DNA of 54,411 bases, from positions 1-54,411 of the forward strand of contig JALHOZ010000030.1 of assembly GCA_022842725.1 (NCBI GenBank). Reading direction: 5' to 3'. Origin of the DNA: Saprospiraceae bacterium. GTDB taxonomy: Bacteria > Bacteroidota > Bacteroidia > Chitinophagales > Saprospiraceae. The notes beneath the pieces were generated by a model. It searched no databases. It was not told the DNA's origin and was given only the letters and a program-made list of their open reading frames with translations. The translations under genes were made by a program, and so were the position numbers. Numbering within the stretch: the stretch's first letter is position 1; each line of letters opens with the position of its first letter. Positions 1 through 54,411 of this stretch are shown here, in pieces.

Positions 1-60
1 AAACCTCAAATTGTTGTTGGTGTTTGTTTATTTCGTTTATATCAGAATCCACCAAACCGG

Positions 61-1125
61 ATGCAAAAAAAAATTGTCCAAATCCTCTTACTTCCACTCT
101 CTTTGTTATACGGTGGCATTATCTCGCTGAGAGACATGTTTTACGAAACGGGTTTGCTCAAATCGAGCACGTTTAATCTTCCTGTTATCAGTGTCGGCAA
201 TCTCAGTATCGGCGGTGCAGGAAAGTCGCCCCACATCGAATATCTTGTGCGCCTGCTCAATCCTTATTTGCAGGTCGGCATATTGAGCCGGGGCTACAAA
301 AGAGAAACCTCGGGATTTCGCCTTGTGCAGCCTTTTGATACGGCCAAAACAGTGGGTGACGAACCCCTTCAATTCAAAAAAAAATTTGTCGATGTAGTGG
401 TCGCTGTAGACGAAAACCGCGCTCTTGGCATTCCGATGATGGTAGGCCAGTATCCGGGGTTGCAGACTATTTTGCTCGATGATGCTTTTCAGCACCGGCA
501 GGTGAAACCGGGTTTGCAGATTTTGCTGACGCCGTATTCGGATTTGTTTACCAGAGATTTTTTACTGCCGAGCGGAAGGTTGAGAGAGTGGAGGAGTGCT
601 TATCAAAGGGCCGACATTATCATTGTAACCAAGTGTCCGGACGAAGTTTCTCCGGAAGATAGAAAAAAAATCATCGCAGAAATCAATCCCCAAAAACACC
701 AGGAAGTTTATTTTTCGCGGTTTGCCTATGACTATCCCTACCACTTTTACGATCCGAGATACCGAATCCGGTTGGATAATGATCTCGACGTTTTGCTGGT
801 GAGTGCCATCGCCAATACGTCTTACCTGAAACAATATCTCGACAAAATGGTCAAAAAGATCCATGCTGCAGAGTACGAAGACCACCATACCTTCACCCAA
901 CAGGACATCGACTATATGATTCAGAAATTCAAAAATCTGGACGCCAAAAGAAAGTTTATCCTGACGACAGAAAAGGATGCCACGAGGTTGGAACCTTTCA
1001 AACAATATCTCTACGATCATCAGATTCCGGTTTTTGTACAACCGACCAATGTGATGTTTCTAGACGATGACAAAAAATCTTTTGACAAAAAAGTCAAAGA
1101 TTATTTGTTAGGATTTAGGTATTAG
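61..1125 (+). CDS. lpxK: Tetraacyldisaccharide 4'-kinase LpxK
   Basis: LpxK phosphorylates the 4' position of the tetraacyldisaccharide precursor of lipid A, at the inner face of the cytoplasmic membrane. The 354-residue product has the family length. Visible marks are a hydrophobic N-terminus (LLPLSLLYGGIISLRD) that would associate with the membrane, the P-loop region SVGNLSIGGAGKSPHIEYL near residues 44-62 (the usual GKTP is GKSP here), and the family motif DDAFQHR near residue 139. The frame stays open to the left edge, but the ATG at 61 places the N-terminus where LpxK proteins normally begin. The stop codon lies inside a TTAGGT-type microrepeat that continues past the gene. Identification is from family motifs and is secure. 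Confidence 0.95.
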   Translation: MQKKIVQILLLPLSLLYGGIISLRDMFYETGLLKSSTFNLPVISVGNLSIGGAGKSPHIEYLVRLLNPYLQVGILSRGYKRETSGFRLVQPFDTAKTVGDEPLQFKKKFVDVVVAVDENRALGIPMMVGQYPGLQTILLDDAFQHRQVKPGLQILLTPYSDLFTRDFLLPSGRLREWRSAYQRADIIIVTKCPDEVSPEDRKKIIAEINPQKHQEVYFSRFAYDYPYHFYDPRYRIRLDNDLDVLLVSAIANTSYLKQYLDKMVKKIHAAEYEDHHTFTQQDIDYMIQKFKNLDAKRKFILTTEKDATRLEPFKQYLYDHQIPVFVQPTNVMFLDDDKKSFDKKVKDYLLGFRY

Positions 1126-1157
1126 GCACTAGGTATTAGGTGCCGGGTGTTAGGTAT
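1109..1157. repeat. TTAGGT/GGTATTAGG microrepeat overlapping the lpxK stop
   Basis: Degenerate copies of ATTAGGT, CTAGGTATTAGG and GTGTTAGGTA follow each other from the last codons of lpxK into the intergenic region. The same word string (GGTTTTAGGTGCTGGGTG then TTAGG) recurs near 33794-33828 and 34390-34424. No gene is associated with it. Confidence 0.6.
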
Positions 1158-1347
1158 TTTTTTTCTGGTAGCACAAAATCATCCAAATGAATTTGGATGT
1201 CCGGAGAAATAAAAAAATGATGGTGCAATTCTAAAGAAACAGGATTCTTTTTTGGGCGACCCCTTTCAGGTCGGGCTATACGCTTTACTCCACTTCGTTT
1301 CGTGTACGCTTCTATCCCTGTCGCTTCCCGGTTTGCCGATAAAATTA
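1126..1347. other. Intergenic region with dispersed palindromic repeats
   Basis: The 222 bp between the convergent lpxK and paaG-like genes carry no supportable gene. They hold the end of the TTAGGT microrepeat, the palindrome ATCCAAAT-GA-ATTTGGAT (1181-1198) followed by GTCCGG, and a GC-richer stretch (about 1254-1335) with CGACCCCTTTCAGGTCGGG and CACTTCGTTTCGTG that looks like a dispersed intergenic repeat. I see no clear terminator. Confidence 0.5.
1181..1204. repeat. Dispersed palindrome, copy 1 (ATCCAAAT/ATTTGGAT + GTCCGG)
   Basis: Eight-base inverted repeat with a 2-nt centre, followed by GTCCGG. Related copies at 45979-46003 and 51687-51711 have CTCCAAAT/ATTTGGAG, so the outer pair changed on both arms while pairing was kept. 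Confidence 0.7.
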
Positions 1348-2124
1348 TTATTTCCCGACAAAAACCGGTGCTCTTTTTTCCAAAAATGCCTTGGTGCCTT
1401 CGCGGTAATCGTGAGAATGACCTGCTTCGGTTTGATATTTGTCTTCCACTTCCAGTTGGGTGCGGAGGTCGTTTGTATGGCTTTCGTTCAGTGCTTTTTT
1501 GGTCAGTGCCAAACCTTTGGTAGGCATTTTGGACAACGTTTCAGCGAGTTTTGATACTTCGTCAACAAACGATTCTGTGGAAAACATTTTATAGATCATG
1601 CCCATCTGAACGGCTTCTGATGCCGATATTTTATCACCGAGCATCATGATGGCAGAAGCTCTTTGCCAACCGATGAGCCGGGGCAGGGTAAAGGTGCCTC
1701 CGCTGTCAGGGATCAAACCTATTTTGCTGAATGCCTGGATAAAGGAAGCGCTTTCAACAGCTACCACGATATCACAAGCCAAAGCTATATTCGCGCCGGC
1801 ACCGGCTGCGACACCGTTGACAGCTGCAATTACCGGTTTTTCGAGTTCCCGGATTTTTAAAATAATGGGATTGTAGTGTTCACGCACGATTTTGGTCATT
1901 TCCGGTCCATCGGGAGCAGTAGCTTCCTGAAGATCCTGTCCTGCACAAAACGCTTTGCCGGTTCCGGTGATCACGACACAACGGATACTGTCATCAGATG
2001 CGGCGTCATCGAGACAGGATTGCATATCCAATGCCATCGGCCTGATAAAACTATTGAACTTGTCCGGTCTGTTGAGCGTGATGGTAGCTACACCGGCTTG
2101 TTTTTCGTAAAGGATATTTTCCAT
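1348..2124 (-). CDS. paaG: Enoyl-CoA hydratase/isomerase, PaaG-like
   Basis: This crotonase-fold protein probably acts on CoA thioesters in the cytoplasm. PaaG isomerises 1,2-epoxyphenylacetyl-CoA to the oxepin in phenylacetate breakdown. With the ATG at 2124 the product has 258 residues, close to the roughly 262 of known PaaG; an upstream ATG at 2160 would add a poorly conserved 12-residue extension. Motifs include TLNRPDKFNSF near the N-terminus, the oxyanion-hole segment KAFCAGQDL, GAGANIALACD, and GLIPDSGGTFTLPRLIG, which carries the Asp typical of the PaaG branch. No other paa genes lie in the window, so the substrate is inferred from sequence resemblance alone and a general fatty-acid hydratase remains possible. 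It is convergent with lpxK. Confidence 0.85.
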   Translation of the reverse strand: MENILYEKQAGVATITLNRPDKFNSFIRPMALDMQSCLDDAASDDSIRCVVITGTGKAFCAGQDLQEATAPDGPEMTKIVREHYNPIILKIRELEKPVIAAVNGVAAGAGANIALACDIVVAVESASFIQAFSKIGLIPDSGGTFTLPRLIGWQRASAIMMLGDKISASEAVQMGMIYKMFSTESFVDEVSKLAETLSKMPTKGLALTKKALNESHTNDLRTQLEVEDKYQTEAGHSHDYREGTKAFLEKRAPVFVGK

Positions 2125-2186
2125 GATGATAAAAAAGTAAAGATCTGAAAGAAAATACAAAAGTAAGGATTATCTGACCTTTGGAC

Positions 2187-2222
2187 AAAAAAAAAGAGAG
2201 CCATTTCGGGTGACTCTCTCTC
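2187..2222 (-). terminator. Rho-independent terminator for the T9SS protein gene
   Basis: Read leftward, AGAGAG and CTCTCT arms enclose a short interrupted stem and loop (TCACCCGAAATGG) and run directly into nine or more T residues. It lies about 50 bp past the stop at 2269. Confidence 0.75.
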
Positions 2223-2268
2223 TCTCGTTTTTAAACTATAAAAGTTTATCTTTCAGGAAGGATCCTTT

Positions 2269-3450
2269 TTATTTTACTATGATAACCTTGTGGGCGCTTT
2301 CTTTACCGTTGATTTTTGCAAGAACCATATAAGATCCCGGTACTAAGTCTTCGGTAGGAACCATCACATTCAGGTTGTTTTGGTTGCTTTCGGTAGAAAG
2401 AATTTTTTTGATAATATTTCTTCCGTTGGCATCTGCTAATACTAAATCAATTTTCGTGCCAATCTCTGTTTCGAGGTTGATAAAAAATTCAGAAGAAGCC
2501 GGATTCGGGTAAATAGAAACTTTGTTTTCAACAAAAGTTCTGCTGTTTACGGCAACATTTGATGAAGAAGAAGCGCCATTTCCGGATAGATTTTCCTGAG
2601 CAATAAAAATCTGGGCATCTTCTTTGGATTTGATTTCTACTGTTTTAAGTTGTTTACAACCTCTGGCGTCTGTCACCATCAATTGATATACGCCATAGTC
2701 TGAAAAAGAAGGTTTTGCCACACTGAGCTTTTTTCCTTCTTTTGACAATCCCATTGGTGTATTCCATTCGTAGGTGTAAGGACCAAAAAGCGGATTTTCA
2801 TCGGAGACGGCCTCCAATAAAATCGATGATGAAGTGGTTGTTTTGATATCTTTTACAATATCAAGGGCCGGAGTGACAGAAATTTCATTTCGGGAATACT
2901 TCTGACCGATACCGCCCATAGTAAATCCGTTTCTGAAATCTGCACCTTTCATGCCTACTTCACGTGAAGTAGGTCCTTCCTGGTTGTTGAATAACTGAAC
3001 ATCGTCACCACAGTTGGCAACATGAGAAATGCGAAGGCTGAATAACTTCACCTGATCGCCTGAGTTTAAGTCATGATAAAAAGAGGTAGGGGAGAGCTGA
3101 GGAACAATACTTACATAATCGTGAAACGGATCTGAAGCCGGTTTTGTGATTACGTTTGCTTTGTTCCAGACCATCGGTTTTGTGCCTTTATATTCCTGAT
3201 TGTCCTGTAAAGGCATGTAATTATGGGCTACTTCTACTTCACTGCCGGTTGGAACCAACAAGGTTAATTGAGCATTAAGCTGCACCCTGTCTAAAGTTTT
3301 TTTAGTTTGTCCGTCAATCACATGCAGGTAACAATCATAATGATTGGTGACCGGATTGAAAGACAGACGATAACTTACATTGTTGATTTGAGCTATTGAC
3401 AAAACGGGTAGCGTCAATAGCAATAACGCTAAGTGGAAAGATTTAAGCAT
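2269..3450 (-). CDS. Secreted protein with T9SS type A sorting domain
   Basis: A cell-surface or secreted protein of unknown specific role. The ATG at 3450 gives 393 residues starting with a clean signal peptide (MLKSFHLALLLLTLPVLSIAQ); the frame extends 16 codons further upstream but without improving the signal. The middle has an Ig/PKD-like stretch near residues 225-275 (PYTYEWNTPMG, then YQLMVTDARGCK). The last 75 or so residues are a T9SS C-terminal domain: VSIYPNPASSEFFINLE, a DANGRNI turn, then LVPGSYMVLAKINGKE and a final VIIVK. Such domains direct export through the type IX system and surface attachment. It stands alone, transcribed leftward with its own terminator, divergent from the giant gene across about 530 bp. 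Confidence 0.85.
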   Translation of the reverse strand: MLKSFHLALLLLTLPVLSIAQINNVSYRLSFNPVTNHYDCYLHVIDGQTKKTLDRVQLNAQLTLLVPTGSEVEVAHNYMPLQDNQEYKGTKPMVWNKANVITKPASDPFHDYVSIVPQLSPTSFYHDLNSGDQVKLFSLRISHVANCGDDVQLFNNQEGPTSREVGMKGADFRNGFTMGGIGQKYSRNEISVTPALDIVKDIKTTTSSSILLEAVSDENPLFGPYTYEWNTPMGLSKEGKKLSVAKPSFSDYGVYQLMVTDARGCKQLKTVEIKSKEDAQIFIAQENLSGNGASSSSNVAVNSRTFVENKVSIYPNPASSEFFINLETEIGTKIDLVLADANGRNIIKKILSTESNQNNLNVMVPTEDLVPGSYMVLAKINGKESAHKVIIVK

Positions 3451-3979
3451 TTGAATTACTGTTTTGGATGAAAGATTTTGTAAAATATATCTTACCAATT
3501 AAAGACACACATTCTACTATTTACCCCTATTTCAAAATGTGTGCCAAGTGAATATTTTTTCGTATTAATTTTATTATTAATGTATATAGGATTTAAAATC
3601 ATCGGTATGATTATCAATGTGTTGTAAAATATTTTTTATTTATTTTTTGGTTTTTTATTTTTTCATCTGTGACACCCATCAGTGATTCCCGTCTTATATT
3701 ACATACTGTATCTGCCACCTGAGATTTTTTTTTGACCTTACATAGGGGTAAAATTTTTATCCTGTGTCTTGGTCGTAGAGAATGGAGTATTAAGCTTGAT
3801 GTGCCGTCTTTGTATTTGTCCCGAACCCCTTTACCTATATTAGTATTTGTCACCCGGCGGTAGTATTAAGTTTTATTCCTCTGTTTTCTGACTTACCATT
3901 TGTGGGTGTCACCTCCATTTCCTATATGATGGATTTGATGAGTCACAGGTGGTAATAACCTATATTATGTTAACCCGTT
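3451..3979. other. Long divergent intergenic region upstream of the giant gene
   Basis: About 530 bp separate two divergently transcribed surface-protein genes. I see no convincing gene; a 79-codon leftward frame at 3614-3853 has a low-complexity start and no family resemblance. A 10-bp inverted repeat, GTGACACCCA (3669-3678) and TGGGTGTCAC (3903-3912), brackets most of it, with further GTCAC words at 3847. It may hold both promoters, for example TATATTTT in front of the leftward gene, but none matches the full consensus. Confidence 0.4.
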
Positions 3980-6900
3980 ATGAATGTATACCCGTACTTT
4001 CTAAAACCCGCAACCAGTTTGTGCCGTTTTCCGGCTTTCCATTCTATTCTATGGAGTAGAGTGGCATTGCTATTTGTGGTAGTATCATCTGTCTCTTTGA
4101 CATTTGTAAGCCATGCTTATGCGGCACCTTCACCAGTCCCTCCACTCAATACTTTTACCTTTTACCAAAACCCGGGTACATACAATTATGTTATCCCTCC
4201 CGGTGTTACAAGTATTACGGTCGAAGTATGGGGTGGAGGTGGTCGCGGAGGATCCAGAACCACAGGAACTGCCGGAACAGGTGGTGGAGGTGGTGGTGCT
4301 TATTCCAGACGAACTGTAGCTGTCACTCCAGGACAAATATATGTTGTCAATGTAGGAGTCGGTAGTACAAGTAATACAACACCGGGAGGAGATACCTGGG
4401 TATCACCTAATACTGTTGGAAATGCACTTGTTTTGGCAAAAGGCGGTAACAGTGCTGCCAATAATGTTACTACAGGTGCTACAGGAGGAGCTGCCGGTTC
4501 CGGAATCGGAGATGTAAGATTTTCCGGTGGAAACGGAGCAAATGCACCTTCTACGACATCTTCAGGTGGCGGCGGGTCATCTGCGGGAATTTCTGCTAAT
4601 GGTACCAATGCTTCAGGTACAACAGGAGGTGTTGCTCCATTAAATGGTGGAAACGGTGCTAACGGAAGAACGACTGCCGGAAGCGGTACGGCCGGATCAT
4701 TGCCGGGTGGAGGAGGAAGTGGTGCCGTTCGGGGTACTACCGGAAGTCCTGCCGGAGGAGCAGGTGCTCATGGAAAAGTTCAAATCAATCTAACCTTTGA
4801 TGTCAATGCAGGACCGGATCAGACCCAATGCAATAATGCAATGTTTCAGGTGAGCACTAACCCGCCCCTGGCAGGGTACAGTTTCAGTTGGTCTGTGGTT
4901 TCGGGAACCGGATTCATTTACGATAATTGGAGCACCAACACACAAATAACGGTACCTGCAGGAAGTTCTGCTACTGTCCGACTCAGTGTAACAGACGGGA
5001 CCACGACCATCACAGACGATGTGGTTTTGACCAATACGACCAGTTGCACACCATCTTGCGTCAATCCTGTTAATATAAACGGCGACCTTGAACAACAGGG
5101 AACAGCCAATGCATATAATTTATCATTCCAGGGAACCCCTGCCTCTGTTATCTTTCAAAATTCCAATCCTGTGGGATGGGCAGAAAGATATGGAACAGCA
5201 ACTCCTAATACTACCAGTTTTACAGGTGCTTATTATCTGAATAAAACCGGTGTCAACGGAGACCCTCACAGTGGAAGCAAATTTATCTATATGGCGGGGG
5301 AAGGCATTTGTTTGTCAAACCTGAAAACCTGGCAAAATATAAGTTGCGGAAAAACATACAGGGTATCTGTTTGGGTAGCAGCTTATTCAAATTCCGGCAC
5401 CCAATCTTCATCTCCCTTTGCGATAGAGTTTAATGGAGGTGGTCCCAATGTTCCGTCATTTGCTATTGCAGAAACATTAAGAGCTCCAGCCAGTGCTTCC
5501 TGGAACAACCTGAACTGGCAGAGGTATTCATTTGAATTTACCATCCCATCCACAGGTTATGAGTGGGGGGATTTTTTATTTACCACCTTTGATAATGTAA
5601 ATGGTATTGTCATCGATGACATGTGTGTTGAAGAGGTGTTTAACGGGGCTCATGCTGATGCAGGGCCTGACCAATATAAGTGTGATAACTCTTTTACGAT
5701 GTCTGCCAACACACCTGCCTCAGGATTTACCGGTAGTTGGAGTGTGGTAAGTGGATCAGCTTCGGTATCTAATGTTAGTTCACCTACTTCACCTGTAACC
5801 CTTACTTCCGGCAATGCTGCCAGATTGAGATGGACGATGACAAGATCAGGAACCAACACCTTTTACGCCATCAACCCTGAAAAGGAAGGTGGCTTTGAAT
5901 CCTGTTGCTCTCCTTATGACAATGGTTGGACAGAAGTCAATAATGCCACCAATAAATGGGTCGTGGGCACAGGAGGAGGTTCTACTGGCGGAAGTCAGGC
6001 TGCTTATATTTCTAACAACGGAGGAACCTCAGCTGCTTATAATATTACAACAGCACAAACATCTCATTTGTACAGAGATGTGACCATACATCCCAATGCT
6101 TCCGGAATCAATCTGCAGTTTGACTGGCAAAATATGGGAGAAAGCGGATTCGACAGATTGTTGGTGTATACCGCTCCGACAACGTTAGATCCTGCTGCAG
6201 GTACGCCTGCTTCAAGTAGTACAACTTTAACAGGTGCAACTTTAGTAAGTACTTTGAATTTGCATTCCAGGCAACATTTTACCAATGAATTGATAAGTCT
6301 TCCGGCAAGTTTGGCTGGTACTACCTTCAGATTGATTTTTACATGGCAAAATAACAACACCGGTGGAACCAACTGGCTGGCTGCTGTAGTTGACAATGTT
6401 TCATTGAGCTATACTTTGACAAGCTGTAATGATTTTGATGAGGTTACTATAGTAAATAACACGGCTAACACTGGCTTGACGGTTAATAATGCCAATATAT
6501 GTCCGGGAACTTCTGCCACATTAACAGCAACAGGTTGTAATGCCGGAAATTTGTTGTGGAGTAATGGTGCTACAAGCAACTCAATCACTGTTTTTCCTGC
6601 AACAACTTCAACGTACTCTGTTACGTGCACTCCTGTTCCATCTGCTAATCTTCTTACCAACGGAAATTTTGAATCAGCTACCAATTTACAAGGCTGGACC
6701 AATTGGGATAATGCATCCATAACGACCAATCCTGCAGATGTTTATGCAGGAAGTAAGGCTGTATTTCTAAACGGAAGTGTCAGTTATGCCGGGGTTGCGC
6801 AAGGATTTGCCACTACGCCGGGACAAAGATTCAGGGTGCGGTTTTATGCCAAAACGACCAATAGTAATGCATTGCCATTAGTCAGATATCATGTGTATGA

Positions 6901-9900
6901 TAATATTAGTAATACTTTGGATGATGGTGAAGGAGTCCATATTACATCTACTAACTACCAATTATATGAATTTTTTGTAACCACGCCGCCTAATACAACA
7001 TGGGTTACTTTTTTTGCTGAAACTAGTGACAAAGGTGGTTTATATGTGGATGATTTTGAGGTGGTTTCTATAAACGGATGTACATCCACAGCTTTATCAA
7101 CTGTTACAGTAGGAGAAACCAATGTTGTTCAGAATCCTGAGTTTAACAGCGGCACTACATCCTGGGAATTGTATGCACAAGGAGGTGCAGCTGCTACACT
7201 AAACCATGACAATACTTCTCAATTATCAGGAGTAAATTCTGCGAGAATAAATATTTCAACGGCTACCGGTACGGACTGGCATGTGCAGTTTGTAGAAAAT
7301 GGACTTACTTTAGAAGCAGGTAAAACCTATACTTTATCCTTTAGGGCCCGGGCTGCTGCAGCAAGAGTTATAAATGCCTCTGTCGACCTGGGACAGGATC
7401 CCTGGACTAATTATTTATATCAGAATGTTAATGTGACTACAACAGGACAATTGTTTACCTATACATTTACGCAACCTGCCGGCACTTCTAACGGAAGAGT
7501 TGTTTTTAATTTAGGACAGTCCAATCAAACTGTATGGATTGATGATGTCAAATTATTTGAAGCTTGTAGTGCAATATGTGATCCGAATAACTCAAATGCA
7601 CCTCCATTTTGCGCGCCTTCGCCGATTTGTAATTCATCAAATACCATTAATTGGAGTCAGAGTATAAATTCTACAAATGGCAATCCGGGATTGGTCAGGT
7701 TTGTTGCTTGTGGGGGTACAGTAACTTACACCCTGCCCATTAGTTTACCTGCTGAATTTAATGGTCCTGTTTCGGTCAATATTACGGATGCAGTTTCTTG
7801 GGATGGGTACAGTGGAAGAAATACAGTAAGTCAAAGCAATGAAAGTTGGAGGGTTTTATTCAGAAAGAATGGCAGTACGGTTTATGCTTCTCCTTTTACT
7901 AATGATGTTCCTGATAATGTTAATCAGGGATATTGGAGAGGTAGCCTGGGCTCTGCAACCTTTCTTCCGAATGGAGCAGATCAAATCATCATTGAACACT
8001 GGGGTGTTTCCAATAATAATACAGCATGTAATTCAGTGATTCCTGCTTCTGTTTGTATTTCTTATGCTGTTTGTACACCACCTGCTGCACCGACAACAAC
8101 GAGTGCTTCGAGATGCGGACCTGGAACGGTTACACTTACCGCAGCCGGATGTAGTGGTGGTACGCTCAGATGGTATACTGCTTCTTCAGGAGGTAGCAGC
8201 ATAGGGACAGGAGCCAGCTTTACAACTCCTTCCATTTCTTCAACGACTACGTATTTTGTTGCATGTGAATCCGGAGGTTGCGAAAGTACTACCAGAACAG
8301 CTGCAGTAGCTACCGTTAATAATGTAAATGCTTTTGTTTCAGGAATTCTGAATTTGTGTCCTTCAAATAATACCACGACCTTGACAGGAAATGGAGGAGG
8401 AACTTATGTATGGAGTACAGGTGCAACAACATCGAGTATCACTGTGTCACCTGTTTCTACGACAACCTATACGCTTACAGTAACCAATGGGGGTTGTTCA
8501 ACCGCTGTTACTGCAACTGTAAATGTCGGATTATCTTGTTGTGCAGGACATGTCACAAGTAATATTATTGCCGAATATAACTTTTCAGAAGGCACCGGAT
8601 CAGTCGTTAATGACGTTTCCGGTTTTGGAACACCTCTTAACCTGACAATCCAAAATCCGGCAAATACAACTTGGGTGACAGGATGTGGTTTGCGAATCAA
8701 TTCTTCCACCAGAATAGCTTCAACAGGAAATGCTACAAAAATAAGAACAGCTCTTCAGGCTACGAATGCCATGACGGTTGAAGCATGGGTCCAGGCTGCC
8801 AATACAACGCAAAACGGACCGGCTAGAATTGTCAGTATGTCTACAAATACTTCAGAACGTAATTTTACTTTAGGTCAGGGTACAAGTGGAGGCCCGGGAA
8901 CAGTTTGGGCATTTCGAACCAGACAATCCGGAACCAACGATTGGAATGGTATGCCTGAACGTACTACAACCGCCAATTCAGCAACAACCAACCTTACACA
9001 TTTGGTATTTACCAGAGATGCGGCAGGGGTAGAGAGGTTTTATATCAATGGAGTACAAAATGCTACCTGGACTCAGACCGGAAATTTTTCAAACTGGAGT
9101 GATTATGTATTAAATCTTGGTAATGAACAAACCAATGACAGACCTTGGTTGGGAACATTATATAATGTAATTATTTACAGCAATGCATTAAGTGCTGCGG
9201 AGGTTACACAAAATTTTAGTGCCGGATCGAAAGGTGATTGTTCGAATTGTCCTCCTCCTGATTGTATTACTCAATTATGTGCACCTTTAAGTTGTCCTTC
9301 CGGAAATTGTTATACCAACAATTTAATTGTAAATCCTGATTTTGAAACCAATGTAAACAACTGGATTGCTTCAAACGGACAAGTCAGTCAGGGAGGAGGA
9401 GGAAGATATGGAAACTTCATTCAGGTAAACGTATCGGATTTAGCAGGAACGTACACAGCTTATCAGGATGTCAATTTTGGCGCAGGACAAGGTTACCGAT
9501 TTGAAGGAAATGTAGCTAAACATGGTGTAAATAATAATGTAAAAGTATATCTGGAATTTTATAATGGTTCTACTTATTTATCCAAGACAGCAGATTTTAA
9601 TGTGACGATGAATTTTGACGGCTGGAACTGGGAAAATTTTGGATTTCAGGGACTAACTCCTGCTAATACTACAAAAATCAGAATTGTGGCCTGGTGCAAT
9701 GGAAACGCCATCAAAATGGATAAAGTTTCTTTAATTGGATGTACCAACATTACAAGTTCAGCCAATGCAAACAACGTTTGTGTAGGCGGTACTATTAACC
9801 TAACATCCGCTATTAATTTAAATAATGTCAATCCGGTTAAACAGTTGGTATCAAACGGAGGTTTCGTGTCCGGAAGTGTTACCGGATTTTCAACTGACGT

Positions 9901-12900
9901 TCCTTCCGGTTCATTTGGTTTTACAACCAACCCTCAAAATGCAAATGGGTCATGGGTTTGGGGTACTGATAATACTACCGGTACAGGTAATTTAATGTGG
10001 TTTTCAGATGATAATGCTGCCTCAAACAGGAGACAATGGTTCAATACGTACACTGTTGTACCGAATACAACATATACATTAAGTTTTTGGGTCAGAAATG
10101 TTTGGAGCGGAGGAAGTAATCCCACTTTGTTTTGGACAGTTAACGGAACCCAGGTAGGGTCAACCATTACACCTGCCTTTGGCAGTAATTGGGTTCAGTT
10201 AAGTACAACATGGAATTCAGGCTCAAATACGAGTGCGACTTTTGCGGTAGTACTTCAAACCAACAGCTGGAATTTTGATTTTGCTTTAGATGATATTTCA
10301 ATCACCGGAACAGAAACTACTTATCTATGGTCAGGGCCCAATAGTTATTCTTCGTCATTACAAAATAATAACTTAACAAATGCCATTTCTTCTATGGCAG
10401 GTACATATGCTGTAATTACAAGTGCAGGAAATGGTTGTACGGCTTCCTCAAATGTAAATGTTGTTGTTAATTCTAATAATACAGTTACCACAAATGCTAC
10501 AAGAACTCTGTGTGTCAATACAGCTTTGAGTCCAACCATATCCCACACGACCACGGGTGCTACAGGCATCGGAACAGTTACAGGATTACCAACAGGGGTT
10601 ACAGCAGCATGGGCAGGCAATACGATTACTATCAGCGGGACACCTACCGCTTCCGGAACATTTAATTATACAATTCCGTTGACCGGAGGTTGTGGCGCTG
10701 TAAATGCTACAGGAACCATTACGGTTACGGCTAACAATACAGTTACCACAAATGCTACAAGAACCCTGTGTATCAATACAGCTTTGAGTCCAACCATAAC
10801 CCACACAACGACGGGTGCCACAGGCATCGGAACAACAACAGGATTACCAACAGGGGTTACAGCAGCATGGGCAGGCAATACCATTACAATTAGCGGTACA
10901 CCTACAGCCTCAGGAACATTTAATTATACCATTCCTTTAACCGGCGGTTGTGGCGCAGTTAATGCCACAGGAACCATTACAGTTACTGCAAATAATACAG
11001 CAACAACAAATGCTACAAGAACACTATGCGTCAATACAGCTTTGAGTCCAACCATAACCCACACAACGACGGGTGCTACAGGAATCGGAACTGCGACAGG
11101 ATTACCTGCAGGTGTTACAGCGGTATGGGCAAGCAATACGATAACGATTAGTGGCACACCAACGGCTTCCGGAACATTTAATTATACGATTCCGTTAACA
11201 GGAGGTTGTGGTGCTGTAAATGCTACTGGAACCATTACGGTTACAGCAAATAATACAGTTACAGGAATCGGAAGTGCAACCACATGTATCAATACTGCCA
11301 TTTCAACCATAACCCACACAACGACGGGTGCTACAGGAATCGGAACAGTTACAGGATTACCAACAGGTGTTACGGCAGCATGGGCAAGCAATACCATTAC
11401 AATTAGCGGTACACCTACCGCCTCAGGAACATTTAATTATACGATTCCGTTGACCGGCGGTTGTGGCGCTGTAAATGCCACAGGAACCATTACAGTTACA
11501 GCAAATAATACAGTAACAACAAATGCAACCAGAACGCTGTGTATCAATACAGCATTAAGTCCAACGATCACACATACTACTACAGGAGCCACAGGCATCG
11601 GTACAGCTACCGACTTACCGGCAGGTGTTACCGCAACATGGGCAAGTAACACCATTACTATAAGTGGTACACCTACAGTATCAGGAACATTTAATTATAC
11701 CATTCCTTTAACCGGCGGTTGTGGCGTTGTAAATGCCATCGGCACAATAACCGTTAATGCAATAAATACCGTTACCTCAAATGCGACCAGAACGTTGTGT
11801 ATTAATACAGCATTAAGTCCAACGATCACACATACTACCACCGGAGCCACAGGCATCGGTACAGCTACCGGCTTACCTGCAGGTGTTACGGCAACATGGG
11901 CAAGTAATACCATTACCATAAGTGGTACACCTACAGCTTCAGGAACATTCAATTATACCATTCCTTTAACGGGCGGTTGTGGCAATATCAACGCCACCGG
12001 CACAATAACCGTTACAGCTAACAATACAGTAACTACAAATGCATCCCGAACGCTTTGTATCAACACAGCATTAAGTCCAACGATCACACATACAACCACA
12101 GGCGCTACAGGTATTGGTACAGCTACAGGTTTACCTTCAGGCGTAACAGCTTCCTGGGCAAGTAATACGATTACGATCAGTGGCACACCTACGGCTTCAG
12201 GAACATTTAATTATACCATTCCGTTAACCGGTGGTTGTGGCGCTATAAATGCCACAGGAACCATTACGGTTACACCAAACAATACGGTAACAGGCATCGG
12301 AAGTGCAACAACATGTATCAATACTGCCATAACAACCATAACCCACACAACGACGGGTGCCACAGGCATCGGAATAGCGACTGGATTACCAACAGGAGTT
12401 ACGGCAGCATGGGCAAGTAATACCATTTCGATCAGTGGCACACCAACGGCTTCCGGAACTTTCAATTATACCATTCCGTTGACCGGCGGTTGTGGCACTG
12501 TAAATGCCACAGGAACCATTACGGTTACGGCTAATAATACAGTAACAACAAATGCGACCAGAACACTGTGTGTCAATACAGCTTTGAGTCCAACCATAAC
12601 CCACACAACGACGGGTGCTACAGGAATCGGAACAGCGACAGGATTACCTGCAGGTGTTACAGCAGCATGGGCAAGTAATACGATTACGATCAGTGGCACA
12701 CCAACGGCTTCAGGAACATTTAATTATACCATTCCGTTAACCGGCGGTTGTGGCGCTATAAATGCCACAGGAACCATTACGGTTACACCAAATAATACGG
12801 TAACAGGCATCGGAAGTGCAACCACGTGTATCAATACTGCCATAACAACCATAACCCACACAACAACGGGTGCCACAGGAATCGGAACAGCGACAGGATT

Positions 12901-15900
12901 ACCTGCAGGGGTTACGGCAACATGGGCAAGTAATACCATTACGATCAGTGGCACACCAACGGCATCAGGAACTTTCAATTATACGATTCCTTTAACCGGC
13001 GGTTGTGGTGCAGTAAATGCCATAGGAACTATAACCGTCAACGCTAATCCAACAGCCCCGGTTGTGGGCACCATCACCCAACCAACCTGTACCACCCCAA
13101 CAGGAAGTGTGGTATTAAGCGGTCTTCCTGCTACAGGAAGCTGGACGATCTCCAGAGCACCTGGCGGAACAACATACAACGGAACAGGTACAAGCTTTAC
13201 CGTAACAGGACTTCCTGTAAATACAACGTTTACCTTTACAGTGACTAATAGCAATACCTGTACTTCACCTGCGTCTGCAAATGTAGCTATCAATCCAATC
13301 CCTTCAAATCCAACCCTAGGCGGCGCTTCTGCTGTATGTATTGGTTTGACTGCTAATGTCACTCCGGCTACCGCTGGTACATGGACAAGCAGCAACAATT
13401 CCGTAGCAAGTATCACCAATGCCGGATTGGTAACAGGAGTTACCGCAGGTTCGGTGACACTTACCTATACAAGAACAAGTGATGGTTGCAGTAATACAAG
13501 ACCATTTACAGTCAATACCAATCCAACGGCACCTGTTGTTGGTACTATCATCCAACCAACATGTAGCACCCCGGCCGGAAGTGTGGTATTAAACGGACTA
13601 CCTTCAACGGGAAGTTGGACGATTACCAGAACACCGGGCGGCGTTACCTACACCGGAACGGGAACTTCTTATACTGTAAATAACCTGCCTTCGGATAATA
13701 GTTATACTTTCACAGTAACCAATAATAATAGTTGTGTATCTTTATCATCTACTTCTGTAGGGATCGATGGTATACCAAGTATTCCAACACTTGGTGGAGA
13801 TGATGTGGTTTGTGTAGGTGGAACAGCAATTGTAACCCCAACAACGAGTGGTACATGGTTGTCAAGTAACACATCTGTTGCCACAATCACAAACGAAGGA
13901 GTGGTTACCGGAATCGCTCCGGGAATGGTGGTTTTGACTTATACCCGAAATAGCAACGGATGTTCAGGAACACGTGAATTTACCGTTTATGCCAATCCGA
14001 TTGCACCTGTCGTAGGTGCTATCACCCAACCTACGTGTACCACCCCAACCGGAAGTGTGGTATTAAGCGGTCTTCCATCAACAGGTAGTTGGACAATAAC
14101 CAGAACACCGGGCGGAACAACTTATACAGGCACAGGTACAAACTTCACCGTAACAGGACTTCCGATAAACTCCACGTATACATTTATGGTGACAAACAGC
14201 AATATTTGTTCGTCACCTCCATCGGCAAATGTAGCGATTATTGGTATTCCGGGTTTACCGGTCACTGGTGGATCCTCTTCTGTTTGTAAAGGAAGTATTG
14301 CCAATGTTACGCCTTCTTCTAACGGAACCTGGACTAGTAGTAATACAAACATTGCCACAGTCACCAATACGGGAATAGTAACCGGAATAACTACCGGAAC
14401 GGTTTCATTGACGTATACTCGAACAAGCGATGGATGTAGCAATTCATTGAGTTTTACAGTTAATCCGGTACCTAATGCTTCTATAGTTGCAAATATTACC
14501 CAATCATTTTGTATTACATGTCCTGAGCCGCAAGCTGCCTGTACTCCACCGACAACATGGGATCATGATAAATTAATAAATGGAACGGTGAGTTGGTCAT
14601 CATTGAACATAGGAGATCCTTCAAACATAACACAAAAAATCAAACTATCCGGTAGTGGAAAAGTTGTAGTTATGAATAATAATGTTTTATTAACGTCCTC
14701 AAATGGAGTCCTTTTTATAGAAGGTATAGAATTTATTGTTGACAACGGAAATTTAGCACTTACGGAATCAGGTGCCCGATTTATTTTGCATAATGGTTCC
14801 CTAAAAACTTTTGGAAATTTTGAACAGGTATCTAATTCGGGTATTTGTATTAGAAATTCTGAAATCGAAATCGGTGATGAAATGGACGGAGTTGTTTTTA
14901 ATAGCGGAGGTAACCCATCCTCTACAGCCAGTTGGATAAATGATGGCGGATACAGATATTTATTTAACAACCGTATTAATGTTACCCACAATTTTCAATT
15001 AACAAGTACGGGATCGGGTACGGGAATAAACGGGGTTGATGTCATTTGTAATTCTTGTATGGAAATTGGTGATCAAGGCGAAAATAACGCCTTGGATACT
15101 GATTTTGGTATTGCTGATAATAATGATTCCGGAAATTGGGATAATAATAACCGGCAATTTATTGTCAATTCTAAAATTGGCATTGCAAATGGAAACTTCC
15201 AGACAAGCAACAACACAATTTCAGTATGTAATTTATCTGTTAAGGTAAATAAAAGCGGAAGTTTTATCGTCAATTCAGGAATATTTGAGGGAAATCATAT
15301 CAATGTAGGCGTTGAAGATTTGTTTGAAAACAATGGAAATTGGACTGCTACCGGTATAACGTGGTATAGTGAAATAAATAATACAACCAATGTGCCGGGG
15401 GCAGGTTCTGAATCAACAAAAAACAATATATTAGCACAATACCTTACGCCTTGTGGTAATAATTATTCAATTATTTGTTCGGGTCAAAGTACAACTTTGA
15501 CAGCTCATGGCGGAACTTCATATTTGTGGAGTACAGGTTCAACCAATCCTTCCATCACGGTAAACCCCACAGTAAATACACTTTATACTGTTACTGTGAG
15601 TGATTCACAGGGTTGCACGGCGATTGCTTCACAAAATATAATTACGTTGTCCAATCCGACGGCACCGATTGTCGGAACTATCACCCAACCCACCTGTACC
15701 ACTCCGACAGGAAGTGTGGTTTTGAGCGGTTTGCCTTCTACAGGAAGCTGGACCATCATCAGAACACCTGGTGGAACAACTTATACAGGCACAGGTACAA
15801 GCTTTACGGTTACCGGACTTCCGGTTAATACTACATATAACTTTACGATAACGAATCAAAATAATTGTACATCTCTGTCATCTGCCGATGTTTCTATTAA

Positions 15901-18900
15901 TCAGGTTCCTGGTAGTCCTGTGATTAATGGTGCATCAGCAGTTTGTACAGGGAGTTCTGTAAATATATCACCTGCTTCCGGGGGTACATGGACGAGTAGC
16001 AATACATCCGTAGCCACCATCACCAATGCCGGACTGGTAACCGGAGTAGCCGCAGGATCAGTGACACTAACCTATACAAGAACAATTGATGGATGTAGCA
16101 ATACACGACCATTTACAGTAAATGCGAACCCATTAGCACCAGTAGGTACCATCACTCAACCTACGTGTACCAACCCAACCGGAAGTGTTATATTAAATGG
16201 TCTTCCTGCTACAGGAAATTACACCATCAATCAATCACCAGGCGGAATTCCTTACAACGCAAGCGGTTCAACCTTTACCATCAGTGGTTTATCACCTAAT
16301 ACAAATTATACATTTACGGTGACAAGTGCTCAGAATTGTACATCTCCGTCTTCAGCAACGGTCAATATAGCCGGCATTCCTTCTTCTCCGTCAGTTCAGA
16401 TAAATTTTAACGGATCTGTTTGTTTTGAAACCAATAAACAATTGTCTGCTTTGGTATCCGGAGGAGTTGGTCCATTTTCTTACAGCTGGACAGGTCCTTC
16501 AGGTTTTACCGCCAATACCCAAAATGTACAGATACCTGTTAATGGTAATTATTTCGTTACAGTTACTGATGTTAATTTGTGTACTGCCGTGACTTCCGGT
16601 TTTGTTTACCAAAGATATGAACCTTTTGTGGTCAGTCTTCAAACCAGAGTTTGCGAAGGTCAAAATGTCACTCTTGATGTCAACAGTCCTTCTGCTGTAA
16701 GTTATCTTTGGGGTAGCAATGCCGGAAATAACACAACCAAAATGGTTACTGTTACACCTCAGGTACCATCAAGTACCTATCTGGTTACAGTTACCAATGA
16801 TCTGGGATGTACAGCAGTACCTCAAATTACCATTCAGGTTGATCCCAGACCTATAGTGTCAATCACCGGTTCAAACATCATTTGTCAGGAACAAACCACA
16901 CAACTATCTCCCTCAACTGGAGGGACCTGGGTTAGTACCAATCCCGGAGTTGCAACAATAAACAACAGTGGTCTTGTCACCGGAATTTCGGCAGGAACAG
17001 CTACATTTGTTTTTACCAGCAGTACAACAAATTGTGCTTCTCATCCATCAGCTCCGGTTACGGTACATGCCAAACCTGTAGTAGTTGTGACCGGTCCGAA
17101 CCCAATTTGTATTGGCCAAACCACTACACTTTCACCTTCTACAGGAGGAACATGGACAAGTTCAAATGTTTCCGTTGCTACTGTTAATAACAGCGGTATT
17201 GTCACCGGTATTTCAAACGGATCTGCTACATTTACTTATACGAATACCTCGACTTCTTGTGTTTCAAATGCAAGTACTGCGGTAATTTTTCAAAATATTC
17301 CTTCTGCTACGATCACTGGCAATGGTTCTGTTTGTGAATCCTCCAATATTATTCTGAATGCATCAGTACCAGGTGGAACCTGGACGAGTTCGAATCATGC
17401 AGTAGCTGTAATAAATAATTCAGGTATTGTCAGCGGTATCAGCCCCGGAATTGTCACCATTACCTATCAATATGGCACAGGAGTTTGTAGCGGTCAGGTT
17501 CAAAAAAGTATAGAAGTTTTGGATAAACCTGTAATTTCTTACACCGGAGACCAAACCATCTGTGTCGGGCAGACGACATCGTTATCATCAGGTCAGTCAG
17601 GTAATTGGACAAGTTCAAACCCAATGATTGCAATCATCAGCCAAAGCGGCGTGGTGACAGGAGTCAGCGGTGGTGTGGCGACATTTACATTTGAAAATCT
17701 TGCAACCGGATGTCTTTCTGATGCATCTGAAGTGCTTACTGTTTACGAAAAGCCAACCGTAAGCCTCACAGGGCCTTCCACCATTTGTTTGGGAAGAACA
17801 ACTCAGGTTACACCTTCATCCGGAGGTGTTTGGACAAGCTCAAATCCTTTGGTAGCCACCATTACCAATAATGGCGTGATTACATCAACGGGTATTGGAA
17901 CAACATCCTTCACCTTTACAGACAATCTCACCGGTTGTTCTTCTGACGGAAACATATCTGTTTCAGTCGGAGCCGCAATATCAGCTATGATGGATTATCA
18001 TGGAAATATTTGTCTGACAGATACCTCAAAACTATCCGTCATTCCTTCAGGAGGCACACCGGCATTTTCATACCAATGGGTAGGACCTCTTGGATTTACC
18101 GGAAATACACAAATCATTGACATCAATGCAAATGGTAATTATTTTGTAACCATCACAGATGCTTTAGGCTGTAAGGCTAATCTTTCAGGTTTTGTTTATC
18201 AGAGATTTGATCCGTTTATTGTAAATCTTTCTTCATCAGTGTGTGAAGGTCAGAGTGTCAATCTTTCTGTAAATGCGCCAACGGCCGTATCTTACTTATG
18301 GAGTTCGAATGCCTCAAATGCAGTAACATCTTCAGTTCAGGTAATACCTGTTCTGCCTTCTTCAGCATATTTTGTTACAGTTACCAATAATTTGGGTTGT
18401 AAAGCCGTTGCAAATGCCTCTGTTTTGGTCAATCCTAAGCCTGTAGTTAACATAACCGGTGGAAACACCATTTGTATAGGTCAGACCACAACCATGACAC
18501 CTTCATCAGGCGGTAGCTGGGTCGCTTTACATCCTTCTGTTGCCACCATTACACAAGCAGGTGTGGTCACAGGAACAGGTTTCGGAAACGCAAGATTTTT
18601 ATTTACAAACTCTACTACAGGTTGTACATCTGATACATCAGGTATTGTCTCAGTCAATAGTTCGACCAATATAGCTTTTGTCGGACCTTCATCTGTTTGT
18701 GCCGGCGATCAGACATCTGTGAGTCCGGGATCAGGTGGCAGTTGGGTTTCATCAAATACATCCGTTGCTACTGTTAATAATGCAGGTCTGGTGGTTGCAC
18801 TTTCTCCTGGTGTTGCTCAATTGACATATACCAATAATTTAGGGTGTACCACAAACGGATCACTGTCCGTTACGGTACACGACAAACCGGCAATCCTTTT

Positions 18901-21900
18901 GGACGGACCATCACAAATTTGTATCGGATCAACCACAAGATTTTTACCATCCAACGGAGGTACATGGACAACTTCCCATGCTTCCATAGCTTCCATAAAT
19001 AATTCAGGATTGGTGACCGGAATATCACAAGGAACAGCACGGTTTGTTTATACCAATGCATTTACCGGTTGTAAATCTGATTCCTCCACAACAATCAATA
19101 TATTACCAAGACCTGTTGTTCAGATTACAGGAAATAATCCGATATGTGTGGGTTCTTCTACTACGTTATCTCCAAATACCGGAGGAATGTGGATGAGTAG
19201 TAACCCATCCGTGGCCAGTGTCACAAATGCCGGTGTTGTCAACGGTTTGGGACAAGGGAATGTAAACTTTACATTTACCAATAATACCACCGGATGTTCC
19301 AGTCTTCCAACTGCACCACTTACCGTAAATGCCAGACCGGTTGTTTCAGTCACTGGTCCTAACGGAATTTGTATTGGCGGAACAACTACATTGTCTCCTT
19401 CGACCGGAGGAACATGGACAGTTGTAAATCCATCTGTTGCATCGGTGTCCAATGCCGGATTAGTAACTGGTTTGGCACCAGGATCAACAGGTTTTATATT
19501 TACAAATGCATCAACAGGATGTATATCAAATGCTACCAACAATGTAACAGTATACGGCAGACCGACAGTAAATATCAACAGTACATCTATTTGTGTCGGA
19601 GCAACTACCACCGTGACACCTTCAACAGGAGGCGTTTGGACCTCATCCAACCCGGCAGTTGCCACGGTTAATGGTTCAGGATTGGTGACAGGAGTTTCAG
19701 CTGGACAGGTTAGTTTTACTTTTACTGAAAATTCAACCGGTTGTACATCCAATCCGACGTCAACTTTGCAGGTTTTTGGAAAACCTGTAGTATCCATAAC
19801 TGGTCCGACAAACATTTGTGTTGGTCAGACTACAACTTTACAACCTATAACAGGAGGTGCCTGGTCAAGTTTGTCTCCTTCAGTAGCAACAGTTTCCAAT
19901 TCGGGAATCGTTACAGGAGTTGGTAATGGTTCAGCTCAGTTTGTCTTTACCAGCAATCAGGGTTGTGCTTCTGATCCTTCCGGAAATGTAACAGTAAACG
20001 CACGACCTGTTGTAATAATAACCGGACTTAACCCGATTTGTATAGGTACAACAACTCAATTGTCTCCTGCATCAGGAGGAACATGGGTTTCATCTCATCC
20101 ATCCGTTGCCTCTGTAAATAATTCCGGATTGGTTACGGGAATGGCAGCCGGAGGATCACGTTTTGTATTTACACAAACTTCTACAGGATGTTCTTCTGAC
20201 TCATCCTCTTTGATAACGGTTAATGCACCGCCGGTAGTAAATCTTCTAGGATCTCCGTCTATATGTATTGGTCAGACGTCTCAGGTTAGCCCGACAGCAG
20301 GAGGAACCTGGATGTCATTGAATCCGACCATTGCCACAGTATCCAATGTTGGTCTTGTCACCGGAGTCAGTGCCGGTCAGGCAAGCTTCAAATTTGTTCA
20401 AACAAGTACCGGTTGTGAAAACACTTTGTCAAATGTAATCACTGTAAGACCAAGACCTGACATTTCTTTGTCGGGACCTTCACAGATTTGTATTGGTGCA
20501 ACCACACAATTTACACCGACCAGTGGGGGAACCTGGACATCTCTGATGACATCTGTTGCTACGATCAACAATTCAGGTTTGGTTACCGGTATCTCACAGG
20601 GACAGGCGACTTTCAGATTTACCAGTGCTTCTACAGGATGTACTTCTTTAGCTTCCGCTCCGGTAACGGTTTTAGGCAGACCGACGGTATTGTTAGACGG
20701 ACCAAACAGTATTTGTATAGGAAATAATACACAGGTGTTGCCTAATTCAGGTGGCAGTTGGTCTTCAACCAATCCTTTGGTTGCTACCGTTAGTTTGACC
20801 GGTTTGGTGACCGGTGTAGGAGCAGGTACAGCACAATTTATTTTTACAGAAGAAAATACAGGTTGTGTGTCCAATCCTACCACAGCGATCACCGTATTTA
20901 ACGGAGCAACGGTTAGTTTATCCGGACCTTCTTCCATCTGTACCGGCTACAATTCAACATTGTCATCATCGACTTCAGGTGTTTGGTATAGTACCAACCC
21001 TATGATAGCCGAAGTTTCCTCTAACGGAATGGTCACAGGTATCGCACCGGGTAAAGTAAGTTTTTACTTTCAACAATCGGGAACTGGCTGTTTGTCTTAT
21101 TTGCCGGATGATATTTTAACTGTAACACAATGTATTGATGCTGATTTTAATGTCACTGCCGTCAATGTACCGTTGACCGGAGATGTTCACACCAACGATG
21201 AAGTTCCTGTGGGTACCACCTACAGTACAAACCCTTATCTTGTCGGGAAACCCGACGGAAGTTCGGCTACACTGACCATGTTGAATAACGGAAAATACAC
21301 TTTCACGGCAGATAAGCCGGGTACGTACCTTTACAATGTGCCTGTGTGTATACCGGGAATGGGTTCTTCTTGCCCCGTATCTGCATTGATTATTACAGTG
21401 GTCAATCCATTTACACAAAGTCATAATTTGATTACCAATTTAGATATAACCTATACTATACAAGATCAACCCGTTAATTTTAATGCTCAAGTGAATGATG
21501 ATTGTATTTCTGCTTCCGGCTGTATGGTTGACCCTCAAATGATTACGGTGATAGTTCCACCGAATCACGGGAATGCTATCATCCTTACAGACGGAAGTTT
21601 GTTGTACACGCCTGCTTCCGGTTTTATTGGTTTTGATACCCTGACTTATCAGGTGTGTGCAACCAATAATGCCGGAAACTGCAGGAGCGCCCAATTGATT
21701 GTGACTGTGATGTCTTCCGACGCATCCAACAGTCTGGCAGCAGCCGATGATTTTTACTCTATTCCGAAAGGCGGAGTTGTCAGTGATGCCAATGTATTAT
21801 TCAATGATTTTGACCCGGAAGGTGGCAAAATCAGTATTATTCCGCAAGGAAGTGTCCAAAATCCCGTTGTGTTAGTGGCAGGTTCGTATCACATCAATTC

Positions 21901-22930
21901 AGAAGGTGTGTTACATTTTGAAGCCTCGCCCACTTTCACAGGACCTTTTGACATCGTCTACACGATTTGCGATTCAGTCAATTTTTGTGTGAACGCTACA
22001 GCTCATATATTAGTGGTGGACAATATGAAACTGCGCATCAGAGCTTACCTTGAAGGAGCTTTGATGGAAAACAAAGATGCGGTTTCTTCTACCGGACGTC
22101 CATTAATGAGAGACGATTTGAGAAATAATAAATTTACAAACAGCAACATCATACCAAGCATTGATCCTTACAGCAATCCTGTCGGGTTTATCGATATAAG
22201 TCATCGTTTTGACCATGTTGGCTCATCAGGGAGTGCTGCTTTAACCACTATTCAACATCCAAATACTGTTTTTGCTGTCACAGGTGAAAATGCCATCGTG
22301 GATTGGGTTTTTATCGAATTAAGATCCAAAGAAAATTATGGCGAGGTTATAGGCACACGATCTGCGCTCATCCAAAGAGATGGCGATGTAGTGGATTTGG
22401 ACGGTGTCAGCTTCGTGGAATTCCCGGGTTTAAATGTGGACAGCTGTTACGTAGTTTTGAAACACAGAAACCACCTCGGTGTCATGTCTTTGAAAATTGC
22501 TACCGGTGACCTTGTGGACTTTACTTCGCCTTCCACTCCGGTATTTGATTACGGAACCGGCAAAAACGATGGTTATGACTATACGGGTCTGGCTCAAAAA
22601 GCCGATGTTGCTCTGGGATATATGTCTCTTTGGGCTGGTGATTTTGATGGTAGCGGAAAAATTAAGTTTGTGAATCCCGATGATGATCAGAACTTCCTTT
22701 TTATCGAAGTACTTTTTTATCCGACCAATACAGATTTCGTAGCCAATTATAATTTTGTGCACGGATACCTTCAGGGTGATTATGACCTGAACGGAAAATC
22801 CAAATATGACAATCCTGATGATGATAAAAATATGTTGTTTTATCAGGTTCTGTTCTATCCGTTAAACACAAATTATACTTCTAATTTTAACTTTATAACG
22901 GAGCAGGTACCTCCGAAAAATATTAATTAA
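3980..22930 (+). CDS. Giant 6316-residue modular surface adhesin-like protein
   Basis: Likely an exported adhesin or cell-surface fibre. Modules in order, with rough residues: signal peptide 1-48 (cleavage after SHAYA); glycine-rich domain 54-268; Ig/PKD-like and carbohydrate-binding-like jelly-roll domains to about 1200 ([25 protein letters not shown]); LamG-like domain about 1530-1750; another CBM-like domain about 1780-1920; ten 86-residue Ig-like repeats 2166-3023; alternating QPTC-type and BIG_2-like modules to 3500; a beta-helix-like insert 3509-3827; a long BIG_2-like array to about 5717, giving 21 recognisable BIG_2 modules in all, most with one Cys near each end; two cadherin/Big_9-like domains about 5718-6014; and a C-terminal module with two Asp-rich copies near 6220 and 6266. 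It lacks the normal T9SS tail. The frame is intact over 18.9 kb, which argues for function. Confidence 0.9.
10474..13046 (+). repeat. Ten tandem 255-258 bp repeats inside the giant gene
   Basis: Ten in-frame copies encode an 85-86-residue Ig-like unit beginning [13 protein letters not shown] or [13 protein letters not shown] and ending [16 protein letters not shown]. Copies 4, 8 and 10 are the GIGSATTC variant and each follows a TRTLC copy, so two-unit blocks appear to have been duplicated. DNA identity between copies is very high, typical of recent slippage or recombination. Confidence 0.9.
14505..15460 (+). other. Beta-helix-like insert within the Ig array (part of the giant gene)
   Basis: About 320 residues here do not repeat and do not resemble the Ig modules on either side. 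Short periodic strand-like stretches ([41 protein letters not shown]-like rungs) suggest a right-handed parallel beta-helix. The DNA is AT-richer than the flanking repeats. The fold is an inference from the pattern of alternating hydrophobics and Asn/Gly turns. Confidence 0.5.
22020..22930 (+). other. C-terminal module with duplicated Asp-rich motif (part of the giant gene)
   Basis: The last 300 residues begin [14 protein letters not shown], pass a [19 protein letters not shown] strand region, and end with two copies of the pattern GD(F/Y)DxxGKxK(F/Y)xNPDDD(Q/K)N followed by VLFYPxN, closing on EQVP. The Asp spacing resembles calcium-binding dockerin or EF-hand loops. From memory, similar tails close many large Bacteroidota surface proteins in place of the T9SS type A domain. 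Confidence 0.6.
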
Positions 22931-22967
22931 CGGGAGACCGCTTGTTATTCCGAGACGAGTGCGTCTG

Positions 22968-22995
22968 AGAGAGGGCAATGGCCCTCTCTTTTTTT
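22968..22995 (+). terminator. Rho-independent terminator of the giant gene
   Basis: AGAGAGGGC and GCCCTCTCT form a 9-bp perfect stem with an AATG loop and run into seven T residues, 38 bp after the stop codon. A small AGACG/CGTCT hairpin precedes it. Confidence 0.93.
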
Positions 22996-23075
22996 GCCCT
23001 TTCCTCAACGAAAAATACTTTATACCAACAAAAAAGCCACTGTTATAAGTAATTTGTGTTAAAATTTCCTTAAAG

Positions 23076-23091
23076 TACGAAGCATTTCGTA
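23076..23091. promoter_or_regulatory. BlaI-type operator O1
   Basis: TACGAAGCATTTCGTA is a dyad (TACGAA-N4-TTCGTA) of the size and type bound by BlaI/MecI dimers. It lies just upstream of the -33 element. With O2 it also forms an 18-base inverted repeat with one mismatch. Confidence 0.75.
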
Positions 23092-23097
23092 GTGTGA

Positions 23098-23129
23098 TTT
23101 GTTACTACGAAATACTTCGTATATATTTG
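23098..23129 (+). promoter_or_regulatory. Bacteroidota-type promoter of the blaI-blaR1 pair
   Basis: TTTG at 23098-23101 and TATATTTG at 23122-23129 match TTTG-N20-TAnnTTTG exactly with a 20-nt spacer. The start codon at 23151 would leave a leader of roughly 15 nt. The second operator fills the spacer. Confidence 0.8.
23106..23121. promoter_or_regulatory. BlaI-type operator O2
   Basis: TACGAAATACTTCGTA is a second TACGAA-N4-TTCGTA dyad, 30 bp from the first, or about three helical turns. It occupies the promoter spacer, so a bound repressor would block the sigma factor. Confidence 0.75.
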
Positions 23130-23150
23130 CAGGGTCAATTCACAACAAAC

Positions 23151-23531
23151 ATGCTTAAACCCACAGAATCTGAGTTGGAAATTTTAAAAGTTTTATGGCA
23201 ACATGGACCTTCAACGGTTCGTTTTGTCAATGATACGTTGAATGAACAAAGGGAAATAGGGTATACCACCACCTTAAAATTGCTTCAGATCATGAACGAA
23301 AAAGGATTAACGGTCAGGGATGCCGATCAGAAAACACATATTTACAGGGCCACCATCACAGAAGCCGATACAAAAAACAGGTTTATTGATGATTTTGTAA
23401 AAAATTTGTTTCACGGTTCCGCTATGAACATGGTCATGCAAACATTGGGAAACAACAAAATCAGTCAAAAAGAAATGGATGACCTGAAACAGATCATTCA
23501 AAAAATAGAAAACCGGGATCACAACAAATAA
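23151..23531 (+). CDS. BlaI/MecI family winged-helix repressor
   Basis: A 126-residue DNA-binding repressor, cytoplasmic, expected to dimerise and silence its own operon until the membrane protease partner signals. The N-terminus reads LKPTESELEILKVLWQHGP, the classic BlaI/MecI helix start. It continues with GYTTTLKLLQIMNEKGL, the recognition helix and wing region, and a C-terminal helical part for dimerisation. The ATG at 23151 fits the family length; the frame runs 19 codons further upstream, but that extension would overlap operator O2 and the promoter. The M56 peptidase gene follows after 12 bp. In Bacteroidota such pairs often respond to envelope or oxidative stress rather than to beta-lactams; the signal here is unknown. 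Confidence 0.93.
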   Translation: MLKPTESELEILKVLWQHGPSTVRFVNDTLNEQREIGYTTTLKLLQIMNEKGLTVRDADQKTHIYRATITEADTKNRFIDDFVKNLFHGSAMNMVMQTLGNNKISQKEMDDLKQIIQKIENRDHNK

Positions 23532-23543
23532 AAACTTACCTTT

Positions 23544-25457
23544 ATGTTGCCTTCATTTTTTACGGATTTCAGCCAAAACCTTACCGATGCCCTGGGCATG
23601 GTTTTTTTACACAGCCTTTGGCAATTTACCTTAGTTTGGGCTCTGTTATCGCTGATTCTCAAAAAAAATCTGGTGCGTTCTTCTCCGGTTCGTTATGCCA
23701 TTGCCCTGATATCATTATTTTTTTTGGTTGTAACTGCCGTCCTGACGTTTATATATTATTTTGAATTTGAAAGTTACCCGGAAGTGATATATCCTGCGGG
23801 TGTCCTCAATGATGTCAATATCATCATCCAGGAAAGCTCAGGTATACAGGATTCCCTGACACAATGGTTTTTGCCTTATCAGCATTGGGTGATCACCTTA
23901 TGGATAGCCGGAATTGTTCTGCTGAGTGGCAAAATGATTTTTTCGTTATGGTACGTTCAATTCGTAAAAAAGACAGCTTTTATTCCGGGTAACGAACATA
24001 TCATTGTCAAAAGCTGGCAAAATCTCACCCAAAAATTTGATATCAGAAAACAAATAAAAATCGGTTTTTCTCATCATGTACACACACCTTTGATTGTCGG
24101 TCAGATAAAACCCATCATCCTGTTTCCTTTTAGTGTCGTCAATCAATTGTCAGAAAAAGAAGTTGAATTTATCCTCCTGCATGAACTGGCACATTATGCT
24201 CGTTCGGATTATTGGGCAAATCTTTTACAATCCTTTGTCGAAGTACTGTTTTACTACCATCCGGCAGTGTATATAATTTCTATGTACATAAGAGAGGAAA
24301 GAGAAAATTGTTGTGATGAATTTGCTTTAAAAACAATAGGTGGGCAGCCGGTGGATTATGCCAAAACCCTTATCAGACTTCAGGAATTTGAAGCCGGAAA
24401 ATCTCCTGAATTATCTCTTGCTTTTACCGGTAAAAATAAAATATTTATGGATCGTATTAAAAAAATTCTCAACATGAATCAGCAAAAAAATGTTAAAAGT
24501 GAACATGCGTTTTTGAGCATGCTTATCGTCCTGGCTTTGTTTTTTGCCACAAGGGAAACCATAGCCAACAATTTTTTTCCCAATCAGGTGACTGATTATT
24601 TCAGCCTCGTTTTTCCCGACGGATTTACAAAACCTTCTGTCCAATCCGACACTTTGCCTAAAACCAAAGAAAGTATCACCATCATTCAGAAGGACGATGA
24701 CAAAGAGGTCAAAGTTCAAATGGAAAACGGGGAAATTCGCAGATTGGAAATTGATGGTAAAGAAATTCCCGCCGAAGAATACAACAAATACAGCGATATC
24801 ACCCAAAAAATGAAGATCAGAAATCGTCCGGAAGGTATGGACGGCAGACCTCAGATTTTTATGTTTGACCTCAATGATGACGGTCTTCGCTGGCAGGGAG
24901 ATATGGACATCAAATGGGATTCTTTATTTGGCGGATTATCATGGGAAAAACTTGAAAAACTTGAGTTTGATGAAAAAGAAATTCATGATAATATGGAAAA
25001 AATGGAAGAAAGAATAAAGAAGTTAAATTTCAGATTTATATCTCCGGATTCCATGATGTCATTTAACGGGCCTGAAAAAAATATCCGAATCTACAGACAT
25101 CCGGATGGTGAAGATGAAGAATTTCAACAACACTTCGAATTTTCTTTTCCGGATCAGCCGGGATTGAGAAAAGATCTGGAATTTGAAATAGAAAGAGAAT
25201 TCGGCAGGGGAAAAAACATCAATGAAATCTTAGGCAATCAACTGAATGCCGATGGATTATTGATTCCCGGAAAGGAAAATAAAGTCGAACTTTCAGGAAA
25301 AAATCTCAAAATCAATGGCGAAAAACAACCTTCCAATATCTGGAATAAATACAAAAGGATTTTTGAAGAGGAAACAGGTAATGTTATGGAAAAAAAATCC
25401 CGCATCTCCTTCCATTTTTGGGGCAAAGAAGTCAAAAGAAGATACAGGGCCCTTTAA
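23544..25457 (+). CDS. BlaR1-type M56 family membrane metallopeptidase
   Basis: A 637-residue inner-membrane zinc protease, the presumed signal transducer for the adjacent repressor. Membrane helices are visible near residues 15-40, 48-72, 105-130 and about 320-340. The zinc motif HELAH is at 213-217, followed by ARSDYWANLLQ and the downstream YYHPAVYIIS and RENCCDEFA segments typical of M56. After the last membrane helix come about 300 residues rich in Glu, Lys and Asp (DDDKEVKVQMENGEIRRLEI, then EKMEERIKKL), presumably extracytoplasmic. There is no penicillin-binding sensor domain as in staphylococcal BlaR1, so the ligand is not a beta-lactam by any visible evidence. It is cotranscribed with the repressor. 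Confidence 0.9.
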   Translation: MLPSFFTDFSQNLTDALGMVFLHSLWQFTLVWALLSLILKKNLVRSSPVRYAIALISLFFLVVTAVLTFIYYFEFESYPEVIYPAGVLNDVNIIIQESSGIQDSLTQWFLPYQHWVITLWIAGIVLLSGKMIFSLWYVQFVKKTAFIPGNEHIIVKSWQNLTQKFDIRKQIKIGFSHHVHTPLIVGQIKPIILFPFSVVNQLSEKEVEFILLHELAHYARSDYWANLLQSFVEVLFYYHPAVYIISMYIREERENCCDEFALKTIGGQPVDYAKTLIRLQEFEAGKSPELSLAFTGKNKIFMDRIKKILNMNQQKNVKSEHAFLSMLIVLALFFATRETIANNFFPNQVTDYFSLVFPDGFTKPSVQSDTLPKTKESITIIQKDDDKEVKVQMENGEIRRLEIDGKEIPAEEYNKYSDITQKMKIRNRPEGMDGRPQIFMFDLNDDGLRWQGDMDIKWDSLFGGLSWEKLEKLEFDEKEIHDNMEKMEERIKKLNFRFISPDSMMSFNGPEKNIRIYRHPDGEDEEFQQHFEFSFPDQPGLRKDLEFEIEREFGRGKNINEILGNQLNADGLLIPGKENKVELSGKNLKINGEKQPSNIWNKYKRIFEEETGNVMEKKSRISFHFWGKEVKRRYRAL

Positions 25458-25880
25458 TGATATAATATATCAGGCAAGGTTTTTACGAATTTTTATTTTA
25501 TAAATGTTGATTGTATGTTTATACATACATAATGGTCGCTGTTTCCCTTTCGTGTTTCAATTTATTTCTAATCCGTTTTTGTCGTTTCACCTTATTTTGG
25601 AAGCGACAAAAACGGATTTTTTTATCTTATTTCCATCTGTTTTTTTTTATGGTTTTCCTTTATTTTAAAAAAAACAATCCAAAGATATAAAGGTGTTTTT
25701 TGTTATAACAGGGTCATATTTTTTGTTCCGGCGGAAGTGTAACGTCAGGTTTTGACATTTGCTGAAGTCTTTACATACAAGTACCACGGATTTTTCAAAC
25801 ATTTTAATAATAAATTGGTTACCCATAATATCTTTTTTTTTACCTTCGTGCTCCATTCTAAAACTCACATACATAACATA
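25458..25880. other. Intergenic region between the M56 gene and gcvP
   Basis: It contains the strong terminator at 25570-25624 and otherwise AT-rich sequence. TACCTTCG at 25841-25848 is a one-mismatch candidate -7 element for gcvP, but no well spaced TTTG lies upstream. No gene or riboswitch is seen. Confidence 0.4.
25570..25624 (+). terminator. Strong rho-independent terminator of the blaI-blaR1 operon
   Basis: A 15-bp perfect stem (AATCCGTTTTTGTCG and its complement at 25604-25618) encloses a 19-nt loop and ends in a T-rich tract. It lies about 110 bp after the M56 stop codon. Confidence 0.92.
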
Positions 25881-28751
25881 ATGATTCCTCAGACACCCAA
25901 TCATTTTCTGAAAAGACACATAGGTATCACACCCGCTGAGCAGGAAAAAATGCTTGAGACCATCGGTGTGGACAGCCTTAAAACACTCATCAATGAAACG
26001 GTTCCCTCCGGAATCAGAATGAAAAATAGGCTGAACCTTCCGGACGCCCTTTCAGAATATGAATACCACAAAACCCTGAAAGAAATCGCCTCAAAAAATA
26101 AAGTTTTCCGCACCTACATCGGTCAGGGATACTACAATACCATCACCCCGGCAGTCATCGCCAGAAATATTTTTCACAACCCGGGATGGTACACACAATA
26201 TACACCTTACCAGGCTGAAATCGCTCAGGGAAGACTGGAGGCATTGCTCAATTACCAAACCATGGTATCTGATCTCACCGGCCTTCCGATTGCCAATGCT
26301 TCTCTTCTCGATGAAGGTACAGCTGCCGCAGAAGCGATGGCTATGTGCGAAGGAATCCGCAATAAAAAAAGAAAAAACAACCCTTCCAAAAAGTTTTTTG
26401 TCGACCAACATGTTTTTAAACAAACCCTCGATGTTGTTCTGACCCGGGCACTACCTCTGCATATCGAAGTGGTCACCGGAGATATCCATTCCTTTGATTA
26501 TAACGAAGATTATATCGGTGTCCTGATTCAATATCCGAATGCCGAAGGAAAAGTCGAAGACTTCCGCAAAATTGCCCAAAAATGTAATGACCTCGAAATT
26601 CAGGTTATCGTTTGTTCGGACCTGCTCAGCCTTACCATGCTGACTCCTCCGGGAGAATGGGGCGCTGATGTCGTTGTCGGAAATTCTCAGCGTTTTGGTG
26701 TTCCGATGGGATTCGGTGGTCCTCATGCTGCTTTTTTTGCAACCAAAGATGATCACAAAAGAATTATTCCCGGAAGGATCATCGGTGTTTCTGTAGATCA
26801 GTACGGAAAACCGGCCCTCAGAATGGCTTTACAAACCCGTGAACAACATATCCGCAGAGAAAAAGCGACTTCCAATATATGTACCGCACAAGCATTGCTT
26901 GCTGTTATGGCAGGAATGTATGCCGTGTATCATGGTCCGGATGGTTTGAAAGATATCGCATTGCAGGTGCACCTGAAAGCTCAGAGTCTAGCTTCCCGAT
27001 TACAGGCCATGGGACTCAATATCAAACATACATTATTTTTTGATACCGTATCTGTTGAAGCAGACCAAACGACAAAAAAGGCACTGCAGAAATTTTCGGC
27101 CAAACACATGATGAACTTCTTTTATCAAAATGATGTCGTCACCATTTCTTTGGATGAAACAACGTCAGATACAGATGTAAATGACATCGTCCGCGTATTT
27201 GCTTTGGCTAAAAGTGTGGAGTTTATTCCCGGAAATTCAAAAGTGAAGGCCGCTTCTTTCGGAAAATTAAAAAGAGAATCTTCCTTTTTGACACATCCGG
27301 TTTTTTCGGCGCATCATACTGAATCCAAAATGATGAGGTATATCAAAAGCCTGGAAAACAAAGACCTTTCCCTCGTCCACTCTATGATTTCATTGGGTTC
27401 CTGCACGATGAAGCTCAATGCAGCTTCAGAGATGTTTCCGGTTTCCTGGCCTGAATTTGCAGATATCCACCCTTTTGCTCCATCAACTCAAACTGCCGGA
27501 TATCTCCAGATTTTTGAAGAATTGTCACAATACTTATGTGAGGTCACCGGTTTTGATGCTTGTTCGCTGCAGCCCAATTCCGGAGCTCAGGGTGAATACA
27601 CCGGTCTTCTTGCCATCAGAGCTTACCACCTCGCACACAAAGCGTTTCACAGGACTGTGGCCCTGATCCCTTCTTCTGCACACGGAACCAATCCGGCCAG
27701 TGCGGTGATGTGTGGTATGTCGGTCGTCGTAGTCGCCTGTGATGAAAAAGGAAATATCGATGTGGCTGACCTAAAAGCAAAAGCCATCGAACATAAAGAC
27801 AATCTTTCTTGTCTCATGGTCACTTATCCGAGTACACACGGTGTTTTTGAAACATCCATCAAAGAAATTTGTCAGGTAATACACGACAACGGTGGATTAG
27901 TCTACATGGACGGAGCCAATATGAATGCTCAGGTAGGTCTTACCAGTCCGGGACTTATCGGCGCTGATGTTTGTCACCTCAACCTGCACAAAACATTTGC
28001 CATTCCTCACGGAGGAGGCGGTCCGGGTATGGGACCTATCTGTGTCAATGACAAACTCGCTCCTTACCTTCCGGGTCACGTTTTTGCCAAAACAGGTGGT
28101 AAAAAAGCCATTCATGCAGTTTCTTCCGCACCTTGGGGTAGTGCATCTATCTTGTTAATTTCCTACGGATATATCCGTATGTTGGGTTGGGACGGTGTGA
28201 CCCTGGCAACAGAATATGCGATCCTCAACGCAAATTATATGAAAGCAAGACTGGAAGGCAAATACGATATTTTATACTCCGGCGAAAACGGAAGAGCAGC
28301 TCACGAGATGATCATCGACCTGAGACCTTTCAAAGCTTTTGTCAGTGCCGAAGACGTAGCCAAAAGATTGATGGATTATGGTTTCCATGCGCCGACTTTA
28401 TCATTCCCTGTAGCAGGAACCATCATGGTAGAACCTACAGAAAGTGAAGACAAAGACGAACTCGACAGATTCTGTGATGCTTTGCTGCAGATCAGAGAAG
28501 AAATCGACCAGATTGCCAGAGGCGAGATGCCGGCAGAGTCCAACGTATTGTCCAATGCGCCACACACCGCTGAAATCGTTATGGCCGATGCCTGGGAAAA
28601 ATCATACAGCAGGGAAAAAGCAGCTTATCCGATTGCATATCTGAAAGAAAGGTCAAAATTCTGGCCTTCTGTATCCCGTATCGACGGTGCTTACGGAGAC
28701 CGGAACCTCATTTGTATTTGTCCTCCGATCGAGGATTATATGCAACAATAA
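25881..28751 (+). CDS. gcvP: Glycine dehydrogenase (decarboxylating), single-chain P protein
   Basis: GcvP is the PLP enzyme of the glycine cleavage system. It decarboxylates glycine and passes the aminomethyl group to the lipoyl arm of GcvH. From the ATG at 25881 the product has 956 residues, the length of fused P proteins. The frame extends 43 codons upstream, but that stretch lacks family character, while MIPQTPNHFLKRHIGIT is a normal GcvP start. The Schiff-base lysine is K704 in LNLHKTFAIPHGGGGPGMG. Other marks are YTPYQAEIAQGRLEALLNYQ near residue 110 and SLGSCTMKLNAASEMFP at the start of the second half. gcvH and gcvT are not in the window, so the system is dispersed. A terminator follows. 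Confidence 0.97.
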   Translation: MIPQTPNHFLKRHIGITPAEQEKMLETIGVDSLKTLINETVPSGIRMKNRLNLPDALSEYEYHKTLKEIASKNKVFRTYIGQGYYNTITPAVIARNIFHNPGWYTQYTPYQAEIAQGRLEALLNYQTMVSDLTGLPIANASLLDEGTAAAEAMAMCEGIRNKKRKNNPSKKFFVDQHVFKQTLDVVLTRALPLHIEVVTGDIHSFDYNEDYIGVLIQYPNAEGKVEDFRKIAQKCNDLEIQVIVCSDLLSLTMLTPPGEWGADVVVGNSQRFGVPMGFGGPHAAFFATKDDHKRIIPGRIIGVSVDQYGKPALRMALQTREQHIRREKATSNICTAQALLAVMAGMYAVYHGPDGLKDIALQVHLKAQSLASRLQAMGLNIKHTLFFDTVSVEADQTTKKALQKFSAKHMMNFFYQNDVVTISLDETTSDTDVNDIVRVFALAKSVEFIPGNSKVKAASFGKLKRESSFLTHPVFSAHHTESKMMRYIKSLENKDLSLVHSMISLGSCTMKLNAASEMFPVSWPEFADIHPFAPSTQTAGYLQIFEELSQYLCEVTGFDACSLQPNSGAQGEYTGLLAIRAYHLAHKAFHRTVALIPSSAHGTNPASAVMCGMSVVVVACDEKGNIDVADLKAKAIEHKDNLSCLMVTYPSTHGVFETSIKEICQVIHDNGGLVYMDGANMNAQVGLTSPGLIGADVCHLNLHKTFAIPHGGGGPGMGPICVNDKLAPYLPGHVFAKTGGKKAIHAVSSAPWGSASILLISYGYIRMLGWDGVTLATEYAILNANYMKARLEGKYDILYSGENGRAAHEMIIDLRPFKAFVSAEDVAKRLMDYGFHAPTLSFPVAGTIMVEPTESEDKDELDRFCDALLQIREEIDQIARGEMPAESNVLSNAPHTAEIVMADAWEKSYSREKAAYPIAYLKERSKFWPSVSRIDGAYGDRNLICICPPIEDYMQQ

Positions 28752-28780
28752 TTGTTCATTCTCAATATTAGTCAATAGTG

Positions 28781-28812
28781 AAGACACGAAATTGTTTTCG
28801 TGTCTTTTTTTT
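28781..28812 (+). terminator. Rho-independent terminator of gcvP
   Basis: AAGACACGAAA pairs with TTTTCGTGTCTT over 11 bp around a 4-nt loop and continues into about eight T residues, 30 bp after the stop codon. Confidence 0.93.
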
Positions 28813-28967
28813 TGTCCAATAAAAAAAGATAAGTTATTTTTTTTCTTTTTGAGGATAGGAAAATGGTAACCTGTCGGACCCAATTGTCGTTCAAAAATTA
28901 ACGTAACATTCCAAAATAAACAACAAAGTCCAAACAGATTACATTTTCCTATGAATTCCTAAGATTT

Positions 28968-31900
28968 TTACATTTTAATAAAGGGCACCGACGAAAGTGG
29001 AACATTTCCCACAAATCTAACAAAATAGCTTCCGGATGATAAGTCTCCGATAGATATCTTCTGCTGATTGATACCTTCTGATGTTTCGTGATATACAGTT
29101 TTAATGATTTGTCCCAATGCATTGGTCACCTGAAATGTTCCCCTCAGCTGTGGATTGGTCTCCCACGAAAGATAAATTTCCTCTTGTGCCGGATTGGGAA
29201 AAACAGACATCGTGGATTTTTTGTCTGATTGTGTTGTACTGCTTGATTTACAAACCAATAATTGAACGGTATTGGTGATGATCGGCTCGTTATAGTCGAA
29301 ATAAATGGCAGCCTGGTTTGGAATCAAGGTATTATTCGGTGCCTGTTTTTTAGGTTTGATATAATACGTCACATATCCGTGGCTGTTTTTTTCGTCGCGG
29401 GTAGAGTCCGGAAGGTATATCGGATCAAATAAAAAGGCCAGATTTCCGTCCGGCAATATCTGCATCCGGTACGGGTGGCTTGATGTACCTGCTCTGAGTG
29501 AAGTCATATCAAGATTGGCGTCTATTTTGTTTTTAATGGTGACAAAGGATGCCGGAAAATTGCCGGTATTCTGAAATCTGATGGTGTACTGCAACAATGA
29601 ATCTTTTTCCGTAAGGCAATCAGTCAACTGTCCGCCAATAACTTTAACACTGATGTCATTCGGATCAAAAGAACCTACCACTTCAATATTTAGGTTTTCT
29701 TCGTTGTCCACCAAAGTGGCATCATTCGCATCCGGATATACGTGCGCGGTAAACTTTAATCTTTTGCCCAATGGAGTGGGTACCGGGACATTAAAACGAA
29801 TTTGAAAATTTTGACTACCAAAAAATGCCGGCAGGTCGGTAAAAAATAAGGTTAATTCTTGATTGGTTATGTCTACAGCATTTGCACCTGTTATGTACAT
29901 GATAGCAGGGTCAAAATTTAGTTTTACCTCTCCCGTGGTTTTGTACAAACCGACATTCGAAACTGTAATAAATAAGTCAAAATCAAAACCCGGTCTTGGC
30001 GGAGTGGTGTAGGACATGCTTACTTTGAGATCCTCTACTTCATACGGCGTATCGTAAAATTGATGACCATCAGATATTTGTCCTGCCGTCAGCACAGACG
30101 TAGTGATGGCACCTGTCGGACATACAGGATTCAGATAGTCCGGATGCTGATTGATGACGTAAGCCTGATCTTTTGGAACATAAAACTGAAAGTCGCCACC
30201 TGCAGCAGTCCTTGTATATCCCTGTGCGGTAGGAAGGCAGGAAATCATCACATTTTCCAATCCTTTTTCACCTGTTGTTTCAGTACAGTCAACGTTATCG
30301 TCCACCCATACCTTGCCCCTGACGATGGCCGCACAATCATAATTTGTAAAACCGATGGAAGGAACAAAATCCTGAGCCATACAGCCGTTTTGGTCCGTGA
30401 CAATCACCCCCATACCAAAATAGGCCGGCAAACCGGAAATCATATTGGTGGTTTCACCTGTTCCCCAACGGTATTGATACGGTGGTGTGCCTCCGGAAAC
30501 CAAAGCTTCAGCCTGTCCGTCTTTTTCGAATATACAACTAGCCTGGGTAACATCCATCTGAACATTGAGATTTCCCTGATGACTGGACAGGTATACATTT
30601 TTAACAATACTACAGCCCTTCTGATCGGTAATCGTCACCCAATAATCTCCTTTGCCGATCGAAGTCAGATTTTGGTTGACCGAACCGTCACTCCAAAGAT
30701 ACGTAAATGGTGGGTGCGATCCGTTTGCGGAAAGATACAGGGCACCATTTTTTTCTTCACAGGTAGCAAGTTGAGTAGAAATATAAGTAAAAATTTGGTT
30801 GTCAATAAACACATTGGTTGCGACAGTTGTGGCACAACCACCTGCATCCGTGACGGTACAGCTATAATAACCGGCATCCAACCCAACGATGTTTTGGGTG
30901 GTCATCCCGTTACTCCAGATAAAAGACATCGGTTGATCACCTCCGTTGATCTCAAGCTGAATGCTACCTTTACTGGTCTCACATTTTTCATTGGTGACCA
31001 GAGCCTGGACAGAATAGTCAGCTTTATTTTGAATGTAATAAAATCCGTTTGATGAACATCCTTCACTGTCAGTGACCACCACCTGATACGAACCCTGACT
31101 CAGTCCGGAGATGATATTTTGGGTTTCTCCGGTATACCAGGCATAAGAATAGGGTGGTGTTCCAAAACTCGTTTGTATTGAGATACTTCCGTTGTTTTGA
31201 TCGCAGATTTCATCCAAAACTGTCGGATTAAGAATAATCGGAGAAATTGAAAACACATATTGAAATCCGGTTTCCTGACACCCATCAGCGTCTGTAACCG
31301 TGACGAAATAATATCCTTGTTGCAGTCCGGTGAGAGCCGCACCGGTCATTCCGTTGTCCCAAACCCAGGAATAAGGCGCTTTCCCTCCGTTGGCCACACC
31401 GGAGATGGTACCATCACCTTTATCGCAGTTTTCATTGGTAGGGCTCGTTGTCACGGTAAATGCCTGTATTTTATGTAAATACACAAATTGTCTGGCAAAA
31501 CAGCCTTCTGCATCTGTCACGACAACTTCGTAATTTGTATTGCCCGGGATGTTGGTTATGGTTTGTGTATTCCACGTTTGTCCCGTTTCAAAAGATTTCC
31601 ATTCATAACTAAAAGGTGGTAATCCTCCGGCATTGACATTGACAGACAATTGTCCTGAATTCAGACCGCAGTTTGCAGGAGTCGGATTGATGGTCAATTG
31701 TATATCGTTCAACTGGGTTATTTCTATGCCGAGACTGTCTCTTTGTTCGTTAAGTGCTGAAGTTTCAGTCGCACAACCATTGGCATCAGTGATGGTGACA
31801 AAATACATGCCTGAGGCGACATTTTCAATTCTGTGGGTGGTCGCACCATTACTCCACAAATACGTATAAGGGATAGCACCGCCGGATACCGATGAGATTT

Positions 31901-32291
31901 CCGCGCTGCCATCCGTCGCCGGACAGTTTGCCGGAGTCGTTTGCCATGAAAAAGTGAACGGTGGATAAACTGCTATTTCTTTGTTTGATCCGCATTGTCC
32001 ATTCGCATCTGTGACTTCCACAAAATAATATCCGGGTTTGACACCAGTGACAATTTGGGTATTGGCTGAAAAGTTTGGGTTACTATAGGTTTTCCATTCA
32101 TAAGTATATGGTGGCGTACCGGTGGTGACCGTTGCCGTGAGTATGCCGTCATTATTGCAGGGCTGCTGAATGTCTACAGTGACTTGTAATACATCGTTGC
32201 ATTGACCGGAAGCATTTGAAAAAAACAAAAAAGTATGTATCAGGGCAATCAGCATAACTTGTATAGCCCGTAAATATATTTTTGGCAACAT
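28968..32291 (-). CDS. SprB-repeat surface protein with T9SS sorting domain
   Basis: A 1107-residue exported protein. A signal peptide (LIALIHTFLFFSNASG) is followed by eight SprB-type repeats across about residues 30-640, each shaped like GGxPPYxYxWSNGxTTxxI, then GxYxVTVTDxxGC. Next comes an SdrD/Cna-B-like domain (VRGKVWVDDNVDC, about 660-740), then a DUF11-like region with SFDPNDISVKVIGG and QYTIRFQNTGNFPA that ends IYFDYNEPIITNTV. The tail is a T9SS type A domain (MSVFPNPAQEEIYLSWE, near residue 1030). SprB is the gliding adhesin of Flavobacterium johnsoniae, but these repeats are widespread and do not alone prove motility. The ATG at 32291 precedes the signal sequence by a short basic stretch (LPKIYLRAIQ). 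It is convergent with gcvP. Confidence 0.88.
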   Translation of the reverse strand: MLPKIYLRAIQVMLIALIHTFLFFSNASGQCNDVLQVTVDIQQPCNNDGILTATVTTGTPPYTYEWKTYSNPNFSANTQIVTGVKPGYYFVEVTDANGQCGSNKEIAVYPPFTFSWQTTPANCPATDGSAEISSVSGGAIPYTYLWSNGATTHRIENVASGMYFVTITDANGCATETSALNEQRDSLGIEITQLNDIQLTINPTPANCGLNSGQLSVNVNAGGLPPFSYEWKSFETGQTWNTQTITNIPGNTNYEVVVTDAEGCFARQFVYLHKIQAFTVTTSPTNENCDKGDGTISGVANGGKAPYSWVWDNGMTGAALTGLQQGYYFVTVTDADGCQETGFQYVFSISPIILNPTVLDEICDQNNGSISIQTSFGTPPYSYAWYTGETQNIISGLSQGSYQVVVTDSEGCSSNGFYYIQNKADYSVQALVTNEKCETSKGSIQLEINGGDQPMSFIWSNGMTTQNIVGLDAGYYSCTVTDAGGCATTVATNVFIDNQIFTYISTQLATCEEKNGALYLSANGSHPPFTYLWSDGSVNQNLTSIGKGDYWVTITDQKGCSIVKNVYLSSHQGNLNVQMDVTQASCIFEKDGQAEALVSGGTPPYQYRWGTGETTNMISGLPAYFGMGVIVTDQNGCMAQDFVPSIGFTNYDCAAIVRGKVWVDDNVDCTETTGEKGLENVMISCLPTAQGYTRTAAGGDFQFYVPKDQAYVINQHPDYLNPVCPTGAITTSVLTAGQISDGHQFYDTPYEVEDLKVSMSYTTPPRPGFDFDLFITVSNVGLYKTTGEVKLNFDPAIMYITGANAVDITNQELTLFFTDLPAFFGSQNFQIRFNVPVPTPLGKRLKFTAHVYPDANDATLVDNEENLNIEVVGSFDPNDISVKVIGGQLTDCLTEKDSLLQYTIRFQNTGNFPASFVTIKNKIDANLDMTSLRAGTSSHPYRMQILPDGNLAFLFDPIYLPDSTRDEKNSHGYVTYYIKPKKQAPNNTLIPNQAAIYFDYNEPIITNTVQLLVCKSSSTTQSDKKSTMSVFPNPAQEEIYLSWETNPQLRGTFQVTNALGQIIKTVYHETSEGINQQKISIGDLSSGSYFVRFVGNVPLSSVPFIKM

Positions 32292-32511
32292 AATAAAGGT
32301 TTAATGATAAAGAAAAAATCGTTTATACATGTATTTCTTTGTAGAATCACCGATGTTCCAAAACGTTGCACAACCTTATGTTGTTTTTTTGAATCCTGAC
32401 TTTTTCCTGAAGCTATTCTGGCAGATAATTTTTTGAAGTATCTACCTTATTGTGAATATTATTGAAGGTATAATAATGACTTCAGGAATAATAGTTTTTC
32501 GTTTTTTTCAT

Positions 32512-32551
32512 AAAAAAAGGAGTACCCCGACCTGGCTTTCGGAGTACTCCT
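32512..32551 (-). terminator. Rho-independent terminator of the small beta-barrel gene
   Basis: Read leftward, AGGAGTAC and GTACTCCT pair around a partly paired interior (TCCGAAAGCCAGGTCGGG) and run into seven T residues. It lies just past the stop at 32560. Confidence 0.88.
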
Positions 32552-32559
32552 GTTATTTT

Positions 32560-33114
32560 TTATTTTCTTTTTGGCGAAGAAAATTTATAAGCCATTGTCA
32601 CCGCAACAGCATTGGAATTAAATCCAGCATTTACATCAATGACATCTGCAAAAATTTCATCTTCATAAAATGTAGAAGCACTTAAAGTCGGAATCGTCTC
32701 CAAACTTACATAAAATTTATCAGAAAAATCATATTGAAATCCCAATACATATCCCAAAAATACACCGATATTACCTCCGGTAGAACCATCGCTGTTGACC
32801 AGGCTAAAGTTAAAACCCGGCTCCCACCCATGAATAAATTTTAACTTGTCGACAATGTTTTTTCTTTTTTCCACCCCGGCTGCCAGATTGATTTCAAATC
32901 CAAAATCGGTTCCTTCACTAATCTGCAAACTTACATTTGATGCGGCCACACGATATCGTTTGTACTTCATCCCGTCTTCACTTTTTTTGTAAATAAAGTC
33001 AATATCCTGAATATTGTTAAAACGAAGTCCTAATTCTCTCGACATATCCTGTGCCGATGCCTGAAAATTAAAAAAACAAAACATCAAAAAAATAAATGAA
33101 AATTTGTTGTTCAT
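32560..33114 (-). CDS. Small outer-membrane beta-barrel-like protein
   Basis: A 184-residue exported protein with signal peptide MNNKFSFIFLMFCFFNFQASAQ. The mature part alternates hydrophobic and polar residues in barrel-like strands: VSLQISEGTDFGFEINLAAG, NIGVFLGYVLGFQYDFSDKFYV and NAVAVTMAYKF near the C-terminus. That fits a small outer-membrane barrel of the PorT or OmpA-like type, though the last residues (KFSSPKRK) do not end on the usual aromatic. I do not recognise a named family. It is a single leftward gene with its own terminator, downstream of which lies the SprB-repeat gene in the same direction. Confidence 0.7.
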   Translation of the reverse strand: MNNKFSFIFLMFCFFNFQASAQDMSRELGLRFNNIQDIDFIYKKSEDGMKYKRYRVAASNVSLQISEGTDFGFEINLAAGVEKRKNIVDKLKFIHGWEPGFNFSLVNSDGSTGGNIGVFLGYVLGFQYDFSDKFYVSLETIPTLSASTFYEDEIFADVIDVNAGFNSNAVAVTMAYKFSSPKRK

Positions 33115-33455
33115 AATGGTTAGATTTAGGTTATTAAATAAAAAACTATTCTTAACCTAAACGACATGAAATTGTTTTTTGCGGTTTGAACATTTCTTAA
33201 AATTTTATTAAAAAAATAATCATAACAAAAAACTGAGGTTGAGATTAAGGTTAAGATGGTTTCATCCTCAAAATTGTCAGCCATCTTCCGCGTCGACAAC
33301 TCATCATTTCACTCCGAAAGCTTTCGGAATCAAATCATCAAATCGTCCGTCAAAAAAGGGGCGTTAGCCCTGTTATCTTAGTAGAATAATTATAAAACGA
33401 TAATTTGAGGGGCGTCAGCCCTGAGTTCTCAGAATATGGTCCAATAATTTTGGTT

Positions 33456-33502
33456 CATTTTCTCTGTTTTACCCCAACCCTGAACGGGAGCCAGAGAAAA
33501 TG
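33456..33502 (+). repeat. Loop-conserved hairpin H1
   Basis: CATTTTCTCTG (33456-33466) pairs perfectly with CAGAGAAAATG (33492-33502). The 25-nt loop begins TTTTACCCCAACCC and contains a CCC/GGG inner pairing. The loop is shared with hairpins of unrelated stem sequence nearby; the 5' arm and loop recur without the 3' arm at 34095 and 34687. Confidence 0.8.
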
Positions 33503-33528
33503 GATTTCAGTATTTAGATTCCGGTGTA

Positions 33529-33717
33529 TTACTTCCCACCGAGGCCATCATCGTCCGGGGCTCCCTTGAGGGTCGGGGTAAAACCCGGGCGATGATGGCC
33601 GGTAATCCATCGACCGGCGAGCTGAGGAACGAAGACCGCTGAGCGATGGATTGAGTAAAAGAAGATACGATCCTGTTTTGATTGCGTTAAGCCTTCCAAA
33701 TGTTTTCGCTCAAGGGT
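33529..33717. repeat. 189-bp structured repeat unit, copy 1
   Basis: It contains a 17-bp stem with one G-T wobble (33543-33559 with 33584-33600). On the complementary strand its 24-nt loop reads TTTTACCCCGACCC followed by TCAAGGGAGC. A second 9-bp stem is AATCCATCG (33604-33612) with CGATGGATT (33644-33652). The second copy at 34983-35171 differs at only a few bases, some in the inner loop stem where pairing is kept. Confidence 0.82.
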
Positions 33718-33735
33718 GACTGACCGTTGCGCGCC

Positions 33736-33765
33736 ATTTTGAGCCCACCCACAAGGGCTCAAAAT
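33736..33765. repeat. GAGCCC palindrome, copy 1
   Basis: ATTTTGAGCCC and GGGCTCAAAAT form an 11-bp perfect inverted repeat with the loop ACCCACAA. GTTGCGC upstream and GCGAAC downstream can extend the pairing with one bulge. Identical cores lie at 34148-34177, 34331-34360 and 34740-34769. Confidence 0.85.
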
Positions 33766-34147
33766 AGGGAAGGAACCGCGAACTAAAATTACATAGGTTT
33801 TAGGTGCTGGGTGTTAGGTATTAGGCAGTTTTGTCGAACCTTCGGGAGGTGTGAAAGATAAAAAAGTTTTTTTTTTCAATGCTTCGCATTGATTCGTTCA
33901 TACCCATCCCCGTCCCTTCCCTCAGGATGGAAGGGTGACGCACAAGGCCTGGTTTTTAGTGGTTGATTTTTTGAAATTTTAGGGTTCCCTTGGATAGGGG
34001 CGTAGCCCTGTTATCTTAATAGAAAAATCAAAAAACGATAATTTGAGGGGCGTCAGCCCTGAGTTCTCAGAATATGGTCCAATGATTTCCGGTTCATTTT
34101 CTCTGTTTTACCCCAACCCTGAAAGGGTGACTGACCGTTGCGCAGCA

Positions 34148-34177
34148 ATTTTGAGCCCACCCACAAGGGCTCAAAAT
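34148..34177. repeat. GAGCCC palindrome, copy 2
   Basis: Same 11-bp arms and ACCCACAA loop as copy 1. The inner flank is GCAGCA rather than GCGCC. Confidence 0.85.
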
Positions 34178-34330
34178 AGGGAAGGAACCGCGAACCACGG
34201 CTCGCGGGTGAAAAAATCTTTTATTGAAAACTTCGAAATTCCCGACCCTCCGTGCGCCGCTTCGATACAAATCGACAAATCTTACAAATTTAACAAATCA
34301 AACATTCCTAGTGACTGACCGTTGCGCGCC

Positions 34331-34360
34331 ATTTTGAGCCCACCCACAAGGGCTCAAAAT
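34331..34360. repeat. GAGCCC palindrome, copy 3
   Basis: Same arms and loop as copy 1, at the left end of the second direct repeat. Confidence 0.85.
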
Positions 34361-34739
34361 AGGGAAGGAACCGCGAACTAAAATTACATAGGTTTTAGGT
34401 GCTGGGTGTTAGGTTTTAGGCAGTTTTGTCGAACCTTCCGGAGGTGTGGAAGATAAAAAAGGATTTTTTTCAATGCTGCGCATTGATTCGTTCATACCCA
34501 TCCCCGTCCCTTCCCTCAGGATGGAAGGGTGACGCTCAGGGTCTGGTTTTTGTGGTTGATTTTTTGAGATTTTAGGGTGCCCTTGGATAGGGGCGTAGCC
34601 CTGTTATCTTAATAGAAAAATCAAAAAACGGTAATTTGAGGGGCGTTAGCCCTGAGTTCTCAGAATATGGTCCAATAATTTTGGTTCATTTTCTCTGTTT
34701 TACCCCAACCCTGAAAGGGTGACTGACCGTTGCGCAGCA

Positions 34740-34769
34740 ATTTTGAGCCCACCCACAAGGGCTCAAAAT
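34740..34769. repeat. GAGCCC palindrome, copy 4
   Basis: Same arms and loop as copy 1, near the right end of the second direct repeat. Confidence 0.85.
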
Positions 34770-34894
34770 AGGGAAGGAACCGCGAACCACGGCTCGCGGG
34801 TGGAGAATTCTTTTAGTAATTACTTTGATATTCCCGACTCTCATGTAATGCCCCGATACAATTATTGCAAATCAAACAAATATAAAACTTAGTT

Positions 34895-34942
34895 CATTTA
34901 GTCCGTTTTACCCCGACCCCTAAAAGGGTGACGGACTAAATG
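34895..34942 (+). repeat. Loop-conserved hairpin H2
   Basis: CATTTAGTCCG (34895-34905) pairs perfectly with CGGACTAAATG (34932-34942). The 26-nt loop begins TTTTACCCCGACCCC and ends AAAAGGGTGA. The stem differs from H1 at several positions on both arms, while the loop is nearly the same. Confidence 0.8.
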
Positions 34943-34982
34943 GATTACACCAAATTAATTGCAGTATTAAAATGATACTATT

Positions 34983-35171
34983 TTACTTCCCACCGAGGCC
35001 ATCATCGTCCGGGGCTCCCTATAGGGACGGGGTAAAACCCGGGCGATGAAGGCCGGTAATCCATCGACCGGCGAGCTGAGGAACGAAGACCGCTGAGCGA
35101 TGGATTGAGTAAAAGAAGATACGATCCTGTTTTGATTGCGTTAAGCCTTCCAAATGTTTTCGCTCAAGGGT
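34983..35171. repeat. 189-bp structured repeat unit, copy 2
   Basis: Near-identical to 33529-33717. The inner loop stem reads TCCCTATAGGGA in place of the earlier CTCCCTTGAGGG, so the small hairpin is kept by paired changes. One stem position is a mismatch (GATGAAGG). Confidence 0.82.
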
Positions 35172-35237
35172 CGCCTTTCAGGACGCACCTTGGTCGAAAA
35201 CAAGTTGACCTATTGTGCGCCGCCCCGATACAAATCG

Positions 35238-35381
35238 ACAAATCCAACAGTTTTTACAAATCCAACAGTTTTTACAAATCCAACAGTTTTTACAAATCCA
35301 ACAGTTTTTACAAATCAAACAATTCCAACAAATCAAACAATTATTACAAATCAAACAATTCTTACAATTTTAACAATTCCA
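35238..35381. repeat. 18-bp tandem repeat upstream of the restriction gene
   Basis: Four identical units ACAAATCCAACAGTTTTT (35238-35309) are followed by four degenerate ones (ACAAATCAAACAATTCCA and similar). The array ends 40 bp before the start codon at 35422 and just upstream of a weak -7-like TATCTTTA (35397-35404). Copy number could vary by slippage and alter promoter spacing; this is an inference. Confidence 0.85.
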
Positions 35382-35421
35382 ACACCAAAAAAAATTTATC
35401 TTTACCCATTAATATCTGCCT

Positions 35422-38400
35422 ATGCCTCCAAAACTTCTCAAGGTTGCACCCAAAAAAACGCTCAACGCAGCTTTTCTCAAACTCAGACCCCTGCGCAGCG
35501 AAATGGATCTTTTTAAATCCAATCTCATCCGCCTGCTCGACCATATCAATGAATCGGAAAGCGAAGAAAATCAGAAAAATCATGTCCGCGACTTTCTCCT
35601 AAATACATATTATACGCACAAACATGAGGTGAATACCAAAGGTCGCCAGGATCTTGTCATCCATACAGATGGTCATAATACTTCTCCGGTCGGCGTCATC
35701 ATCGAAACAAAACGTCCCGCCAATAAGTCCGAATGGATCTCTGCCGATAAACCGAACAACAAAGCGCTCCACGAACTGGTACTATACTTTCTCCGCGAAC
35801 GGGTGGACGGAAACAACCTCGATATCCGCCATCTCGTCGCAACCAATGTCTATGAATGGTATATCTTTGACGCTTCGGTCTTTGAGAAATTGTTTTATCA
35901 AAATAAAAAATTTGTCCGCGATTACGAAGCATGGCGCGATGGCCAAAAAGTCACCAAAGACACCAATCTTTTTTACAACGAAATCGCACGTCCTTATATA
36001 GACAGTCTCACCGAAGAGATTCCGGTGGCGTTTTTTGACCTGCGGGAATACGATACGGAACTCCGCAATGCCGACAAAGCCGATGACAAAAAACTCATCG
36101 CCCTGCAAAAACTGCTTTCGCCATACCACCTGCTCAAACAGGCTTTTGCCAATGACAGCAACAGCCTCGACAAACGGTTTTACAGCGAACTCCTCCACAT
36201 TATCGGTCTCACGGAAACCAAAGAAGGGGGCAAAAAACTCATCGGTCGACACAAAACCGGCGAACGGCTCTCCGGTACCATACTCGAAGATGCCATCATT
36301 CAGATCGAAAGCCTCGACAAACTTTCCCGCATCGACAAGCCGGGTCAGTACGGTGCCGACAAAGAGGAACGGCTTTTCAACATCGCTCTCGAACTGTCCA
36401 TCACCTGGATCAACCGCATCCTTTTTCTCAAACTCCTCGAAGGGCAGCTCGTGAGCTACCACCAGACAGATGCCAACTACCTTTTTCTCAATAAAAAAAC
36501 CATCCGCGAATACGACGACCTCAATACCTTGTTTTTTCAGGTTCTGGCCAAAAAACACGAAGACCGACACGATGATGTCCGCTCCGCTTTTGTGCGTGTG
36601 CCTTATCTCAACTCGTCCCTTTTTGAACCGACAGAACTCGAACACAATACCATCTTCATCTCCAACCTGAAGGATGACAAAACCATCCCGGTCTATGCGC
36701 AGACGGTCCTGAAAGACAGCTCCGGCAAAAAACGTTCCGGGCAGATGACGACACTCGAATACCTCTTCGAATTTCTCAATGCCTACGACTTCAGCAGTGA
36801 GGGTTCGGAAGATATTCAGGAAGACAACAAAACCCTCATCAATGCTTCCGTCTTAGGGCTGATCTTCGAAAAAATCAACGGCTACAAGGACGGTTCGTTT
36901 TTTACGCCGGGATTTATCACCATGTATATGTGTCGCGAGACCATACGTCGGGCCGTCGTACAGAAGTTTAACGAAACGAAGTCCTGGTCGTGCAGCGATC
37001 TCACAGAACTCTACAACAAAATCGAAGACCGCACCGAAGCCAATGACATCGTCAACAAGCTGCGCATCTGCGACCCTGCCGTAGGTTCCGGACACTTTCT
37101 CGTGTCGGCCCTCAACGAGATCATCGCCATCAAGGGAGAATTGGGCATATTACAGGATGAAAACGGCAGAAGGCTGAAGGATTATGCAGTGGAAGTCATC
37201 AACGACGAACTCATCATCAAGGACGAAAACGGTGATTTGTTTGCCTATAATCCCAAAAATACCGAAAGTCAGCGCATCCAGAAGACCTTGTTTATTGAAA
37301 AGCAGACCATCATCGAAAACTGTTTGTTTGGTGTGGACATCAACCCCAATTCTGTCAAGATCTGTCGTCTCCGGCTTTGGATAGAATTGTTGAAAAACGC
37401 ATATTACAAAAAAGAAAACGAACTCGAGACCCTGCCCAACATCGACATCAACATCAAGTGCGGCAATTCATTGGTGAGTCGTTTTGCTTTGGATGCTGAC
37501 ATTCGTGCTGCTTTAAAAAAGAGCAATTGGACGATAGATGGTTACAAAGCGGCTGTGTCCACTTATCGTAATACAAAGAGTCGGGAGATAAAAAACGAAA
37601 TGGAAAGTCTTATTCTACAAATGAAGCAAAAATTTTCTTCGGAAATAAGAATGAGTGATCCAAATAAAAAGAGATTGGATAAATTAGCAAGTGAACTTTA
37701 CCACAGATTTACAGGAACCTTTTTATTTGAGTCTCAAGCTCCTTATGAAAATTATGAAGATCCGATTGAGAAAAAGAAAAAAGCAGAACAAGAAAAACTT
37801 GAAAAGGAAATAGCTTTAATAAATCAAAAGCTTGAAGAATCTAAAAATAATGTAATTTACAATAATTCATTTGAATGGAGGTTTGAGTTTCCCGAAGTTT
37901 TAAATGATGAAGGTGACTTTATTGGCTTTGATGTTGTGATCGGGAATCCTCCGTATTACTCTATGTCTAAAATTAAGGATCAAGCAGATTATTTTTTAAA
38001 TGCTGGTTATGAGACCTACTCTAAAGGAGCTGATATTTACTGTCTATTCTACGAATTAGGTGGTAGAATTCTCAAAGCAAATGGTTATTTAACATATATC
38101 ACTTCCAATTCTTGGCTAAGGGCTATTTATGGCGAATTACTTAAAGCACATTTCATGAAAAGCCTACAACCCATTACACTGTTGAACATTGAAGACGTGC
38201 AAATATTTGAAGAAGCCACTGTTGAATCGAACATCATTACATTACAAAAAAGAAAGTTGACCGATAATTTTTCTGTAGTCAATTTATCGAGCGAATATGT
38301 GTTTGGTGCTTCTCTTTCTGACTATTTTGACCAAAACCATTTTGAATTTTCTGTTCCCGAAACTTCAGAATGGTTTATTGGAAACCAGACAGTTGGTAAT

Positions 38401-39201
38401 CTCAAAGCTAAAATCGAATCACAGGGAAAGCAATTAAAAGAATTCGATATAGAAATTAATAGGGGCTTTTTAACAGGTTATAATGAGGCCTTTATCATTG
38501 ACGAAGACAAGAAAGACGAATTGATACAACTTGACCCTAAAAACGAAGGAATTATTAAGCCCATTTTACGAGGAAGGGATTTGAAGAAGTACAGTTATGA
38601 AAATTCTCATAAATGGTCTATATGTACTTTTCCTAGTCTGAACATTGATATTAATAAATTTTCCGTGCTAAAAGAGTATTTTTTAGGTGTTGGCAAAAAA
38701 AGATTAGAACAAAGTGGAAAATTAGGCAGTAGAAAAAAAACAAACAATCAATGGTTCGAAACTCAGGACTCAATTTCTTATTGGAAAGACTTTGAAAAAC
38801 CCAAAATCGTATGGGGTGAGATTTCGGACAAGCCCAAATTTGCATATGATGATGCCAACTTCTATGCGGAAGCCACCACTTTTTTGATGACAGGAGAAAA
38901 ATTGAAATTCTTATTGGCCATTCTTAATTCAAAAGTTTCGGAGTGGTATTTTAATTTAATTGGTACTACTACAGGGATGGGAACAAACAGATGGAAGAAG
39001 TACAAAATAGAATTGCTACCGATAAAAGTGCCTTCGGAAAGTCAAGAGCAAGAAATCGAGAAACTAGTCGACCAAATCCTTGCCCTCAAATCCCAAGACC
39101 CATCTGCCGATACCACTTACTTAGAGGCTGAGATCGACCGGATGGTCTACGACCTGTATGGATTGACGGAAGAGGAGAGGAAGATTGTGGAGGGGGAGTA
39201 G
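35422..39201 (+). CDS. Type IIG restriction-modification enzyme, Eco57I-like
   Basis: One 1259-residue polypeptide that should both cut and methylate DNA at adenine. An N-terminal nuclease core is visible as D77...E95-T-K97 (VIIETKRPANKSEW). The methyltransferase follows with AdoMet motif I at about 549-560 (DPAVGSGHFL, D551) and catalytic motif IV at 842-845 (NPPY in VIGNPPYYSM). The C-terminal part, with RGFLTGYNEAFIIDED and LLAILNSKVSEWYF, resembles the TaqI-like target-recognition region and ends with a helical tail. Base composition shifts: to about 37.48 kb it is near 50% GC, then clearly AT-rich to about 39.03 kb, then GC-rich again, so the motif IV and recognition part looks exchanged. 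PglX of BREX is an alternative, but no other BREX gene is present. Confidence 0.88.
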   Translation: MPPKLLKVAPKKTLNAAFLKLRPLRSEMDLFKSNLIRLLDHINESESEENQKNHVRDFLLNTYYTHKHEVNTKGRQDLVIHTDGHNTSPVGVIIETKRPANKSEWISADKPNNKALHELVLYFLRERVDGNNLDIRHLVATNVYEWYIFDASVFEKLFYQNKKFVRDYEAWRDGQKVTKDTNLFYNEIARPYIDSLTEEIPVAFFDLREYDTELRNADKADDKKLIALQKLLSPYHLLKQAFANDSNSLDKRFYSELLHIIGLTETKEGGKKLIGRHKTGERLSGTILEDAIIQIESLDKLSRIDKPGQYGADKEERLFNIALELSITWINRILFLKLLEGQLVSYHQTDANYLFLNKKTIREYDDLNTLFFQVLAKKHEDRHDDVRSAFVRVPYLNSSLFEPTELEHNTIFISNLKDDKTIPVYAQTVLKDSSGKKRSGQMTTLEYLFEFLNAYDFSSEGSEDIQEDNKTLINASVLGLIFEKINGYKDGSFFTPGFITMYMCRETIRRAVVQKFNETKSWSCSDLTELYNKIEDRTEANDIVNKLRICDPAVGSGHFLVSALNEIIAIKGELGILQDENGRRLKDYAVEVINDELIIKDENGDLFAYNPKNTESQRIQKTLFIEKQTIIENCLFGVDINPNSVKICRLRLWIELLKNAYYKKENELETLPNIDINIKCGNSLVSRFALDADIRAALKKSNWTIDGYKAAVSTYRNTKSREIKNEMESLILQMKQKFSSEIRMSDPNKKRLDKLASELYHRFTGTFLFESQAPYENYEDPIEKKKKAEQEKLEKEIALINQKLEESKNNVIYNNSFEWRFEFPEVLNDEGDFIGFDVVIGNPPYYSMSKIKDQADYFLNAGYETYSKGADIYCLFYELGGRILKANGYLTYITSNSWLRAIYGELLKAHFMKSLQPITLLNIEDVQIFEEATVESNIITLQKRKLTDNFSVVNLSSEYVFGASLSDYFDQNHFEFSVPETSEWFIGNQTVGNLKAKIESQGKQLKEFDIEINRGFLTGYNEAFIIDEDKKDELIQLDPKNEGIIKPILRGRDLKKYSYENSHKWSICTFPSLNIDINKFSVLKEYFLGVGKKRLEQSGKLGSRKKTNNQWFETQDSISYWKDFEKPKIVWGEISDKPKFAYDDANFYAEATTFLMTGEKLKFLLAILNSKVSEWYFNLIGTTTGMGTNRWKKYKIELLPIKVPSESQEQEIEKLVDQILALKSQDPSADTTYLEAEIDRMVYDLYGLTEEERKIVEGE

Positions 39202-39303
39202 AATTAGGTTTCAAACGTAATTACGAGTTAATAAATAAAAAAGGATGTCAAAAAATAGAAAAAGTTTTTATAAATTGAATCAAATATTTTAAAATACTAT
39301 TAT

Positions 39304-42300
39304 ATGAAATTTAAACTTGTTATTAATTATACAGATCCTGTTTCAAATTTTACAAAGTACCTTGTTGAAAATAAGGAAGGTAATTATGAGTTTTTAAGTT
39401 ATACAGATCCTTCAATAAATGCATGGTTTAATAGATTTGATGCAGAGAATAAAATATATAGAATCCTTTTTCCTGAAGACAAAAAAAGAAAATTATCTAG
39501 AGATTTATTAAATGGAATTCAATATTTTGAGTTTACTAAAATGCAGCAATTATGTAACGATAATTTGACTATATTGGACGTAAAAGCTGTCATATATATA
39601 CCAGTTCTTGAACCGTATTTGTGGGTAGACTCAGAAAAACTAGAATCTTCAAATGATTTTTTTAATAAATACTTTGATAATAAATCAAACAAAAAACAAA
39701 CTTCTCTTTTTAACTATAAGAGTATAAATTTTATAAATAAACTTGTAGATGCAAGTAGAAGAAATAAACTCGTACTATTTATAGGATCAGGTTTTTCAAA
39801 AAATTATGGATATCCCCTTTGGGGTGAACTTTTAGAAGATATTAAACAGAAATATGGTATTTCTGAAACAAATGATCCTTTAAAATTCGCTCAGTTATTT
39901 TATAACACGGTTGGTCATAACGAATATTATAGTTATTTAAGGAGTATATTTTTAAAGTCTCCAGTCAAACCTACTATTGATCTATTAAAAGAAATTTTCA
40001 AAATAGACCCTAATGCAATAATTACTACAAATTATGATAATTTGTTAGAGAATAGTAGTTATAATTTGGATTACCAAGTAATTAGTGCAAATGAAGATCT
40101 TGCTTACAGCAAGTCATCCAGATTTATTCTAAAAATGCATGGCGATTTTAAGAAAGACAATATTGTTTTTAAAGAAGATGATTACTTATCATATAGTAAA
40201 ACTCATCAATTAATAGAATATTATGTACAATCTTTAATTGCTTCTAAAACATTTTTAATTATTGGTTTTAGTTATGATGATATTAATCTAAAATATATTG
40301 TCCAGCGTATAAAGGATATTCATCAGAAAGATTTTAATAGGATTTGCATATTCTTTACTGAGAGTCATATACCTGAAGTAGAGATAAAATACTATGAAAG
40401 TAAAGGTTTAGATGTATTATGTTGTAATGATGATTTATTATCCTTTTTGAATATAAGTTTCAATAAAGGCTCAAATATCCCTGGGGATAGCCTATATTAT
40501 TTTTTGACATTACTAAATTTGTCTATAAATAATGAGATTGGCATTGAAATTAAAAACCCTGTTGAACAAGCTTTTAGTTTGTTTGAGAAATATAAACATC
40601 TTCCAACAGTGTCTCCTTACACTTTGTATAATTATAAGCCTTTTACTGAGTCAGAAAATGGTTTTTATCCAAAATATATACCTGAGGAAGGTTGTTTGAA
40701 TTTTGGCGAAAATGAATTTTGGAGAAGGTTTAATCAAATTAGTTTTAATTTTACTAATATTTCTGATTCAATTGACTATAAAAGTTTAAAAATTTCAAAT
40801 GAAGAACTTAAATGGTGGGATGCTATTTTTAAAGTTAACGGGTTGTCTTGTGTTTATTTTTATGGCTTAAACGGTGGAAATTATTATAAAAGGAGTTTTA
40901 CAAATGATGGTGTTTATTTAAGACTTTATGATTTGAAAAAGGAAGGAAAAATTAAGGAATTACTTCAGAATTGTCTTGAACTTGCATTTGATACAGAGAT
41001 ACTAATGGAAAAATTGTCTCAATACAACGAGGCAGTTTATTATTTAGTTTATTTTGGTAAAACAAGTTATGCAGCAATTATAGGCACTAAATTGCTTTCC
41101 TATTATATACAAGGTAAAGATTTTTATAATGCATTAAGACTTATTACAATATTATCGGATTTGAAATACCAAGTTAGAAATGGCTTTAATTCAGATTTTA
41201 CTAAGGAAAAGGAATTAGAATTATTTAATTTAATTGACGAGTATAATGAATCTTTGACCTTTCATAATTTTAATTTAACACTATTTGAAAGGATAAATTA
41301 TATTAATGTATTTGGAGAAGAAATATCTTTAAGACTTTTGCAAGATGCAAAGAAGTATTTTGATTCATTTGAACGAGATTTCTTAACTTTGAGAACAAAG
41401 AATGCTGAATTAATGGGGCCGAACTATCCGGAAAAAATATTTTATTTGTTTAATTTTATATACTTTCAGCATTATTATAACTCTAATCCAAAATTATTTT
41501 ACTCTAATAGAAAAGACTTTGTAAATATTTTTATATATACTAATTTAATAAGTATTAATATAGATAGGAATTACCATTCATATAATTCTAAAGGACTGGA
41601 TGATATGTTTTTGTCAATATTTTTAAATTATTTTAATCCAAATGATCTTTTATCATTTTATAAAAAGTATAATGATATTAATGTTAGATTTAATAATGAA
41701 ACAAGGTTATTTTTTGAGCAGTACTTAAAGAACTATATTGATTCTCTTGTTGAATATGATTTCATGAATAACTTGTGTATGAATGATGTATTTGAGATGG
41801 AAATGAAAAAGAATATTTTCTTTAAGCAAGAAGTGAATTACAAATTTATAAAAATATTATGGACACTAACTCGATTGGATGATAACGATTTAAGAGATAG
41901 GTTGTTAGATCAATATATAAATAAGATATACTTTGTAATATATGAAAGAATTATATATGATTATGATGTTTTACCCGAGTTTTTAGGAGTTTTATTGGAT
42001 GTAAATATTGACTACTATATAAAAATTTTAAATAGTTTGTCTGTAAGTGATTTGAGTAGAAGATACCGCTTGGAAATATTTTTTCGCTATCTATCGAAAT
42101 TATTTGAAAATTATGGTCAAGATGTTCTAAATAATAATTTTGAGTTTATTTTTAAGGAATTTTATGATTTAAATGGAACTTACCAGTCTCTTTTAATTCA
42201 AATTTTAGCGCAATATAATATAAAGTTCTTGGCTAATTTTGCTTTAAACATAGATTTAAATAGAATAAAATTCGATCTCTTGAAGAGTTACTTTATTTAT

Positions 42301-42708
42301 CTTCGACAAGGTAAAATTAGAGCAATTGAAATCGCTCTTTCAAAAGAAATCGATGATAGTAATATAAGGAATTTTACAGATGAATCTGTTTTTTATATTA
42401 ACGATGAAAATACTGCAAAGCCATTATATCTTATACTAAATGATAATAAAATTAAATATCGTCTTAAAAATAAATCACTTGGACTGTATTACAAATTTGC
42501 TCTATATCCAAATGAGTTCAATTATTTATTGTTAAATTCTAAGTGGCTTTTAACTGGTCATTCTTTTTATAATATAAAATTTCTTAGTAAAGAAACTATT
42601 CTTATATGGTTAAGTAAGTTATCAGAGTTAAAAAGTCAGTATCCTGAAATATTAATTGATCATATGTTTAAAAATTTGGGCGAAGCAATTGGTAAATTAA
42701 ATAAATAA
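39304..42708 (+). CDS. SIR2-domain protein, probable anti-phage NADase
   Basis: A 1134-residue protein with a SIR2-like NAD-binding domain at about 145-350. The glycine loop is GSGFSKNYGYPLW (G161-S-G163), the catalytic-type Asn lies in TTNYDNLLE (N243), the His in MHGDFKKD (H279), and a Rossmann end strand reads FLIIGFSYDDINLKY. SIR2 domains of this sort, as in DSR1/DSR2, Thoeris ThsA and SIR2-HerA systems, deplete NAD during phage infection. The first 140 residues (MKFKLVINYTDPVSNFTKYL onward) and the roughly 780-residue C-terminal part, rich in Tyr, Asn, Phe and Lys, match nothing I recognise; the latter is probably a helical sensor. GC content is far below the neighbours, arguing for transfer. 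It follows the restriction gene by 102 bp on the same strand. Confidence 0.85.
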   Translation: MKFKLVINYTDPVSNFTKYLVENKEGNYEFLSYTDPSINAWFNRFDAENKIYRILFPEDKKRKLSRDLLNGIQYFEFTKMQQLCNDNLTILDVKAVIYIPVLEPYLWVDSEKLESSNDFFNKYFDNKSNKKQTSLFNYKSINFINKLVDASRRNKLVLFIGSGFSKNYGYPLWGELLEDIKQKYGISETNDPLKFAQLFYNTVGHNEYYSYLRSIFLKSPVKPTIDLLKEIFKIDPNAIITTNYDNLLENSSYNLDYQVISANEDLAYSKSSRFILKMHGDFKKDNIVFKEDDYLSYSKTHQLIEYYVQSLIASKTFLIIGFSYDDINLKYIVQRIKDIHQKDFNRICIFFTESHIPEVEIKYYESKGLDVLCCNDDLLSFLNISFNKGSNIPGDSLYYFLTLLNLSINNEIGIEIKNPVEQAFSLFEKYKHLPTVSPYTLYNYKPFTESENGFYPKYIPEEGCLNFGENEFWRRFNQISFNFTNISDSIDYKSLKISNEELKWWDAIFKVNGLSCVYFYGLNGGNYYKRSFTNDGVYLRLYDLKKEGKIKELLQNCLELAFDTEILMEKLSQYNEAVYYLVYFGKTSYAAIIGTKLLSYYIQGKDFYNALRLITILSDLKYQVRNGFNSDFTKEKELELFNLIDEYNESLTFHNFNLTLFERINYINVFGEEISLRLLQDAKKYFDSFERDFLTLRTKNAELMGPNYPEKIFYLFNFIYFQHYYNSNPKLFYSNRKDFVNIFIYTNLISINIDRNYHSYNSKGLDDMFLSIFLNYFNPNDLLSFYKKYNDINVRFNNETRLFFEQYLKNYIDSLVEYDFMNNLCMNDVFEMEMKKNIFFKQEVNYKFIKILWTLTRLDDNDLRDRLLDQYINKIYFVIYERIIYDYDVLPEFLGVLLDVNIDYYIKILNSLSVSDLSRRYRLEIFFRYLSKLFENYGQDVLNNNFEFIFKEFYDLNGTYQSLLIQILAQYNIKFLANFALNIDLNRIKFDLLKSYFIYLRQGKIRAIEIALSKEIDDSNIRNFTDESVFYINDENTAKPLYLILNDNKIKYRLKNKSLGLYYKFALYPNEFNYLLLNSKWLLTGHSFYNIKFLSKETILIWLSKLSELKSQYPEILIDHMFKNLGEAIGKLNK

Positions 42709-42781
42709 TTTCTTTAAAGTAGGATATTCTGATTCTATGTTGCTAATGCAATTTTGATAAATAGATTAAATCCTGCTTTAA

Positions 42782-42811
42782 GGCGCAAGATTGTAACTTG
42801 TGCCTGTAATA
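42782..42811. repeat. Dispersed CAAG-TTGTAACTTG palindrome, copy 1
   Basis: GGCGCAAGATTGTAACTTG followed by TGCCTGTAAT. GGC/GCC and CAAG/CTTG pair across a short centre. Related copies are at 43933 and 50091. Confidence 0.65.
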
Positions 42812-42842
42812 CACCTTTTTTGATAGTTAGGAGTATTTTAGG

Positions 42843-42986
42843 AATGGAAAATATAAAAAGTTACTTTCTGGTATTATATACGAATTAGACCGTCATGATG
42901 TTACCAGAGGAACTATTAACAAACAATATGTACATAATTATCCGACCGGATATAGTTACAGCAGGTTCTGTCGTATGTTAAAGTAA
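42843..42986 (+). pseudogene. Remnant of an IS21-family IstA transposase
   Basis: Reading from 42843, the frame gives NGKYKKLLSGIIYELDRHDV, then TRGTINKQYVHNYPTGYSYS, then RFCRMLK and a stop. The spacing of GVTR-like, EY-like and PxGYSYSxFC elements is that of an internal IstA segment. No start codon, DDE domain or istB is present, so only a fragment survives. It lies between the SIR2 gene and the nuclease-like gene, fitting past mobility of the area. Confidence 0.5.
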
Positions 42987-43187
42987 CACCGCACCATCAA
43001 AGAGGCGACGATCCTTGCGCTAGTAGGAGAAAGAGATTTCATTTCAAAAAGAAAACCCTAAAATTTTTCAATGGAGAATATTGGATAAATATCTTTAGGT
43101 AATATGACAAGATCAAAATAAAGTCAGACTACAAAAATCTTTGGAAAGTTAAAATCGGTTGTGGGGTTATTATTTGGAGTATAAGAC

Positions 43188-43790
43188 TTAATTTAATAAT
43201 TCATTTCTAAATTTTATTATTTCATTTACATCAAATATCAATTCCGGCCCTTTACAAAACACCCATATTTTATCAATTGGGGAACCTAAAAGAATATTCA
43301 TCCCCTTTAAACCCTCACAATTACTGCTATAAGGAAATAGGTGTATAGAGGAAGTTTCAATAGGCCTTATAAATGACAATTTATTAAATTTTTTAACTAA
43401 CTCCATTTCTACCATTGCTGCCGATAAATCATTAAACTGAAGATTAGTTTTAAATTCTATCAAAACTGTTTTTTTATCACAGGCAATCAGAAAGTCAATT
43501 CTTTTCTTCATCAACATCCGCTCGATAGGATTATTTTCATTAAGGTCTAGAAAATTTTTAAAATTGACTTGTTTTATATATTCACAATTTTCCGGTATTA
43601 AATATTTAAAGGCATCTGAAAAACTCTCTGAAACAAAATGTCTATTACCTGAAGACTTTCCTTCGGATCTGTTTTTTAATTGTTTTGAAAATTCTTTGAA
43701 AAATGACTTTAACCATTCAGGATTTTCATTATTGAAGTATTGACTGATAGATTGCTCAATGTAATCATTGATGTATTTACTATTATCCAT
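43188..43790 (-). CDS. PD-(D/E)xK nuclease-like protein of unknown role
   Basis: A 200-residue, probably cytoplasmic protein. It carries an apparent nuclease core: D99 in KKRIDFLIA, then E112-F-K114 in TVLIEFKTN, on two predicted strands. This is the D-x(12)-ExK spacing of the PD-(D/E)xK superfamily, and a helix with a conserved-looking E (AAMVEMELVKKF) follows. The N-terminal hundred residues are charged and helical. It has no signal peptide and is AT-rich like the SIR2 gene, with which it is convergent across 480 bp. The position beside restriction and SIR2 genes suggests a defence role, but no family name can be assigned and a non-catalytic relative cannot be excluded. Confidence 0.6.
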   Translation of the reverse strand: MDNSKYINDYIEQSISQYFNNENPEWLKSFFKEFSKQLKNRSEGKSSGNRHFVSESFSDAFKYLIPENCEYIKQVNFKNFLDLNENNPIERMLMKKRIDFLIACDKKTVLIEFKTNLQFNDLSAAMVEMELVKKFNKLSFIRPIETSSIHLFPYSSNCEGLKGMNILLGSPIDKIWVFCKGPELIFDVNEIIKFRNELLN

Positions 43791-44471
43791 TATAATTTAT
43801 TTTATCAAAAACTTTCAAGTGTTTATGAAGACAAAAATATGAAAATTTAAAAAATCTAATATCTTTTTCAAGATATATTTTATCTCTTTTTAATCTCAAT
43901 TATTTACATGAAATTTCATTTACCCTTTGCTTGCACAAGTTTGCAACTTGTCCTTTACCTCTTTAATGCCTATTTTAAGCTTTCCTATGTTATGGCATAT
44001 TGTTTCAGACACGGATACCAATAATACTTATTTGAATGAATCAAAAAACTTGACATTATTTCTATACACAAATCCAAAATGCAGTGTTAAAACGCATAAT
44101 CAAAGATCATGACTTCGGAATAAAGAAGTTATAAATAAGGATTCCTATGACCACCAGAAAGTTACTACTTTATATACCTGCCTAATTTCAGATTCGGTAC
44201 AAAGGTAAGAAATACTTACAAGATGGAAATTTCGTAAATATTTATCCCATTTCGCTTGAAGGGGTGTTAACTTTGTCCATCATATGTAAATTTAAACCAT
44301 GACCAAAGAGACAGCTATAAAAATATTTGATCAAAAACAAATATTTGATATTTTTATTTGTTTCTGCTGAATTTATGAATGGCTTGTATTACTTTTGTAC
44401 ATGAATGGCGTGTGAAGGAGGTTCTGATGAACTTCTGTGTGAAATGGATTGAAGGATTGTAAATCATAGTA
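43791..44471. other. Gene-poor stretch before the NERD gene
   Basis: About 680 bp without a supportable gene. It contains the palindrome GCACAAGTTTGCAACTTG at 43933 and a direct repeat of AAATATTTGAT near 44327 and 44340. TACTTTTG at 44390-44397 resembles a -7 element for the downstream gene, but no TTTG stands at the right distance. A 61-codon frame at 43927 looks fortuitous. Confidence 0.4.
43933..43953. repeat. Dispersed CAAGTTTGCAACTTG palindrome, copy 2
   Basis: ACAAGTT and AACTTGT pair around TGC. The same element type occurs at 42782 and 50091. Confidence 0.65.
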
Positions 44472-45506
44472 ATGATGAGATGGAAGAGCAGGAATATCCA
44501 ACTATTTTTTGTAGCAGCTGCCGTGCTGTTATCTCTTTTTCTGTTTAGGAAAAATGATGGTTCATCTGAATACACATATTACAAAACAATAACAGAATTA
44601 AATGTCAGAAAAGGTGCTGGAAAAGATTATGCCATTGTGTTTACTTTACAAAAGGGGGAGGAAGTAGAAGTATTATCCAAAGAAGAACGGTGGTATAAAA
44701 TTATAAAATCCGGCCAGACCGGATATGTCCGTTCCAAATATCTTACATTGATCGGAAAAAGCAACACCATAGATAGTAATGTGTTTAGATTCCTTCAATT
44801 TATTGTAACAAACCTTTTTGTTTTTATATTTTCAGGTTTATTTTTGTATGGCATATACTTGCTTTATAACAGGTACAGAGACAGGGTTTTTCTTGCTGAA
44901 GTTACCGACAAATCAAGGGGTACCTATTCTGAACGAAATTTAGTCTTGCAACTTTTGCACTATGGTATTCCTAAAGAAAAAATATTTCATGATCTTTTTG
45001 TAGAAAAACACAAAAATCATTTTTCGCAATTGGATGTGGTAGCAGTTACAGAAGTCGGAATCATTGTTTTTGAAGTAAAAGATTTTAGTGGTTGGATATA
45101 CGGTAGCGCAAGTCAACATAAATGGACGAAAGTTTTGAATTACGGAAAAGAGAAATACAGGTTTTATAATCCCATCCTCCAAAATGCCAATCATATCAAA
45201 GAATTGCAAAAACATCTGTCCCATATATCAAATATACCTTTTATTTCCGTGATTGTTTTTTATGGTAATTGTGAAATTAAAGAAATTGATTATGTACCAA
45301 GACATACGTATGTGGCTTATGAAAGCAGGGTGAATAATGTTATGGATAAAATTTTAACGGAGTACCCCAAAGTGTATTATACAGATGAAAATCATGTTTT
45401 TAATGTATTAAGCAATGCTGTAATAAACGGAGCTGTTGTTGAAAATCAACTGAAACACATCGAAAATATCAAAGATATGTTGGGAGAGGATCGGGTGTTT
45501 GGGTGA
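44472..45506 (+). CDS. SH3b-TM-NERD membrane protein
   Basis: A 344-residue protein with three parts. A first membrane segment (FFVAAAVLLSLFLF, residues 12-25) leads to an extracytoplasmic bacterial SH3 domain at about 34-92 (LNVRKGAGKDYAIVFTLQKG, then TGYVRSKYLTLIG). A second membrane helix lies at about 108-135. The cytoplasmic part, about 150-280, is a nuclease-related (NERD) domain with D188 in QLDVVAVTEVG, E201 and K203 in FEVKDFSGWIYG, and the RFYNPILQNANHIKELQKHL segment. SH3b domains commonly bind cell-wall peptides; NERD has a restriction-endonuclease-like fold. The combination would link an envelope signal to nucleic-acid or other cytoplasmic processing, which is inference. It stands alone. 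The ATG at 44472 is followed by another at 44475, and either could be used. Confidence 0.82.
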   Translation: MMRWKSRNIQLFFVAAAVLLSLFLFRKNDGSSEYTYYKTITELNVRKGAGKDYAIVFTLQKGEEVEVLSKEERWYKIIKSGQTGYVRSKYLTLIGKSNTIDSNVFRFLQFIVTNLFVFIFSGLFLYGIYLLYNRYRDRVFLAEVTDKSRGTYSERNLVLQLLHYGIPKEKIFHDLFVEKHKNHFSQLDVVAVTEVGIIVFEVKDFSGWIYGSASQHKWTKVLNYGKEKYRFYNPILQNANHIKELQKHLSHISNIPFISVIVFYGNCEIKEIDYVPRHTYVAYESRVNNVMDKILTEYPKVYYTDENHVFNVLSNAVINGAVVENQLKHIENIKDMLGEDRVFG

Positions 45507-45542
45507 ATACCTTACAGATGCAAATTTTAATGTTCGAACTTT

Positions 45543-45893
45543 GAACCACTCAGAACACGCAGGAACACGAAGTAGATTTTCTTAGTACTTCTAAGTGCCC
45601 TTAGTGGTTAAAAAAAAGTAATACACCCCATTTTTGAACCACTCAGAACACACAGAAACAAGAAGTAGATTTTCTTAGTACTTCTAAGTGCCCTTAGTGG
45701 TTAAAAAAAAGAAATGCTCTTTATTATTTGAACCACTCAGAACACACAGGAACACAAAGTAGATTTTCTTAGTACTTCTAAGTGCCCTTAGTGGTTAAAA
45801 AAAAGTAATACACCCCATTGTTTGAACCACTCAGAACACACCGGAACACAAAGTAGATTTTCTTAGTACGTCTAAGTGTCCTTAGTGGTTAAA
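45543..45893. repeat. Four tandem 93-94 bp hairpin repeats
   Basis: Copies start at 45543, 45636, 45730 and 45824. Each opens GAACCACTCAGAACAC, passes TAGATTTTCTTAGTACTTCT and closes CCCTTAGTGGTT. AACCACT and AGTGGTT pair at the ends, and CTTAG/CTAAG pair inside. Copies 1 to 3 are followed by an A-tract and short linkers; copy 4 ends in AAATGAAG. Confidence 0.92.
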
Positions 45894-45978
45894 TGAAGAT
45901 AAATTTTGTTTGAGCTAATTTACAATTTGAGGAAAATCTAAGGATCTTAGGACTTTTTCTGAAGTTGAGAATTTACTC

Positions 45979-46003
45979 CCTCCAAATAAATTTGGAGGTC
46001 CGG
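45979..46003. repeat. Dispersed palindrome, copy 2 (CCTCCAAAT/ATTTGGAGG + TCCGG)
   Basis: Nine-base arms around AA, followed by TCCGG. The near-identical copy is at 51687-51711; a variant with changed arms is at 1181. Confidence 0.75.
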
Positions 46004-46010
46004 TGTGCAC

Positions 46011-46126
46011 TCAATCCGATAGTTCCTTCTTCAGGGTTTGCTATACAAACTGGTTGAGGCTGATGCCTTCTTTGGTGGCTTTGATAAAGGCCGGCTCGTG
46101 GAGTTTTTGATCTGAATACAAAGCCT
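46011..46126 (-). pseudogene. HicB-like antitoxin fragment with an in-frame stop
   Basis: The leftward frame reads QALYSDQKLHEPAFIKATKE, then GISLNQFV, a TAG stop at 46041-46043, then QTLKKELSD and TGA. The LHxxxxxxAxxEGxSLNQFV pattern is that of the C-terminal ribbon-helix-helix part of HicB antitoxins, and the sequence after the stop continues the expected helix. No start, N-terminal domain or hicA partner is present. Confidence 0.55.
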
Positions 46127-46162
46127 GTTATCATAAAATCTTATGATGAGCATCATAACAGG
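46124..46162. promoter_or_regulatory. Long imperfect inverted repeat upstream of the VanZ-like operon
   Basis: CCTGTTATCAT at the left and ATCATAACAGG at the right pair over eight bases, then two more after a mismatch, with an internal CATAA/TTATG dyad. It ends 30 bp before the ATG at 46193, so it could be an operator. It also overlaps the border of the HicB remnant and may be the end of a small mobile or repeat element. Confidence 0.45.
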
Positions 46163-46192
46163 TAGAGGTGTTTTTACTTTAATTTTGCAACT

Positions 46193-46633
46193 ATGAAAAA
46201 CAGAGTAATATTTGTTGTTTTGTCTTTATTGTCACTGATGTTTTCTGTCAGTATGTATACCGATTGGAGAGGGTATGACCATGGCCTGTTTTATTGGGGT
46301 CAGGCGTTACTTCCACTGGACTTACCCCGGCATTGGATGGGTTTATTAGGCACAGAATATGAGTCTGTTTTGTTATACAATATACCCGACGGACTTTGGA
46401 TGTTTGCTCTCTGTGCGATGATTCTGGCAGTTTGGGGTATGTCTGAAATGTATAATGTGGGTATTTGGTTATTTTTAGCTTTGATGTCAGGTGTGATTTT
46501 GGAAATATTTCAAAATGCCGGCCTGGTCCCGGGCACTTTTGATTGGTTTGATATATATGCTTATTTTATTGCATTAGGATGTATTGTTTTTTTATCACAA
46601 ATACAAAATAAATTACAATGGAAAAATGGATAA
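46193..46633 (+). CDS. VanZ-like small membrane protein
   Basis: A 146-residue inner-membrane protein with four helices at about 5-25, 66-86, 88-108 and 120-140. The third and fourth helices and the loop between them, GVILEIFQNAGLVPGTFDWF followed by DIYAYFIALGC, resemble the ExxQ...DxxDxxAxxxG pattern of VanZ-like proteins. The substrate is unknown; VanZ itself gives low-level teicoplanin resistance, but most VanZ-like proteins have no assigned role. It overlaps the next gene by 16 bp, and three further secretory genes follow, so it is the head of a compact operon. TAATTTTG at 46180-46187 resembles a -7 element but lies too near the ATG for a normal leader. Confidence 0.65.
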   Translation: MKNRVIFVVLSLLSLMFSVSMYTDWRGYDHGLFYWGQALLPLDLPRHWMGLLGTEYESVLLYNIPDGLWMFALCAMILAVWGMSEMYNVGIWLFLALMSGVILEIFQNAGLVPGTFDWFDIYAYFIALGCIVFLSQIQNKLQWKNG

Positions 46634-47145
46634 AAAATGTATTATCATTTATGGTAATTGTCTTTTTTGGTTATTTAGCTATTGCTTGTGACGATGAAAG
46701 CAGTGGTCCTCCGCAACCGGTAAATTGCGATGATCCCATGTTGCATTTAATTGAATCTATTGGCAATCCTGTAACTTCAACAATTCATTATAGCCTTACA
46801 CTTCTGGACAAAGAAACCAATAAGCCCGTTCCCGGAATTTATGTAAAGGCGCATTGGAATCAGGTTTCCTGCATTCAAAGTGATGCCTGTCCCATGCATT
46901 GTACAATTCAGTTTTCAATAGGTGCGCCGGATCAATCTGCGGAACATACTACCAATGCGAATGGGAATATAAACGGTCAGACTTTTCCATATGAATTCTT
47001 AGATAAAAAGGACAAAGTTCTGGTAACTTTTGATGTGGAAGATACCCACGGGGTTTATGGTGCCAAACGAATCAGTTTCAGGTATGACTATACCAACAAT
47101 TCACAATCATACACCGCTTATTTACTTAAAAATGACGCCTTATGA
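46618..47145 (+). CDS. Lipoprotein of unknown function
   Basis: A 175-residue exported lipoprotein. The signal ends in the lipobox AIAC with C24, followed by DDESSGPPQPVNCDD, an acidic start that in Bacteroidota can favour transfer to the outer membrane or surface. The mature domain looks like a beta-sandwich of transthyretin or carboxypeptidase-regulatory type: YSLTLLDKETNKPVPGIYVK, then NANGNINGQTFPYEF. It has several Cys residues (VSCIQSDACPMHC). The ATG lies within the preceding gene, overlapping by 16 bp, and the stop overlaps the next start, so the three genes are translationally linked. Confidence 0.75.
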   Translation: MEKWIKNVLSFMVIVFFGYLAIACDDESSGPPQPVNCDDPMLHLIESIGNPVTSTIHYSLTLLDKETNKPVPGIYVKAHWNQVSCIQSDACPMHCTIQFSIGAPDQSAEHTTNANGNINGQTFPYEFLDKKDKVLVTFDVEDTHGVYGAKRISFRYDYTNNSQSYTAYLLKNDAL

Positions 47146-48785
47146 AACGTTTATACCCTTTATTTATTTTCTTTTGGGCTTCTGTCGTAAGCAGCCAATC
47201 ATTTGAATTTATTGAAACCAATCCATTTAATATCCAATTGGTAAATTTTATGGATACCAATAAATTAGCCTTGAAATACGATTTTATTGATACTGACAAA
47301 GACGGAGACCTTGACCTGAATCTTATGGGTTTGGGAGAATCTGATTCTTCATCTGCCAGTCAGATTTACAATCTGAAATTTTTTATGGAATATCAGGAAA
47401 ATATCGGTACCAGAAATGTACCTTTATTTAATGCCAGGGAAAATCGTTTTCCCGATTTTTCATTTCCCAAAGGCAAAGGGTTTATGATACCTTCTTCAGC
47501 TGACCTCAATGGGGACGGGCATGTCGATTTTGTTGTCAGTTCAGAAGTGGATTTATATAATGCGCAATATTTACAATTTCAGATGTCTGATGGTAACGGA
47601 GGTTTTGTTGTCACGAATTGTCTGGATTGGGGATTGGATCCGTTTCCGGCATTTAGTTTTTTAATGCCTAAACTTACTGATTTAGACCATGACGGGGATT
47701 TTGATATTTTGTTGGGTGGCTATAGAAGGGGCTATGATGATAACAATGAAGCGATCGATATTCCTGTTTATTTTTATGCAAAAAACACCGGGAGCGCCTC
47801 TCAGCCAAAATTTTTGGGTTGGTTCGAAAATCCATACGGTCTTGTCCCCCTGACAGGAAATTCTTTTTTTACCACCGGAGATATTGACATGGATGGCGAT
47901 ATAGATCTGCTAACTTTTGATGTGAATGAAGATGATGTAACGATAGTCCATTATATTCAAAACATTGCAGCTCCCGGTCAAAAACCTCGATTTGCTGCGC
48001 CGGTAGTTTCTCCTTTTGGTTTGCCGGTGGCGGGTGCAGAAACCGTATTTGTTTTTCCTGAATTGGCAGATATTGATACAGACGGGGATTTGGACTTGTT
48101 TTTTATGTATCTTACAAACGAAATTACCGAATTAAGGTATTACCGCAATAATATGTGTGTGCCTGACAGTGACGTGATCAGAGTCAGTTTGTGTCAGGGA
48201 GAGGTATATGAATATGAAAATCAGACATTTTCTGTTGCCGGAGATTATTATATCCAAAAAGAAAATGATCAGGGATGTATCACTGTTGTCCATCTGATAA
48301 TTGAAATCAAACCCGATTTTCAGGTAGTTATGCAGCAAAACGGAAATGTTTTATCTGTTCCGGATGTTGCAGGATATACATACAGATGGTTTGACTGTAC
48401 TACCGGGTTGTTTATTGACATGGCAACAAGTGAAATATTTACACCGACATATTCCGGTTCCTTTGCTGTTGAGGTCACGGATGATTCCGGATGTAAACAT
48501 ATTTCTGCTTGTATCAGCGTTATCATCATCGGAACAAATGAAATTATACCTAAGATCCAATTACATATTTCACCCAATCCGAGTGATGGTATTTTGCGTA
48601 TACGCCATAACCATTCAAAACCCGTATCTGATATTCGGATTTACAGTATTGACGGGGCTTGTGTTTTTGAAGGAAAATCACACGACAATAGTGTAGACTT
48701 GTCCGGTTTAAACAACGGTCTTTATGTGATCAGGTTTGATTTCGGACAGGAAGTGGTGGTCAAACGTGTTGTTGTTCAAAAATAA
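47142..48785 (+). CDS. FG-GAP/VCBS repeat protein with T9SS sorting domain
   Basis: A 547-residue secreted protein. After a signal peptide (RLYPLFIFFWASVVSSQ) there are five calcium-loop repeats: DTDKDGDLD near residue 50, DLNGDGHVD near 122, DLDHDGDFD near 182, DIDMDGDID near 247 and DIDTDGDLD near 310. These form an integrin-like beta-propeller typical of FG-GAP/VCBS proteins. A Cys-containing Ig/PKD-like part follows (about 340-470), then a T9SS type A domain starting LHISPNPSDGILRIRH and ending VVVKRVVVQK. It overlaps the lipoprotein gene by 4 bp (ATGA), so expression is coupled. It probably works at the cell surface; its ligand is unknown. Confidence 0.87.
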   Translation: MKRLYPLFIFFWASVVSSQSFEFIETNPFNIQLVNFMDTNKLALKYDFIDTDKDGDLDLNLMGLGESDSSSASQIYNLKFFMEYQENIGTRNVPLFNARENRFPDFSFPKGKGFMIPSSADLNGDGHVDFVVSSEVDLYNAQYLQFQMSDGNGGFVVTNCLDWGLDPFPAFSFLMPKLTDLDHDGDFDILLGGYRRGYDDNNEAIDIPVYFYAKNTGSASQPKFLGWFENPYGLVPLTGNSFFTTGDIDMDGDIDLLTFDVNEDDVTIVHYIQNIAAPGQKPRFAAPVVSPFGLPVAGAETVFVFPELADIDTDGDLDLFFMYLTNEITELRYYRNNMCVPDSDVIRVSLCQGEVYEYENQTFSVAGDYYIQKENDQGCITVVHLIIEIKPDFQVVMQQNGNVLSVPDVAGYTYRWFDCTTGLFIDMATSEIFTPTYSGSFAVEVTDDSGCKHISACISVIIIGTNEIIPKIQLHISPNPSDGILRIRHNHSKPVSDIRIYSIDGACVFEGKSHDNSVDLSGLNNGLYVIRFDFGQEVVVKRVVVQK

Positions 48786-48789
48786 AAAA

Positions 48790-49134
48790 ATGCAAAGGAT
48801 TCGGTACATATTCATTTTTTTGCTCGTGGCGGGGTTTGTTTTTGCCGCTTTAAAACAAAATAAACCGGACGGAATAGTGGTAAAAAACAGCCATTCAACA
48901 CCTATTTTTCTGCATGTCAATCATTGGCTTAGGAAGATGGTTGTTAAAGATCCGCGATTGGCCTCAGAAGTTGATCATGTTATTGAATCCAAACCCTATT
49001 TGAAAAAAGTAAGGCAACAATTTATTAATGAGTATTACAAAAAACCGGGGAATGGGAAAACACTATTTTTGGATTTTATGTTGTATAAACGTAACCAAAG
49101 CCGTGTGTTTTCTTCCCGGAATAACGCGAAATAG
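48790..49134 (+). CDS. Small exported or membrane-anchored protein
   Basis: From the ATG at 48790 the product has 114 residues: a hydrophobic start (RIRYIFIFLLVAGFVFAALK), then a soluble basic region with VHVNHWLRKMVVKD-like helix and a tail rich in Lys, Arg and Asn. The frame extends 18 codons upstream into the T9SS gene, but the start 4 bp after that gene's stop fits operon spacing. I do not recognise a family. It is the last gene of the four-gene operon that begins at 46193; no clear terminator is seen in the following 240 bp. Confidence 0.6.
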   Translation: MQRIRYIFIFLLVAGFVFAALKQNKPDGIVVKNSHSTPIFLHVNHWLRKMVVKDPRLASEVDHVIESKPYLKKVRQQFINEYYKKPGNGKTLFLDFMLYKRNQSRVFSSRNNAK

Positions 49135-49377
49135 AAAATCCATGTTTCCGTTTTTGCAGATATTAGAAAGGAGAATAATCATATCTTTTGTATTGTGATA
49201 CACAAGTGTACATTTTAACTTAGTAAGGCGACATGATTTTGTGTAAGAATCAGGTTTTGTTAATGAGAGAGTGGAATTTTTATCAATTTTTTTTGTCACT
49301 GTATTTCAGAAGAATAAAACAAAATTTACAATTAAAAACGGGTAGTGTTTCATCATTATTAGACAACAACTCATTTC

Positions 49378-50085
49378 ATGAAAACCAACCATAAATATTT
49401 CATTTTTACAGCCATAGCAGGTATAGTTTTTTTTGGTTCGTGCAGTACGTTTGATAAGGCATCCGTACATGGTTTTAATAGTGGGTATTATAAAATGAAC
49501 TTGGAAAAAAAGGAAAGAACCGTATATGTACATGTAAAAGAAGAAGAAATTGAGGTTTATAAAACTGAAAAAAATGTCGATGATAACGGATTTGTTTATA
49601 TACCGGTCATACTTTCAGACAGTTTGCTAAAAACCCCGTTACAATTTAAAAAACAGGGTCTTGACATTGATATTACAGGAGTTCCTTTAAAATTTCGTGC
49701 ATCTGTTTATGGGTTGCCAAGTCAATTGATTTCGGAATTTAATGCCGCTTTGTATGCAGGTTGGAGGCATGACAATTATAAAATAGTAAGAAAAACGGAT
49801 CCATTGGGTAATCGTTTTGATAAAATCATCAATCGTGGATATGATATTGGTTTTTTTGCCGGCCCCGGGATTACACAAATCAGTTCTTTTAGCACCCAAA
49901 ACATTGGTGTAAATGAATATAGCGGCATGATTATGCAAGCCGGAATTGCAGGTTTCCTTGAAACAGATTTAGCCAGTTTTGGGATCGCTGTCGGATATGA
50001 CTATCTTTTAAATCGCGACAGAAATATCTGGATTTACCATAATAAACCCTGGTTTGGATTAATTGTGGGAATTGCATTAAATTAG
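49378..50085 (+). CDS. Lipoprotein or barrel-like envelope protein
   Basis: A 235-residue envelope protein. The N-terminus has a lipoprotein signal with the lipobox FFGSC (C22). The mature part starts with a polar region (YYKMNLEKKERTVYVHVKEE) and continues with strands such as AALYAGWRHDNYKI, DIGFFAGPGITQI and ASFGIAVGYDYLL, ending WFGLIVGIALN. That pattern resembles Bacteroidota barrel-like proteins, although a lipidated barrel is unusual; the N-terminal part may instead be a linker. It has no clear homologue that I can name. It is monocistronic, 240 bp downstream of the preceding operon. Confidence 0.65.
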   Translation: MKTNHKYFIFTAIAGIVFFGSCSTFDKASVHGFNSGYYKMNLEKKERTVYVHVKEEEIEVYKTEKNVDDNGFVYIPVILSDSLLKTPLQFKKQGLDIDITGVPLKFRASVYGLPSQLISEFNAALYAGWRHDNYKIVRKTDPLGNRFDKIINRGYDIGFFAGPGITQISSFSTQNIGVNEYSGMIMQAGIAGFLETDLASFGIAVGYDYLLNRDRNIWIYHNKPWFGLIVGIALN

Positions 50086-50090
50086 CCCCC

Positions 50091-50119
50091 ATTACAAGTT
50101 TGTAACTTGTGCCTGTAAT
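50091..50119. repeat. Dispersed CAAGTTTGTAACTTG palindrome, copy 3
   Basis: ACAAGTT and AACTTGT pair around TGT, and the outer ATTACA/TGTAAT pair encloses TGCC. It shares ATTGTAACTTGTGCCTGTAAT-type sequence with the copy at 42782. It sits 6 bp after the lipoprotein stop codon. Confidence 0.65.
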
Positions 50120-50241
50120 TAATATTACCTCTTCCTACACAGCCATTCCCAACAACCATTCAGGCGTTGATATGATTTTTTTTCCTGAGTATTATCCTTA
50201 TTAAAAGGATAATTTCAACGATAAAAAGTTGTATTTGAAAT

Positions 50242-50718
50242 CTACGTGAGAAAGAATGATGTCGGGATGCTTCTTGATTTGAGAACAGTTTCAGAATAGT
50301 TATTATTTTTCCCTGGAGGTTTTCCAAAAACAAAAATCAATAATATCTGACTTAAAAGGAGCAGAAAAATCAAAATATAGATGGAAAGGTTGGCGATTTT
50401 AAATCGTTGATAGTCGGCGCCCACCCAATCTTTCCAGATTAATCCTGAAATCATAAAAAGAAAACAGACCGCGATGGTCATAACAACCTGTACCCATACC
50501 AGCGTCTGATTTGTTTTTTTGTCCCTCAGCAAATAATACAGCAAACCATTGATGCCTGCTATAAAAGATAAGACTATACCGGCATCAAATAATGAAATGA
50601 TAAAATACGTATCATTATATTGTAAATCAATCGTATTATCACGGCCAACAAATGCTAAAATAAAAAGCAGCGGGATCGAATACCATAATAATTTGTGTGG
50701 ATCGGGTAAGGTGTTCAT
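50242..50718 (-). CDS. Four-helix membrane protein with COX1-like motif
   Basis: A 158-residue inner-membrane protein with four helices at about 12-27, 38-64, 76-96 and 107-127. The segment IDLQYNDTYFIIS resembles the DIQxHDTYFVVAHFHYVL signature of cytochrome c oxidase subunit I, but the heme-binding histidines are absent (the continuation is LFDAGIVLSF). So it cannot bind heme in the same way. Similar short membrane proteins occur in Bacteroidota without a known role. It is a single leftward gene immediately downstream of mazF on the same strand, with a 30-bp gap. Confidence 0.6.
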   Translation of the reverse strand: MNTLPDPHKLLWYSIPLLFILAFVGRDNTIDLQYNDTYFIISLFDAGIVLSFIAGINGLLYYLLRDKKTNQTLVWVQVVMTIAVCFLFMISGLIWKDWVGADYQRFKIANLSIYILIFLLLLSQILLIFVFGKPPGKNNNYSETVLKSRSIPTSFFLT

Positions 50719-50748
50719 AATTTTTTACAGTCTCTAATTTATAACATT

Positions 50749-51072
50749 CTATTTAACGTATGTTTCATGGATAATGCTCTTTAACTTTTTTATGGTATCC
50801 ATTTCAAGCCTTCCGATGATTTTAATAATTCTTAATGTATCAATGGTCCTTATTTGATCGACTGCTGCCATTCCATTTATTTCCTGATGGGATATCCGTA
50901 CCCTTGTGGGATATTTTTTAAGCGTTGAAGTTATAGGGACAATGACAATAGTGTTTAAAAAATGATTCATTTCATCAGGCGATATTACTACACATGGTCT
51001 TGTTTTATTTATTTCACTTCCTAAGGTTGGTTCCAGATTAACAAGAACTATCTCGTATTGATTAATTTTCAT
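50749..51072 (-). CDS. mazF: MazF/PemK family endoribonuclease toxin
   Basis: MazF toxins cut mRNA at short specific sites and stop growth when the antitoxin is lost. The 107-residue product (ATG at 51072) starts INQYEIVLVNLEPTLGSEIN, has KTRPCVVISPDEMN with the conserved Arg-Pro, VIVPITSTLKKYPTRV, and MAAVDQIRTIDTLRII, all in family positions. A TTG two codons upstream could add two residues, but the ATG overlaps the antitoxin stop as ATGA, which is the usual arrangement. The catalytic Arg and Thr positions appear intact. The specific cut site cannot be read from sequence. Confidence 0.93.
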   Translation of the reverse strand: MKINQYEIVLVNLEPTLGSEINKTRPCVVISPDEMNHFLNTIVIVPITSTLKKYPTRVRISHQEINGMAAVDQIRTIDTLRIIKIIGRLEMDTIKKLKSIIHETYVK

Positions 51073-51308
51073 TCCCAATTAGATTCTTCTTCGAAAATAT
51101 CTTCTATCAATAATGTGTCGTGGCAATTTTTTCGCATTTCTTTGAACGATTTAGCCCAATCAGATCGTGGTTTCGAAACGGGTTCTATGATGATGCAGTT
51201 TTCTTCCATTCTCATATTTACGGTATCTCCGATATCATACCTGTCCAGAATCGTTTTGCTTAACCGAAGTCCCTTGGAATTACCTATTTTTATGATCTTG
51301 GTTACCAT
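51069..51308 (-). CDS. mazE: MazE/AbrB family antitoxin
   Basis: A 79-residue antitoxin. The N-terminal half, TKIIKIGNSKGLRLSKTILD followed by RYDIGDTVNMRMEE, is the swapped-hairpin AbrB fold that binds DNA. The C-terminal half (WAKSFKEMRKNCHDTLLIED and an acidic end, EEESNWE) is the flexible tail that covers the toxin. The ATG at 51308 is preferred over one six codons upstream, because that one overlaps the predicted transcription start region. It precedes mazF with a 4-bp overlap and a palindrome lies in its promoter, consistent with autorepression by the MazEF complex. Confidence 0.9.
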   Translation of the reverse strand: MVTKIIKIGNSKGLRLSKTILDRYDIGDTVNMRMEENCIIIEPVSKPRSDWAKSFKEMRKNCHDTLLIEDIFEEESNWE

Positions 51309-51323
51309 ATGAAAAATTTTCAG

Positions 51324-51355
51324 CAAAGTTATTACAATGTAATCACATAGGCAAA
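51324..51355 (-). promoter_or_regulatory. Bacteroidota-type promoter of mazEF
   Basis: Read leftward, TTTG (51355-51352), a 20-nt spacer and TAACTTTG (51331-51324) match TTTG-N20-TAnnTTTG. The start codon at 51308 leaves a very short leader. Confidence 0.8.
51331..51343. promoter_or_regulatory. Palindromic operator candidate in the mazEF promoter
   Basis: ATTACAATGTAAT is an inverted repeat (ATTAC/GTAAT) that overlaps the first base of the -7 element and fills part of the spacer. MazE-type antitoxins bind such sites. Confidence 0.6.
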
Positions 51356-51849
51356 TTTATTTTATGGGACAGAACTACTTCACTCAAATCCCTATGCTTG
51401 CTTTGGTTTTTAATTTGAGCCTTTTAAGGAGGTGCCGGGACCTTAATTTTGTCGACTGTCTTTTGTAGTGTCGTGACAACTCAACTCCCGAAAGTTTTCA
51501 GGAAGACAGTTGATCAAATCTGTTGAGGGTTTATGGTTTATTGTTTACGAGATTTGTGATGTCAATCCGGTTTTGACTACAGGTTTTTGGAGTGTCGTAA
51601 CAACTCAACAAATGTGTTTAGAGCTTATGTTTATGGTTTAGGAGATTTGTGAGCTGACAAAAATGGTAATTTCCTTTACGAAATACCCTCCAAATAAATT
51701 TGGAGGTCCGGATCAGTCGACCCAATCGGGTCTACCCTTTAAATTTACTGGCTTTGCCCGGGAAGAGCAAAATATTTGTAACCATGGACAAAGTCACTTG
51801 TGCAAATTTCCGGAAGTCGTGAAATTTATCCAATTTATGTGACGATGAA
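51356..51849. other. Intergenic repeats upstream of mazEF
   Basis: No gene is supportable. It contains GTCGACTGTC followed by AGTGTCGTGACAACTCAAC (51451-51486), a shorter copy near 51590-51608, GAGATTTGTGA words and the CTCCAAAT palindrome at 51687. The GTCGACTGTC and AGTGTCG element recurs at 54207-54229, in front of the next leftward cluster. Confidence 0.5.
51687..51711. repeat. Dispersed palindrome, copy 3 (CCTCCAAAT/ATTTGGAGG + TCCGG)
   Basis: Identical core to 45979-46003. It is followed by GTCGACCCAATCGGGTC, itself an imperfect dyad. Confidence 0.75.
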
Positions 51850-52251
51850 TTACAAGACGTTTTTTCTTATTATATTCGGATTCCGTACGTAATAATTATT
51901 TTCCTTAATACATTCATAATAGTATTGACCGAATTTTACAAAGATGGGTTTGTTGGCAGATAGTTGGAGTTCGTTATTTTGTAAAAATAATTCACAATCT
52001 GCCATGGTGTTAAACCTGCTGGCCCCGGGGCATCTGTCATAACTTCCATCGGGTTGTTGACACATGAGATACACATAATCAACATCATCATGACAATACC
52101 GGTTGGAGGTAATGATGATCTCCTGCACCTGGTTTAACGTGGTGATGTCATCGGACCGTAAGGTTTCATCCTTTCGTTCATAATAACCGCTTAATGAATA
52201 TTCCATTTCGTAAAAAAAATCTCCTCTTTTGAAAATGATATTTTTTTGCAT
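51850..52251 (-). CDS. Hypothetical 133-residue protein
   Basis: I do not recognise this protein. It has no signal peptide and looks soluble. It is rich in Tyr, Asn and Cys, with FFYEMEYSLSGYYERKDE near the start, a DDVDYVYLMCQQPDGSYDRC segment, and FVKFGQYYYECIKENNYY near the end. These two YYEC/YLMC stretches suggest a small beta-rich domain repeated twice. It ends the leftward three-gene cluster (53838 to 51850) and starts 7 bp after the lipoprotein stop, so it is very likely cotranscribed. The neighbours are exported, so a cytoplasmic partner or an unusual export route are both possible. Confidence 0.6.
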   Translation of the reverse strand: MQKNIIFKRGDFFYEMEYSLSGYYERKDETLRSDDITTLNQVQEIIITSNRYCHDDVDYVYLMCQQPDGSYDRCPGASRFNTMADCELFLQNNELQLSANKPIFVKFGQYYYECIKENNYYVRNPNIIRKNVL

Positions 52252-52258
52252 GATAAAA

Positions 52259-52891
52259 CTATTTTATTAATTCAAATTCTAAAAATCTCTCTTCATTGTA
52301 GATTGATAAGGGCTCAAAAATAAAGGGCTTGTTGCCACTCAGTTTGTGTTTTTCAAAGGATATGGACTGTATATAAATAATGTTTTTATTTTTGCTTTTT
52401 CGGGAGTCATTAAATGCTATATATAAAGGGGTTTTGATATTTTTTTTTACAAATACCATGTCTTTTTTATGATAGTCCATCTTATGTGAACCAATAAATT
52501 CGTCAGCACCATAAAAACCAAAAACGGGTTTGTTGACTCTTATGATTTTGCCGTCAGCATTCAGTTTTACGGACCAAAAAACTGCTTCGTAGCTGATGGT
52601 GTCAAGTAGAAAATACAGTTTAAAGGATGCTCCTTTATAAGGATGATTTTTGGAATTGTATTGTTTGTTTTTATTATTGACAATGATCAATTCGCCGATA
52701 TTGCCTTCAAAATTTCTGACTTGTTTCAGAGAACATTCATACATTTTAATCCTGCTTATGTCAGTAGAATTATCGTTTTTAAAAAGGGATTTTATTGCTG
52801 TTTTGTCTTTGTGCAAAGCCATGGTTAAGGGATACGTATTTTTACAACTGAAAAACACCACGACAACAAAAAGATATATTTTGGTTTTCAT
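52259..52891 (-). CDS. Lipoprotein of unknown function
   Basis: A 210-residue lipoprotein with a short signal and lipobox (VVFFSC, C16) followed by KNTYPL. The mature part is predicted mostly beta: YECSLKQVRNFEGNIGELIIV, then ASFKLYFLLDTISYEAVFWS, and a C-terminal PFIFEPLSIYNEERFLEFEL. No named domain is seen. It lies 17 bp after the barrel-like gene and 7 bp before the hypothetical gene, in one leftward transcription unit, so the three proteins probably act together in the envelope. Confidence 0.65.
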   Translation of the reverse strand: MKTKIYLFVVVVFFSCKNTYPLTMALHKDKTAIKSLFKNDNSTDISRIKMYECSLKQVRNFEGNIGELIIVNNKNKQYNSKNHPYKGASFKLYFLLDTISYEAVFWSVKLNADGKIIRVNKPVFGFYGADEFIGSHKMDYHKKDMVFVKKNIKTPLYIAFNDSRKSKNKNIIYIQSISFEKHKLSGNKPFIFEPLSIYNEERFLEFELIK

Positions 52892-52908
52892 GTTTTAGGT
52901 TTGAATAG

Positions 52909-53838
52909 TTATTTAATAAAATGTCTGCCGTTAGCACCTATATAATATTTTGTAGGATCAGAGTTGGGATGTAAAGCGTATTTGCCCAGGAGATGAATGA
53001 CATCCTGAAAGCCCCAGAATCTGCCACTTTTATCTATTAAAGATCCGATGATTCCTATATCTGCGCTGAAGTTTTTGTCTAAACCTATTTTTAGATTGTA
53101 CGCAGAGGTATTGTAGTTTTCAATATTTCCGGATGAAAACGGTACGTCAATCCCAATTAAAGTGGATAGCTCATAAATTAATGGTTTATATCCGGTAAAC
53201 TGATCATAGGTAAATTCCAGAATATTATAATCTTCTTTGTGCCAAAACAGACCGCCACCTCCGGTCCAGTATCGGTCAAAACCATCCGAAAGTGCCATAA
53301 AATCGAAAGGTACACCATCGTTGTAATACAGGAGACTGACTCTGTCAATTGTAGCTAAAAGTCCACCATTGACCTGGTTTCTGACTTTTTTATTATTGAC
53401 GATAAAATTGGAAAAAAGCATCACACCTCCGGTACTTTTTACCTGAAGATTGTAGTAATCACCATTGTGCATAGACCTGGCATGTTTGACGAATGAAGAG
53501 TCTTTTGTCTCAAATCCTATACAAAATGTATTCATAAAATCAAAGCTGTAATCTGATTTCAGAGGCGTCAGATTGGTCCCGATAGCATTTTTATATAAGC
53601 TTACAGAAGGACTGTACTGAACCACAAAGTGTTTATCCCGTTTGCCGTATATATTGACAGCGCCGAACAATCTGAAAGTGGGAAATTTTGCATTTTTATT
53701 GTAGTTTACACTAAAATTGGCTCCGATGTTGGCACCAAAATCAAACTTCCATTGTGCATGTATGGAGGTGCATAAAAAAATAAAACCTGTCAACAGGCAA
53801 AGTCGGAACATACGATTATAAATATCAGATTGTTTCAT
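52909..53838 (-). CDS. Outer-membrane barrel-like exported protein
   Basis: A 309-residue exported protein. The signal is best read from the internal Met at residue 10 (MFRLCLLTGFIFLCTSIHAQ, ATG at 53811); the first ATG at 53838 gives a nine-residue polar extension. The mature part shows barrel-like strands: WKFDFGANIGANFSVNY, PTFRLFGAVNIYGK, FDFMNTFCIGFET and YNLKIGLDKNFSADIGIIGS. The last part, WGFQDVIHLLGKYALHP followed by YYIGANGRHFIK, reminds me of proteins annotated as polymorphic toxin type 23 in Bacteroidota, but many of those look like barrels, and I do not claim a toxin. It heads a three-gene leftward cluster. Confidence 0.6.
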   Translation of the reverse strand: MKQSDIYNRMFRLCLLTGFIFLCTSIHAQWKFDFGANIGANFSVNYNKNAKFPTFRLFGAVNIYGKRDKHFVVQYSPSVSLYKNAIGTNLTPLKSDYSFDFMNTFCIGFETKDSSFVKHARSMHNGDYYNLQVKSTGGVMLFSNFIVNNKKVRNQVNGGLLATIDRVSLLYYNDGVPFDFMALSDGFDRYWTGGGGLFWHKEDYNILEFTYDQFTGYKPLIYELSTLIGIDVPFSSGNIENYNTSAYNLKIGLDKNFSADIGIIGSLIDKSGRFWGFQDVIHLLGKYALHPNSDPTKYYIGANGRHFIK

Positions 53839-54322
53839 GATTATTGTTTTTGTATCATTAATTAAGCTTTTGAAACCCTTGTAAACCGATGTTCTTCCCC
53901 CAAATTTTTTAATGAGTGTTGTCCGTTTGGAACCTCCATTAAACCCCTCCGTTTACTTTAGTAATACACCTGTTTAAATAGTGTTAAACACCCACTTTGA
54001 CATTATATGTTGTCCGATATTAAAGAAACAAGAGATATAAAGTAAATATGTGACAATGTACAACATAATATATTTGCTTGTAATATTTTTATTCAGAATA
54101 TTTTGCTTTTTTTTTGAAACATATGATATATCCAAACATTTGAAACAGATATCAGGGGAAGTTTAAGGTTTAATGTTTAGTGGGGGTCTGATGTTGCCCG
54201 GATTTTGTCGACTGTCTCGCGGAGTGTCGCTACAGTTAAACAATTAAATAATTCAACAATAATGTTTAAGGTTTAATGTTTAATGTTTAGGAGGTGTCAA
54301 TGCCTGAATAACGTTGACCGTT
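53839..54322. other. Intergenic region with small repeats
   Basis: No gene is supportable. GTTTAAGGTTTAATGTTTAG occurs at 54161-54180 and, with an added TTTAATG, at 54263-54290. A GTCGACTGTC-N6-AGTGTCG element at 54207-54229 matches the one at 51451. The leftward promoter for the barrel-like gene is not obvious. Confidence 0.45.
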
Positions 54323-54411
54323 TTAAACTAATTCGTTTTCATAAATTTCTATGTCTTTTTTAGAGATTACATCCTGGATCAGAGACTGGGTTTGCTCTGG
54401 ATTGTAGGGGC
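54323..54411 (-). CDS. C-terminal end of a gene that continues past the window
   Basis: The leftward frame entering from the right edge reads PYNPEQTQSLIQDVISKKDI followed by EIYENELV and TAA. It is open to the edge and has a normal codon composition, so it is probably the last 28 residues of a real gene. The fragment is too short to assign; the helical, charged end suggests a cytoplasmic protein. Confidence 0.5.
   Translation of the reverse strand, partial: PYNPEQTQSLIQDVISKKDIEIYENELV

Follow-up and report, generated by a model that had tools for sequence, protein, structure and literature searches.

Can a hairpin exchange its stem while its loop stays constant, and what would carry such a hairpin around a genome? 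The question is raised by an intergenic repeat mosaic at 33.3-35.4 kb of a Saprospiraceae contig (GenBank JALHOZ010000030.1), of which the whole stretch analysed, 54,411 nucleotides, is referred to here as the window. A preliminary description, made without database searches, had listed four hairpins with a constant loop and differing outer stems, together with two loop copies that had lost their second arm, and proposed a structured element, perhaps moved in trans, whose loop is recognised and whose stem is free to vary. All six loop copies were found again in place, as six matches to GGGTYGGGGTAAAAC at up to two mismatches versus 0.26 expected. Four of them fold as hairpins around a common loop (z -3.2, -4.8, -4.1 and -2.9), with no such fold at 34095 and 34687 (z 0.4 and 0.8), so that both the hairpins and the lost arms are borne out. 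The two unfolded copies are chimaeras, which continue after GGG into the adjoining GGGTGACTGACCG module of the mosaic.

The changing stems are real as well, but the set had to be amended: they belong to two positional types, L and R, of a single unit (Table 1). The L type has a CATTT...AAATG stem and carries the loop on the minus strand; the R type has a GGCCATCATCG stem with the loop on the plus strand, and begins 40 or 54 nt after L in the window. The window contains two such two-hairpin units (L, spacer, and R with the loop inverted) and two broken L hairpins. A wider motif with a mini-stem of at least 3 bp gives eight matches in the window, all within 33.4-35.1 kb, comprising the six copies already mentioned and two that the preliminary description did not list. 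Window mini-stems measure 3-5 bp, with just 3 bp in 33456-33502; once 3-bp mini-stems are permitted, the order CCC..GGG, 1-3 nt, GGGG is present in 6/6 window copies. No tRNA or tmRNA was detected in the window, positions 33300-35420 had no DNA match among plasmids, and Rfam covariance models run over 32500-35700 returned a single sub-threshold match (16.7 bits versus a gathering score of 45).

Table 1. Hairpins and modules of the repeat mosaic, in window coordinates.
Feature	Position	Strand	Details
L hairpin, unit 1	33456..33502	-	stem CATTTTCTCTG/CAGAGAAAATG, loop GCTCCCGTTCAGGGTTGGGGTAAAA read on - strand
R hairpin, unit 1	33543..33600	+	17-bp stem GGCCATCATCGTCCGGG, loop GCTCCCTTGAGGGTCGGGGTAAAA
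Entire two-hairpin unit 1 (L, spacer, R)	33445..33603	.	loops inverted
L hairpin, unit 2	34895..34942	-	stem differs from unit 1: CATTTAGTCCG/CGGACTAAATG
R hairpin, unit 2	34997..35054	+	stem family of unit 1; mini-stem altered
Broken L copy	34095..34127	-	first arm and loop retained, then GGGTGACTGACCG module
Second broken L copy	34687..34719	-	junction as in 34095..34127 (GGGTGACTGACCG module)
Additional class member	33903..33935	-	CCCTTCC..GGAAGGG-AC-GGGGATGGG
Second copy of 33903..33935 member	34497..34529	-	
GACCGTTGCG..GAGCCC..GGGCTC..GGAACCGCGAAC module	33712..33784	+	further copies 34123-34215, 34312-34379, 34715-34809
Module often following R	33601..33720	+	second copy 35055-35171; contains own 16-base inverted repeat AATCCATCGACCGGCG/CGCTGAGCGATGGATT (81%)

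The unit is dispersed through the genome to which the window belongs (4.6 Mb, 87 contigs, 95.5% complete). There, GGGGTAAAAC gives 22+18 matches versus 1+10 for a reversed control, and a 326-base stretch has 33 blast matches. By reading, 12 complete L-spacer-R units were recognised, along with one copy cut inside R (L072), a lone L (L074:1231), two lone R hairpins (C47; C52:7524) and the chimaeras of the window. The true copy number may exceed this count, since several copies are close to the end of a contig. The distance between the starts of loops on opposite strands is 108-109 nt for six pairs and 124 nt for a seventh. The inner stems of L include TCTCTG, AGTCCG, TTGTTG and TTGTCG, among others, and those of R include ATCATCG and AGCTTCG.

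The joint change of both arms that had been proposed is supported at this larger scale: among 20 distinct arm pairs, 18 pair at 9/12 or better. The pair L071:1298, which reaches 8/12, was probably picked up by the search expression by chance, and the pair at 5/12 represents the window chimaeras. Arm offsets were picked for best pairing, which biases these counts toward pairing, and G-T pairs were counted. In the R stem, aligned over 14 copies, 94.5% of cells are paired, and covariation reaches 0.167 compared to 0.112 in shuffles (0/500 as high) and at most 0.107 when the arms are slid. Four pairs changed on both sides, a number attained by 22/500 shuffles, and further pair types (9) do not exceed shuffles (361/500); the shuffles leave the relatedness of the copies uncorrected.

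Outside this genome, it is the loop that recurs. A search with the unit over 148 genomes, the window's own included, matched just one other, of the same genus, and over the loop only; its two loop copies stand on stems unlike those of the window, TTTAAAATTCATTTTG/CAAAATGAATTTTAAA and an imperfect ATAAAATTCCTTTTG/CAAAAGGTATTTTTAT. Scanning genome contigs for the exact loop CYCTNNNGGGTYGGGGTAAAAC yielded 39 stretches, 36 of which have Bacteroidota titles; the remaining three (Emcibacter L099, Kaiparowitsia L110 and Lelliottia L114) look like chance. At least one loop copy with arms pairing at 7/8 or better, often on an unrelated stem, is found in 27 of the 36 Bacteroidota stretches, and nine have no good stem. 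No stem of this quality was seen in the three non-Bacteroidota stretches or in two viral ones, the two loop-pattern matches in viral contigs pairing at just 5/8 and 4/8. Collapsing 66 hairpins to 39 distinct arm pairs leaves 21 that pair at 7/8 or better, versus a mean of 4.0 and a maximum of 10 in 1000 shuffles of the right arms. Some copies are clustered: a single stretch of Flavobacterium taihuense contains 12 loop matches, many of them separated by 50-nt steps, Flavobacterium sp. ACAM 123 has four at a spacing of 51-52 nt, and Robertkochia solimangrovi has six spaced about 190-450 nt apart. A structured element with a conserved loop and a free stem would have been refuted by a wider search that found no further loop copies, or only copies whose arms drift without pairing, and neither outcome was obtained.

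A candidate partner emerges from the genes next to these loops. Frames of at least 80 aa in the loop loci were clustered and then searched against Pfam. The commonest neighbour cluster (five loci) consists of glycosyltransferases and was judged ordinary. In three loop loci (L108, L109 and L120), DUF559 genes adjoin the hairpins. The window's own genome has one DUF559 match (G000:C60:3861-4202, locus L125), and this gene is bracketed by modules that also occur in the window mosaic: on the upstream side, L125:1221-1298 is matched by window 33873-33950 and L125:1221-1319 by 34467-34565, and on the downstream side L125:1915-1984 is matched by both 33871-33939 and 34465-34533. In addition, four window stretches belonging to the GACCGTTGCG..GGAACCGCGAAC module match the downstream flank within L125:1976-2070. 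The GGGTCGGGGTAAAAC loop itself does not bracket the DUF559 gene of this genome, where sister modules are found instead, which implies that the cognate enzyme of L and R is absent from the assembly, has been lost, or acts in trans.

Elsewhere, the loop and the gene are found together. In another genome of the same genus (G003), two arrays enclose DUF559, and in them one core is carried on two stems, AAATGTTTTTG/CAAAAACATTT and AAGGGTTTTC/GAAAACCCTT. Close variants of the window loop, on differing stems, bracket DUF559 in some Flavobacterium and Salinimicrobium genomes and in one genome of the window's genus. A regular-expression scan places a window-like loop within 300 bp of 10/58 DUF559 genes (L251, L252, L257, L259, L267, L274, L275, L148, L234 and L120; L259 is identical to L109, and L274 to L108). 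By reading, the loop is present on both sides of the gene at L148, L251, L252, L257, L259, L274 and L275, and on one side only at L120 and L234. Several of the two-sided loci have a variant loop on one side.

The association extends to a broader class of repeats: a small C/G hairpin followed by 1-3 nt and GGGG flanks single-domain DUF559 genes, which is the new observation made here. It was measured with a fixed motif (a stem of at least 4 bp containing CCC, a loop of 2-10, a gap of 1-3 and GGGG) within 300 bp of the gene. The motif was fixed after the flanks of the first set had been read, a dependence that affects neither the held-out nor the plasmid set. In the discovery set, 31 DUF559 loci less 10 long frames (>250 aa), the motif occurs at 15/21 genes, two of the 21 having no upstream flank. 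The held-out set was taken from other genomes of the phylum (30 loci, 19 single-domain and 11 multi-domain), and here the motif is found at 10/19 single-domain genes (p 3e-6 against 2/60 pooled controls) and 2/11 multi-domain genes (p 0.12 for the comparison of the two). Most of the 9/19 held-out genes that fail the strict motif show GGG or longer-gap variants, as judged by eye only. Among plasmid DUF559 genes of other phyla, 14/16 have the motif, L315 and L319 being the failures. These 16 were taken from 33 records matching one DUF559 protein and comprise four Deinococcus, seven Alphaproteobacteria, one Photobacterium and four Cyanobacteriota; in four the matched region is unannotated, and leaving out one that falls within a long annotated CDS (L321) gives 13/15.

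The control genes show little of this. The motif was found at 1/30 NUDIX genes, in a sequence that by reading resembles a tRNA arm, at 1/30 ParE genes, namely the neighbour of the G003 DUF559 array, and at none of 31 Y1/RAYT loci, including two from the window's own genome. Dinucleotide shuffles predict 0.9 matches in the discovery set, 1.1 in the held-out set, 2.3 in the plasmid set and 0.2-0.4 in the controls. Repeats common to both flanks of a gene proved unspecific (DUF559 10/18, NUDIX 0/29, ParE 8/30) and were discarded as evidence in view of the ParE result. Kinship is uncorrected. The association between the repeat class and DUF559 genes is strong and spans several phyla.

The same link is visible at the level of whole genomes. 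A DUF559 match (E<=0.001) is present in 24/27 exact-loop genomes, compared to 109/198 in a draw from the phylum (p 6e-4) and 56/120 among relatives. The 27 derive from 28 loci, one per Bacteroidota genome, with L098 left out; the match of one counted genome (G349) is weak, and one of the three genomes without a DUF559 match (Robertkochia, G352) carries loop arrays. Of the 120 relatives, 36 were marked as having a single-domain DUF559, and the class is enriched (p<0.01 versus a reversed control) in 16 of these 36 and in 6/84 others (p 5e-6), leaving 20/36 not enriched. Protein and repeat types also cluster. On a DUF559 tree of 57 rows (58 less the 86-aa L276), the window-like-loop label requires four changes versus a shuffled mean of 9.4 (0/500 as low), and eight of ten labelled rows fall in one clade of nine rows. 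Eight of the ten, all except L148 and L234, had been included because their genome or locus was selected for carrying the loop, and near relatives in the tree raise the clustering. The L125 protein groups with that of L152 (100/99), and both genes have AAGAGAGGGG, 3 nt and GGGG(G)TGAGT next to them.

An empty site was sought at a single plasmid locus: in Sphingomonas parapaucimobilis, DUF559 sits between transhydrogenase subunit genes, and the alignments of the 14 other records listed, among 148 with a match, are split in two and cover less sequence (585-910 versus about 990 bases). These alignments, which were not read base by base, fit insertion or loss.

The partner proteins belong to DUF559 (PF04480) above the Pfam cut-off and match NCBIfam PRK09767 below its equivalog cut-off; E. 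coli YcjD and PDB 3hrl are members of the same family, to which the libraries assign no function. By sequence, the A2 profile matches 3hrl at 6.9e-24, with E values near 1e-3 for both PvuRts1I and 3r3p, a mobile intron protein. Foldseek, using a modest model (pLDDT 67, three-sequence alignment), ranks 3hrl first (2.7e-4) and I-Bth0305I second (3.7e-3). I-Bth0305I (PDB 3r3p) has a similar catalytic fold (profile E 0.0011; Foldseek probability 1.00 with the modest model) and differs from the DUF559 partner in being named a mobile-intron protein in PDB. DUF559 has been placed with the PD-(D/E)XK Vsr-like endonucleases, and a Caulobacter DUF559 protein has been tied to a DNA damage response (PMC12907096). 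A search for anti-phage defence with PADLOC gave no match for the L125 protein and two low-scoring ones for the L109 protein (mREase_II 1e-7, DpdF 4e-5). No description of a link between DUF559 and repeats or triplexes was found in the literature searched, which mostly excluded subscription journals.

The preliminary description had brought no known family to mind, a statement that no longer holds: the loop resembles the core of BoxC/PIT elements, and DUF559 can be named as a candidate trans factor. BoxC, PIT and TM are intrastrand-triplex repeats (Holder et al., 2015; PMC4666352). Like the window units, they consist of a C/G hairpin, then TC, TT or CC, then a run of G, and inverted pairs account for several of the 23 copies in E. 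coli (PMC4666352). The sequence of BoxC copy 12, CCCTCTCCCTTCCAGGGAGAGGGTCGGGGTGAGGGT, is similar to the window loop CTCCCTTGAGGGTCGGGG, and one E. coli copy in Table 1 of that paper contains CTCCCTTCCAGGGAGAGGGTCGGGGTGAGGG (PMC4666352). The window repeats have the G/C hairpin and, after it, the third, G-rich strand that this class requires, but their mini-stem of 3-5 bp falls short of the 6-15 nt triplex stem in the ITxF definition (PMC4666352), so that strict membership is not claimed, only that they work like BoxC/PIT. Unlike BoxC/PIT/TM, the window core sits on a long variable outer stem. The paper reports no transposase or integrase remnants near E. coli BoxC copies, describes PIT elements as having no promoter or terminator activity, and has no word beginning with nuclease, DUF or Vsr in its main text (PMC4666352). 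In E. coli itself, BoxC copy 9 (1351204-1351239) lies 167 bases from ycjD (DUF559, 1351407-1351760), and the sole strict motif match at the ycjD locus falls within this copy. Post hoc arithmetic puts the chance of such closeness at roughly 0.4% (23 copies, 4.64 Mb). A PF04480 search of the E. coli control genome gave no match, which strain or threshold may explain.

REPINs provide a second precedent, being dispersed small palindromes in inverted pairs that are cognate with the gene they bracket. The window units share with REP/REPIN elements two palindromes inverted within one unit; the REP partner is a Y1 transposase, whereas the partner here is a PD-(D/E)XK (DUF559) protein, and the motif has no cognate Y1 gene beside it at any of the 31 Y1 loci. 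The resulting hypothesis, which is considered somewhat more likely than not, is that the hairpins are non-autonomous, REP-like dispersed DNA repeats moved by a single-domain DUF559 nuclease, a PD-(D/E)XK enzyme of the Vsr/I-Bth0305I fold. The recognised part would be a compact core at the tip of the outer stem, formed by the mini-hairpin CTCCC-loop-GGG, then TC or TT, then GGGG, and possibly foldable as a small intrastrand triplex, a fold that is itself inferred for so short a core. When the site becomes single-stranded or extruded, the core might fold and be recognised and nicked by the nuclease, and repair or replication might then place copies of a single hairpin, or of a pair, at further intergenic sites. 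If only the core is recognised, the stem sequence is free to change as long as it still pairs. The constancy of the core, the re-paired stems, the scattering of copies over the genome and, in several phyla, the physical association between the class and DUF559 genes are direct observations on which this hypothesis builds. Binding, cutting and mobilisation by DUF559 are inferred, no excision, insertion or cleavage having been observed; the inference of mobilisation draws on position, on the clustering of repeat type with protein clade, on dispersal, and on fold relatives that include a homing endonuclease.

Several other explanations have to be weighed. The free stems might owe their pairing not to selection but to quasipalindrome correction, in which template switching rewrites one arm from the other and yields a fully paired new stem in a single event. 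The copy at 34895-34942, whose stem is unique among the listed own-genome copies and pairs fully over CATTTAGTCCG, would fit such an event, as would half-switched copies such as L067:1215, in which one arm is of the ATCATCG type and the other of the CGAAG type (CGAAGTT), pairing at 9/12. However, constraint or common descent is also suggested by the conservation of the outer CATTT/AAATG and GGCC/GGCC pairs. Correction is a tentative possibility, on the unlikely side, and does not exclude mobilisation by DUF559. Alternatively, DUF559 might manage the repeats instead of spreading them, as a Vsr-like repair nuclease that resolves or limits their triplex or hairpin folds, or the repeats might regulate the DUF559 mRNA; in either case, spread would be left to replication slippage and recombination. 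The Vsr-like fold and the damage-response link in Caulobacter (PMC12907096) point in this direction, and tandem arrays with a period of 50-52 nt suggest slippage or recombination; on its own, however, this explanation accounts neither for cognate repeats that bracket the gene and track the protein clade nor for dispersed single units, and it appears doubtful.

A structured RNA or DNA regulatory element (a terminator, mRNA end or small RNA) under selection on its fold would explain the stable folds and the paired stem changes. It is hard to reconcile with the lack of an Rfam family beyond the one sub-threshold match, with 12 matches in one stretch of a single species, many at 50-nt steps, with the association with one nuclease family, and with the lack of promoter or terminator activity reported for PIT elements (PMC4666352), and is regarded as improbable. 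Least credit is given to ordinary REP/REPIN elements that owe their movement to a Y1 (RAYT) transposase: the genome does contain two Y1 genes and the inverted two-hairpin layout is REPIN-like, but both genes are flanked by another palindrome, GCCCTGAAAGGGCGTAATA, and the motif is absent from all Y1 loci searched, so that RAYT/Y1 was rejected as the mobiliser.

The hypothesis of DUF559-driven mobilisation can be taken further, to a claim that seems evenly poised between right and wrong: DUF559 would represent a second independent REP system across bacteria, making and spreading BoxC/PIT-type repeats via their folded core; repeat subtypes would have co-evolved with clades of the protein, with the window as a Bacteroidota branch with free stems. 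If true, this would be a class of mobile elements whose enzyme is of no known transposase or recombinase type. The small nuclease gene that adjoins repeats of this kind in Bacteroidota, Pseudomonadota, Cyanobacteriota and Deinococcota is a concrete candidate for a mobility gene, which suggests a possible role for DUF559 and may offer a natural case of DNA-fold recognition in which the stem sequence is free.

Arrays of the window loop were also found in Robertkochia solimangrovi (loci L097 and L117), where they are mounted on a CCTCG/CGAGG stem; a DUF559 match is absent from this genome (G352). Flanks of other DUF559 genes (L223, L232, L233, L242, and L273) carry a different repeat subtype, i.e., a hairpin followed by TTRGGG[TA]GAGG or similar, which seems to accompany a different DUF559 clade, both judged by eye only. 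On a Sphingomonas parapaucimobilis plasmid (L316), transhydrogenase subunit genes lie on either side of the DUF559 gene, and the other listed records align to both sides with a shorter span.

Within the window, the hairpin units are accompanied by further repeats (see table). Parts of the module following the R hairpin occur alone on contigs C49, C43, and C47 of the same genome, and the tandem repeat degenerates toward the start of a 1259-aa ORF at 35422. By eye, the stem-bearing module at 33712-33784 shares the flanks CGTTGCGCAGCAA ... GAACCGCGA with those of locus L138, whereas the enclosed stems differ (TTTTGAGCCC/GGGCTCAAAA in the window, ATGATTCG/CGAATCAT in L138). Blast at E 0.01 gave no alignment between the two, which on visual comparison alone might perhaps represent a second module of constant frame and changing stem.

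Features of the window and of its genome (G000)
Feature	Position	Remark
Module after R hairpin	33601-33720; 35055-35171	own 16-base inverted repeat (AATCCATCGACCGGCG)
18-base tandem repeat	35238-35390	ACAAATCCAACAGTTTTT
Single open frame	3980-22930	6316 aa
Y1/RAYT-like genes	C8:15442 (L031); C2:244433 (L032)	bracketed by GCCCTGAAAGGGCGTAATA

The palindrome bracketing the two Y1/RAYT-like genes differs from the window hairpins; it forms a REP-like family of its own in G000.
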